Shown: one piece after another, positions 1 to 41,076 of the stretch
How positions within the stretch are numbered: the first letter of the stretch is position 1
Layout of the letters: every line of letters starts with the position of its first letter
Source: Lachnospiraceae bacterium
GTDB taxonomy: Bacteria > Bacillota > Clostridia > Lachnospirales > Lachnospiraceae
Direction: 5' to 3'
Length of the DNA: 41,076 nucleotides
Assembly (NCBI GenBank): GCA_017440575.1
Contig: JAFSGY010000048.1
Span: 1 to 41,076, forward strand
The notes under the pieces: generated by a model
The model's input: the letters and a program-made list of their open reading frames with translations, nothing else
Told to the model about the DNA's origin: nothing
Database searches by the model: none
Made by a program: the position numbers and the translations under genes

Positions 1-183
1 GTTCATGCGGTTTGTTCCTGCACCGATGACACCTCTTAATCCACCAGTACCAAACTCTAATTCTTTATAGAAACGGTCTTCGATTTCTCCCTCATTATCA
101 CGAATTGCCAGGAGCTCGTCTTTAGTTGCCTGGTCAAAATAATCATCATTCAACCAGAAGTTAAATTCGTCCATGTAACTCAT
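1..183 (-). CDS. Phosphoglucomutase/phosphomannomutase family, N-terminal 61 residues (runs off window)
   Basis: The visible N-terminus contains [19 protein letters not shown], the conserved early segment of the alpha-D-phosphohexomutase superfamily (the family lying before the catalytic-serine loop). Such enzymes interconvert hexose-1-phosphate and hexose-6-phosphate in the cytoplasm and would feed glucose-1-phosphate to the RfbA reaction encoded further along. The start is an ATG at 183 with GGAGGT seven bases upstream. The active-site serine and the remaining domains lie outside the window, so substrate preference cannot be judged. It has its own promoter and is probably transcribed separately from the glycosyltransferase genes upstream of it. 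Confidence 0.85.
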
Positions 184-234
184 TTCATCTACCTCCATTA
201 TCTCTCTCATAGTTCTATTATCTATGACACTATC

Positions 235-263
235 ATTAAACCAAAAATAGACTAATATTTCAA
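235..263 (-). promoter_or_regulatory. Sigma-A type promoter of the phosphohexomutase gene
   Basis: On the minus strand TTGAAA (263-258) and TTTAAT (240-235) are separated by 17 bases, each matching the consensus hexamers at five of six positions. The expected start of transcription is about 50 bases before the ATG at 183. Prediction from sequence only. Confidence 0.6.
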
Positions 264-334
264 GGTTTTATGTGTTTTTAGCTAAATTTAATCGAATCTT
301 TTTAAAAAATACATAAATTTGTGTCGCATTTTAT

Positions 335-2329
335 CTAATCTAACGTCGTTTTTAACGAATAATCACTGTAATCTAAGGAGAAGTTCGGATTATAATATGG
401 GTCACCCTTTTCCAAAATCTCTTTCCATTTGTTTCGAAAATGATCTGCTTCCTCTTCATAGCGCTTTGCCTTTGCCTCATCCTGAATATCAATTCCTCTT
501 GACGCAGATTCAAAATGATACAACTCCGCAAATGGCGTAAAGACATTTAAGTAGCCGTTTTCTCTGAGACGCAGACAAAAATCAACATCATTCAACGCAA
601 TCTTAAAGGATTCATCCAAGCCGCCAAGCTCCTCAAACAGACTGCGACGCACCATCAGACACGCTCCGGTAACCGCGGAAACATTCTGTGCATAACACAA
701 TCTTCCCATATAGCCAAGATTATCGTGATTAATTTTATAATGTGTATGACCTGCCGTTCTATGAGCACCAAGTCCCAATACAATACCTGCATGCTGAATC
801 GTGTGGTCTCCATAATAAAGCTTAGCACCAACCGCTCCTACATCCGGACGCTGTGCATACATCAGCATAGCCTCTAGCCAATTCATCGTAATAACCTGTG
901 TATCATTATTTAATAACAGCAGATATTCTCCTGTTGCATGCTTGGCACCAAAGTTATTGATTTTGGAATAATTAAACTCACCTTGATACGTAACAACCTT
1001 GATTTTCTCCTGATTCTCAAGAGTTTTATAATATGCAAAGGTAGCATCTTCAGTGCTGTTATTCTCAATAATAATCACTTCATAATTATCATAGGTAGAA
1101 CGCTCCTTAATCGAGTCTAAACATCTCCTTAAATCATCTACATGATCCTTATTCGGAATCAGAATCGAGATTTTATCCTCCTTCTGAATCTCATACTTAA
1201 TCTCAAAAATGGTTTCAAAAGCTCTCGTACTTTTAATCTCAAAATTCTTGTAGCCATTTCTGGTTAAATGGTCTGCAACTGCCCCCTTTGCCGCTGCAAT
1301 GGCATAAGGTTTTGCACTAATATCACTGGCAACACTCGCCTTATGAGAACGCCAATAATACATAAGCTTTGGAACATGAACAATATTCTTGGCATTTGAG
1401 GTCAATCTAAGAATCATATCATGATCCTGACTTCCATCGAATCCACTGCGGAACAGTTCCGTTCCTTCCAGCAATTCTCTTGCAAACACACTAAAATGAC
1501 AGATGTAATTATTTGCCCTCAGATTATCAACCGAAAAATCCGGCTTAAAATGAAGTGTAATCATATTGTCAATACTATCGCCCTTAAAGGTAGTTTCATC
1601 ACAGTAAATATAATCTGCATTCTGCTCATTAATCACTTTAACATATTCATACAAAACAGAAGGATGCAACACATCATCATGGTCAAAAAGTCCAATATAC
1701 TCACCAGTAGCAAGCCTATAACACTGGTTAGTATTGCCTGCAATTCCTTCATTCTTCTCAAGCTTATGATATACAATCCTGCTATCGGTTGCTACATATT
1801 CTTTACATCGTACGCCAACCTCTGCATGTTCTGCATCCGAGCCATCTGCCAAACACAACTCCCAGTTCTGATAGGTTTGATTTCTTACGGAATCAATCAT
1901 CTCATTTAAAAAATTCATCGGTGTATTATATAAAGGAACCAGAATACTAATCTTTACCATGCGGTCAAATTGTGTTTCCCTTTGCTTCTGTGCTTCCTCC
2001 TGCGATGGGAAACTTGCCGTTCCATGCAGTTTCTTTGCTTCTTGCTCCATTTTCTTCTGGCGAAGCTTTCTTGCAATATTCCTTGGGCCTCCTAAGTTTC
2101 TTACACGTCTGTAATTACGAAGTCCCCAATGCATACCTGCTCGAAGGGGCTTCGACGCCTTCCAGACAGGATTATTTTTAATTCTATCCAATTGAAATTG
2201 AAGATTATCTGCCTCGTTTTTTGCATCTGCAAGTCTTCCTGCCAAGGAAGCCGCACGCGCCTTCTCCTGCTCATATGCCTCTCTAAAAAAATGTGCCTCT
2301 TCTTCAGGAGTGTTCCACTGATTCTCCAT
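335..2329 (-). CDS. Two-domain GT2 glycosyltransferase with N-terminal coiled coil
   Basis: A 664-residue cytoplasmic protein. Residues about 10-52 are charged and heptad-like (coiled coil), followed by a basic stretch to about 120. A first GT-A domain starts near 126 (ISILVPLYN) and has DHDD at 216-219 as the DXD-like metal site. A second GT-A domain starts near 385 (ISILIPNKD) with a NND triplet near 475 and a late ALNDVDFCLRL motif. This two-domain GT2 layout is common in rhamnose-containing polymer clusters, where each domain can add a different linkage. The ATG at 2329 has GGAGGT five bases upstream. It is the last gene of the operon, 31 bases after the previous one. Acceptor and sugar cannot be told from sequence. 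Confidence 0.85.
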   Translation of the reverse strand: MENQWNTPEEEAHFFREAYEQEKARAASLAGRLADAKNEADNLQFQLDRIKNNPVWKASKPLRAGMHWGLRNYRRVRNLGGPRNIARKLRQKKMEQEAKKLHGTASFPSQEEAQKQRETQFDRMVKISILVPLYNTPMNFLNEMIDSVRNQTYQNWELCLADGSDAEHAEVGVRCKEYVATDSRIVYHKLEKNEGIAGNTNQCYRLATGEYIGLFDHDDVLHPSVLYEYVKVINEQNADYIYCDETTFKGDSIDNMITLHFKPDFSVDNLRANNYICHFSVFARELLEGTELFRSGFDGSQDHDMILRLTSNAKNIVHVPKLMYYWRSHKASVASDISAKPYAIAAAKGAVADHLTRNGYKNFEIKSTRAFETIFEIKYEIQKEDKISILIPNKDHVDDLRRCLDSIKERSTYDNYEVIIIENNSTEDATFAYYKTLENQEKIKVVTYQGEFNYSKINNFGAKHATGEYLLLLNNDTQVITMNWLEAMLMYAQRPDVGAVGAKLYYGDHTIQHAGIVLGLGAHRTAGHTHYKINHDNLGYMGRLCYAQNVSAVTGACLMVRRSLFEELGGLDESFKIALNDVDFCLRLRENGYLNVFTPFAELYHFESASRGIDIQDEAKAKRYEEEADHFRNKWKEILEKGDPYYNPNFSLDYSDYSLKTTLD

Positions 2330-2360
2330 ATTCTACCTCCGTCTGACTGTTCTTTACGTT

Positions 2361-4478
2361 CTACACGTTAATAATACAATCCTTCTTCCAACATATTTTT
2401 CTTTTCATCCATAGCTGCTTTTTGGTATCAACTAATATTCCAATTTGATACTCTCCACTCACAAGCATATTTTTGTCCACTAAACACTGAATGCCTGCTA
2501 AAGCAGTATTCTTTGTACAAACTCTTACGTTTTCCGCCCTATCCTGAAACAAAGCATCCACATCATAACGTAGCTTTGGATAGATTGTAAGCTCGTATAT
2601 CTCTTGATTTTTAATATTTTTTAGCAAAAGAGTCCTCTCCAATACCGCATTATCATGCTCTCTCATCACATACCAGCCCTGTATCGCGACCGTTCCCTCC
2701 GTATCGGATACCTCAGCCAGGTCTATCTCAAACATAGACAAGTTCTCTCCAGTTAATTTCCGAATATACTTATTCTGATGCTCCTTTGGAAGCTTTCCTA
2801 CCTCCGCTAAACTCAAAAGCCTTGGCCTGCTTATCTTATCATAAGGATACAGATAATTACAGCTATATGCCACATCTTTTTTCCACTGCACCAGATGTTC
2901 ACTATAAAACGGGTCTTTCGTCTTTAATAACAGATGTTTTTTATATAACATTGTCTTTTCCTGTTCAAGCCTTGCTTTCTTTTCAGGACTATTATCATGA
3001 CCACGACTCAATGACTCATGATGAAGTAGTACCACATCATTTCTCTGAACATTATAATATCCTTTTTCATACAGCTTAAAGCATAACTCGACATCATTAT
3101 ATGCTACTGCAAGTTCTTCGTCAAAGCCCCCAACTTCCCAAAAGCATTCTCTTCTTACCATAAGACATGCTGCTGTTACAGCAAGCATATTATAGGTGAG
3201 CCGGTTATGTCCATGATAAAGGTCTCCCTTATCCTCCATACCTGCAAGCTTATGTGCAGGGCCGATTCCCATATTCGTGATCCCTACATGCTGGATACGA
3301 TATGCTTCACTTTCCTCAGCCTTTGGATAATACAGCTTAGCTCCAACAGCACCTACATGTGCCATCTGAGCCTGTTCTTTCATTCTTCTAAGCCATGAAG
3401 CATCTATGATTTCTATATCATCATTCAAAAATAACAGTAGTTCTCCTTTTGCGGCTCGTGCACCAAGATTACACATTTTTGAAAAATTGAACTCTGCCTT
3501 TTGATAAATATGTTGTATTGACAGCGGCGATTTTGGTTCCTCATCATCTGCCCACTTTAAATCATAATCCTCCTGTGCCTGTGTAATCAGTTCTCTTATG
3601 CACACAAGCTCCTGTTCTGTGCTTCCGTTATCCACGAGAATAATTTCGTAATATGGATAATCTGTGAATTCAACCAAGGTTAACAAGCATCTTTTCAGAA
3701 TATTACTATTATCTTTGCTAGGAATCACGATACTTATCAGACTACTATCATTATTTTGTTTACATAACACTATGTTTTCTTGTTTTGCATTTGCATTTGA
3801 AATTTGCATTTCATTTTCAATAAGCTTTTCTCTATTTTCTTCGGTGTAAGTTTCATTATCCTTCATTTTGACTTCATTGGTAAACAAAATCTCTGAAATA
3901 TGTCCTGCATAATTGTTTTTCTCAGTAATCCTTTTCACTATTTCATAGATACTTTGCTGTTTTTTTCCCGCCAAAAGCTCTACTAACGCCGCTCCACGAA
4001 CGGCAAATATCTTTCCAAAATAGAAAAAAGAACGTAAGGTATCCGGTGAATAATCCGGCTTAAACCACGGTTTCCCCCGATAATATGAGGTATCTTTAAA
4101 ACGATATGCAAGAGCCTGTTCTGTTTCCTGAACCTTTTCTCCATAAAATTCCTGAAGTTCTCCAAGGTAATCCTCATCAGCATAGACAATTTCCACATTC
4201 TCATGTTTTTCAAAATACTCTGCAAAAAAATATTCTGCGTCCTGCTCCAAAAAGCCTTTGGCACCATAAAACAAGACAAAATCTGTATCAGGCAACACCT
4301 CAGCAGAATCTTTTACTACCGTTTCCAGACTATCCTCACACGAGAAAAAGGGAAGCTTCAAAATATGCTTCCCTTTTATTAGTTTTCGTTCTATCTGCTG
4401 TGCACTTTTGCGTTCCTTCAACCATTGAAGGTATGGTGTCTGTTGTTCAAACAGACTTTTTTCATAACTGCTTATCAT
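2361..4478 (-). CDS. Large GT2 glycosyltransferase with C-terminal beta-rich domain
   Basis: A 705-residue protein. The N-terminal third (about 50-220) looks like a degenerate GT-A half with YADEDY near residue 103. A full GT2 domain begins near 250 (ISIVIPSKD) with LNDDIEI as the metal-binding motif and a late AYNDVELCFKL motif. The last roughly 110 residues (from QGWYV) are predicted beta-rich and resemble the end of the next gene, so the two are paralogues. Its ATG overlaps the stop of the preceding gene in an ATGA arrangement, indicating translational coupling. Probably extends the same cell-wall polymer as its neighbours. The sugar donor is unknown. Confidence 0.85.
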   Translation of the reverse strand: MISSYEKSLFEQQTPYLQWLKERKSAQQIERKLIKGKHILKLPFFSCEDSLETVVKDSAEVLPDTDFVLFYGAKGFLEQDAEYFFAEYFEKHENVEIVYADEDYLGELQEFYGEKVQETEQALAYRFKDTSYYRGKPWFKPDYSPDTLRSFFYFGKIFAVRGAALVELLAGKKQQSIYEIVKRITEKNNYAGHISEILFTNEVKMKDNETYTEENREKLIENEMQISNANAKQENIVLCKQNNDSSLISIVIPSKDNSNILKRCLLTLVEFTDYPYYEIILVDNGSTEQELVCIRELITQAQEDYDLKWADDEEPKSPLSIQHIYQKAEFNFSKMCNLGARAAKGELLLFLNDDIEIIDASWLRRMKEQAQMAHVGAVGAKLYYPKAEESEAYRIQHVGITNMGIGPAHKLAGMEDKGDLYHGHNRLTYNMLAVTAACLMVRRECFWEVGGFDEELAVAYNDVELCFKLYEKGYYNVQRNDVVLLHHESLSRGHDNSPEKKARLEQEKTMLYKKHLLLKTKDPFYSEHLVQWKKDVAYSCNYLYPYDKISRPRLLSLAEVGKLPKEHQNKYIRKLTGENLSMFEIDLAEVSDTEGTVAIQGWYVMREHDNAVLERTLLLKNIKNQEIYELTIYPKLRYDVDALFQDRAENVRVCTKNTALAGIQCLVDKNMLVSGEYQIGILVDTKKQLWMKRKICWKKDCIINV

Positions 4479-6544
4479 GCCTCAATCTCCAACTGCTTCT
4501 GGGTATTACGATAAAGTCTCTGTCTCGAACAGCCATCCTTGGCAGTCAGCCATAAATCATAAGTTCCCGGCGGAAGCGATCCTTCATAAATCCAACAACA
4601 GAAGCCTGTCATCTCTACATTGGTTTCATCCGGTAAGATAGCCGCTACATCCTTACGATAGCGCTTCATAATCGGAATCTCCCAAACCTTTCCTTCCGCA
4701 TTCTTTAAGAGAAGCTTCATCTTATATCTAGCATTGTCTACACCCGGCACATAAGCCCATCCTTTTACCAGATAATAGGATTTCTTGCGACTTCCAGCCT
4801 TTAAAAACTTCTCTTTGCCACAGTTCTCCACCACAATCATAATCGCCTGATTCATGCGTTTCTCACTTGGAAGGCTCTTGCCCTCAGACACCTGATCCTG
4901 ATAGCCTGTCATATCTGCAAACTCATAACCCTCAAGCCATCTGCACTGATATTCCGGTTCTCCACTGTTCATAAGAGTTCCATTAAACGGATCCTGTCGA
5001 TACAACTTAGCATGGCGCTTATACAAAACATCCATTTCTTCCAACAGTCTCTTAAGCTTCTTCTCATCCTGCATATCATCACCACGACTTAGCGATTCAT
5101 GATGATACAAAACAACGTCATTTCTCTGCACATTATAGAGTCCCTTTTCACAGATTCTAAAACACATATCCACATCATTATAAGCAACCTTTAATCCTTC
5201 ATAAAGACCGCCAATCTTCATATAAATGTCACGCTTCATCAACAGACACGCTGCAGTTACACCTATCATGTCATAGATTAATTTGTTGCGTCCATAGTAA
5301 TAGCTCTCCGCATCTGACATTTGCTTAAGCTTATGCCCCGGGCCATAAATGGTATTCGTAATTCCTGCATGCTGAATCAAATCAGAATTAGGGTATAGCA
5401 GCTTTGCTCCTACCGATCCTACGTGTGGAAGTGATGCCTGCCCCACCATTCTGGTAAGCCAGCTTCCCTCAATAACCTCCATATCGTCATTTAACAACAG
5501 GATATATTCACCTTTTGCGTTTTTTACACCAATATTACACATCTTAGAGAAGTTGAATTCCATTGGCTGATACAAATACGTAAAGGCACATTCCTCACGA
5601 AAAGCCTCCAGCATCATCCTTGCCTGAGCTGTACTTCCGTTATCTACTACAATAATCTCAAAATTCTTATATTCCGTAAAACGGTAAACCGAGCGAATAC
5701 ACTGCTTTAAAATATCTACATGATCCTTGGAAGGAATAATAATACTAATCAATGGATTATCCTGCACTGCATAAATCGGATACGTATATCCCGACTTTTC
5801 ATCCTTAACAAGCTTCCCCTTCAAACCACGTCTTTGCATAGCTAACTCTCGGATGAAATCATAATCTGTTCCCTCGCCGATTAGCCCTGTCCTATGCATC
5901 GCCTTATATTCAGCTTCTTCTCTTGTCTTAGCAGACAGATATGTATGGAACAGTATCTTCTCAATATGTCCGGCACGCTTTCCATTCTCTGTAACCTGCA
6001 ACACAAAATCATACAGATTCATACGCCAATCATCCATACCAAGCCATTTCAAATTAGCAAAGGCCTTTCTACGAACCGCAAACACATTTCCAAAATATAA
6101 AAATGAGAACAATGTATCCGGTGACCACATAGGCTTTACCCAAGGACACATTCTATGTGCAATCTCATTATCTGGATTCTCTTCCTCCTTCTCAGGAAGC
6201 ATCCAGATATCTTCATCACCATATACAATATCTATATCCTTATGACTATCAAAATATTGCATTACCTCTTTGAATGCATTTACACCAATTTTTCCCTCTC
6301 GCGAAACAAACAAAATGATATCTTTTTTTAGATCCTTTAAATCAAACTTCTCTCCACACATATCCATATATACAACAGAAAGAGAAGGATAAGACTCCTC
6401 CTCTCCCTCCTGCTGTAACGCATGCTCTGTTTCACGTATCCACATCAGATACGGATCGCTTTGACAGCGAAGCGAATTCTGATATTCCTCTATACAATTC
6501 TGATACAGCCTGTCCTGTATTGCTGACTTGATTTTTTTAATCAC
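4475..6544 (-). CDS. Large GT2 glycosyltransferase, paralogue of the following gene
   Basis: A 689-residue protein built like the gene after it: a degenerate N-terminal GT-A half (with VYGDEDIW), a complete GT2 domain (ISIIIPSKD, then LNDDMEV and AYNDVDMCFRI), and a beta-rich C-terminal domain containing KGWAYVPGVDNARYK. I prefer the GTG at 6544 because GGAGGGAG lies seven bases before it and this start leaves a 38-base gap after the upstream gene. An ATG at 6607 in the same frame would add 21 residues and overlap the upstream gene by 25 bases, with only a weak ribosome site. The role is polymer extension together with the neighbouring glycosyltransferases; linkage unknown. Confidence 0.82.
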   Translation of the reverse strand: MIKKIKSAIQDRLYQNCIEEYQNSLRCQSDPYLMWIRETEHALQQEGEEESYPSLSVVYMDMCGEKFDLKDLKKDIILFVSREGKIGVNAFKEVMQYFDSHKDIDIVYGDEDIWMLPEKEEENPDNEIAHRMCPWVKPMWSPDTLFSFLYFGNVFAVRRKAFANLKWLGMDDWRMNLYDFVLQVTENGKRAGHIEKILFHTYLSAKTREEAEYKAMHRTGLIGEGTDYDFIRELAMQRRGLKGKLVKDEKSGYTYPIYAVQDNPLISIIIPSKDHVDILKQCIRSVYRFTEYKNFEIIVVDNGSTAQARMMLEAFREECAFTYLYQPMEFNFSKMCNIGVKNAKGEYILLLNDDMEVIEGSWLTRMVGQASLPHVGSVGAKLLYPNSDLIQHAGITNTIYGPGHKLKQMSDAESYYYGRNKLIYDMIGVTAACLLMKRDIYMKIGGLYEGLKVAYNDVDMCFRICEKGLYNVQRNDVVLYHHESLSRGDDMQDEKKLKRLLEEMDVLYKRHAKLYRQDPFNGTLMNSGEPEYQCRWLEGYEFADMTGYQDQVSEGKSLPSEKRMNQAIMIVVENCGKEKFLKAGSRKKSYYLVKGWAYVPGVDNARYKMKLLLKNAEGKVWEIPIMKRYRKDVAAILPDETNVEMTGFCCWIYEGSLPPGTYDLWLTAKDGCSRQRLYRNTQKQLEIEA

Positions 6545-6582
6545 GCAGGCTCTCCCTCCACAACCAGTTTTATAGTGCATTT

Positions 6583-8661
6583 TTATGGAAATAGCTTCCT
6601 CCACCATGGCTCATTAGCCTTTTCCAGAGCAAGATGCAATTGTTCATCCTTTTTCTGATTATTCCGAATCATCTGACGAGCCATTTCTTCCGGCATTTCG
6701 ATAATATCCATCGTAAATACTAATTCTTTGCCACCATTGCAACTAATAATAATATTCGGATCTTCTGTTCCAAATATCACAGAATGTTCATCAATCCAGT
6801 CACCATTGGCAAATATCTCTTCTTTTACATAGCTCTTATCATCCACGCGCAATTCTTTTAATGTTACCGCACATGCATAAGAACATGGATCAATTCTAAT
6901 CTGTTTTACCCCTTCCGGAAGAATAATCTCTTTTTTCGTTTCCGTTCCCTTTGATGCCTTCTCACTTAAAATAACAGAATTCTCGCCCGTGAATCCCTCT
7001 CCAAAGTCCCAAAACAGCTGGATACTATACTTCATATCCACACGGTTAATAGAACGCATCATTTCATCCAGCTCATATGCTTCGTAGCCAATAAGCTCAC
7101 GCATGTCTCCTACTGCAGCACGCTTGCCTGTAATGAACTTCTGAAACTCTCTTTCCTCTTCTATATACTCCGCAACCTCTTCTTCCGTCAATCCTAAGAT
7201 ATCCTGATACAAAAGCTCCTCGCATACCTTTCTGGACGCACTGCCAAGCATATAATTATAAAAGGCTCGAAACGCAATCTCCCTCACCGGAACATGCTTC
7301 TCATAGGTCCACTCGTAATCAATAACCTGCCAAATATCATCCCTAATAATGATATTTCCAAAAATAAAATCGATATTACTTACATTGCACTCCTCACCAT
7401 ACGCAAGCCAGTGCATATATTCCTGAATCAAAGCCTTGAATCCCTCTACATCCGCTACTTCCAGCCTCTGATCAAGCATCTCCTCTAAGGTAATTCCCTC
7501 GCAGAATGGAAACGACAGATTCACACCTTTTCTAACGCACACATTCATTTGAACCTTCGTATCTGCATATCTTTTAGAAAGAAGCTCGTATGCCTTGGCC
7601 GTATTCAAAATATGACCCGTAGCCTCCTTCGTGGCTGGAATTTTTTCCACATGCAATTCCTTAAAGGCATTTTCAAATATGGTAGTACGTATTGCCCAAG
7701 GATTTGCTCTATCGTTAGAAAATTTGGTATAAACCTCCTTTAACTCCTTACCTACAATAAGCAGATAAGAATTGGAGAATAACGGAAATTCCTCTTCTTC
7801 GATTATTTGATCAAATACAAGCTTCTCATCAAAAAGCAACAGCCTGTCCCTATCAAAATTTCTCAGATTATTAGAAAGCTCTCCCTTTTTTGGCAAGTAA
7901 CGGTCTGAATAAACAGTTGTAGCAAATTTATAATCCGGATATGGATAATAAAAGGCATACTGATTAATATCCACACTCTTAAGAATCTTCTCTAATCCCT
8001 TTTTCGTAAAGGTTCTTGCTGCACCACCGGTAGGATATCCCTGAAGCCCCGCAAAAAAGCTTCCCACATGGTCTTCTCTACAACCAGCCCAATACTTTAA
8101 GCCAAACTTATTCTCAATAGCAATCACCATTCGTCCATTCATGCCACGATGACGATTACAGATTTTCATAAAGTCTTCATATGGAGTATTTCCTCCAATA
8201 TAAGACTGACCATATTCAAATACACCAATCAGGAATACATAATCATAATCGCAAGGAAGATTCGGCTCAATATCCTGAAAATTACCAACCATAATAGTAA
8301 TATTATCTTTATCCTGATTACGATATGCATTCACAAGGCTTCTCTTCTTGGAAAGTTCAATACAAGTAACACTTCCAGCCTTTTGTGCCAGTGTTCCTGT
8401 AATAGCACCACAGCCCGAGCCAATCTCTAGCACCTTATCCGTTTTCTTCAATGGAATCCAATCGATTATATTGGTACGAAATGGCGATAAATGATAAAAC
8501 ACCGGCCAATTCTTCTTTTCCTCAATAATCTCCGGGAACTCCTGAGGTGTATGCTCCTTTACAATTGCCAATAACTCATCCTCAACTGTTCCGTCTGAAT
8601 AAAAGTCTTCTCCCGGATAATATGTTAAATCGAGAGTAACATTTCCTACTTTTTCCGTCAT
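6583..8661 (-). CDS. Fused SAM methyltransferase and kinase-like protein (WbdD-like chain terminator candidate)
   Basis: A 692-residue protein. Residues 70-230 form a class I SAM methyltransferase with motif I LEIGSGCGAIT at 78-88 and the acidic ribose-binding residue in CIELS. From about 305 a kinase-like fold follows: YTKFSNDR (candidate ATP lysine 313), a D-x4-N catalytic-loop signature (D431, N436) and DYEW (D448) at the metal position. The region 540-660 is beta-rich, and the end is a short charged helix. A methyltransferase followed by a kinase is the layout of WbdD, which caps the growing O9a chain in E. coli and stops elongation. The gene lies 11 bases after wzt, in keeping with such a role. 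AAGGAG precedes the ATG. No HxD histidine is present at the loop, so kinase activity is uncertain. Confidence 0.72.
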   Translation of the reverse strand: MTEKVGNVTLDLTYYPGEDFYSDGTVEDELLAIVKEHTPQEFPEIIEEKKNWPVFYHLSPFRTNIIDWIPLKKTDKVLEIGSGCGAITGTLAQKAGSVTCIELSKKRSLVNAYRNQDKDNITIMVGNFQDIEPNLPCDYDYVFLIGVFEYGQSYIGGNTPYEDFMKICNRHRGMNGRMVIAIENKFGLKYWAGCREDHVGSFFAGLQGYPTGGAARTFTKKGLEKILKSVDINQYAFYYPYPDYKFATTVYSDRYLPKKGELSNNLRNFDRDRLLLFDEKLVFDQIIEEEEFPLFSNSYLLIVGKELKEVYTKFSNDRANPWAIRTTIFENAFKELHVEKIPATKEATGHILNTAKAYELLSKRYADTKVQMNVCVRKGVNLSFPFCEGITLEEMLDQRLEVADVEGFKALIQEYMHWLAYGEECNVSNIDFIFGNIIIRDDIWQVIDYEWTYEKHVPVREIAFRAFYNYMLGSASRKVCEELLYQDILGLTEEEVAEYIEEEREFQKFITGKRAAVGDMRELIGYEAYELDEMMRSINRVDMKYSIQLFWDFGEGFTGENSVILSEKASKGTETKKEIILPEGVKQIRIDPCSYACAVTLKELRVDDKSYVKEEIFANGDWIDEHSVIFGTEDPNIIISCNGGKELVFTMDIIEMPEEMARQMIRNNQKKDEQLHLALEKANEPWWRKLFP

Positions 8662-8672
8662 GGAATAACTCC

Positions 8673-9995
8673 TTATGCTTTTTTATACTGTATAATATTA
8701 TCTGCTTCCCTGACATCCTCTACGGTAATCGCAGATTCCATATCATAAAATCCAACGGTATTCTTATCAGATATTACTGTTACATCTAATGCATCGTATA
8801 ATCTGTGATAAACCTGAAAATCATTTCCATCATAACCAGTAACTCCAAAGGACAACAGATACTCGCCTCCTTGCAGGGTCATTCTCTGCTTAAAGGTAAT
8901 TTCCTTCACAGTCCCCGCCTTTACAGGCTCTAGAAACGCCTTTTCAAACATGGTATTCGTTCCTGTAATTTCCGTACCTTTTACATTCTTCACTGTAAAA
9001 GCAAAAATCGGTGCCGGAATATCATCATAAAAACGCACACGCATATGAATTCCAAAATTCATTCCCTTAATAATGGCATTCGACCTTGTACCATTATCAT
9101 CTGTAAGATAGATTTCTTCAATCTCTGCCTGCTTCGTGCCATATTCTAACGTCTTAGTATCTTCTAGTTTATTTTCCTTTTTACGGACAGCCTCCTGAAG
9201 CTCCTCATCCCCCAAAAGATTCTCATTCTCCGATTCCGATGTCTGATACTGCCCTACTAATACACGTTTAAAATCATCAATCATCTCTTTTGGGCTTCCC
9301 TCTCCAAGCTTAACACCTTGGTCTAGCAGAATAACCCTGTCACAATACTTTGCTATACTACTCAAATCATGACTTACAAAGATAATAGTCTTGCCCATTT
9401 CTTTGAATTCCTCAAACTTATGAAAACATTTGGCTTGAAAGAATACATCCCCTACGGACAATGCCTCATCAACGATCAAAATTTCCGGTTCAATATTAAT
9501 TCCTACGGAAAACGCAAGACGAACAAACATACCACTGGAATAGGTCTTACATGGCTGATTCACATAATCTCCAATATCCGCAAAATCCAAAATATCCTGA
9601 AGCTTTGCATCAATCTCTTCCTCTGAAAAACCATTCATCGTACCATTCAGATATATATTTTCTAATCCGGTATATTCCATATTAAAGCCTGCACCAAGCT
9701 CTAATAATGCAGAGATTCTACCATTTACTGACACATTACCATTTGTTTGATTTAATACACCGGTAATAATCTTCAAAATGGTAGACTTACCGGAACCATT
9801 TGTTCCTATAATACCAACACATTCACCCTTTTTTACATGAAAACTCACATTAGAAAGAGCATATTTCTCATGGTATTTTTTCTGCTTTGACAAGCCTAAC
9901 GCTTCAAACATTCTGTCACGCGGTCTGTCATACAGCTTATATATCTTATTCACGTTCTCCACCGCAATAGCGATTTCTTCACGTTCCTTACTCAT
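8673..9995 (-). CDS. wzt: ABC transporter ATPase for polysaccharide export (Wzt) with C-terminal glycan-binding domain
   Basis: A 440-residue protein. The ATPase domain has Walker A GTNGSGKST (64-72), signature YSSGM (152-156), Walker B ILIVDEAL (172-179) and switch histidine 209. A linker of about 240-285 leads to a C-terminal beta-sandwich of roughly 150 residues, the kind that in Wzt proteins of capped O-antigens reads the chain end. TagH-type ATPases without such a domain are shorter or carry unrelated tails. It pairs with the permease gene just upstream (51-base gap). The ATG at 9995 has AAAGG nine bases before it. Predicted to power export of the undecaprenyl-linked polymer across the membrane. 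Confidence 0.92.
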   Translation of the reverse strand: MSKEREEIAIAVENVNKIYKLYDRPRDRMFEALGLSKQKKYHEKYALSNVSFHVKKGECVGIIGTNGSGKSTILKIITGVLNQTNGNVSVNGRISALLELGAGFNMEYTGLENIYLNGTMNGFSEEEIDAKLQDILDFADIGDYVNQPCKTYSSGMFVRLAFSVGINIEPEILIVDEALSVGDVFFQAKCFHKFEEFKEMGKTIIFVSHDLSSIAKYCDRVILLDQGVKLGEGSPKEMIDDFKRVLVGQYQTSESENENLLGDEELQEAVRKKENKLEDTKTLEYGTKQAEIEEIYLTDDNGTRSNAIIKGMNFGIHMRVRFYDDIPAPIFAFTVKNVKGTEITGTNTMFEKAFLEPVKAGTVKEITFKQRMTLQGGEYLLSFGVTGYDGNDFQVYHRLYDALDVTVISDKNTVGFYDMESAITVEDVREADNIIQYKKA

Positions 9996-10015
9996 AATCT
10001 AAAACCTTTCGTAAT

Positions 10016-10032
10016 TATTCAGTACCTGAATA
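10016..10032. repeat. Perfect inverted repeat between wzm and wzt
   Basis: TATTCAG and CTGAATA flank a three-base TAC loop, a perfect 7-bp hairpin in the short gap between the permease and ATPase genes. No T-run follows it on the minus strand, so it is more likely an RNA processing or stability element than a terminator. Confidence 0.4.
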
Positions 10033-10046
10033 GCTACAACCTTTCA

Positions 10047-11039
10047 TCACAAAACATCCGCAAAATGTACCTTCAGCCTTCTGAATATCAAAGCTCCGAT
10101 TCCAAAGAATACTACCGTTACAATCCAGAAATACATCGTAGAATAAAAATCCTGCCAGAACCACGTCTTTTCAAACATCGCACTGCGGAAACCATTTACA
10201 ATATAATACATCGGATTAATCTTCAAAACAAACTGCATAATCGGCGGAACCGTATTCAAATCCCACAAAATCGGTGTTGCCCACATACCAATCTGCAAAC
10301 CGATATTGATAATCTGAGCCAAATCCCTGAAAAACAACACCACTGCGCAAGTCGAATAAACCAGTGCCAATACAAATAAAAATAGACAAAGGCTATAATA
10401 TGGCAGCTGTAACAGATAAAGATCCGGTGCATATCCCATACAAAAATATACAACCAGCATAAAGCATACAAAAAAGATATGCACAAAAGAAGCAGATATA
10501 ATCTTTATAATAGGTATCACACTAATCTTAAAAACAACCTTTTTTACAAGATAACTGTATTCCAGTAAAGCCATGGTTCCTCCTGTAATCGCCTCAGAGA
10601 AGAAAAACCAAGGTACAAGCCCTGCAGTCAACCATATTACATACGGAATCTCTATTGTCCCTGCCAAGGCCTCTGCTCTGGCTCCCATGACATAATCAAA
10701 TACAAACCAATACACAACAACTGTAATAACCGGCTGCACAAATGCCCACACCTTGCCAAGATAAGAACCTGCAAAACGATTCTTGAAATCATTCTTGGCA
10801 AGCTTCCAGATTAATTTTCTTGAATCCCACAGCTCTACCGGCAATGAAACCAATCTGTCATAGAAGCGATAGAATACAGCCATACCAGCCACAATAATCA
10901 CGCATGCAATAACTTTTTTTATCATTTCTTCCTGTTGGTCTGCAAGGGGATTATGATGCACCACGATAATAACTATCGCTATTAATGCTACAAGCCCCGC
11001 CAACAGCTTTATTGTTCTTTTGGATAATCCCTTTTTCAT
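10047..11039 (-). CDS. wzm: ABC transporter permease for polysaccharide export (Wzm)
   Basis: A 330-residue polytopic protein of the ABC-2 type export permease family. The core (about 85-325) begins with LIWKLAKNDFKNRFAGSYLG, the amphipathic segment typical of Wzm/TagG proteins, and continues with six hydrophobic segments. An additional N-terminal part of about 80 residues holds two predicted membrane helices (12-27 and 42-57), which lengthens it relative to the usual 260-280 residues. It forms the channel with the ATPase encoded next. The ATG at 11039 has AAAGG nine bases upstream and follows rfbC after 16 bases. Confidence 0.9.
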   Translation of the reverse strand: MKKGLSKRTIKLLAGLVALIAIVIIVVHHNPLADQQEEMIKKVIACVIIVAGMAVFYRFYDRLVSLPVELWDSRKLIWKLAKNDFKNRFAGSYLGKVWAFVQPVITVVVYWFVFDYVMGARAEALAGTIEIPYVIWLTAGLVPWFFFSEAITGGTMALLEYSYLVKKVVFKISVIPIIKIISASFVHIFFVCFMLVVYFCMGYAPDLYLLQLPYYSLCLFLFVLALVYSTCAVVLFFRDLAQIINIGLQIGMWATPILWDLNTVPPIMQFVLKINPMYYIVNGFRSAMFEKTWFWQDFYSTMYFWIVTVVFFGIGALIFRRLKVHFADVL

Positions 11040-11055
11040 TTAATGATACCTTTTT

Positions 11056-11613
11056 CTATCTTTTAAATTCTTTGATACCGCCCCATTTGGTATCCTTCTC
11101 AGAAAGTGTAAGCTCCATTCCCTCCGGAATAGGCCATTCTACACCAATATCAGGGTCATTCCAAAGAAGTCCGCCCTCATCGTTTGGATGATAGAAATCA
11201 GTACATTTATAGCAGAATTCTGCATAATCGGATAATACCAGAAAACCGTGTGCAAAATTCTTTGGGATAAAGAACTGCTTCTTGTTCTCTTCTGATAAAA
11301 GCACACCATACCACTGTCCAAAGGTCTTAGATCCTTCTCGTAAATCAACAGCAACATCGTATACCTCACCTTTAATTACGCGAACCAGCTTGTCCTGCGG
11401 AAACTCCTTCTGGAAATGTAGTCCTCTCAGTACACCTTTTTTGGAAGCTGACTGATTATCCTGCACAAATACTTCCGGAATACCCGCCTCCTTAAAGTCG
11501 TTATAATTATAGGTTTCCATGAAATATCCTCTATTATCCCCAAAAACGCTAGGAGTAATAATCTTCAATCCTTCTATTTCACATGTTTCAACTGTAATCT
11601 TTCCCATGCCCAT
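11056..11613 (-). CDS. rfbC: dTDP-4-dehydrorhamnose 3,5-epimerase
   Basis: A 185-residue cupin enzyme, the normal length for RmlC. FGDNRGYFMETYN, VQDNQSASKKGVLRGLHFQ (with the catalytic histidine in GLHFQ) and FIPKNFAHGFLVLSD are all classic RmlC segments. It double-epimerises dTDP-4-keto-6-deoxyglucose, the third step from glucose-1-phosphate to dTDP-L-rhamnose. Two in-frame ATGs lie at the start (11613 and 11607); GGAAGG is three and nine bases before them respectively, so the second may be the one used. It sits between a GH25 gene and wzm. Confidence 0.95.
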   Translation of the reverse strand: MGMGKITVETCEIEGLKIITPSVFGDNRGYFMETYNYNDFKEAGIPEVFVQDNQSASKKGVLRGLHFQKEFPQDKLVRVIKGEVYDVAVDLREGSKTFGQWYGVLLSEENKKQFFIPKNFAHGFLVLSDYAEFCYKCTDFYHPNDEGGLLWNDPDIGVEWPIPEGMELTLSEKDTKWGGIKEFKR

Positions 11614-11673
11614 TTTCCTTCCTTAACTATCTCATTCATTTATCGTTACGTACAAATTTACTATTTCTCTTCA

Positions 11674-12981
11674 TTAATATCCGAGATAACTGACATTTAA
11701 ATCAACATATCCCTCAATTCCTGCAACAGCTCCCTTAGAGGTATACTGCCACATATCATAACGATTCTCATACAACGGAGTATCTCTATACTCCGCAAGC
11801 CATATTGTATAATCTTCCAATTGCTCTGCGTGAACCTTATTATAATAATACCATCTTCCGGAATATACGCCCGGTGTATAGCCCTCATTTTTAATTGTCT
11901 TACAGAAATACTTACATACCAAAGTTCTGGTATCTGCATCAATCTGATCCGCTCTTGCCGTTCCACCGCCGCCTTCTGTATCGATAAAGATTGGATAATC
12001 AATTTCTTCACCGTCTAACAGCTCCAGTACCATGGAAGCCTCTTCCACCGCTTCTACTGCATTAATTGCTTGTGAAAAGAAATAAATACCAACCTTAATG
12101 CCAGCCTTTTTTGCGCCCTCAAGATTTGCTCTGAAATACGGATCCTCTACAAGAGCACCTGTCTGCATACCTCGATAGCCACAACGAATAATTGCAAATT
12201 CTACACCTTCAGCTGCTACCACATCCCAGTCAATCTCTTTTTGATATTTAGAAACATCAATACCAAGAGAAACTGCATTCTCAAGGCTCTCAACATCCAT
12301 AAGTGTTGTATGCTGTGTATCGTCTTCATCTTCTTCACTGATTTCTTTCTGCTTTACATCCTCTACAGATGCATCAATCTCTGCCTCTGAACGAATGAGA
12401 TAAGATATATCCTCAATTGCTGTATAAGATACGATTGCTTTAACTCGTGCCGTCAGAGGCTCCTTCGGAACCTCAAAGCCCTCCATCTCATACATAGATA
12501 TCTCATACTCTCCCGGCTTTAAGTCTGACACATAGATAATTCCATTTCTATCCAAGTCTTTATAGGTTCCAACATTTACAACTTCCAGTAAAAAATCCTG
12601 ACCTGCTATCGCTTTACCTGAATCATCTACTATCTTAATTCGCAAATCCTTTTCTACCGATGTTGCAAGCAGAGTAACCTTAGGAGTCTGCGTATCTTTC
12701 TCCGATACCTCCGTCTCCCCAGTCTCATCCTTTTCTACATAGCCCTTATCTCCATGGTCAAAAAAAGCTTCATCCTTCATAAAGGCCGAAAGGTTTGCAC
12801 CCTTTACCATGCCATCTGTTTCCAGCTCCACAGCTGTTTCTTCTTTTACACTCTGTACCGTTCCTGACGTTTTCTGAGTCTCCGCTAGTTTATCCTGATT
12901 CATGAATACCACTACAACACCAATCAACAGGATTACACTCATCATGCCTAAAACCGTAAGTCGTCTCATCTTAGAGTCCAT
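11674..12981 (-). CDS. Membrane-anchored GH25 lysozyme-type cell-wall hydrolase
   Basis: A 435-residue protein. One N-terminal hydrophobic helix (about 10-28) preceded by basic residues makes it a type II membrane protein. A serine/threonine/glutamate-rich stalk leads to a beta-rich module beginning [14 protein letters not shown] (about 115-200), then a second acidic linker and a C-terminal GH25 barrel with [11 protein letters not shown] and the catalytic FIDTEG pair. GH25 enzymes cleave the MurNAc-GlcNAc bond of peptidoglycan. The ATG at 12981 is chosen because GAGGT lies five bases upstream; it overlaps rfbA by 11 bases, so both are co-translated. Possible role: opening the wall for insertion of the exported polymer. 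Confidence 0.87.
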
Positions 12982-13849
12982 TTGCAACCTCTACCAAGTA
13001 TTTACCATATTCTGTCTTCATCAAAGGTTCTGCAAGTTTCAATAACTGTTCCTTATCAATAAAGCCTCTCTTATAAGCTATTTCTTCAATACATGATACA
13101 TATAAGCCCTGTCTCTTCTGAATCGCAGATACAAAGTCAGCTGCCGCAAGAAGCATATCATGATTACCTGTGTCAAGCCAAGCGAAGCCTCTTCCCAGTG
13201 TCTCAACGTTCAAGGTTCCGCGCTGTAAATATTCATTATTTACACTCGTAATCTCAATCTCACCACGTGCTGAAGGCTTTACATTCTTAGCTATCTCTAC
13301 AACATCATTATCATAGAAATATAAACCAGGTACTGCATAATTTGACTTTGGATTTGCAGGTTTTTCTTCAATGGAAAGAGCCTTACCATTCTCATCAAAC
13401 TCTACTACACCATACTCTCTCGGATCTCTTACATAATATCCAAAAATCGTTGCACCCTTCTGTGTCTCTGTTCTCTCTGCCGCACTACGAAGAACCTTAG
13501 AAAAGCTCTGACCATAGAAAATATTATCTCCAAGAACAAGCGCAACGGCATCCGTCCCGATAAATTTTTCTCCAATGATAAAAGCATCTGCCAACCCTCT
13601 TGGCTCTTCCTGAATCGCATATTCAAAGCGCATACCAAGCTGTGAACCATCACCTAATAGCTCCTTGAATACCGGTAAATCTCTTGGAGTCGAAATAACT
13701 AATACTTCTCTGATTCCTGCCAACATCAAGGTAGATAACGGATAATAAATCATCGGCTTATCATACACTGGCATAATCTGTTTTGAAATCGCTTTGGTAA
13801 GCGGATATAATCTAGTTCCTGAACCACCTGCTAATATAATTCCCTTCAT
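12971..13849 (-). CDS. rfbA: Glucose-1-phosphate thymidylyltransferase
   Basis: A 292-residue nucleotidyltransferase of typical RmlA length. The N-terminal [17 protein letters not shown] carries the glycine-rich nucleotide loop and the active-site Arg and Lys; VLGDNIFYG is the metal-binding aspartate segment; [11 protein letters not shown] is conserved near the C-terminus. It makes dTDP-glucose from dTTP and glucose-1-phosphate, the entry step of the rhamnose pathway. AAAGGAG precedes the ATG. It is separated from rfbB by an unusual 195-base repeat-rich gap and overlaps the GH25 gene that follows. Confidence 0.96.
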
Positions 13850-14044
13850 AAAAAGCTCCTTTTCTCACTCATTTTGCTAACTCACTCTGCTAACACCACT
13901 TCACATGCAAGCATACTCAGTGATGCGCATTCGTCAAATGACTTCTCATGCAAGCATGGAATCCGCTTGACTCATTGCTAACACCAAATGGGAACGGCTT
14001 TGCCTTCCTCCCAAGGCAACGACGTCCCCAATGCGGTGTCACGT
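13850..14044. repeat. Repeat-rich structured spacer between rfbB and rfbA
   Basis: This is by far the longest gap inside the operon and holds no credible ORF. Short direct repeats are visible: CTCA(n)TGCTAA near 13868, 13881 and 13971, the last two continuing as CACCA, and CATGCAAGCAT near 13904 and 13948. Positions 13981-14039 form a long imperfect hairpin whose outer arms are ACACCAAATGGGAACG and CGTCCCCAATGCGGTGT and whose inner arms are TTGCCTT and AAGGCAA. No T-run follows, so a simple terminator is unlikely. It may be a small interspersed palindromic element or an RNA processing signal. Confidence 0.6.
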
Positions 14045-15121
14045 TTATTTATACATTTCAGCATAGTACTTCTGGTAGTCACCACTTGTTACGTGTTCCA
14101 TCCAATCCTCATGCTCGAAGTACCACTTAATCGTTCTCTTAATACCTTCTTTGAACATTGTCTCCGGCTCCCAGCCAATCTCAGCCTTAATCTTGTCCGG
14201 TGCAATCGCATATCTTCTGTCATGTCCCTTACGATCCTCAACGTAAGTAATCAAGTCCTTAGAAACTAATGCCTTTCTAGGATCTGCATCATCCAGCATC
14301 TCCTGCAAGGTTTCCAGAATAATCTCTATAATCTCAATGTTCTGCTTCTCATTATGTCCGCCAACATTATAGGTTTCAAAGAGTCTTCCCTGCTCCTGTA
14401 CCATATCAATTGCCTTAGCATGATCCTCTACATATAACCAGTCACGAACGTTCTTACCATCGCCGTATACCGGAAGCTTTTTGCCATGTAAAGCGTTATT
14501 AATAATCAATGGAATCAGTTTCTCCGGGAACTGATAAGGACCATAATTATTGGAACAGTTTGTAATATTTGCCGGGAACTTATAAGTATCCATATATGCC
14601 TTTACCAGCATATCAGAGGAAGCCTTACTTGCAGAATATGGACTATGAGGATCATATGGTGTTGTCTCATAGAAATATTCTCCCTCGTTCTCCAAGGAGC
14701 CATACACCTCATCTGTGGAAACATGAAGGAACTTCTTGCCTTCCTTAAAGCTTCCATCCGGCAATTCCCATGCTGCCTTTGCACAATTGAGCATAACAGC
14801 TGTACCAAGTACATTAGTCTGTACAAAAACCTCAGGATTACGGATACTTCTGTCAACATGACTTTCAGCCGCAAAGTGAACTACTCTGTCAATGTCATTC
14901 TCAGCAAAAATCTTTGCAATTGCCTCCTTATCCGTAATGTCTGCCTTTACAAATGTATAATTACTTCTATCCTCAATATCCTTAAGATTCTCAAGGTTGC
15001 CTGCATAGGTCAGAACATCTACATTAATGATTCTGATATCATCACCGTATTTCTTAAACATATAGTGAATATAGTTAGAACCAATAAATCCTGCGCCTCC
15101 AGTTACCAAATAAGTTTTCAT
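14045..15121 (-). CDS. rfbB: dTDP-glucose 4,6-dehydratase
   Basis: A 358-residue extended short-chain dehydrogenase. It starts MKTYLVTGGAGFIGSNYIHYM, giving the NAD-binding GxxGxxG; STDEVYGSL and SPYSASKASSD supply the active-site Thr-Asp-Glu and Tyr-x3-Lys; NNYGPYQFPEKLIPL is typical of RmlB. It converts dTDP-glucose to the 4-keto-6-deoxy sugar. The ATG at 15121 is preferred because GGAGG stands 11 bases before it; an ATG at 15139 would place that ribosome site inside the coding sequence. A promoter-like sequence directly upstream may give it independent expression. Confidence 0.96.
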   Translation of the reverse strand: MKTYLVTGGAGFIGSNYIHYMFKKYGDDIRIINVDVLTYAGNLENLKDIEDRSNYTFVKADITDKEAIAKIFAENDIDRVVHFAAESHVDRSIRNPEVFVQTNVLGTAVMLNCAKAAWELPDGSFKEGKKFLHVSTDEVYGSLENEGEYFYETTPYDPHSPYSASKASSDMLVKAYMDTYKFPANITNCSNNYGPYQFPEKLIPLIINNALHGKKLPVYGDGKNVRDWLYVEDHAKAIDMVQEQGRLFETYNVGGHNEKQNIEIIEIILETLQEMLDDADPRKALVSKDLITYVEDRKGHDRRYAIAPDKIKAEIGWEPETMFKEGIKRTIKWYFEHEDWMEHVTSGDYQKYYAEMYK

Positions 15122-15155
15122 TAGGACACTTACCTCCATTTTTTGTATTCATCTT

Positions 15156-15184
15156 ATCATAATCCGAAATCTGAAATATTGCAA
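15156..15184 (-). promoter_or_regulatory. Possible internal promoter ahead of rfbB
   Basis: TTGCAA (15184-15179) and TATGAT (15161-15156) on the minus strand are 17 bases apart, just after the stop codon of the large GH25 gene. The -10 matches at five of six positions, the -35 at four. It would let the rhamnose genes be expressed without the wall hydrolase. Confidence 0.4.
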
Positions 15185-15185
15185 G

Positions 15186-18100
15186 TTAATAACCTAAATA
15201 GCTCAGATTCAAATCAACATTTCCACTAATTCCGCTAATCTTACCCTTGCAGGAGTACTGCCACATATCATATCTTCCTGCATAAGTAGGCGCTGCCGAA
15301 TACTGCGCAAGCCAAATCTTATATCCGCCCAGCGTTCCCATATTCAGCTTATCCTCATACCAAGTCTTTGATGCATAGATTCCAGGCTTGTATCCTGCAT
15401 TCTGAACCGTCTGGCAGAACGCATTAACCACTGCAGTACGTGTTGCCTTGTCAATCTTATCTGCTCTGCCTCCGCTCGCCTCTGTATCAATGAATATCGG
15501 GTAGGCCAGATTATACCCCTGTGCGAGACTGACCGCCAACGAAGCCTCTTTTACCGCTTCCACCTCATTAATCGCCTGTGAGAACACGTAAATACCAACC
15601 TTCAGCCCTGCTGCCGTAGCTCCCTTGATATTGGTATGGAAGTTTGGATCTGTAATCAGCGCTCCTGTTGAGGAACCTCTATATGCACATCGTATAATCA
15701 CATAATCCACACCGGAACTCTTAACTGCATTCCAGTCAATCTTACCATTATGCTTAGAGACATCAATACCAAAGGTCGAACCATTAACATTGGTCTGAAT
15801 CGAGCCATCTGAACCAAAATTATAGGTTACCCCTTGAATAATCTGTGTGCCGGTTACAGCATTACCATTCTTATCATAATAATATGTCTTACCATTAATT
15901 GTCTGCCAACCTGTATATACATATTTTACTTCATTCATGATAAAGAATTCACTTGCTTTGAAATAATCTGCATAAACAGCTTCTACATACTTGCCTTCAC
16001 TGTTTTTAATATATACCTGTCTGCCATCCTTGTCCTTTAGACGTGTAGAAGTATCTGCAGTCGCATCACTGTTAATCGTAACAACACAGATTGCCGTAAT
16101 CTGTTTACCTGAACTGATATCCTTTTCCTTCGTGGTTGCTGTAATCTTAACCGTTCCTGCTCCCACTCCGGTTACTTTACCCTTTTCATCTACCTTTGCA
16201 ATCTTTTCATCTGCCGAAGCCCATGTAACACCCTGATCAGACAAATAATTCGTCACAGTAGGAACCAACGTCGTATTTCCTCCTACCGCAAGCCATACCT
16301 GTTCTCTATCCAATTTCAGACTTAATGCATCAGCAGCATTTATTGTCACCGAAGTTGTTGCCTTAATATCCAGTTCTTTACCGGAAGCATCCTTAATTCC
16401 CTTAATCTGACCTGTAATCGTGGCTGTTCCCTTCTTAACACCTGTAACAACACCCTTATCATCAACTGTTGCTATCGATGTATCAGAGCTTGACCATGTC
16501 ACCGCCGGGAAGTTTTGTGTGATTGTTTCCTTACTGCCATCATTCTTGGTATAAGTAAGCTTTGTCGGACTCACGGTAAGTGTTCTCTTCACACTGCATG
16601 CATCCGCCGATTTTGTAATCTCAAGCTGTCCAGCTGTAATAGAAATATTTTCTACCGTAACAACACACTCCGCACTAAAATAATCCGTCTTCTCACTTAC
16701 TTCTGTTTTTGCCCTTGCTGACATTACGGCTGTTTCCCCGGATGCGTCTCCCGTATTATCAGAGCCTGCTTCCGAAGACGAAGTTTCCTCTGTTGTTCCC
16801 TCTTCCGACTTTGTTTCTTCCGAAGATGGTTTTTCCGGTGTTGACTCTTCCGGTGTTGAAGCATCCGGTACTGATGACTCAGGCTCCTGTGGTATTTCTT
16901 CCACTATTTTAGTAGTAATCGTCTTTCGAATTACTGTATATGTAATGGTTGCTGTACCTGCTCCCTTTGCTGTTACCGTTCCATTTGATACCGTTGCTAC
17001 ATTTTCATTCGAAGACTTCCATTCTGTTGTAAACTGATATTCATTCTGTCCTTCTGTATAATCTGAATAGGTAGTTCCTTGTAAAGTCTCACTGCTTCCG
17101 GCATAGAGCTTCATAGTATTTTTATTCAAAGATACATTCAACGTATCAAATGCCATTCTTGAATGAGCTAATGACAACTGTGACGGATCAGGAATCGTAT
17201 TCTTATCAATCTTGGTATATCCTTCCGTTCCACTCGCTACCTGTTTTGATGATTCTACCCACTGCACTGTATCAGTCAGCTTTACTTCTTCTGTTACCGC
17301 ATCAGCCTTTACCTCAGTATCTTCAACCGCTACATTAACCTGTGATTCTGTCTTAACCTCATCCTGCACATTGATAACAACATATTCTACCTTATCCTTA
17401 ACTGTTACCTGCTGTGCCGTTGTCGGGAACTTATACTTATCCGTTGAAGTAATGACTGCATCGAACTTACCTGCCTTAATACTCGTGGCATAAATGATAC
17501 CATCTTTGTCATCATCTGTAACCACCAGCTTATTACCACTCGATTTATTTGTGAGGGTAACTTCAAAAGCTGTTCCTGTAATCAACGCTCCTGTTGTGGA
17601 ATCCGTAAAACGAATCTTCAAATCTCTCTCTACAGAAGTAAAGCTAACACTAACCCGCACCTCCTGCTGCTGTGAATCTGGCTCTTCTTCCACAGATTGA
17701 ATCACTTCTTCTGCCTCAATCTCTGTATCCTGCTGTGCAACAATACCTGCATCTGCCATCGCAAGCAAGCCACTTTCGCCGACTATGCCCACACTACTCA
17801 ATTCTGTTCCCACAGGTACAATCGCCTGAATCTGCTCTTCAATCTTATTAGAAGCACTTATCATGCCAAAAGTTATAACCGCTGCTACCAGAACACCAAC
17901 ACCAGTCAACGCAACAATCGCATCAAACGCAGTGAGATTGCTAACAAACTCCTTAACACGTTCCCAGAAGGTTAATGGCACATATTCGTCCTCATAGTAT
18001 TCCTCTTCATCATATTCATAAGCCTGTGTCTGATACCCTTCATATCCTGTATCAAACCCCTCTTCATTATCATACTCTGCATAGAGATATTCTTCCTCCG

Positions 18101-18596
18101 AGTCAGCATAATCGCCTTCGTAATATTCCTCCGAATCATCATATTCCTCTGATTCATAATACTCGTCTGACTCATAATACGCTTCTTCCTCGTAATACTC
18201 GTCTGCTTCATTATACTCTTCTTCCTCGTAATACTCGTCTGCTTCATTATGCATTTCTTCGCCGTAATACTCATCCGCTTCATTATAGTCATCGGCATAA
18301 TAAGACTCATCTTCTGCATAGTCCTGTTGTTCCTCATATGCCTCATCGGCATAGGACTCGTCATACCCCTCTGACTCATAATACTCGTCTTCATAATATT
18401 CTTCAGATTCCGCATACTCATCTACAGCATAATTTCCATCCTCATAATAAGCGCCATCTTCATCCTCACTATAGTATTCCGAATCATATTCTTCCTCATC
18501 ATACTCTTCATAATATTCTTCTGTATATTTATCCGCTTTTTTCACTGGTTTTCTCTTATTTGTACCAAACAGACCGTAACCCTTTTTCTTTTTCAT
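15186..18596 (-). CDS. Large membrane-anchored GH25 hydrolase with Tyr-rich acidic cytoplasmic tail and Ig-like repeats
   Basis: A 1136-residue protein. Residues 1-23 are lysine-rich; 24-205 are almost only Glu, Asp, Tyr, Ser and Ala with no Lys or Arg and about 47 tyrosines, including a 12-residue NEADEYY unit repeated three times; one membrane helix spans about 223-247. Outside follow a beta-rich module (VERDLKIRFTDS) shared with the smaller GH25 protein, several Big_2-type Ig-like repeats (VATVSNGTVTAKGAGTATI and similar), a Ser/Thr/Glu/Pro linker, a WQTINGKTYYYDKNGNAVTG wall-binding-like repeat and a C-terminal GH25 domain (FGIDVSKHN, FIDTEA). The orientation is N-in. The ATG at 18596 is the first start after the stop of the preceding gene's body; its ribosome site is weak and a 15-codon ORF overlaps it. 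Confidence 0.85.
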   Translation of the reverse strand: MKKKKGYGLFGTNKRKPVKKADKYTEEYYEEYDEEEYDSEYYSEDEDGAYYEDGNYAVDEYAESEEYYEDEYYESEGYDESYADEAYEEQQDYAEDESYYADDYNEADEYYGEEMHNEADEYYEEEEYNEADEYYEEEAYYESDEYYESEEYDDSEEYYEGDYADSEEEYLYAEYDNEEGFDTGYEGYQTQAYEYDEEEYYEDEYVPLTFWERVKEFVSNLTAFDAIVALTGVGVLVAAVITFGMISASNKIEEQIQAIVPVGTELSSVGIVGESGLLAMADAGIVAQQDTEIEAEEVIQSVEEEPDSQQQEVRVSVSFTSVERDLKIRFTDSTTGALITGTAFEVTLTNKSSGNKLVVTDDDKDGIIYATSIKAGKFDAVITSTDKYKFPTTAQQVTVKDKVEYVVINVQDEVKTESQVNVAVEDTEVKADAVTEEVKLTDTVQWVESSKQVASGTEGYTKIDKNTIPDPSQLSLAHSRMAFDTLNVSLNKNTMKLYAGSSETLQGTTYSDYTEGQNEYQFTTEWKSSNENVATVSNGTVTAKGAGTATITYTVIRKTITTKIVEEIPQEPESSVPDASTPEESTPEKPSSEETKSEEGTTEETSSSEAGSDNTGDASGETAVMSARAKTEVSEKTDYFSAECVVTVENISITAGQLEITKSADACSVKRTLTVSPTKLTYTKNDGSKETITQNFPAVTWSSSDTSIATVDDKGVVTGVKKGTATITGQIKGIKDASGKELDIKATTSVTINAADALSLKLDREQVWLAVGGNTTLVPTVTNYLSDQGVTWASADEKIAKVDEKGKVTGVGAGTVKITATTKEKDISSGKQITAICVVTINSDATADTSTRLKDKDGRQVYIKNSEGKYVEAVYADYFKASEFFIMNEVKYVYTGWQTINGKTYYYDKNGNAVTGTQIIQGVTYNFGSDGSIQTNVNGSTFGIDVSKHNGKIDWNAVKSSGVDYVIIRCAYRGSSTGALITDPNFHTNIKGATAAGLKVGIYVFSQAINEVEAVKEASLAVSLAQGYNLAYPIFIDTEASGGRADKIDKATRTAVVNAFCQTVQNAGYKPGIYASKTWYEDKLNMGTLGGYKIWLAQYSAAPTYAGRYDMWQYSCKGKISGISGNVDLNLSYLGY
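18177..18284 (-). repeat. Coding tandem repeat, 36-base unit, three copies
   Basis: Residues 105-140 of the large GH25 protein are three successive 12-residue units starting NEADEYY. The DNA is also near-identical between copies (recurring TAATACTCGTCTGCTTCATTAT on the plus strand), so the copy number may vary between strains through slippage. Confidence 0.7.
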
Positions 18597-18712
18597 CTTT
18601 CTATCATTTTTCTGCTCAAATCCACTGTTTTCGAGCTCATTCCTCCTATAACGACATCTTAACAAGTATACCAAAGTTACATAGACTACACAACAATCTT
18701 TTTCAAGAATAA

Positions 18713-19051
18713 TTATGAATAAAATACCATAATTCCCATCATTATACATAAGATGCCTACTATTTTACGTATCGAAAGCTTCTCCCCAAACACAAGCCAG
18801 CTAAGTACCGGTACAAACACATTCCCCAGTGCCTCAATTACCGGTCCATTTTTAAAATCTACACCGCTGTATGCATAAACACTCATAAGCATAGATAAAA
18901 ACAACATTCCATAGCCGCCTATTACCCATGGGTTCAAATATTCCTTAAGTACCGAATCATATTTCTGAAAGGTACTCTTTTTTAGTAAAACCTGAGAAAC
19001 AGACGCGATACTTACCGAAATCAACATACACAATAAATAATGATTACTCAT
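18713..19051 (-). CDS. Small EamA/SMR-type membrane protein, second half of a pair
   Basis: A 112-residue protein with four predicted membrane helices, the size of small multidrug resistance proteins. The end, VFVPVLSWLVFGEKLSIRKIVGILCIMMGIMVFYS, is the typical EamA closing helix pair. The ATG at 19051 has GGGAGG nine bases upstream and overlaps the stop of the preceding gene by eight bases. Such coupled small pairs (for example ArnE/ArnF) work as heterodimers and can flip lipid-linked sugars. Here it stands first in a polysaccharide operon, so a flippase-type role is plausible but unproven. Confidence 0.75.
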   Translation of the reverse strand: MSNHYLLCMLISVSIASVSQVLLKKSTFQKYDSVLKEYLNPWVIGGYGMLFLSMLMSVYAYSGVDFKNGPVIEALGNVFVPVLSWLVFGEKLSIRKIVGILCIMMGIMVFYS

Positions 19052-19415
19052 CCTGCGCTTCCTCCCTTGCATCCAGATTCACAATAACAGTTCCCATAAG
19101 AACTATCAATACCCCCAAAATATTCCGCAGTGTTATCTCATCATGAAAGAAAATAACTGCCCATATCATAGACCAGAGAATTGCCATGGAACGATTCGCA
19201 TACGCAACCGACAAATCAAATCTTTTAATCATCTGCTGCCACAATACCGCATAAATTGCCAGTATCACAAATTCAAGTCCCAAAAATACCAACATACGAA
19301 AAGGCGCTTCCGCACTCGCAGATGCAAACTTTGCCATAACACTTGATATCGTATATATAATAATAATTGCCTGTAACAATAAAATATTTTTCAGCGTTAC
19401 TCCTTTTTTCTTCAT
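19044..19415 (-). CDS. Small EamA/SMR-type membrane protein, first half of a pair
   Basis: A 123-residue protein with four predicted helices. VAYANRSMAILWSMIWAVIFFHDEITLRNILGVLIVLMGTVIV is a clear EamA/DMT half-domain. It is the promoter-proximal gene of the long minus-strand set and overlaps its partner, suggesting a fixed 1:1 heterodimer. AAGGAG lies 11 bases before the ATG at 19415. Substrate unknown; candidates are an undecaprenyl-phosphate-linked sugar or a small cation, since the same fold serves both. Confidence 0.77.
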   Translation of the reverse strand: MKKKGVTLKNILLLQAIIIIYTISSVMAKFASASAEAPFRMLVFLGLEFVILAIYAVLWQQMIKRFDLSVAYANRSMAILWSMIWAVIFFHDEITLRNILGVLIVLMGTVIVNLDAREEAQDE

Positions 19416-19430
19416 ATCAAATACTACTCC

Positions 19431-19455
19431 TTACTGTTCACTTCGCTCACAGTAA
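19431..19455. repeat. Inverted repeat in the leader of the minus-strand operon
   Basis: TTACTGT and ACAGTAA form 7-bp arms around an 11-base centre, lying between the predicted promoter and the ribosome site of the first EamA gene. It could be an operator or a leader hairpin. Confidence 0.4.
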
Positions 19456-19457
19456 CG

Positions 19458-19487
19458 ACTATAACATGCTATCGCAACTTTAAGCAA
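19458..19487 (-). promoter_or_regulatory. Candidate promoter of the long polysaccharide operon
   Basis: On the minus strand TTGCTT (19487-19482) and TATAGT (19463-19458) are 18 bases apart, and a TG dinucleotide one base ahead of the -10 gives an extended -10. It is back to back with the plus-strand promoter at 19495-19523. Confidence 0.5.
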
Positions 19488-19494
19488 GTACAGG

Positions 19495-19523
19495 TTGCCC
19501 TCATTTTTCCCTTGTAGTACAAT
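19495..19523 (+). promoter_or_regulatory. Promoter of the SGNH-fold gene
   Basis: TTGCCC (19495-19500) and TACAAT (19518-19523) with exactly 17 bases between them, about 40 bases ahead of the ATG at 19565. Confidence 0.55.
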
Positions 19524-19564
19524 AAAGACTGTAACTATTGACTTTTATAGAAAGAGGATACATT

Positions 19565-20572
19565 ATGAAAAGATTTTTACCAGAAAAGCTTTCTATCGGC
19601 ACGCTAATCCACATTGCTATGATTTCGATTATTGTCATCATATTTGCTACCATTGCCATAAAGCTTTTTATGTGGGACAGTTCTGCAGAAGAAAGTCCCA
19701 TTGAAACCATTGATTTTAATATCTTTGATACAGAACCCGAGGATTATTATTACACCGTTGATGTCAATACCATTGAAAACTATACAGACGATGGCGAATT
19801 ACGTGTGGTTATGCTGGGCGATGACAGCTTGAAGGATTATACCGACGGAAGTGGAATCCCAGCCCTAGTAGCCAAGAATACAGATGCGATTACCTATACC
19901 TGTAGTTTCCCATCTATGACTATGGCTACTCAAAACATGGAATTTGACGTCACTTACGGATACGATGCCTTTTCCTTCTATTATGCGGCACTTTGTATCT
20001 CAAAAAATGATTATGCATTCCTTCGAGATGTACTTCCTACCCTACCTCAGACAGACCGTATTGCCGATTACGAAAGCGCTCTCTCCACATTAGAAAGCAT
20101 CGATTTTAACACAGTCGATATATTAGTCATTTCCTGTGGCGCCCAGGACTATCTGAAAGGCTATACACAGGTAAACACCATTTTCCCGGAAGCGTATATC
20201 TCCAATTCCTATGTTGATTCCATTATGCAAGGGATTGACTGGATTCGTGCTGAATATCCACAGATTCAGTTTGTCATCATGTCACCAACCTTCTGCTATT
20301 ATGTCGAAGATGATGGCTCCTATGCAAACTGCGATGTGAAAAAGACTGCTGATAACGGTACTCTCGCAGATTATATGATTTCTGCCAAATCAGCCGCCGT
20401 TGCCATGAATGCCACTTATCTTGATAACTACTGGGGCATTGATATCAACGCAGAAAATGCAAAAGCTTACCTAACAGACAGCACAACATACCCAAATGCA
20501 GACGGGCGAAAGCTCATTGCTGATAAGCTGTCAGAAACGCTTAATGAAAAGATTTATTACACCGGTGAATAA
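19565..20572 (+). CDS. Membrane-anchored SGNH-hydrolase-fold protein with degenerate catalytic residues
   Basis: A 335-residue protein with one N-terminal membrane helix (about 12-36) and an extracytoplasmic domain. The layout follows the SGNH/GDSL fold: VVMLGDDSL at 82-89 in the block I position, SCGAQDYL at 190-197 in the block III position and DSTTYPNADGRKLIAD at 305-320 in the block V position. The block I serine position holds Asp87 (a serine follows at 88), the block III Asn is Gln194 and the block V His is Tyr309. It may thus be an inactive binding protein or use a changed mechanism. The ATG at 19565 has AGAGGA six bases upstream. It is the only plus-strand gene of the first 36 kb. Confidence 0.65.
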   Translation: MKRFLPEKLSIGTLIHIAMISIIVIIFATIAIKLFMWDSSAEESPIETIDFNIFDTEPEDYYYTVDVNTIENYTDDGELRVVMLGDDSLKDYTDGSGIPALVAKNTDAITYTCSFPSMTMATQNMEFDVTYGYDAFSFYYAALCISKNDYAFLRDVLPTLPQTDRIADYESALSTLESIDFNTVDILVISCGAQDYLKGYTQVNTIFPEAYISNSYVDSIMQGIDWIRAEYPQIQFVIMSPTFCYYVEDDGSYANCDVKKTADNGTLADYMISAKSAAVAMNATYLDNYWGIDINAENAKAYLTDSTTYPNADGRKLIADKLSETLNEKIYYTGE

Positions 20573-20576
20573 TATA

Positions 20577-20610
20577 GAAAAGGCAGCATCCGTTAAGGTG
20601 CTGCCTTTTC
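20577..20610. terminator. Bidirectional intrinsic terminator
   Basis: GAAAAGGCAGCA and TGCTGCCTTTTC form a perfect 12-bp stem around a 10-base loop, between the convergent SGNH-fold and BspA-like genes. The A-rich 5' arm and T-rich 3' arm supply a T-tract in both directions. Confidence 0.85.
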
Positions 20611-20632
20611 TATGTTTATTTAATTCTTTCTA

Positions 20633-21667
20633 TTATTGTACTGGTATCATTTCTACCGGTGTAGCCACAACTGCATCCTGATATACCAGACCATATACAG
20701 TAGATGGATAATTTGTTGTAAAGGTTAATGTGGTATCATCTGAATCCTCATCTGCAAGGAAGTTTACGACTCCCTCTCCAAACTGAATCAACGTAAACTC
20801 TCTTCCCGGACACTGGAATGCTGCCGGAATCGTCATTTTATAAGTTAATGGCTGATCTGTGTACTTAACCTGCCCTTTCACATCGCTTACCCCAATATTA
20901 TATGCTGTTACATATGTCTTATCACCTAAAACGATAGAGAAAATTTCTAACGCAGTCTTACCTTGCTGTTTGTTGTCTATATTAATATTCATCGAATAGT
21001 GCGGCTTTTGACTCACAAATTCCACCGTACTATTATAGTCATACACTGGATATTCAGGATTATATACCGTTGTCACTGCATCATATGGTGCCAGATTCAC
21101 AATCTTTGGCTTTACGCTATTCTGAACCCATGTAATCAGATAATAGTTATCCAGACGATACTGATAACTTCCATTATACTTCTGCATAAATGCAGCTATA
21201 CTATCCAAGCTGTTATATGGCACATTACCAATGTTACGACTTGTAATATTCATTCCCTGAAAAGCAAAATAGCAGTCCTTTGTAGCTCCCGTAAATGCAT
21301 TCGGATCCTCAATAAATGCACTTACCGGCAAGGATACATTATGCAAATCCTTCAAATATGCAAAAGCATATGCTCCAATAGAAGTTACATCCTTTGAAAT
21401 CTCTAATGAATAAATCGTTTTGTTATTCCACGGCCTGTCACCAAGCTTCCAAAAATCAAAGGAAGGAATCTCACCCTTACCCTGAATATACAAGGTCGTT
21501 CCTTTTATCTTTGCAATCAGCTCTGTTCCCTGTCCATCTGAATATGTCCAAGTCTCTTCACCTGCAACCTTATTCCATACCTTTCCTTCTTCAGCATTAA
21601 CATTCATCGGCATCAATACCATAACCACCATAGCTAATGCACATAGCATACTTATGAATTTCTTCAT
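20633..21667 (-). CDS. Secreted BspA/LRR_5-like protein of unknown function
   Basis: A 344-residue protein with a clear Sec signal peptide (MKKF..CALAMVVMVLMPMNVNA, cleavage after about residue 25). A segment near 85-115 (SLEISKDVTSIGAYAFAYLKDLHNVSLP) is one BspA-type leucine-rich unit, usually found in many copies but here only one to two. The remainder is predicted beta-rich with no domain I recognise. It has its own strong promoter and a terminator, so it is monocistronic. Likely an extracellular or wall-associated protein. AAAGGAG precedes the ATG. Confidence 0.7.
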   Translation of the reverse strand: MKKFISMLCALAMVVMVLMPMNVNAEEGKVWNKVAGEETWTYSDGQGTELIAKIKGTTLYIQGKGEIPSFDFWKLGDRPWNNKTIYSLEISKDVTSIGAYAFAYLKDLHNVSLPVSAFIEDPNAFTGATKDCYFAFQGMNITSRNIGNVPYNSLDSIAAFMQKYNGSYQYRLDNYYLITWVQNSVKPKIVNLAPYDAVTTVYNPEYPVYDYNSTVEFVSQKPHYSMNINIDNKQQGKTALEIFSIVLGDKTYVTAYNIGVSDVKGQVKYTDQPLTYKMTIPAAFQCPGREFTLIQFGEGVVNFLADEDSDDTTLTFTTNYPSTVYGLVYQDAVVATPVEMIPVQ

Positions 21668-21719
21668 TATTCTAAATCTCCTTTCACTACTCTCCCCATC
21701 TTATTTACTTTATAAAATA

Positions 21720-21748
21720 ATTTTACAATTCCATGTTTTATATGTCAA
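21720..21748 (-). promoter_or_regulatory. Strong sigma-A promoter of the BspA-like gene
   Basis: A perfect TTGACA -35 (21748-21743) and TAAAAT -10 (21725-21720) with 17 bases between them on the minus strand. Confidence 0.75.
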
Positions 21749-21783
21749 CTCTGTTTCTGGTACTCAAATCTTACCCCAATACT

Positions 21784-22599
21784 TTATCTACCAATTTCAA
21801 GTAAATCGGCATCTAATAAATTCTGTTCCTTCATCACTTTATAATAGTTATAATCCATATAAATATAATGGCCGCCAGCGAATTCAACAAGAAAATAGTT
21901 CTGTTCTTCCATACTGCCCTTTATCTCTTTCGCACAAGACAGCACAACAAAAGCACAATGCTCCTTTCTTGCCTGAATCGCAATCTCTTCTGCATCGTAA
22001 ACCTCTGCCTCCATAGCATCATACAATGCGCTGTCAAAGCCCCATCGCTCCACCGTAATATTTCTTCCATAGGGAGTAAAAATATCCCCTGTATACTGCC
22101 TGATAAACGGTAATAAAGCCGCAGGAAACACTGCAATAGGCTTATAATTTTCCAAGCGTACTGCATCCGCTACATCAATTACCAATTGTGGTATATGATA
22201 TGCATTTGTCGCCTTATTATATATCGTATTTTTATAAACAAGCTTCCCATTCATACAAATAACCAGAACAAGAAGAATAGCAACAAGTACTCTGCTAACC
22301 GTTCTCTTAAAACAAATCAACAGCCTTACACTTCCATAGCAGAATAACACTCCTATAGGCAGAGTCCAAAATACACGATAATAAATCTCCTCATCAATCT
22401 TTTGTCCAATCCATGCATAAACAGGACACAAGAACACGACAATCAGTGCCACTGATAAATAAAGCAATACCGTGCGTACTCTTCGGTCTCTTTCCACAAA
22501 CCATAGAAAAAAAAGCGCCATCAAAAACAAAAGAAACAAAATGCTGCCATTGTTATATAATAGCAAATTCTCAAAAGCACCCTTCATCGCATCTATCAT
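21784..22599 (-). CDS. Polytopic membrane protein, possible C-terminal part of a split gene
   Basis: A 271-residue protein with four to five membrane helices in its first half and a soluble end containing KEIKGSMEEQNYFLVEFAGGHYIY. The ATG at 22599 is preceded by GGGAGG at six bases. It starts 14 bases after the stop of the upstream membrane gene, in a different reading frame, and the reading frame stays open further upstream inside that gene. Together the two would make a protein of about 640 residues, the size I associate with DUF6077-type glycosyltransferase-like membrane proteins. The soluble tail resembles the final domain of such proteins. Either a two-subunit arrangement or a frameshift is possible. 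Confidence 0.62.
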   Translation of the reverse strand: MIDAMKGAFENLLLYNNGSILFLLFLMALFFLWFVERDRRVRTVLLYLSVALIVVFLCPVYAWIGQKIDEEIYYRVFWTLPIGVLFCYGSVRLLICFKRTVSRVLVAILLVLVICMNGKLVYKNTIYNKATNAYHIPQLVIDVADAVRLENYKPIAVFPAALLPFIRQYTGDIFTPYGRNITVERWGFDSALYDAMEAEVYDAEEIAIQARKEHCAFVVLSCAKEIKGSMEEQNYFLVEFAGGHYIYMDYNYYKVMKEQNLLDADLLEIGR

Positions 22600-22613
22600 C
22601 CCATTCCTCCCTT

Positions 22614-23666
22614 CTATCGAAGCAGCAAATAGCAAAATGCAAGAACGATACAAGGCAAACACCAAGCCCCCATCAGCAATACCGTTTTTGCACTCTTTTT
22701 CTGCCAGCCGATAACTACTGCCGCCAATCCTACTATAGTCGGAATCAACATAAATGCTACACTTGTAGCAAAAACCGCTGATAAGATTACAGTCGAGAAT
22801 AACATCCAACAGCCTTTTGAAACCTTTTTATCAGTAAGATAAAGCATACACAACAGCAATGCCGGAAGAATAACTCCTGCCATCAATCCCTTTCCCTGCC
22901 ATGTTCTGGTCATGATAAAGGTCTCTGTTGTATAGATTGAAATATTTCCATATGAAAACCAGATAGTCAAAAATATCAAAAAAACCGGTTGCCATTCCTT
23001 GTACTTTATAAGCAGCCGCCTTCCAATCTGGCTATACACACAGTACATCAAAAACAGCCATATAGGCGCAAGAACACTATGTGCAATAATAGTCGGATGA
23101 ATCCCACTTATCCTTGACATCCATGCAATATAAATCGGTGTTGGCGAAAGAGCATGTCTGATGTCTAATGGATAAATATACCCTGTATAATTATCTCTTA
23201 CATACATGGAATCAAAGGTATTCGTCATAACCGCCTGCGCAACATAATAAGAATCATCACCATCATAATACTCAAACACCACGGCATGAATCATCTGCAT
23301 GGCAATTAGCACAATTACTGCGAGCCATGCCAGCTTCGTCCACCAAGGCATATCGCCAAAGGCGCATACCCATTTTTTCCATTGCAGACACTCTTTCAGA
23401 GCATCACGCCCCAACCAGCAGGAAATTCCCAATATCCCAAGCATGATTATGCTGTATACAAATACAACCTCTGTAAAGCTTCTCTCTAATAAAATAAAAG
23501 GAACGGAAACCAGTTCAAATACAGAAAAGCTCACAAACCACCCACATAAATACATCATTGCGGGTGTTCTTTGAAAGCTATTCATATATTTAACCGGTAT
23601 CGCTCCTAATAAAAAAGGCATCAGCGTTACCATAAAAATCAGCATGAACCAATATAAAATCTGCAC
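22614..23666 (-). CDS. Polytopic membrane protein (DUF6077-like N-terminal part)
   Basis: A 350-residue protein with about nine predicted membrane helices. An extracytoplasmic loop has FEYYDGDDSYYVAQAVMTN followed by RHALSPTPIYIAWMSRISG, a pattern I associate with DUF6077 proteins found beside glycosyltransferases; the acidic loop recalls the catalytic Asp loop of GT-C enzymes. It starts with GTG at 23666, with AAGGAG 11 bases before it inside the end of the PAP2 gene. It ends abruptly after a membrane helix (CYLLLR), which supports the idea that it is truncated relative to full-length relatives. Confidence 0.65.
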   Translation of the reverse strand: MQILYWFMLIFMVTLMPFLLGAIPVKYMNSFQRTPAMMYLCGWFVSFSVFELVSVPFILLERSFTEVVFVYSIIMLGILGISCWLGRDALKECLQWKKWVCAFGDMPWWTKLAWLAVIVLIAMQMIHAVVFEYYDGDDSYYVAQAVMTNTFDSMYVRDNYTGYIYPLDIRHALSPTPIYIAWMSRISGIHPTIIAHSVLAPIWLFLMYCVYSQIGRRLLIKYKEWQPVFLIFLTIWFSYGNISIYTTETFIMTRTWQGKGLMAGVILPALLLCMLYLTDKKVSKGCWMLFSTVILSAVFATSVAFMLIPTIVGLAAVVIGWQKKSAKTVLLMGAWCLPCIVLAFCYLLLR

Positions 23667-23674
23667 CTTTGTAC

Positions 23675-24241
23675 TTACTCCTTCTTCGCATCTTCTGCCT
23701 TATGTAACCATTTTTCTGCCCATGGATACACCAATCTCCAAGCTAATACACCTGTCAATATCGCTATTGCCAAAGCTCCCAGTACATCTGTGGGATAATG
23801 TGCACCGTTATAAATCCTCGACAATGCAACCAATGCAGCTATTACAAGTGCTGAAATACCATACTTCCTTGGCATGCACAAATACATTACCACCGCAACT
23901 GCAAAGGCAGAGCCTGTGTGACCAGAAGGAAAGGAAAAATCACTAGGCATATCTCCTAATAAAGTCAACGCTTCATTTACCACATATGGTCTGGTTCTCT
24001 GTACCAGATTCTTCAAAAACACGTTAACAAAAATAAACTCAACAAACAAGGATGCAAATGCAGCTACTCCTACATGACGGTATCTTCGCCAAATCAAAAG
24101 AAGAATCACTGCTACAATCGCTATCATTCCCGAATTATTTATTGCTGACAGAAATATCATCAGCTTGTCAAGAAGCTCTGTACGAATATTCTCCTGTATC
24201 CATATCAGCACAGCAGCTTCTATCTGATTCCATCCTTCCAT
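23675..24241 (-). CDS. PAP2-family membrane phosphatase
   Basis: A 188-residue protein with five to six membrane helices and all three acid-phosphatase signatures: KNLVQRTRP, FPSGHTGSAF and LSRIYNGAHYPTDVLGA, the last two supplying the catalytic histidines. Such proteins dephosphorylate undecaprenyl pyrophosphate or related lipids on the outer face of the membrane. In a surface-glycan region it plausibly recycles the lipid carrier. The ATG at 24241 has GGGAG five bases before it; an upstream GTG at 24253 would put the ribosome site inside the gene. Confidence 0.9.
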   Translation of the reverse strand: MEGWNQIEAAVLIWIQENIRTELLDKLMIFLSAINNSGMIAIVAVILLLIWRRYRHVGVAAFASLFVEFIFVNVFLKNLVQRTRPYVVNEALTLLGDMPSDFSFPSGHTGSAFAVAVVMYLCMPRKYGISALVIAALVALSRIYNGAHYPTDVLGALAIAILTGVLAWRLVYPWAEKWLHKAEDAKKE

Positions 24242-24273
24242 GATTACTCCCACAAAATCTTTCTCTCTTCTAT

Positions 24274-25404
24274 TTATTTCTGACCGTAATATAATGATAA
24301 TTCGGCAGCAATATGCTCTCCTAATACCTTATTACCACTATCCATTGGGTGAATACCATCCGCTAAATAAGCCTTATCCGTTGCTGAATCTGTACAATCC
24401 ATAAATCCCGTATTATACAATTCAATCAAGTGATAACCATTTTGTGACACAATCTGGCGTAAAACATCCATATAGTCTCCTAGCTGTGGTGACCCCGCCA
24501 CATCCGTATAAGTACTGTTAGACGTCCTTGAAATATTATACATTGTTACAAAGAAAATCTCCTGATTCGGATAATTTGCCTTCAAATTTCTCATCGTATA
24601 ATACAAAGAACCTATATAACCAGCTGTACCCTGTGGTGCATTTATATCTCCATACCTCTTTCCTTCTTTGTCAGTAAGATAATCGTTTGCTCCCAAAAAG
24701 ATTACAGAAACATTAGCACTATTATTAAACATATTTCCCATATTCAAGCTAAGCGAAAGTTCCTGTCCGCCATAATCGGAGAACATTCTTCCTGCCTTGC
24801 CATGATTCATACAGGTTCCAAACTTCAGATAATCGTTTGCATAATTAACAAAACTAACGAATCGTCCACCTTCATCAACCTTGCCACAGATTCCTTCTGT
24901 AATACTATCACCAAAAAACTGTATTGACATATTTGAAAAATCAACTGCATTATTTTCCAAAATTTGTTTATCAATCTCATTAATCTTCTGCGTTTTTTCT
25001 ATCGAATTCGGTAACGCATAGAGTTCTTCTCTTGCCTGTGCAAGATTCGCCTGCAATGCTTTTCTTGCAGCTTTTTCTCCCTCGGAAAGCTGAGAAACCG
25101 GCTTTTCTTCTTCCACTACTCCATCCTGCGTCATTGTTTCCTGTTCAGTAGTCTCTGTGCTCATCTGTGTTTCAACAGGCTCAGTCTGCAAATCTTCCTG
25201 TAATTCTACCTCTGACTTTTCAGAAGATTGAGCTTCAAAAACTTCATCTGCATTTACTACCACTTGTTCTTCTTGCTGACAAGTGCAGCATCTACAATGC
25301 TTGCACGAACACTCATCAACTGATGCAGTATCCGCTGTTTTCCCACACGCAGACAATGCCAGCATACAAACAGCCAGCATCCCTAAAACATATTTCTTTT
25401 TCAT
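24274..25404 (-). CDS. SGNH/GDSL hydrolase lipoprotein with cysteine cluster
   Basis: A 376-residue lipoprotein: lipobox LSAC with Cys20, then an acidic linker to about 150 and a complete SGNH domain. GDSITEG gives catalytic Ser167, LGAND gives Asn240, and DGIHP gives Asp349/His352. Such enzymes are often O-acetyl esterases acting on glycans or peptidoglycan. Just after the anchor, residues 32-42 carry six cysteines (ECSCKHCRCCTC), which is unusual outside the membrane. GGGAG precedes the ATG. It shares the region with the degenerate SGNH protein at 19565-20572. Confidence 0.85.
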   Translation of the reverse strand: MKKKYVLGMLAVCMLALSACGKTADTASVDECSCKHCRCCTCQQEEQVVVNADEVFEAQSSEKSEVELQEDLQTEPVETQMSTETTEQETMTQDGVVEEEKPVSQLSEGEKAARKALQANLAQAREELYALPNSIEKTQKINEIDKQILENNAVDFSNMSIQFFGDSITEGICGKVDEGGRFVSFVNYANDYLKFGTCMNHGKAGRMFSDYGGQELSLSLNMGNMFNNSANVSVIFLGANDYLTDKEGKRYGDINAPQGTAGYIGSLYYTMRNLKANYPNQEIFFVTMYNISRTSNSTYTDVAGSPQLGDYMDVLRQIVSQNGYHLIELYNTGFMDCTDSATDKAYLADGIHPMDSGNKVLGEHIAAELSLYYGQK

Positions 25405-25426
25405 AATACTCTCCCATCTATGTAAT

Positions 25427-25453
25427 CGGTCTTATCCCCTATGGATAAGACCG
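25427..25453. repeat. Strong hairpin between the WecG/TagA-type gene and the SGNH lipoprotein gene
   Basis: CGGTCTTATCC and GGATAAGACCG form a perfect 11-bp stem with a five-base loop. On the minus strand no T-run follows, so it may be a stability or processing element rather than a full terminator. Confidence 0.5.
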
Positions 25454-25461
25454 TTACAATC

Positions 25462-26211
25462 CTACTTTCTCTTTTTTCCCTTATGTGTCCAATACATAAA
25501 TTTCGCATTGGTCACCACATATCGCTTCCACAAGCGTGTTGGATCCTGTAACAACCTATAAAACCATTCCATAGAAAGCTTCTGCATCCACATAGGCGCA
25601 CGTTTTATATATCCGGCTACATAATCAAAACCAGCTCCCACACCAAACATGACACCAGTCACCTTATCCTGATGCTCTGCCATCCATATCTCCTGTTTCG
25701 GTGCTCCAAGCCCAATCCAAATAAAATCCGGTTTCGCTTCATTTATCATTTTCACTGCTTCCAGATCTTCTTCCGGCGTCATCTTGCGAAAAGGAGGTGA
25801 ATACATTCCCGCAATCTGCATCTTCGGATATTTCTGCTCTATCGTAACCCTCATATCATCCAAAGTCTTCTGTGTGGAACCATAGAAAAAGTGACGATAC
25901 CCCTTTTCTTCTGACAGTGTAAACAACTCCAGCATCAAATCCGGGCCAGTCACACGCATAGCATCTGGAAATCCATGTGTTCTGCTATATTTTGACAGTG
26001 GCGCACCATCCGGTAATGCCATAACAGCTTCATTTTGTATCTTACGATATTCCTCATTCTCATAAGCAATAACCGTTGTGTGAACATTAGACACACAGAT
26101 ATACTTTCCCCGTAGCTCCTCTAAATGTGCCTGAAGATATGCGATTGTCTCCTGCATATTGGTAACGCAGATATTTGTTTTTAATATTTCACAATATCGA
26201 AATTCTCCCAT
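25462..26211 (-). CDS. WecG/TagA/CpsF family glycosyltransferase (GT26)
   Basis: A 249-residue enzyme of normal family length. ALPDGAPLSKYSR has the conserved catalytic-region aspartate (about residue 68), and FIWIGLGAPKQEIWMAEHQ plus GVGAGFDYVAGYIKRAP are family hallmarks. Members transfer ManNAc or a related sugar to lipid-linked GlcNAc or other acceptors, the second step in wall teichoic acid and some capsule pathways. The C-terminal basic residues fit the membrane-associated form. Own promoter at 26287-26316. The ATG at 26211 has only a modest AAGG site. Confidence 0.92.
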   Translation of the reverse strand: MGEFRYCEILKTNICVTNMQETIAYLQAHLEELRGKYICVSNVHTTVIAYENEEYRKIQNEAVMALPDGAPLSKYSRTHGFPDAMRVTGPDLMLELFTLSEEKGYRHFFYGSTQKTLDDMRVTIEQKYPKMQIAGMYSPPFRKMTPEEDLEAVKMINEAKPDFIWIGLGAPKQEIWMAEHQDKVTGVMFGVGAGFDYVAGYIKRAPMWMQKLSMEWFYRLLQDPTRLWKRYVVTNAKFMYWTHKGKKRK

Positions 26212-26286
26212 AGTATACCTTAACCCTACATGCTATCTATAAAAATAACAGATTCTTTATCCATCATTATACCCAAAGTCGTTCTG

Positions 26287-26316
26287 ATTATAGCATTTTT
26301 ATAATAACGTAGTCAA
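26287..26316 (-). promoter_or_regulatory. Strong promoter of the WecG/TagA-type gene
   Basis: TTGACT (26316-26311), 18 bases, then a perfect TATAAT (26292-26287) preceded by TGC, an extended -10. The untranslated leader would be about 70 bases. Confidence 0.75.
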
Positions 26317-26334
26317 CCATAGCAGGAATGAATA

Positions 26335-26367
26335 CAAAAAAGAAAAGGCTACTTAGAGCCTTTTCTT
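26335..26367 (-). terminator. Intrinsic terminator of the sugar-phosphate transferase gene
   Basis: AAGAAAAGGCT and AGCCTTTTCTT form an 11-bp stem with a six-base loop followed by TTTTTT on the minus strand. The TAG stop codon of the gene lies within the hairpin. Confidence 0.85.
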
Positions 26368-27770
26368 GCCAATACGGTAAATACCGTCATAAATAAAATT
26401 TTAATATCCAATGCCAACGACCAGTTATCAATATATTCCAAATCAAGCTTAACAATCTCTTCAAAGTCCTGAATATCACTTCGTCCACTTACCTGCCACA
26501 TTCCGGTAAGTCCCGGTGTGATACTCATACGTCTTCTGTAATAACCATTGTACTTCTCAAACTCATCCTCTGTTGGCGGGCGAGTTCCTACAAGACTCAT
26601 ATCGCCGAGAAAAATATTAAAAAACTGCGGTGTCTCGTCAATGCTAGTCTTACGAATAAAGTTACCAACCTTTGTAATACGTGGGTCATGCTCCATTTTG
26701 AACATCAATCCCTTAATCTCATTCTGCGCTTCTAATTCTTTCTTGCGTTCTTCTGCATCTATGTACATGGAACGGAACTTCCATATTTTAAAACGACGTC
26801 CATTTTTACCAATTCTCGTCTGAGAGAAGAACACAGGTCCCGGAGAATCCAGCTTAATGGCAAGTGCTACAAATGGCGTAATCAAACACGTAATGATAAT
26901 ACCAACCAGAGAACCTACAATATCAATCAGTCTCTTAACTAGCAGCCTTCTGGAATCCATTGACTGTAAGGTAAAGGAAATCACAGAATAGCCTGCCATC
27001 TTCTGAACAAAGGTATTCGGATTATAATGGCTGAAAATATCTACATTATAGTGGCAAACCAATCCCATCTCTTCGAATTTGGTTACCATATTACGAATCT
27101 CCATCATAGATACACCCGGAAGGCAGATAAACACTTCATCTACCATCATCTGACAAACCACGTCAAACAAATCATCCTTGGAAGCCACAACCGGAATATC
27201 CTTAAATGACGTCCCCTGCTTCTGTACATCATAAAGTGCCATCGCTGTAATATCACGATCCCAAGCATTTTCCTTCTTGAACTTGGTAATCACTTCGTCT
27301 GCAAGCATATTTAAGGTTACAACCAGCATCTTATTGTTACTGTTGCTCTTGCGATAATAGTTCAACATAAACTTCTTAAATATCATATGCGCCGCAAATG
27401 TAATCACCGTATTGGTCACTGCAAAAATAGCATAAATCAAACGTGAAAATTCATATGCCTGCTGATTCAAATATAAAACGACTACCAAGCCTACCATGAT
27501 GATTGCCGTATAGCGAACCACATAATACAGCTCACGCCAATGTTTACGCCCAAAAAAGTTTCTGTTTCCGTCTAAAAACAGAGTATACAGCAGACACAAA
27601 ATCAAAATATACGCTCCTACCGTTGCATGATACTGCTTCGGATAAGCCTCCTTGATTAAATCAAATCGCAAAACCAATGATAGCCAATACGCAACCAGCA
27701 CGCTTACCATATCAATCAACAATAGACTATAGGTTTCAATCATTTTGTTTTTTCTTCTTACGTTTTCCAT
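26349..27770 (-). CDS. Undecaprenyl-phosphate sugar phosphotransferase (WbaP/polyprenyl glycosylphosphotransferase type)
   Basis: A 473-residue protein: four N-terminal membrane helices to about 125, a CoA-binding-like cytoplasmic region, a fifth hydrophobic segment near 285-305, and the catalytic domain. LVKRLIDIVGSLVG, DSPGPVFFSQTRIGKNG, WKFRSMYIDAE, SIDETPQFFNI (the Asp-Glu pair) and SLVGTRPP are the diagnostic motifs. It starts repeat-unit synthesis by moving a sugar-1-phosphate onto undecaprenyl phosphate. GAGGG lies four bases before the ATG. Separate promoter and terminator make it a single-gene unit, not part of the downstream-numbered glycan set. Confidence 0.95.
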   Translation of the reverse strand: MENVRRKNKMIETYSLLLIDMVSVLVAYWLSLVLRFDLIKEAYPKQYHATVGAYILILCLLYTLFLDGNRNFFGRKHWRELYYVVRYTAIIMVGLVVVLYLNQQAYEFSRLIYAIFAVTNTVITFAAHMIFKKFMLNYYRKSNSNNKMLVVTLNMLADEVITKFKKENAWDRDITAMALYDVQKQGTSFKDIPVVASKDDLFDVVCQMMVDEVFICLPGVSMMEIRNMVTKFEEMGLVCHYNVDIFSHYNPNTFVQKMAGYSVISFTLQSMDSRRLLVKRLIDIVGSLVGIIITCLITPFVALAIKLDSPGPVFFSQTRIGKNGRRFKIWKFRSMYIDAEERKKELEAQNEIKGLMFKMEHDPRITKVGNFIRKTSIDETPQFFNIFLGDMSLVGTRPPTEDEFEKYNGYYRRRMSITPGLTGMWQVSGRSDIQDFEEIVKLDLEYIDNWSLALDIKILFMTVFTVLARKGSK

Positions 27771-27821
27771 TTCTCCCTCAATTATTTCTAAAAACTTTAT
27801 AAAACTTTAATAACCGTGTGG

Positions 27822-27851
27822 ATTATAGCACAAAGAAAACTTTTATGTAAA
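27822..27851 (-). promoter_or_regulatory. Strong promoter of the sugar-phosphate transferase gene
   Basis: TTTACA (27851-27846), 18 bases, then TATAAT (27827-27822) with an extended TGC in front, on the minus strand and directly after the end of the preceding GT2 gene. Confidence 0.72.
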
Positions 27852-27854
27852 CCC

Positions 27855-28646
27855 CTATGGCTTATATTTTCCAAATAAATTCAAGATTAGAATCTTCATC
27901 AGTTCACTATTCCCCTTAAAGAAGCTTATCTTAGTCGGTGTCTTTCCTTTTTTCGGGTAAGCACGCGTTACCGGAATCTCACACGCCCTCATTCCAAGCT
28001 GTGTGGCCCTTACTGATAAATATGCCAATAACTCATAGGTCATAAAAATATCACGCAGCGGCTTTACCCTCTCATCCATGAGGTATCTTGCGGAATATGC
28101 GCGATACGCATTCGTCGTATCTGTAAACCACTGTCCTGCAGTCAGAGAAATCACTGGAGCATGAATTAATCTTACCGATACATTGCGGATAAAAGGCGTA
28201 TTAACCGCCTTTCCACCCTTAATAAAACGAGAGCCCTGAATCAGGTCATACCCCTCCTGCAGCTTCTCAATAAAATGCGGAACATCCTCTATGCTATCCT
28301 TATCATTTCCATCAATTGTAATGATTCCCTGATATCCTCGCTGTAGCGCCCACCAGATACCCATACGAAGCTGTGCCCCCTGCTTACCGACATCCTGCTT
28401 CACAAGAAGTGTATTGACATCCAGACTCCTCAATATTTCTTCCTTCGTACAGCCATCCGTAGAACCTCCATCACAAATTACGATATCTGCATATGAAGAT
28501 ACTTTATAATCCTTTGCGCGCTGCAATTCTCTCCTAATTCTATCACCTTCATTAATGATAGGAATTAACACTACATAATCCTTCGTTTTTTCACTATATT
28601 CTGTGCACGCAAACTTTGGTACACCTTCCTGCTTCTCGTAAATCAT
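27855..28646 (-). CDS. GT2 glycosyltransferase, dolichyl-phosphate-mannose-synthase-like
   Basis: A 263-residue soluble GT-A protein. VVLIPIINEG, ICDGGSTDG and TIDGNDKDS give the nucleotide- and metal-binding sites, followed by TDTTNAYRAYSARYL and a conserved basic C-terminal part, but no membrane helices. The ATG at 28646 has AAGGAG eight bases upstream and overlaps the stop of the isomerase gene (ATGA), so the two are translationally coupled. It is the last gene of the six-gene module; its donor sugar is presumably the product of the module's enzymes, but this is inference. Confidence 0.85.
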   Translation of the reverse strand: MIYEKQEGVPKFACTEYSEKTKDYVVLIPIINEGDRIRRELQRAKDYKVSSYADIVICDGGSTDGCTKEEILRSLDVNTLLVKQDVGKQGAQLRMGIWWALQRGYQGIITIDGNDKDSIEDVPHFIEKLQEGYDLIQGSRFIKGGKAVNTPFIRNVSVRLIHAPVISLTAGQWFTDTTNAYRAYSARYLMDERVKPLRDIFMTYELLAYLSVRATQLGMRACEIPVTRAYPKKGKTPTKISFFKGNSELMKILILNLFGKYKP

Positions 28647-29437
28647 CCAAATATCTCCTTCACATAGCACATAACATCTTCCAGTGCTGCTTCCTCAAAC
28701 ACTTCCTGTTTGCCCATCTCAATGGATACGAAGCCTGAATACCCATTTTCCTTCAAATAGGCAGCCAGCTCCTTATGAATACTCCTCTTTTCTATCGGCT
28801 TAAGCCCCGGCTCACTGATATGTACATGACTGATTCCGGCAGCATTTCCTTCCAACACTTCCACGTCTTCCTGATTGCAAATCATGGTTCCCACATCCAG
28901 ATTCAGTCCAAAACCCTTTTCTCCAATCTGTCCCATAAGCTCTAAGGCACTCTTCGTACCATTGATATAATTCGTATTATAGATAGGAGGATTTGCCTCC
29001 ATTCCAATTACTGTTCTCTTTGTTGCTGCATATGCGCTAAGCTCCTTAAAAAACGGAATTGCAAGCTCTTTTGACACACCCTCCGGGATAGCACGGTTTC
29101 TTGGGCATCCAAACACAAGATTCTTACAACCTATTGCCGCCGCAAAATCAATTGCCTTTTTGGTATAGGCTACCAGAAGTTCACGCTCCTGCCTGTTTCC
29201 AAAGATTTTCTCCTGTCTACCAAACCAAATAGATTGCATAGATGGCACACATAGACCATATTCCCTTTCCAATTCCTGCTGCCACTGTGACGCTGCTTCC
29301 AGATTCTCATAAGGATTCTGTGTAAAGATTCTGGTTGGTGCAATCTCTAGGCCTTCATAGCCCATATGTTTCATTAATCTATACATTTGCATATCCTGCT
29401 CTACAGTCCATGCGATATTTGATATTGCAAGTCTCAT
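28643..29437 (-). CDS. Sugar phosphate isomerase/epimerase (xylose-isomerase-like TIM barrel)
   Basis: A 264-residue protein of the AP-endonuclease-2-like barrel family. The metal ligands are recognisable as Glu147 (GMEANPP), Asp181 (LNLDVGTM), His206 (HVHISEP) and Glu240 (VSIEM). The family covers many sugar and cyclitol epimerases or dehydratases, so no substrate can be assigned. It starts one base after the stop of the SDR-like gene and overlaps the next GT2 gene by four bases, so it is clearly part of the same pathway. Cytoplasmic. Confidence 0.8.
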   Translation of the reverse strand: MRLAISNIAWTVEQDMQMYRLMKHMGYEGLEIAPTRIFTQNPYENLEAASQWQQELEREYGLCVPSMQSIWFGRQEKIFGNRQERELLVAYTKKAIDFAAAIGCKNLVFGCPRNRAIPEGVSKELAIPFFKELSAYAATKRTVIGMEANPPIYNTNYINGTKSALELMGQIGEKGFGLNLDVGTMICNQEDVEVLEGNAAGISHVHISEPGLKPIEKRSIHKELAAYLKENGYSGFVSIEMGKQEVFEEAALEDVMCYVKEIFG

Positions 29438-30394
29438 CTACTCACCCTTCCCATTTAAATCGCTTTCAGCGATGGAACTTTTGCTTACAAACTCAGCAAT
29501 CCTTTGTAAAATCTGCTCTTTATCACAGATATAACCATCTTTTCCACCAAAAACTTCTGCATATTTGGTTCTATAATCATAGAAAACTGGCGTTCCACCT
29601 AGCTCATTGCAAAATACATCACCTGTCAGATATTCATAAACAGCTGCCGCAGAAACCGGCTCCGTTGCAGGATGCCACAATCTGATATCATGCTCTAATG
29701 CAGTCTGAATATCATCCCACAAGCGCTCCAATGGATAAAACTGATATACATTTCGACTATCTGTAAAGTTCAATGCCGTAAATCCCAGTCTCTTAAAACA
29801 CTCCTTCAGTGCATCCCGCTTCTCTGATGGAAGCTCCTTGCACTTATAAAATCCGTTATCCTGTAAGTCATAGCATTCTGCTAACAACTCAGGCTCCTTT
29901 GCCAATAACTCAGCAAACTTCGCTTCTTTTAGCATAAAAGGAATTACATTTATATAATCATAAATAAAATTCTTCTTAATATTAATTCCAAAAAGTCCCG
30001 GTAAACGAATAATCAAAGCATCCGGATAATTTTCTCTCACCCAGCATTCCAAACGGTAGCGATTCAAGCCATAAGCATGAAGCCCCTCACAGTTAATCGC
30101 ATCCTCCTCTGTTTTTCCGTTTGGTTCTTTCCAGACATCTACGGTTGAAATCAGAACCAGCTTTTTCGGTGCTATTTTTGCAATATTCTCTTTTGCCTGT
30201 TCAATCAGCTCCATGTCCTTTTGGGGCGCATTGTTTGCCAGATATTTCTCTGCCCGAAGTCCTGAATAAATCAGCAAATCCGGTTCTAAACCGTATGCAT
30301 CCTCTATATTTTTCGAATTGTATGCCTTATCAATCTGTCCCTTTGCATAGATATTGCTTCCAACAAATCCTGTATAACCAACCAATGCTACCAT
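29438..30394 (-). CDS. NAD-dependent epimerase/dehydratase-like (extended SDR) protein
   Basis: A 318-residue Rossmann protein with GYTGFVG at 6-12 and LISTVDVW at 81-88 in the place of the active-site Ser/Thr. The usual Tyr-x3-Lys is Y108-GLN-R112, so lysine is replaced by arginine. The C-terminal domain contains an unusual long insertion around 150-200 and no RmlD signatures. It may act on a nucleotide sugar or a sugar phosphate. AGGAGG lies eight bases before the ATG; the gap to the upstream gene is 12 bases. Confidence 0.72.
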   Translation of the reverse strand: MVALVGYTGFVGSNIYAKGQIDKAYNSKNIEDAYGLEPDLLIYSGLRAEKYLANNAPQKDMELIEQAKENIAKIAPKKLVLISTVDVWKEPNGKTEEDAINCEGLHAYGLNRYRLECWVRENYPDALIIRLPGLFGINIKKNFIYDYINVIPFMLKEAKFAELLAKEPELLAECYDLQDNGFYKCKELPSEKRDALKECFKRLGFTALNFTDSRNVYQFYPLERLWDDIQTALEHDIRLWHPATEPVSAAAVYEYLTGDVFCNELGGTPVFYDYRTKYAEVFGGKDGYICDKEQILQRIAEFVSKSSIAESDLNGKGE

Positions 30395-30406
30395 TTAAAG
30401 GTCCTC

Positions 30407-31357
30407 CTATTTTGTAAGCTTTTCAATACTTTCAAAGCTGTATTTCTTTCTCTTAAACACCAAATCCACTAATATCTGCAAATATTTAATAATAATGGTA
30501 AGTATCCCGAATACCCCAAAAAAGGCAAATGCCATAAAGAAGATTGTCGTTGTCCAGCCTGCTACCGGTGTACTAAGCAGATAAATCACAACCGAATAAA
30601 CTGCAACCAATACCGCAACCATCATCATAACAATTGTCATAGTAATCGAAAAACGGTACCCTATTTCAGTAAATAGAATCAAGGAATCTACTGCCAGATC
30701 CCTACGATACTTTTCCTCTCTCTTATCATCCACAGCAGCTGACTTTCCAGCCGTTACCGTATACTTCAGATTCGCTGTTTTCAGACCGCAATTGGCATAT
30801 ACTGCCTTACGATAAGGAACCGTCTTGTTCATGCCACTAATTCGATTAATCACCCTTCTGCTCAAGATACGAAAGCGCTCTGTCTGCATCTGATAAGAAT
30901 AATCCGCAAAACGATTCAAGATATAATAAAAAATATTTGAAGTAGCTCTCTGTCTACAGTTCGGCGAAGCACTCACGATATCATAGCCCTCTAATGACTT
31001 ACGATATACCTTCATAATCTCATCTTCGTCAAAATCCAGTATGGTAGAATCAAATTCCAGAACAAAATCTCCAATAGAAAGATCCACACCGGCATTCATG
31101 GCAACCTCAAGTCCATGATAATAACTCATGTTCAATACCGAAACAGATGTATGCTGTGCCTCCTTACTCACGCTCTTAATCACAGCCACACTGTCATCAT
31201 CCGAATCATCATTGACACAGATAATCTCAGAATGTTCGAAATTATCCTCCATCACCTTCATTACGGCTCGTAAAAACGCCTCTACACGCTTTTCTGCATT
31301 ATGCACATAGATTACTGCCGATATAAAATTCTTCTCTTTATTTTTTTCGTTAGTCAT
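30407..31357 (-). CDS. GT2 glycosyltransferase with two C-terminal membrane helices (GtrB-like)
   Basis: A 316-residue protein. FISAVIYVHNAE and ICVNDDSDDDSV form the nucleotide-binding part of a GT-A fold; the usual DxD is represented by EFDSTILDFD (101-110), which is atypical. Two hydrophobic segments near 235-262 and 268-292 anchor it as in polyisoprenyl-phosphate sugar transferases. Its ATG overlaps the oxidoreductase gene by eight bases. It likely transfers a sugar to undecaprenyl phosphate, but the weak metal motif leaves activity open. Confidence 0.78.
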   Translation of the reverse strand: MTNEKNKEKNFISAVIYVHNAEKRVEAFLRAVMKVMEDNFEHSEIICVNDDSDDDSVAVIKSVSKEAQHTSVSVLNMSYYHGLEVAMNAGVDLSIGDFVLEFDSTILDFDEDEIMKVYRKSLEGYDIVSASPNCRQRATSNIFYYILNRFADYSYQMQTERFRILSRRVINRISGMNKTVPYRKAVYANCGLKTANLKYTVTAGKSAAVDDKREEKYRRDLAVDSLILFTEIGYRFSITMTIVMMMVAVLVAVYSVVIYLLSTPVAGWTTTIFFMAFAFFGVFGILTIIIKYLQILVDLVFKRKKYSFESIEKLTK

Positions 31358-32477
31358 CGCTCAATACCTCATCTAAGTCATACACTGTATTAATCTTTCC
31401 GGAAAGAACCCCTACAAAAGTAGGATTGGTCGAATACGTTCTCACCACCGTTGGTCTGGAATCATCAATTTCCGAGCTCATCAGAATTGGCTTCATGGAA
31501 AACAAGGAAGCATGATAGGTAAAACCGTATTCCTCCCGCAGATATTTTCTTGCAAGATTCGCCATATAGGGGAAAGCACTTGCAGGCTTTGCCGGACAAT
31601 CGTTACAATTACCAAGACTGGCAGCGCTGCAATATCCACCGCTCTTCTCCTGACAGGAAAATGTCGGAGTTGGCTCATAGCTTGTGGTATGTGGCGTAAA
31701 TGTAACCGAGGTTAGGGAATGAAGCCCCGTTTTACCAAATGGCATAATCGAGAAAAACGGTCCATCCATTACCGTAAATCCGTAATTATTCAGCTTCTCA
31801 TTCACATCACAAAGTATAATCTCACATAACTCATACTTAATCTTGAACTTCTCAAAGCCAAGCATATCAAGAATCTGATTCGTGGAAGCATAGGTTGCAT
31901 TCAATAAAAAGCCTGTCTGCATACTCCTGCCATCCGCAAGTGTCAGCTCATACGCATCACTTAACTTCCCAATGCTAACAATATCCACACCATACCAAAT
32001 CTCAACATTCGTTAAGCACTCTAATTTCTCTAGAAAATAATCCTTCAAAATCATGGCATCATAGGTATATTCCCTTGTCAAAAACGCTCCATCACACATG
32101 CCTTCCTGAAAAAACTTTCCCGGCTGTAGCTCTTCACAGGGAATCCCTGCTGCATCACAGAACTTCTTGAACTGCTCACCACTTGACCATGAATATTCGC
32201 TTGATGTGGCATAAACCTTCTCAAATTCCCGATTAATACAAAAATCATAATCCTTGTTAAAACGTTCAAAATAACCGGCTGATTTTAAGGCAGTAGAAAT
32301 AGACCTTGGATAATGATATCCCTGGTGAACCCTTGCCTGATTAATATATGTGGCCCTGCGAAACGGTGTCGGATCCTTCTCCAGCACCAGAACACTCTGT
32401 CCTTTTTCACCACAAAACAGTGCTGAATATAAGCCATAAAGACCCGCACCGATAATAACCTTGTCATATCTTTTCAT
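31350..32477 (-). CDS. FAD-dependent oxidoreductase (DAO-like) in a glycan module
   Basis: A 375-residue protein starting KVIIGAGLYGLYSALF, the GxGxxG dinucleotide-binding motif, followed by VLVLEKD (the acidic ribose-binding residue) and a RATYINQARVHQGYHYPRS segment reminiscent of D-amino-acid or 2-hydroxyacid oxidases. Around 275-300 it has five cysteines (SCQEKSGGYC and GNCNDCP), possibly a metal or disulfide site. It lies 23 bases after the GT4 gene and overlaps the next one, so it acts in the same pathway, perhaps oxidising a sugar hydroxyl or amine. AAGGA precedes the ATG. Confidence 0.75.
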   Translation of the reverse strand: MKRYDKVIIGAGLYGLYSALFCGEKGQSVLVLEKDPTPFRRATYINQARVHQGYHYPRSISTALKSAGYFERFNKDYDFCINREFEKVYATSSEYSWSSGEQFKKFCDAAGIPCEELQPGKFFQEGMCDGAFLTREYTYDAMILKDYFLEKLECLTNVEIWYGVDIVSIGKLSDAYELTLADGRSMQTGFLLNATYASTNQILDMLGFEKFKIKYELCEIILCDVNEKLNNYGFTVMDGPFFSIMPFGKTGLHSLTSVTFTPHTTSYEPTPTFSCQEKSGGYCSAASLGNCNDCPAKPASAFPYMANLARKYLREEYGFTYHASLFSMKPILMSSEIDDSRPTVVRTYSTNPTFVGVLSGKINTVYDLDEVLSDD

Positions 32478-32500
32478 ATCTCTATCCTTCTATGTTCCTT

Positions 32501-33604
32501 CTAAAGCAGCGCTTTCCAATACTGCTTGATGATGTTATCCCATGAAAAACGCCCTACATTTTTGCTGCCTTTTTCAATCAGCTCTTTTTGTAGTTCTGTA
32601 TCGAGTGATAGCTTCTCCATTGCTGCTGCGACTTCCTCATAATCTGTCGGATTCACTAGCAACGCTGCATCTCCTACCACCTCAGGCAATGAGCTAATTC
32701 CCGAACAAATAACAGCTGTTTTTAATTGCATCGCCTCTAATGGCGGGAATCCAAAGCCCTCCACTAAGGACAAGAATATAAACACCTTTGCATCAGCAAT
32801 CATCTTATGCATCTCTTCATTGGAGGCAATATACTTAAAGCACTCTATCTGCGCCTTTGCCTCAGATAACATATCATACGCATCGCAATCTGCTATCCCA
32901 ATAATTTTTAATGGCAACGGATTTGCTACTCTTTTATAATAAGCCTCATAGCCCTTCACAATTCCCTCCGCATTTTTGTGTGGAAGTCCTGATGTAATCG
33001 CCACAAAATAGTCCTGCTTTTGATTTTCTATTGGCTTAATCAAATTGCACCCGTTATTAATTACCTCTATTTTCTCCTCTTTTACATGAGTATATTCGAG
33101 AATATCCTGCTTCGAAGCCTGTGAAATGGTTATAACCTTATCACAATGCTTAATAGAAGCCTTTAATCTCCACATAATATAGAAGTTCTCCAGCTTGTTG
33201 AAAAATCCCGGATAATGCTTATCATAGTAAAACGGAATCATGTCATGGACTATGATCATCTCTTTTGTCAAATGCAGCATAGAGGAAAATCCTCTAGGGT
33301 ACACGACTTTATCAGCCTTATATTTTTTCGCATAAAAGGATACCAGAAACAATTCCCAAAAAATACAAAAAAGCTTATTGAGCGGATTGTACTTCATGGA
33401 GATAAATTCTACACCATCCATCTGAAAATCATTGGCATTATGCTCCGTTCCCAATACAAGAATCCTTGTATTCTGAATCGCTGAATCCGTACTTTTTGCC
33501 TTCTCTGCAACCAGATTCCTTACCAGATTCAGTGCCAGATTATAGATTCCAATACTCTTACCTGCACCCTTTACAAGCTTAAAACAGTCTATAACTAAAA
33601 TCAT
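32501..33604 (-). CDS. GT4-family glycosyltransferase
   Basis: A 367-residue GT-B enzyme. The C-terminal half carries VFIFLSLVEGFGFPPLEAM, the EX7E-type donor-binding motif, then SLPEVVGDAALLVNPTDYEEVA; the N-terminal half has VHDMIPFYYDKHYPG typical of mannosyl/rhamnosyl transferases. It is the first gene of the six-gene module and has a good AAGGAG site. A hairpin lies in its leader. Confidence 0.9.
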   Translation of the reverse strand: MILVIDCFKLVKGAGKSIGIYNLALNLVRNLVAEKAKSTDSAIQNTRILVLGTEHNANDFQMDGVEFISMKYNPLNKLFCIFWELFLVSFYAKKYKADKVVYPRGFSSMLHLTKEMIIVHDMIPFYYDKHYPGFFNKLENFYIMWRLKASIKHCDKVITISQASKQDILEYTHVKEEKIEVINNGCNLIKPIENQKQDYFVAITSGLPHKNAEGIVKGYEAYYKRVANPLPLKIIGIADCDAYDMLSEAKAQIECFKYIASNEEMHKMIADAKVFIFLSLVEGFGFPPLEAMQLKTAVICSGISSLPEVVGDAALLVNPTDYEEVAAAMEKLSLDTELQKELIEKGSKNVGRFSWDNIIKQYWKALL

Positions 33605-33627
33605 TTTTTACTCCTTATACATAGAAG

Positions 33628-33649
33628 ATGCAAGCGCTTAGGCTTGCAT
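33628..33649. repeat. Leader hairpin before the GT4 gene
   Basis: ATGCAAGC and GCTTGCAT form a perfect 8-bp stem with a six-base loop, 24 bases ahead of the GT4 start codon. The arm sequence also occurs twice in the rfbB-rfbA spacer. Confidence 0.5.
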
Positions 33650-33654
33650 TCAAC

Positions 33655-33690
33655 AAAAAAGCTACCATTATACATGATAGCTTTTATTGA
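33655..33690 (-). terminator. Probable terminator after the small anchored-protein gene
   Basis: AAAAGCTATC and GGTAGCTTTT pair (one mismatch) and are followed by a T-run on the minus strand. It would separate the 33714-35770 genes from the GT4-led module. Confidence 0.65.
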
Positions 33691-33713
33691 TTACATAAAA
33701 TTATACTACATTT

Positions 33714-34334
33714 TTATTCCTTTCGTAAAGGAAATCTAGAAAGTATCATAAATATAACAAAGGATAGAAAAAGATAGTACACGATATAATCCGTTTTAGG
33801 AAGTTCTATTCCATATTGAAAGCGTGCTTTCAACATAGAGTTCTCCAATGGAAAGGCAGCATAAGTAAACATCTGTTCCTTTTCTTCCTCACTAGCAGCT
33901 ACTTCACTAGCATAAAAAGAAATCTTAGGTCCGTCATCAATAGTATCAATAGCATCAAGAAACAAATAATAAGTTTCACCTGCCTGCAAGCCAATATCGG
34001 AAACAATTGATATCCATCCATAATCAGGCAAATCGGATAATGCAATCTTTTTTTTGTAAATCAGCGTCTGGTCAGAATCCCTAATTTCTCCTAATATATA
34101 TCCATTATTTTTGTCGCATTCCAAAGCATTCACATAAATATCAATATGTTCAATATCATCAAATTGGGGCACGAATTGTTGAATCAACTGATATCCATGT
34201 GCAATACTAGGTATTGTTTGATCATATGACACCTGATTTTCAGAAATAACCGTATTCCTAATAGTTGTCATAGGTACAATACAAAAAAAAGTCACTGTCA
34301 TAATTATCCATATAATAGCAATCATTTTTTTCAT
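33714..34334 (-). CDS. Small membrane-anchored protein of unknown function
   Basis: A 206-residue protein with an N-terminal helix (about 4-22), an extracytoplasmic central part that looks beta-rich (HIDIYVNAL, GEIRDSDQTLIYKKKI, GETYYLFLDA) and a C-terminal helix (about 183-200). The middle resembles carbohydrate-binding-type jelly rolls but no motif is decisive. The ATG at 34334 has AAAGG 12 bases upstream; an ATG at 34367 would add 11 residues with no ribosome site. It follows the GT-C gene closely and may work with it. Confidence 0.6.
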   Translation of the reverse strand: MKKMIAIIWIIMTVTFFCIVPMTTIRNTVISENQVSYDQTIPSIAHGYQLIQQFVPQFDDIEHIDIYVNALECDKNNGYILGEIRDSDQTLIYKKKIALSDLPDYGWISIVSDIGLQAGETYYLFLDAIDTIDDGPKISFYASEVAASEEEKEQMFTYAAFPLENSMLKARFQYGIELPKTDYIVYYLFLSFVIFMILSRFPLRKE

Positions 34335-34381
34335 TTGGTCATTATGCCTTTCTATAAAATCATGCAATGTGTAAAAACGCC

Positions 34382-35770
34382 TTATCGAGATATCTTATAT
34401 AGAATAAAATCATTTTGCTCAATGCCAAGTGTTGCGATATACTCCTTTTTCAGTCCATGCTCTATAAGCGTAGTCTCTGACAGCCATGGCGATACACAAC
34501 TATCAAAATACCATATCGTATCGTAATCAGAACTAAAGTCCATTTCCCCAAGAAAGCACAGCTGCTCCTCGTCAAAATAGCACTCATATATGAAACCATA
34601 AATCTCATAATTATATAAAATGATATCCTTTTCTCCTAGATTATGATTCATATACGCCAAAAGCTCTTCTGTATGCGTACTGTTATACTCTTTCTCATAA
34701 TTCATGTAATAAGAATTAGCAATCATACTTACCAAAAAGAGACTCAGAAACACATATGGAACCTTTTTTTCTCTCCCAAAGGTAATAGCCAACGCAAGAG
34801 CCAAAAGCCCCATACAAGGAAGTAAGTAACGTGCTATAAAAAATGGAGTTACATATATAGAAACCATGATGCCTGTAAAGGCTGTCAGAAATGGAATCGC
34901 ATACAGATATATTGCATATAAAGCCTTCTCCCGTACTCTCTTAATATATGTTATACATAACAGCAAACTAACTGCGCACAACAATGTGAAAATTTCCGTC
35001 GTAAAAGGAATCCTGGAGCTAAAAATATCTGATATATATCCCAAAACGGTTTCTACCGTAATTTCTTCAATCCAATAATTATCTACTCTATTCCTCGTCT
35101 GGATAAAGAGTACCACAAGCCATGGAATATAGCATACTCCTACGAAAACTCCAGAAAGCAGCCATTTATACGGAAATCGTTTGTTCTTTATCACTAACAT
35201 CAAGCCAAGTATTGCATAGATAAAAACCGCACTGATCATCGCAAAATTATGAGTGTAGCACGCAAACAAAGCACTGATACTCAAAAGTATCCAATGCTTT
35301 GGCGTTTCAGCACGGTAGACACCATAAGCAGATAAAGCCGCTAATGTAATAAAAAAAATCGTCCAGCTATACATTCGAATCTGTACACCGTATTCCATGA
35401 CACATGGAATGGCGTTTAAAAAAAGCACAAACAATATTGCAGTACGTCTGCCAAACCATGGTGCAATATAAATATAGGAAAGCAACATAGTCAGCGTCAT
35501 CGGAATAATCGATACTATTTTGAACGCCTGAATACTTGAGCCAAATATAGAAATAAAGACCTTAACAAGAAGATAATACAAAGGCGGATGAACATCATTG
35601 GCCGTTCCCATGATAATATTCCTTACTGAATTTTCACTGACCAATTCAATAGTAAATGCCTCATCCGTCCATATATTAGAATTAAATATTAACGAAATAT
35701 ATAACATGCTGATTCCTATGGTCAGCAATAGCAATACAATATCTGATATTTTTTTATCCCATCTATTCAT
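34382..35770 (-). CDS. GT-C membrane glycosyltransferase (PMT/ArnT-like)
   Basis: A 462-residue protein with about 11 predicted membrane helices. The first extracytoplasmic loop has NIWTDEAFTIEL, whose Asp-Glu pair is the catalytic signature of GT39/GT83-type enzymes, and NDVHPPLYYLLVKVF is the second conserved segment; YGVQIRMYSW follows. A soluble extracytoplasmic tail of about 110 residues ends the protein. It would move a sugar from a polyprenyl-phosphate donor onto an acceptor outside the membrane. The ATG at 35770 is chosen since AAAGG lies before it; the ATG at 35794 precedes that site. Confidence 0.85.
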   Translation of the reverse strand: MNRWDKKISDIVLLLLTIGISMLYISLIFNSNIWTDEAFTIELVSENSVRNIIMGTANDVHPPLYYLLVKVFISIFGSSIQAFKIVSIIPMTLTMLLSYIYIAPWFGRRTAILFVLFLNAIPCVMEYGVQIRMYSWTIFFITLAALSAYGVYRAETPKHWILLSISALFACYTHNFAMISAVFIYAILGLMLVIKNKRFPYKWLLSGVFVGVCYIPWLVVLFIQTRNRVDNYWIEEITVETVLGYISDIFSSRIPFTTEIFTLLCAVSLLLCITYIKRVREKALYAIYLYAIPFLTAFTGIMVSIYVTPFFIARYLLPCMGLLALALAITFGREKKVPYVFLSLFLVSMIANSYYMNYEKEYNSTHTEELLAYMNHNLGEKDIILYNYEIYGFIYECYFDEEQLCFLGEMDFSSDYDTIWYFDSCVSPWLSETTLIEHGLKKEYIATLGIEQNDFILYKISR

Positions 35771-35861
35771 AATATAATCATACCTTTCATACATATGTAA
35801 TCATATCATGAATCCTATTGTTTTACTAGCATCCCATAGGATAAACTAACCACTTTAATTG

Positions 35862-36188
35862 TTATTCCAACATTTCGTACAATGCCTGTAATACTGGTAT
35901 CAGCTTCTGCTTCTGATTGCTGTCAAAAAGCGAAATAACCTCTGAAATCCCTGTCTTCTCATCACCTTCCAGCTGTTCTCCAAACATAATATAATCACAG
36001 CTAACATCCAGTACCTTAGCAATGCCACATAATACCTCTGCTGAAAATCGCTTCTTCCCTTGTTCTACCTCATATAAAAATTTACTGGAAATTCCTGCTT
36101 TTTCTGCAAGCCTATCCCTTGTCATTCCTTTTGTTTTTCGTATCTCCCTAATACGAATCCCAGCTTCTCTACATAAAATATTGTCCAT
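35862..36188 (-). CDS. XRE-family HTH regulator
   Basis: A 108-residue protein. Residues 9-65 form a lambda-repressor-like HTH (IREIRKTKGMTRDRLAEKAG, then SSKFLYEVEQGKKRFSAEVL), followed by a short helical tail probably used for dimerisation. AGAGG lies before the ATG. It is divergent from agrB, with a 227-base shared upstream region, so it is a good candidate to control agrBD and itself. Confidence 0.88.
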   Translation of the reverse strand: MDNILCREAGIRIREIRKTKGMTRDRLAEKAGISSKFLYEVEQGKKRFSAEVLCGIAKVLDVSCDYIMFGEQLEGDEKTGISEVISLFDSNQKQKLIPVLQALYEMLE

Positions 36189-36334
36189 GCTTCAACCTCT
36201 TTTCTTTCGTATAAGATTTTATTACCTATTGTTCTCTTTTATCTTAATGAAACAGGAACTATTTTTATATTTTTGCGCATGAACCTAATATTTTCACGAA
36301 TAAACTCGTTTTATTTTGCATTTTCCTATCTACA

Positions 36335-36354
36335 AAACAGTTTTTTTACTGTTT
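36335..36354. promoter_or_regulatory. Inverted repeat in the agrB upstream region
   Basis: AAACAGT and ACTGTTT are perfect 7-bp arms around six T residues, about 62 bases before the agrB start. ACAGTT-like halves occur in known LytTR (AgrA) binding sites, but those are usually direct repeats; an XRE operator is equally possible. Confidence 0.45.
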
Positions 36355-36415
36355 ATGACATAATTCCTCTTTTCCTGCCATGAACAAATACACTATTCAA
36401 CAGAGGTGAAGCATT

Positions 36416-36961
36416 GTGCGTATCATATCCGATTATTTGGATTCTGTTCCAGACTTAGCCCCTGTAGAAAAGGCCAAAGTAAATTATTTTCTTTCCTGCA
36501 TCGTTTATGAAGGAAGCAAAATCATATTGTTTATTTTATTTTTTGCAATCACCAAGCATCTAAAGGAATTTATCTATTCCATGATAATCCTGCTGCCATT
36601 GCGTATTATTTCCGGTGGATTGCATTTCAAACATTATTGGGCTTGTCTAGTATTTTCATTCGGCTATTTTTATATAGTTACAATACCACTTGGCACATGT
36701 ATTCCGCCTTATGGCATTGCACTTGTTACATTAGGTATCTGTATTGTAATTAATTATCATTTAAGTCCTATTATGTCTGACTCACGACCACCATTACCGC
36801 CAGAAGCTGTCAGACGTACTAGACTTCATATTTTCATTGCTACTGCCTACGATACGATTCTAACTGCCCTATTTTACGATACCAATCTGGCACCAGTTGG
36901 ATTCTGGACTATTGTGTTGCATTCTGTGCAGCTGATTATAGCAAAATTAAAAAAGAGATGA
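36416..36961 (+). CDS. agrB: AgrB-like autoinducer-processing membrane endopeptidase
   Basis: A 181-residue membrane protein with the AgrB signature LRIISGGLHFKHYWAC; His70 and Cys77 are spaced seven apart, as are His77 and Cys84 of S. aureus AgrB. About five to six hydrophobic segments follow. AgrB cleaves the C-terminal tail of AgrD and closes the peptide ring. The gene starts with GTG at 36416, with GAGG eight to nine bases ahead. The agrD gene begins 10 bases after its stop. Confidence 0.93.
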   Translation: MRIISDYLDSVPDLAPVEKAKVNYFLSCIVYEGSKIILFILFFAITKHLKEFIYSMIILLPLRIISGGLHFKHYWACLVFSFGYFYIVTIPLGTCIPPYGIALVTLGICIVINYHLSPIMSDSRPPLPPEAVRRTRLHIFIATAYDTILTALFYDTNLAPVGFWTIVLHSVQLIIAKLKKR

Positions 36962-36971
36962 GGTGAGAAAT

Positions 36972-37106
36972 GTGTTTAATAAGTTTGTGAATACCATTAT
37001 GTCCGTTTTTTTTATAATAGTGGCAGATGTATCCTTTGGTGATATATTTACTACTGGAAACAGCTTATTCTTCTTTGGTGAGCCAGAATATCCTATCGAA
37101 AAATAG
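36972..37106 (+). CDS. agrD: AgrD-like cyclic lactone autoinducer precursor peptide
   Basis: A 44-residue peptide starting with GTG at 36972, eight bases after GAGG. Residues 1-20 are an amphipathic/hydrophobic leader, then TTGNSLFFF and the tail GEPEYPIEK. The C. perfringens precursor has CLWFT followed by HQPEEP; here SLFFF is followed by GEPEYP, so Ser31 sits in the ring-closing Cys position. The peptide has no cysteine at all, predicting a lactone instead of a thiolactone. Placement just after agrB supports the call. Confidence 0.85.
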   Translation: MFNKFVNTIMSVFFIIVADVSFGDIFTTGNSLFFFGEPEYPIEK

Positions 37107-37107
37107 C

Positions 37108-37131
37108 AAAAGGAACATTTCTGTTCCTTTT
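37108..37131. terminator. Terminator between agrD and the convergent kinase gene
   Basis: AAAAGGAACA and TGTTCCTTTT form a perfect 10-bp stem with a TTTC loop, followed by a T-rich tract on either strand. It lies two bases after the agrD stop. Confidence 0.8.
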
Positions 37132-37149
37132 CTACTCTCACATCTCCTG

Positions 37150-38400
37150 CTATTTAAAAGATACTTTAAACGACAAATAATTTTCATCATCATACATCTG
37201 ATTTTGTATTAATAGTTCTGCATTGGCTTTCTTTACAATTTCCTTTACCCTTGCTAATCCAATCCCATGTTTCTCACCTTTTGTAGTGTAACCTCGAATA
37301 CAAAACTGTTCCATTTCATTATTGGTATAAATTCGACTTATATTGGCTATTTCCAGTTCAAAACCGTTCTTATTTTTTAACAACTCAAGAATTATCCTTT
37401 TGCTGCCATCTTCCTCCAATGCTTCTACCGCATTATCAAACAATACTCCTATCAGTTCAATTAGCTCATATACCTTTATCTTTTCTACGATTTCAATGGA
37501 CTCCACTTTATATTTAATATTAACCCCTTCTTCTTCTGCTGTTGTTATCTTTGCATACAAAAAACCTACTAATGCCGGTTCTATTTGTAATTTCAGTAAA
37601 TTTCCTATTTCGCTCTCTTGTAATACATCATTGCAATATTGCTCTTGCGCAACCATTAACTCTTCCTTATTCTGAATTGAATATCTCATACATTTTATTG
37701 CATTGATATGATTTTTAAATTCATGTTGCCTAATTCGTATCGTCGCAATGGTTTCCTCAAACGCCTGATTATACAATTGATACATCTGTAATTCTTTAAC
37801 CTTCTGCTTATTTTTATTTTCTTCGATAAAAAGATAAACAAATAATAAACTTAGTATCACTATCTCAAGCCACAACTGTATGGAGTCTGCAAACTTTAAT
37901 GTGCCATTTTTACTACTCATATATAGCAATTCTATCAAGAGTCCAACATATATTATAGCACTGACAATTAACCCATTAATATTCTTAAATACATTTATTA
38001 ATGCGCTCCAATACTTTTCTTTCCAAATGGCACAAATCAATAAAACAACAATATTTACTATTATTCCTATATGTTGTTCTCGCCTCAAAACAATCGTTGC
38101 TAAAAGCATAACTAATAATTGCAAAGATAATACTATGACTGTCATTAACCCCAAAATCTTTATTGCATTTTTCCATGTTTTAGACACAATGCATCTTGTG
38201 TAAAAAAATAAACTAACATAAATAAATGCCTTTCTCAGAAATGATATTGATTCATTTTCCATCCATATCATCATTATCCATTCTACTAAAAAAATCAAAA
38301 CCATCCAAATATTAATTCTAATCTTTTCTTTGGATAATTTATGAATGCACAGCATAATGCAGACATACTCCAACAGCATCTCTATCGTTCTAACTACCAT
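37150..38400 (-). CDS. AgrC-like sensor histidine kinase (GHKL)
   Basis: A 416-residue protein. Residues 1-195 hold six hydrophobic segments like AgrC receptors. The dimerisation region has RQHEFKNHINAIKCM with phospho-acceptor His226, and the ATPase part has GVLFDNAVEALEE (N-box) and GIGLARVKEIVKKA (G-box). It presumably binds the cyclic peptide made by AgrBD. It overlaps the response regulator gene by 11 bases, so the pair is co-translated, and it is convergent with agrBD. Confidence 0.92.
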   Translation of the reverse strand: MVVRTIEMLLEYVCIMLCIHKLSKEKIRINIWMVLIFLVEWIMMIWMENESISFLRKAFIYVSLFFYTRCIVSKTWKNAIKILGLMTVIVLSLQLLVMLLATIVLRREQHIGIIVNIVVLLICAIWKEKYWSALINVFKNINGLIVSAIIYVGLLIELLYMSSKNGTLKFADSIQLWLEIVILSLLFVYLFIEENKNKQKVKELQMYQLYNQAFEETIATIRIRQHEFKNHINAIKCMRYSIQNKEELMVAQEQYCNDVLQESEIGNLLKLQIEPALVGFLYAKITTAEEEGVNIKYKVESIEIVEKIKVYELIELIGVLFDNAVEALEEDGSKRIILELLKNKNGFELEIANISRIYTNNEMEQFCIRGYTTKGEKHGIGLARVKEIVKKANAELLIQNQMYDDENYLSFKVSFK

Positions 38401-39124
38401 AATTCAACTCTTGTATAAATTTCTTTTTTATAATCAAACCTAATTCCAGCACTGCGCCATTCTTCATTCGTATATAGCGGTTCGCATCATCTATGTAATC
38501 AATATATTTTCGATTCAGAACACCACTTCTGCTATACTGTATAAATTCCTCCGAATTCAGTTTCTCTAACATAGCATTACATGTCATATAAGGAATCTCT
38601 ATCTTTTCATCCAGCAAATACACAGTTAGTGTCCGCATATAAGATTCCATATAGACAATCTGTTCTGTATCAATCGAATACAGAATTCCATCTTTTCTGT
38701 AATAAACATATTGATCTTCACGCTTATCCATAATAGGGTATTGCAATGCTTCCCGAATCGTCTTCCTTACTCTATCAAAATCAATAGGCTTTTCGATATA
38801 GCCATAGCAATGCAGCTTATGAAAAGCAACCATTGCCTGATCCTCTAATGCCGTAACCAAAACAATTGGCACAAACTTATAACGCTCCAGCTGTCTCATC
38901 TTATCAACAAAAACAATACCTGATACATCATTCTTCACTCTGCTGTCCAGCATAATATCAACCAGAAACAAATCAATTCTATTTTCCATGGCATATTTAT
39001 ATGCCATCCCCGCATCTGATGCACAATAAATAACACTGGAAGGATCGCATTCTCTTGTCAATCCTGCCAGTGCATCCATACACGTTCTATTATCTTCAAC
39101 AATTAAAACATTCTTCTTCATCAT
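38390..39124 (-). CDS. LytTR-family response regulator (AgrA-like)
   Basis: A 244-residue protein. The receiver domain (4-125) has acidic residues Glu10/Asp11, phospho-acceptor Asp56 (LVDIML) and a conserved Lys in YIEKPIDF. Residues about 137-240 form a LytTR DNA-binding domain (DGILYSIDTEQIVYMES and FIQYSRSGVLNRKYI). Gene order regulator then kinase is the reverse of the staphylococcal agr operon. It lies eight bases after the XRE gene. Likely target: the agrBD promoter and possibly surface genes. Confidence 0.92.
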   Translation of the reverse strand: MMKKNVLIVEDNRTCMDALAGLTRECDPSSVIYCASDAGMAYKYAMENRIDLFLVDIMLDSRVKNDVSGIVFVDKMRQLERYKFVPIVLVTALEDQAMVAFHKLHCYGYIEKPIDFDRVRKTIREALQYPIMDKREDQYVYYRKDGILYSIDTEQIVYMESYMRTLTVYLLDEKIEIPYMTCNAMLEKLNSEEFIQYSRSGVLNRKYIDYIDDANRYIRMKNGAVLELGLIIKKKFIQELNYGS

Positions 39125-39132
39125 TTGTACTT

Positions 39133-39801
39133 CTATTTCTCTTCAAACTTTTCCTGCATAGACAGCAACGTGTTCAACTGTTCCTCTCTATTCTTTCCAT
39201 ACCGACATTCTTCACTAATTACGGAAAGATAATAACTGTTTTCATCCATAAAGAAGCTAGGCTTACATTTTGTAGCTTCATAGATATTCGCCATTAATTC
39301 TGCATCTAATTGAATCTTTCCCTTTTCCAATTGACGATACTTCTTAATATTCACACCAACAATATCTGCCATCTGCTGTTGTGAGACGCCATATGCTTTT
39401 CTTAATCGCTCCAAAGGTGTCATATCACTGTCTGCGCTAACAAATATTTTTAACAGCCTATTCCCAATCCCTGCTTCTTTTTCATCCACAGTCAGCCACT
39501 GCTCTAATGCCCATTCACACAGTTTTAACCAACTAACAAAACGTACATTATCGCTTTCAATATAAACCTTCTCAAGACTTGGTAATATTTCCTCCGCATT
39601 TTCACCTGTAATTAGCATATCAATATCACAGCCATGCTTATGAAGCCTACTTAACACGTCATATGACAGCTTCGTTTTGCCGAGTTCTAATTTACTATAT
39701 TCACTTTGCGTAATATTAAGATGCTCTGCCATTTCTGTTTGCAGAATATTTCGCTTTTTACGATATTCCTGCAAATGGTGTACAATCGAACTATACTGCA
39801 T
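39133..39801 (-). CDS. Double-HTH XRE-family regulator heading the kinase/regulator operon
   Basis: A 222-residue protein with two lambda-repressor-like HTH units, at about 8-62 (HLNITQSEYSKLELGKTKLS) and 125-185 (GVSQQQMADIVGVNIKKYRQLEKGK). The part between them (70-120) is helical and has tryptophans, possibly a ligand or dimer domain. An inverted repeat spans its start codon, suggesting autoregulation. The order XRE-regulator-kinase shows that it is part of the signalling module. Its ribosome site is an imperfect GGAAG. Confidence 0.85.
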   Translation of the reverse strand: MQYSSIVHHLQEYRKKRNILQTEMAEHLNITQSEYSKLELGKTKLSYDVLSRLHKHGCDIDMLITGENAEEILPSLEKVYIESDNVRFVSWLKLCEWALEQWLTVDEKEAGIGNRLLKIFVSADSDMTPLERLRKAYGVSQQQMADIVGVNIKKYRQLEKGKIQLDAELMANIYEATKCKPSFFMDENSYYLSVISEECRYGKNREEQLNTLLSMQEKFEEK

Positions 39802-39840
39802 TAGCTATGTCTTCCTTGCCTTTTTTATATAGTTTGATTG
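39783..39840. promoter_or_regulatory. Inverted repeat spanning the start of the double-HTH regulator gene
   Basis: CAATCGAACTATA (39783-39795) and TATAGTTTGATTG (39828-39840) are 13-base arms with one mismatch, 32 bases apart. One arm is within codons 2-6 and the other in the 5' leader, so the ribosome site is in the loop. It may be an operator pair or a translational control hairpin. Confidence 0.5.
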
Positions 39841-39875
39841 TACGAAAGAATTATATTCCTATCTTAGACCTAATT

Positions 39876-39904
39876 TTGACTATCAGATATTTATACGCTA
39901 TATT
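39876..39904 (+). promoter_or_regulatory. Promoter of the tyrosine recombinase gene
   Basis: TTGACT (39876-39881), 17 bases, then TATATT (39899-39904), five of six matches for each hexamer, about 70 bases before the ATG. Confidence 0.65.
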
Positions 39905-39982
39905 CCACCTAACAGATGAAATATTTATTTTCTCCATGTAAGATATATTCCAAAAATACCATTTTACAAAGGAGATTTGACC

Positions 39983-40903
39983 ATGAACAACTTACAAACT
40001 GATATCAAGACATATTTAGAATACTGTCAGACCCAAAAAAGACTAGACGCAAAAACCTTAAAGGCGTACAGAATTGACTTAAAACAATTTACAGAATCAA
40101 TGCCCATAACAAATAGCCCAGACATAACCCCGTCTATTATAGAAAGCTATATAGCTCAATTACATCAAAATTTTAAGCCCAAAACATCAAAAAGGAAAAT
40201 TGCTTCTCTCAAAGCTTTCTTTCACTATTTGGATTACAAAGAAATTATTGCCCAAAATCCCTTTAACAAAATACAAATCAGATTTCGTGAACCTGTAATT
40301 CTCCCCAAAACAATTCCACTATACCTATTAGAGCTTTTTCTCTCTACATTATATACTCAACGCTCAACTGTCAAAACAGAATACCAAAAACGTAATGTTC
40401 TCAGAGACATTGCTGTAATCGAAATTCTCTTCTCTACTGGCATGAGAATTTCTGAATTATGCACTTTAAAAACAAATGATGTGGATTTATATGATAGAAG
40501 TATACTGATATATGGAAAAGGCGCAAAGCAGAGACGAATACAAATTGGAAATGACGATGTTGTAAACATTTTACACGAATATAGAAATGAATATGCGAAT
40601 GAAATACAAAAATGTAAATACTTTTTTGTCAATCAGACTGGAAGGCCTCTGTCCGATCAAGCGGTACGGAGGATGATTAATAAATATACTGCTCTCGCCT
40701 CTATAGAATTACATATTACACCGCACATGTTTCGCCATACCTTTGCCACATGCCTTTTAGAAGCCGATGTCGATATTCGCTATATTCAAGAAATGCTTGG
40801 ACATAGTTCAATCAATATTACAGAAATTTATACCCAAGTGGCAATGTCAAAGCAAAGAGATATACTTACTACAAAACATCCCAGAAGACACTTTAATATA
40901 TAA
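39983..40903 (+). CDS. Tyrosine recombinase (XerC/XerD-like integrase)
   Basis: A 306-residue protein with an N-terminal SAM-like DNA-binding part (to about 105) and a complete catalytic domain: Arg155 (TGMRISEL), Lys in YGKGAKQR, His248 and Arg251 (HMFRH), His274 (LGHSS) and Tyr283 (EIYTQV). The length is near that of XerC/D. AAAGGAG lies eight bases before the ATG at 39983. No phage or element genes surround it, so it may serve site-specific inversion or be a local integrase rather than the housekeeping Xer enzyme. Confidence 0.93.
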   Translation: MNNLQTDIKTYLEYCQTQKRLDAKTLKAYRIDLKQFTESMPITNSPDITPSIIESYIAQLHQNFKPKTSKRKIASLKAFFHYLDYKEIIAQNPFNKIQIRFREPVILPKTIPLYLLELFLSTLYTQRSTVKTEYQKRNVLRDIAVIEILFSTGMRISELCTLKTNDVDLYDRSILIYGKGAKQRRIQIGNDDVVNILHEYRNEYANEIQKCKYFFVNQTGRPLSDQAVRRMINKYTALASIELHITPHMFRHTFATCLLEADVDIRYIQEMLGHSSINITEIYTQVAMSKQRDILTTKHPRRHFNI

Positions 40904-40939
40904 ACCAGTAAATTCTCTATTTATTTCATCTTTCCTATG

Positions 40940-40967
40940 GATAATAGAAGATTATCTATCATTTTTT
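40940..40967 (+). terminator. Weak hairpin and T-run after the recombinase gene
   Basis: GATAAT and ATTATC pair around a five-base loop, with a run of six T starting six bases later. The A/T-rich stem is weak, so this is a tentative terminator; it might also be a recombinase half-site. Confidence 0.35.
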
Positions 40968-41015
40968 CAACGATATCTAACAAAAAAGTTATCAATATTA
41001 TTTTGGAGGTGCACA

Positions 41016-41076
41016 ATGTATCATTTAAGAAACTTTTTGGGGAGTAAATTTGAAAGAGTACGTTCTATTATTGATA
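41016..41076 (+). CDS. Start of an unidentified gene (runs off window)
   Basis: TGGAGG stands six bases before an ATG at 41016, and the frame is open to the window end, giving 20 residues that begin MYHLRNFLGSKFERVRS. The fragment is too short for a family assignment. Confidence 0.55.
   Translation, partial: MYHLRNFLGSKFERVRSIID

What the first reader, a model, noticed from the sequence alone, without database searches (positions are those of the whole stretch)
6583..9995. WbdD-like methyltransferase-kinase next to a Wzt with glycan-binding tail in a Gram-positive cluster
The 692-residue protein has a SAM-binding motif at 78-88 and a kinase-like D431-x4-N436/D448 set, the layout of the WbdD chain terminator of E. 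coli O9a. It sits 11 bases after a Wzt that carries the C-terminal domain used elsewhere to read a capped chain end. This suggests cap-dependent length control of a Gram-positive wall polymer. The cap chemistry and the extra beta-rich C-terminal domain are unknown.
Basis: partly seen in the sequence, partly recalled or inferred. Interest (0 to 1): 0.72.

Follow-up and report, generated by a model that had tools for sequence, protein, structure and literature searches.

The report
Gram-positive sugar-chain capping enzyme and reader
A gut bacterium encodes an enzyme that appears to finish a surface sugar chain with a small phosphate-and-methyl tag, next to a transporter whose tail looks built to recognise that tag, a strategy worked out in Gram-negative bacteria but found here in many relatives of a Gram-positive gut family.

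Summary
Observation confirmed. The 692-aa protein is a SAM methyltransferase, a kinase fold (296-546) that Pfam does not see, and a beta-rich C-terminal domain. Wzt, 11 bases upstream, has a true Wzt_C tail. WbdD structures rank first when the whole model is searched by Foldseek, yet WbdD shares no kinase sequence with it. The nearer relative is the Klebsiella O7 terminator (2024), which caps rhamnose with methylphosphate: a Pseudomonas protein of O7 layout aligns over residues 15-669 (E 6e-43).

MT-kinase-like genes occur in 75 of 150 genus representatives of the family (partial matches included). In 76 of 77 testable loci Wzt_C lies just upstream. The Wzt cap pocket has Arg where neutral-methyl readers (E. 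coli O8, Aquifex) have Trp; E. coli O9, whose cap is methylphosphate, shares the Asn-Ser-Gly-Arg set. Arg is in 76 of 76 linked loci and 1 of 30 unlinked Wzt_C domains.

Best reading: a methylphosphate-type cap ends the chain and licenses export. Unlike WbdD or O7, the terminator carries no long coiled-coil ruler; a short heptad stretch sits on a separate dual-GT2 protein. Cap chemistry, polymer and length control are inferred. New variant of a known kind.

The parts
6583..8661 (-). methyltransferase-kinase-beta-domain protein (692 aa), proposed chain terminator
7777..8661 (-). class I SAM methyltransferase domain, residues 1-295
8398..8430 (-). SAM motif LEIGSGCGAIT, residues 78-88; E79, G81, G83 in 80 of 80 relatives
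7024..7776 (-). kinase-fold domain, residues 296-546
   Evidence: AlphaFold of the domain alone pLDDT 91.1, pTM 0.83; PDB matches PRPK/Bud32, APH(3')-Ia, WaaP, RIO, MPH
7309..7377 (-). catalytic loop and metal motif, residues 429-451: NIDFIFGN ... VIDYEW (D431, N436, D448)
6694..7023 (-). beta-rich C-terminal domain, residues 547-656, in the place of the CBM-like domain of O7 ORF6
   Evidence: DSSP strands of the model; aligned to the Pseudomonas O7-layout protein
8673..9995 (-). Wzt, ABC transporter ATPase with Wzt_C tail
8739..9149 (-). Wzt_C cap-reading domain, residues 283-419
   Evidence: Pfam 4.1e-41; same stretch
8802..8804 (-). Arg398 of Wzt, at the place of the methyl-lid Trp362 of Aquifex Wzt; with Asn347, Ser382 and Gly384 it makes the same set as E. 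coli O9 Wzt
10047..11039 (-). Wzm, ABC-2 permease
   Evidence: Pfam ABC2_membrane 3.9e-19
335..2329 (-). dual GT2 glycosyltransferase (GT2 domains 128-287 and 387-608), proposed polymerase; 38.7% identical to the GT2-GT2 half of the Pseudomonas O7-layout protein
2174..2257 (-). heptad-like, coiled-coil-like stretch, residues 25-52 of that protein
   Evidence: heuristic heptad score
2361..4478 (-). GT2 glycosyltransferase
4475..6607 (-). GT2 glycosyltransferase, start overlaps the terminator gene by 25 bases
11056..11613 (-). RmlC, dTDP-sugar epimerase
12971..13849 (-). RmlA-like nucleotidyltransferase
   Evidence: 65.5% identical to E. coli HS rfbA
14045..15139 (-). RmlB-like NDP-sugar 4,6-dehydratase
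   Evidence: (family), name by likeness and neighbours

Best explanation
The 692-aa protein is a bifunctional chain terminator of the Klebsiella O7 type. Its kinase domain phosphorylates the non-reducing terminal sugar (probably rhamnose) of an undecaprenol-linked polymer made in the cytoplasm by the neighbouring GT2 enzymes, and its methyltransferase then methylates that phosphate. The methylphosphate cap stops elongation and is bound in the Wzt_C pocket, with Arg398 meeting the anionic cap; only capped chains are exported by Wzm/Wzt, probably to be attached to the wall. Shown here: the domain folds, the conserved catalytic residues, the conserved cassette, and the link between the Arg-type Wzt_C and the kinase. 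Inferred: the reactions and their order, the sugar, the export gate, attachment and length control.
For: Kinase fold and methyltransferase fold; WbdD among the first Foldseek matches of the whole model. Homology over methyltransferase, kinase and beta domain to a Pseudomonas asturiensis protein of O7 layout (probability 100, E 6e-43). That protein has Tyr28, Tyr66, Gly91, Gly93, Glu112 and Tyr158 at exactly the six numbers published for O7 ORF6, and its catalytic Asp at 443 against 441 (PMC11231755). The window has Y21, Y56, G81, G83, E102, Y150 and D431 in the aligned places. O7 ORF6 was shown in vitro to phosphorylate and then methylate, and D441A was inactive (PMC11231755, passages). Wzt_C lies just upstream in 76 of 77 testable loci. 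In the family survey 73 of 74 genomes with an MT-kinase-like match also have Wzt_C, and 59 of 74 have it within 600 bases upstream. Pocket set N-S-G-R in window, E. coli O9, Citrobacter and Pseudomonas loci; N-A-A-W in E. coli O8 and N-T-A-W in Aquifex. Arg in 76 of 76 linked loci and 23 of 23 linked genus representatives examined (of 69); 2 of 31 weaker Wzt_C have it, one of them beside an MT-kinase. Three genomes with the Arg-type tail but no MT-kinase in the first survey have methyltransferase and kinase next to Wzt after all; 0 of 20 neighbourhoods of weaker Wzt_C do. A natural fusion joins the terminator to the dual GT2 protein (L102).
Against: No activity, polymer or cap was measured. 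The O7 ORF6 sequence itself was not at hand. A paralogue in the same genome (565 aa, no beta domain) sits in a glycerophosphotransferase-type cluster without Wzt, and one distant locus has methyltransferase and kinase genes without a Wzt_C found nearby (L130), so the pair need not always be a terminator. The Citrobacter homologue has lost the metal-binding Asp (FEREW). The Arg link inside the family rests largely on shared descent, so the counts are not independent events. Foldseek superposition on WbdD has rmsd of 14-17 A, and the VIA-align rows of the whole model list only methyltransferases.
Confidence: 0.68

Rival explanations
1. The two domains make a phosphate (or methylphosphate) decoration along the chain or on a side branch, unrelated to termination; Wzt_C reads something else.
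For: The 565-aa paralogue in the same genome lacks the beta domain and has no Wzt nearby; L130 has the pair beside an ABC exporter of another type.
Against: In the window type the tie to one Wzt_C subfamily is tight: 69 of 75 strong Wzt_C have an MT-kinase-like match within 6 kb against 1 of 31 weaker ones, and the pocket residue changes with it.
Confidence: 0.15
2. The methyltransferase methylates a sugar hydroxyl (as in WsaE or E. coli O8) and the kinase acts on another position or substrate; the cap read by Wzt is a plain O-methyl group.
For: A methyl-only cap on a Gram-positive rhamnan is described for the WsaE/Wzt system of Geobacillus stearothermophilus (PMC2943079, passages).
Against: Both methyl-only readers compared (E. 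coli O8, Aquifex) have Trp in the pocket; this family has Arg, as the methylphosphate reader O9 has. E. coli O8 has a methyltransferase without a kinase (425 aa; PMC3482155).
Confidence: 0.1
3. The kinase is a pseudokinase or structural domain that only positions the methyltransferase.
For: The Citrobacter homologue lacks the metal-binding Asp; kinase identity among relatives falls to 32-41% while the Wzt tail keeps 58% or more.
Against: K340, D431, N436 and D448 are kept in 79 or 80 of 80 relatives, and in the three separate kinase genes aligned.
Confidence: 0.05

Closest known systems
Klebsiella pneumoniae O7 terminator ORF6 (methyltransferase-kinase-CBM, coiled coil, two GT2)
   Same: Order of methyltransferase, Pfam-silent kinase and beta domain; catalytic residues; Wzt with Wzt_C tail; rhamnose-type sugar genes; a homologous dual GT2 unit nearby (PMC11231755, passages and first part of the Discussion)
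   Different: Here the GT2-GT2 half is a separate gene and the terminator has no long coiled coil; in other relatives methyltransferase and kinase are separate genes. The paper names orthologues from alpha- and gammaproteobacteria and cyanobacteria, and its Discussion also Methanoculleus; 'Gram-positive' and 'Firmicutes' do not occur in its main text
WbdD of E. coli O9/O9a with its Wzt
   Same: Domain order, gene order wzm-wzt-terminator-polymerase, WbdD ranks 1, 2, 3, 5 and 8 in Foldseek, Wzt homologous at 34% over 430 positions, same pocket set N-S-G-R
   Different: No sequence similarity in the kinase; the kinase alone matches PRPK/Bud32, APH and RIO types; no C-terminal coiled coil of the WbdD kind; added beta domain
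WsaE and Wzm/Wzt of Geobacillus stearothermophilus S-layer glycan
   Same: Gram-positive, rhamnan, methyltransferase-based cap, Wzt predicted to bind the cap (PMC2943079, passages)
   Different: Cap is 2-O-methyl, enzyme is methyltransferase plus two GT domains with no kinase described; no sequence compared here
Aquifex aeolicus Wzm/Wzt with 3-O-methyl cap reader
   Same: Jelly-roll tail of the same Wzt_C kind; pocket Asn kept
   Different: Pocket Trp362 for a neutral methyl group (PMC9445017, passages) against Arg398 here

Membership tests
O7 ORF6-type terminator | N-terminal methyltransferase, then unannotated kinase, then beta domain in one chain | tested here: met
O7 ORF6-type terminator | Published key residues (Y28, Y66, G91, G93, E112, Y158, D441) | tested here: met
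   Through the Pseudomonas proxy, which has the first six at the same numbers and Asp at 443; aligned residues in the window. Indirect: no O7 sequence was held
O7 ORF6-type terminator | Extended coiled coil followed by two GT2 modules in the same chain | tested here: not met
   The window chain ends after the beta domain and a helix 658-682; coil and GT2-GT2 are in a separate gene. L102 has them fused
O7 ORF6-type terminator | Makes a methylphosphate cap on terminal rhamnose | not testable with these tools
   needs assay or NMR
WbdD | Methyltransferase plus kinase fold in one chain | tested here: met
WbdD | Sequence homology over both domains | tested here: not met
   (profile match only over residues 71-156)
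WbdD | C-terminal coiled-coil ruler of about 250 residues | tested here: not met
   one helix, 658-682; no heptad stretch after residue 544; WbdD control found at 473-592
WbdD | Fold neighbours of the kinase domain alone include WbdD | tested here: inconclusive
   not among the 50 rows shown
Wzt with Wzt_C cap reader | ABC ATPase with C-terminal Wzt_C domain | tested here: met
WsaE-type methyl-only terminator | Methyltransferase fused to GT domains, no kinase | tested here: not met
   kinase fold present, no GT in the chain; WsaE features taken from PMC2943079 passages

The most novel reading that the evidence does not exclude
Many Lachnospiraceae finish a rhamnose-type surface polymer with a methylphosphate cap, and the cap chemistry can be read from one position of the exporter: Arg in Wzt_C for anionic (phosphate-bearing) caps, Trp for neutral O-methyl caps. 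The Gram-positive version works without the long built-in ruler of WbdD: terminator and dual-GT2 polymerase are separate proteins (fused in a few relatives) joined through a short coil, so that chain length is set by how the terminator competes with or is recruited to the polymerase rather than by a fixed spacer.
Probability: 0.45. Interest if true: 0.75.

Novelty: new variant of a known kind. Interest (0 to 1): 0.6.

Why it matters
If true, cap-gated export with a methylphosphate tag, worked out in Gram-negative O antigens, is also a standard way for a major group of gut Gram-positives to build surface glycans, in genes now annotated only as methyltransferases. The kinase half goes unnoticed in annotation because Pfam does not see it. 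The Arg/Trp difference offers a testable sequence rule for predicting cap chemistry from Wzt alone, and the missing ruler makes the question of how chain length is set directly testable. Expected beneath the surprise: a Gram-positive methyl-cap system (WsaE) was already proposed (PMC2943079), and the WbdD paper's Introduction mentions comparable systems for O-linked glycans of Gram-positives (PMC3482155).

Tried and rejected
Filed as WbdD: rejected by sequence, kept as a fold and layout analogue. VIA-align on the whole model showed only methyltransferase rows; WbdD is not among the 50 shown, which does not exclude it. WbdD is also absent from the 50 rows shown for the kinase alone. Some rows there are titled only by complex (pre-40S, KEOPS) and I took them as RIO or Bud32 chains from the other rows, not from a call.

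Its HMM hits among ORFs of the 80 loci fall on MT-kinase ORFs, 79, but 4 of 20 neighbourhoods without MT-kinase have a hit to it in other proteins, so it is not specific to terminators.

The heptad score is my own rough heuristic. It also marks globular stretches (window 517-544, WbdD 105-132, L102 1313-1340), so only the long WbdD run counts as a firm control.

The strong/weak split of Wzt_C was set at a gap in the E-values after seeing them. The Arg difference was noticed in the window, the A3 alignment and E. coli O9 before it was counted; 25 of the 76 loci were in A3. Genera and loci share descent, so the Fisher values overstate independence. The 75 of 150 includes partial matches; one search counts 28 long matches (start before 60, end after 600) and 16 split pairs, of which two (G482, G478) are one ORF, leaving 14. 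Of the 74 genomes, G489, G521 and G571 have their MT-kinase on another contig than Wzt_C, and G531 has no Wzt_C. In the alignment for folding (A2, 70 rows) I left out 11 of the 80 genome contigs proteins: two cut by a contig end (L052, L059), one with a stop (L086), one with an unread letter (L058), one fusion (L102) and six near-duplicates. One search used all 80, cut at 760 residues.

Papers: PMC3482155 (abstract, Introduction, Results), PMC11231755 (passages and Discussion part 1 of 2), PMC9445017 and PMC2943079 (passages); all others listings only; PMC6791312, on O9a cap binding, is not held, so I could not check whether that Arg was tested. That Gram-positive MT-kinase terminators are not in print rests on listings; one search was too broad to tell anything.
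Full report
What is there. The two ORFs lie on the minus strand as stated, 11 bases apart, in a run RmlB-RmlA-GH25-RmlC-Wzm-Wzt-terminator-GT2 protein-GT2 protein-dual GT2 protein. The gene order matches that of E. coli HS O9, wzm-wzt-wbdD-wbdA, and a Citrobacter braakii plasmid has rmlB-A-C-D, permease, ATPase with Wzt_C, methyltransferase protein and glycosyltransferases in the same order.

Which family? BLASTP finds nothing between this protein and WbdD, and a profile comparison aligns only part of the methyltransferase with low probability. A protein of Pseudomonas asturiensis (1457 aa: methyltransferase, kinase, beta domain, then two GT2 domains) aligns over residues 15-669 (probability 100, E 6e-43), and the Citrobacter one over 10-516 (E 9e-41). 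The Pseudomonas protein has the layout published for Klebsiella O7 ORF6 (PMC11231755) and carries the six published methyltransferase residues at the same numbers, with the catalytic Asp two places on. O7 ORF6 was shown by its authors to phosphorylate and then methylate a repeat-unit mimic, and its D441A form was inactive. The window's dual GT2 protein is 38.7% identical to the GT2-GT2 half of the Pseudomonas protein, and in L102 the terminator and the dual GT2 protein are one ORF of 1364 aa. So the window holds the O7 machine in two pieces.

How widespread? The genus search found it in 34 of 36 genomes (own included), with two misses, and in 1 of 24 genomes of other families of the order, partially. 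A pattern scan of genome contigs gave 183 relatives, of which the best 80 were kept; their titles name Lachnospiraceae bacteria, Eisenbergiella, Roseburia and Acetatifactor, with a few titled only Clostridiales, Bacillota or bacterium. That the window is from Lachnospiraceae follows from these relatives, not from a label. In the family survey 75 of 150 genomes have a match and 92 of 150 have Wzt_C; without the window's own genome 73 have both and one has the MT-kinase only. In the phylum survey 12 of 398 match, in most non-family cases only in the methyltransferase. In 14 pairs of the family survey, and in L128, L129 and L130, methyltransferase and kinase are separate neighbouring genes; in L129 the order is Wzm-Wzt-methyltransferase-kinase-GT.

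In Aquifex Wzt the neutral 3-O-methyl cap sits under Trp362, with Thr346, Ala348 and Asn313 (PMC9445017). Aligned there, E. coli O8 (methyl cap, no phosphate; PMC3482155) has N-A-A-W, Aquifex N-T-A-W, and E. coli O9 (phosphate plus methyl), the window, L128, L129, L132, Citrobacter and Pseudomonas have N-S-G-R. Counts: Arg in 76 of 76 linked loci, 23 of 23 linked genus representatives examined (of 69), 6 of 6 strong Wzt_C without a nearby MT-kinase match, and 2 of 31 weaker Wzt_C, one of them (L161) beside an MT-kinase. The Gly place is Ser in 9 of the 23 and 5 of the 6. Three of those six genomes proved to have methyltransferase and kinase beside Wzt and the other three have a match on another contig. 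By the same HMMs 0 of 20 neighbourhoods of weaker Wzt_C have either. This is the best clue that the cap is anionic. It is an inference: no structure shows the Arg touching a phosphate, and shared descent inflates the counts.

How it probably works. Sugar-nucleotide genes for dTDP-rhamnose are in the run (RmlA, B, C; RmlD candidates elsewhere in the genome). The GT2 proteins build a lipid-linked chain; kinase then methyltransferase cap its growing end; capped chains bind the Wzt tail and leave through Wzm. Two LytR-CpsA-Psr genes in the genome could attach the chain to the wall. Length control is the open step: WbdD has a coil of about 250 residues; the window's terminator has one helix after the beta domain (658-682), and the clearest heptad stretch is at residues 25-52 of the dual GT2 protein.

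What speaks against. Nothing biochemical is shown. The paralogue in the same genome (L131) sits among glycerophosphotransferase genes without Wzt, so the enzyme pair can serve elsewhere. The Citrobacter kinase has lost its metal Asp. The beta domain also occurs beside other Wzt_C genes.

Verdict. Cap-gated export in a Gram-positive was proposed before (WsaE), so the idea is not new; the methyltransferase-kinase form in this family, its split and ruler-poor layouts and the Arg/Trp pocket difference are what I did not find in the listings searched.

Noticed in passing
L131 (G000:C74:26000-45000), 9487-11181 +: A second methyltransferase-kinase (565 aa, no beta domain) in the window's own genome, in a cluster with two CDP-glycerol glycerophosphotransferase-type genes and no Wzt hit.
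   Followed up: partly
window 11674-12987 and 15186-18749, minus strand: Two GH25 lysozyme-type genes (the larger with Ig-like and choline-binding-type repeats) lie among the Rml genes; similar genes lie in the same region of many of the 80 loci.
   Followed up: partly
L102 8014-12105 +: Natural fusion of the terminator with the dual GT2 protein, joined by a heptad-like stretch.
   Followed up: yes
L133 11923-13872 +: The Citrobacter plasmid homologue keeps the catalytic Asp and Asn but has FEREW in place of IDYEW, so its kinase may be altered or inactive.
   Followed up: no
L073, L074, L079, L091, L094, L105: In these loci the Wzt ORF starts about 2.4-2.6 kb after the start of the Wzm ORF, more than the length of Wzm, so about 1.5 kb of something else lies between them.
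   Followed up: no
window 36416-39124: An AgrB-like gene, a GHKL sensor and a LytTR response regulator: a quorum-sensing-like set beside the glycan run; a tyrosine recombinase follows at 39977-40903.
   Followed up: no
window 25462-26211 and 26349-27770, minus strand: A WecG/TagA-type glycosyltransferase and a Bac_transf-type initiating transferase, candidates for starting the lipid-linked chain.
   Followed up: no
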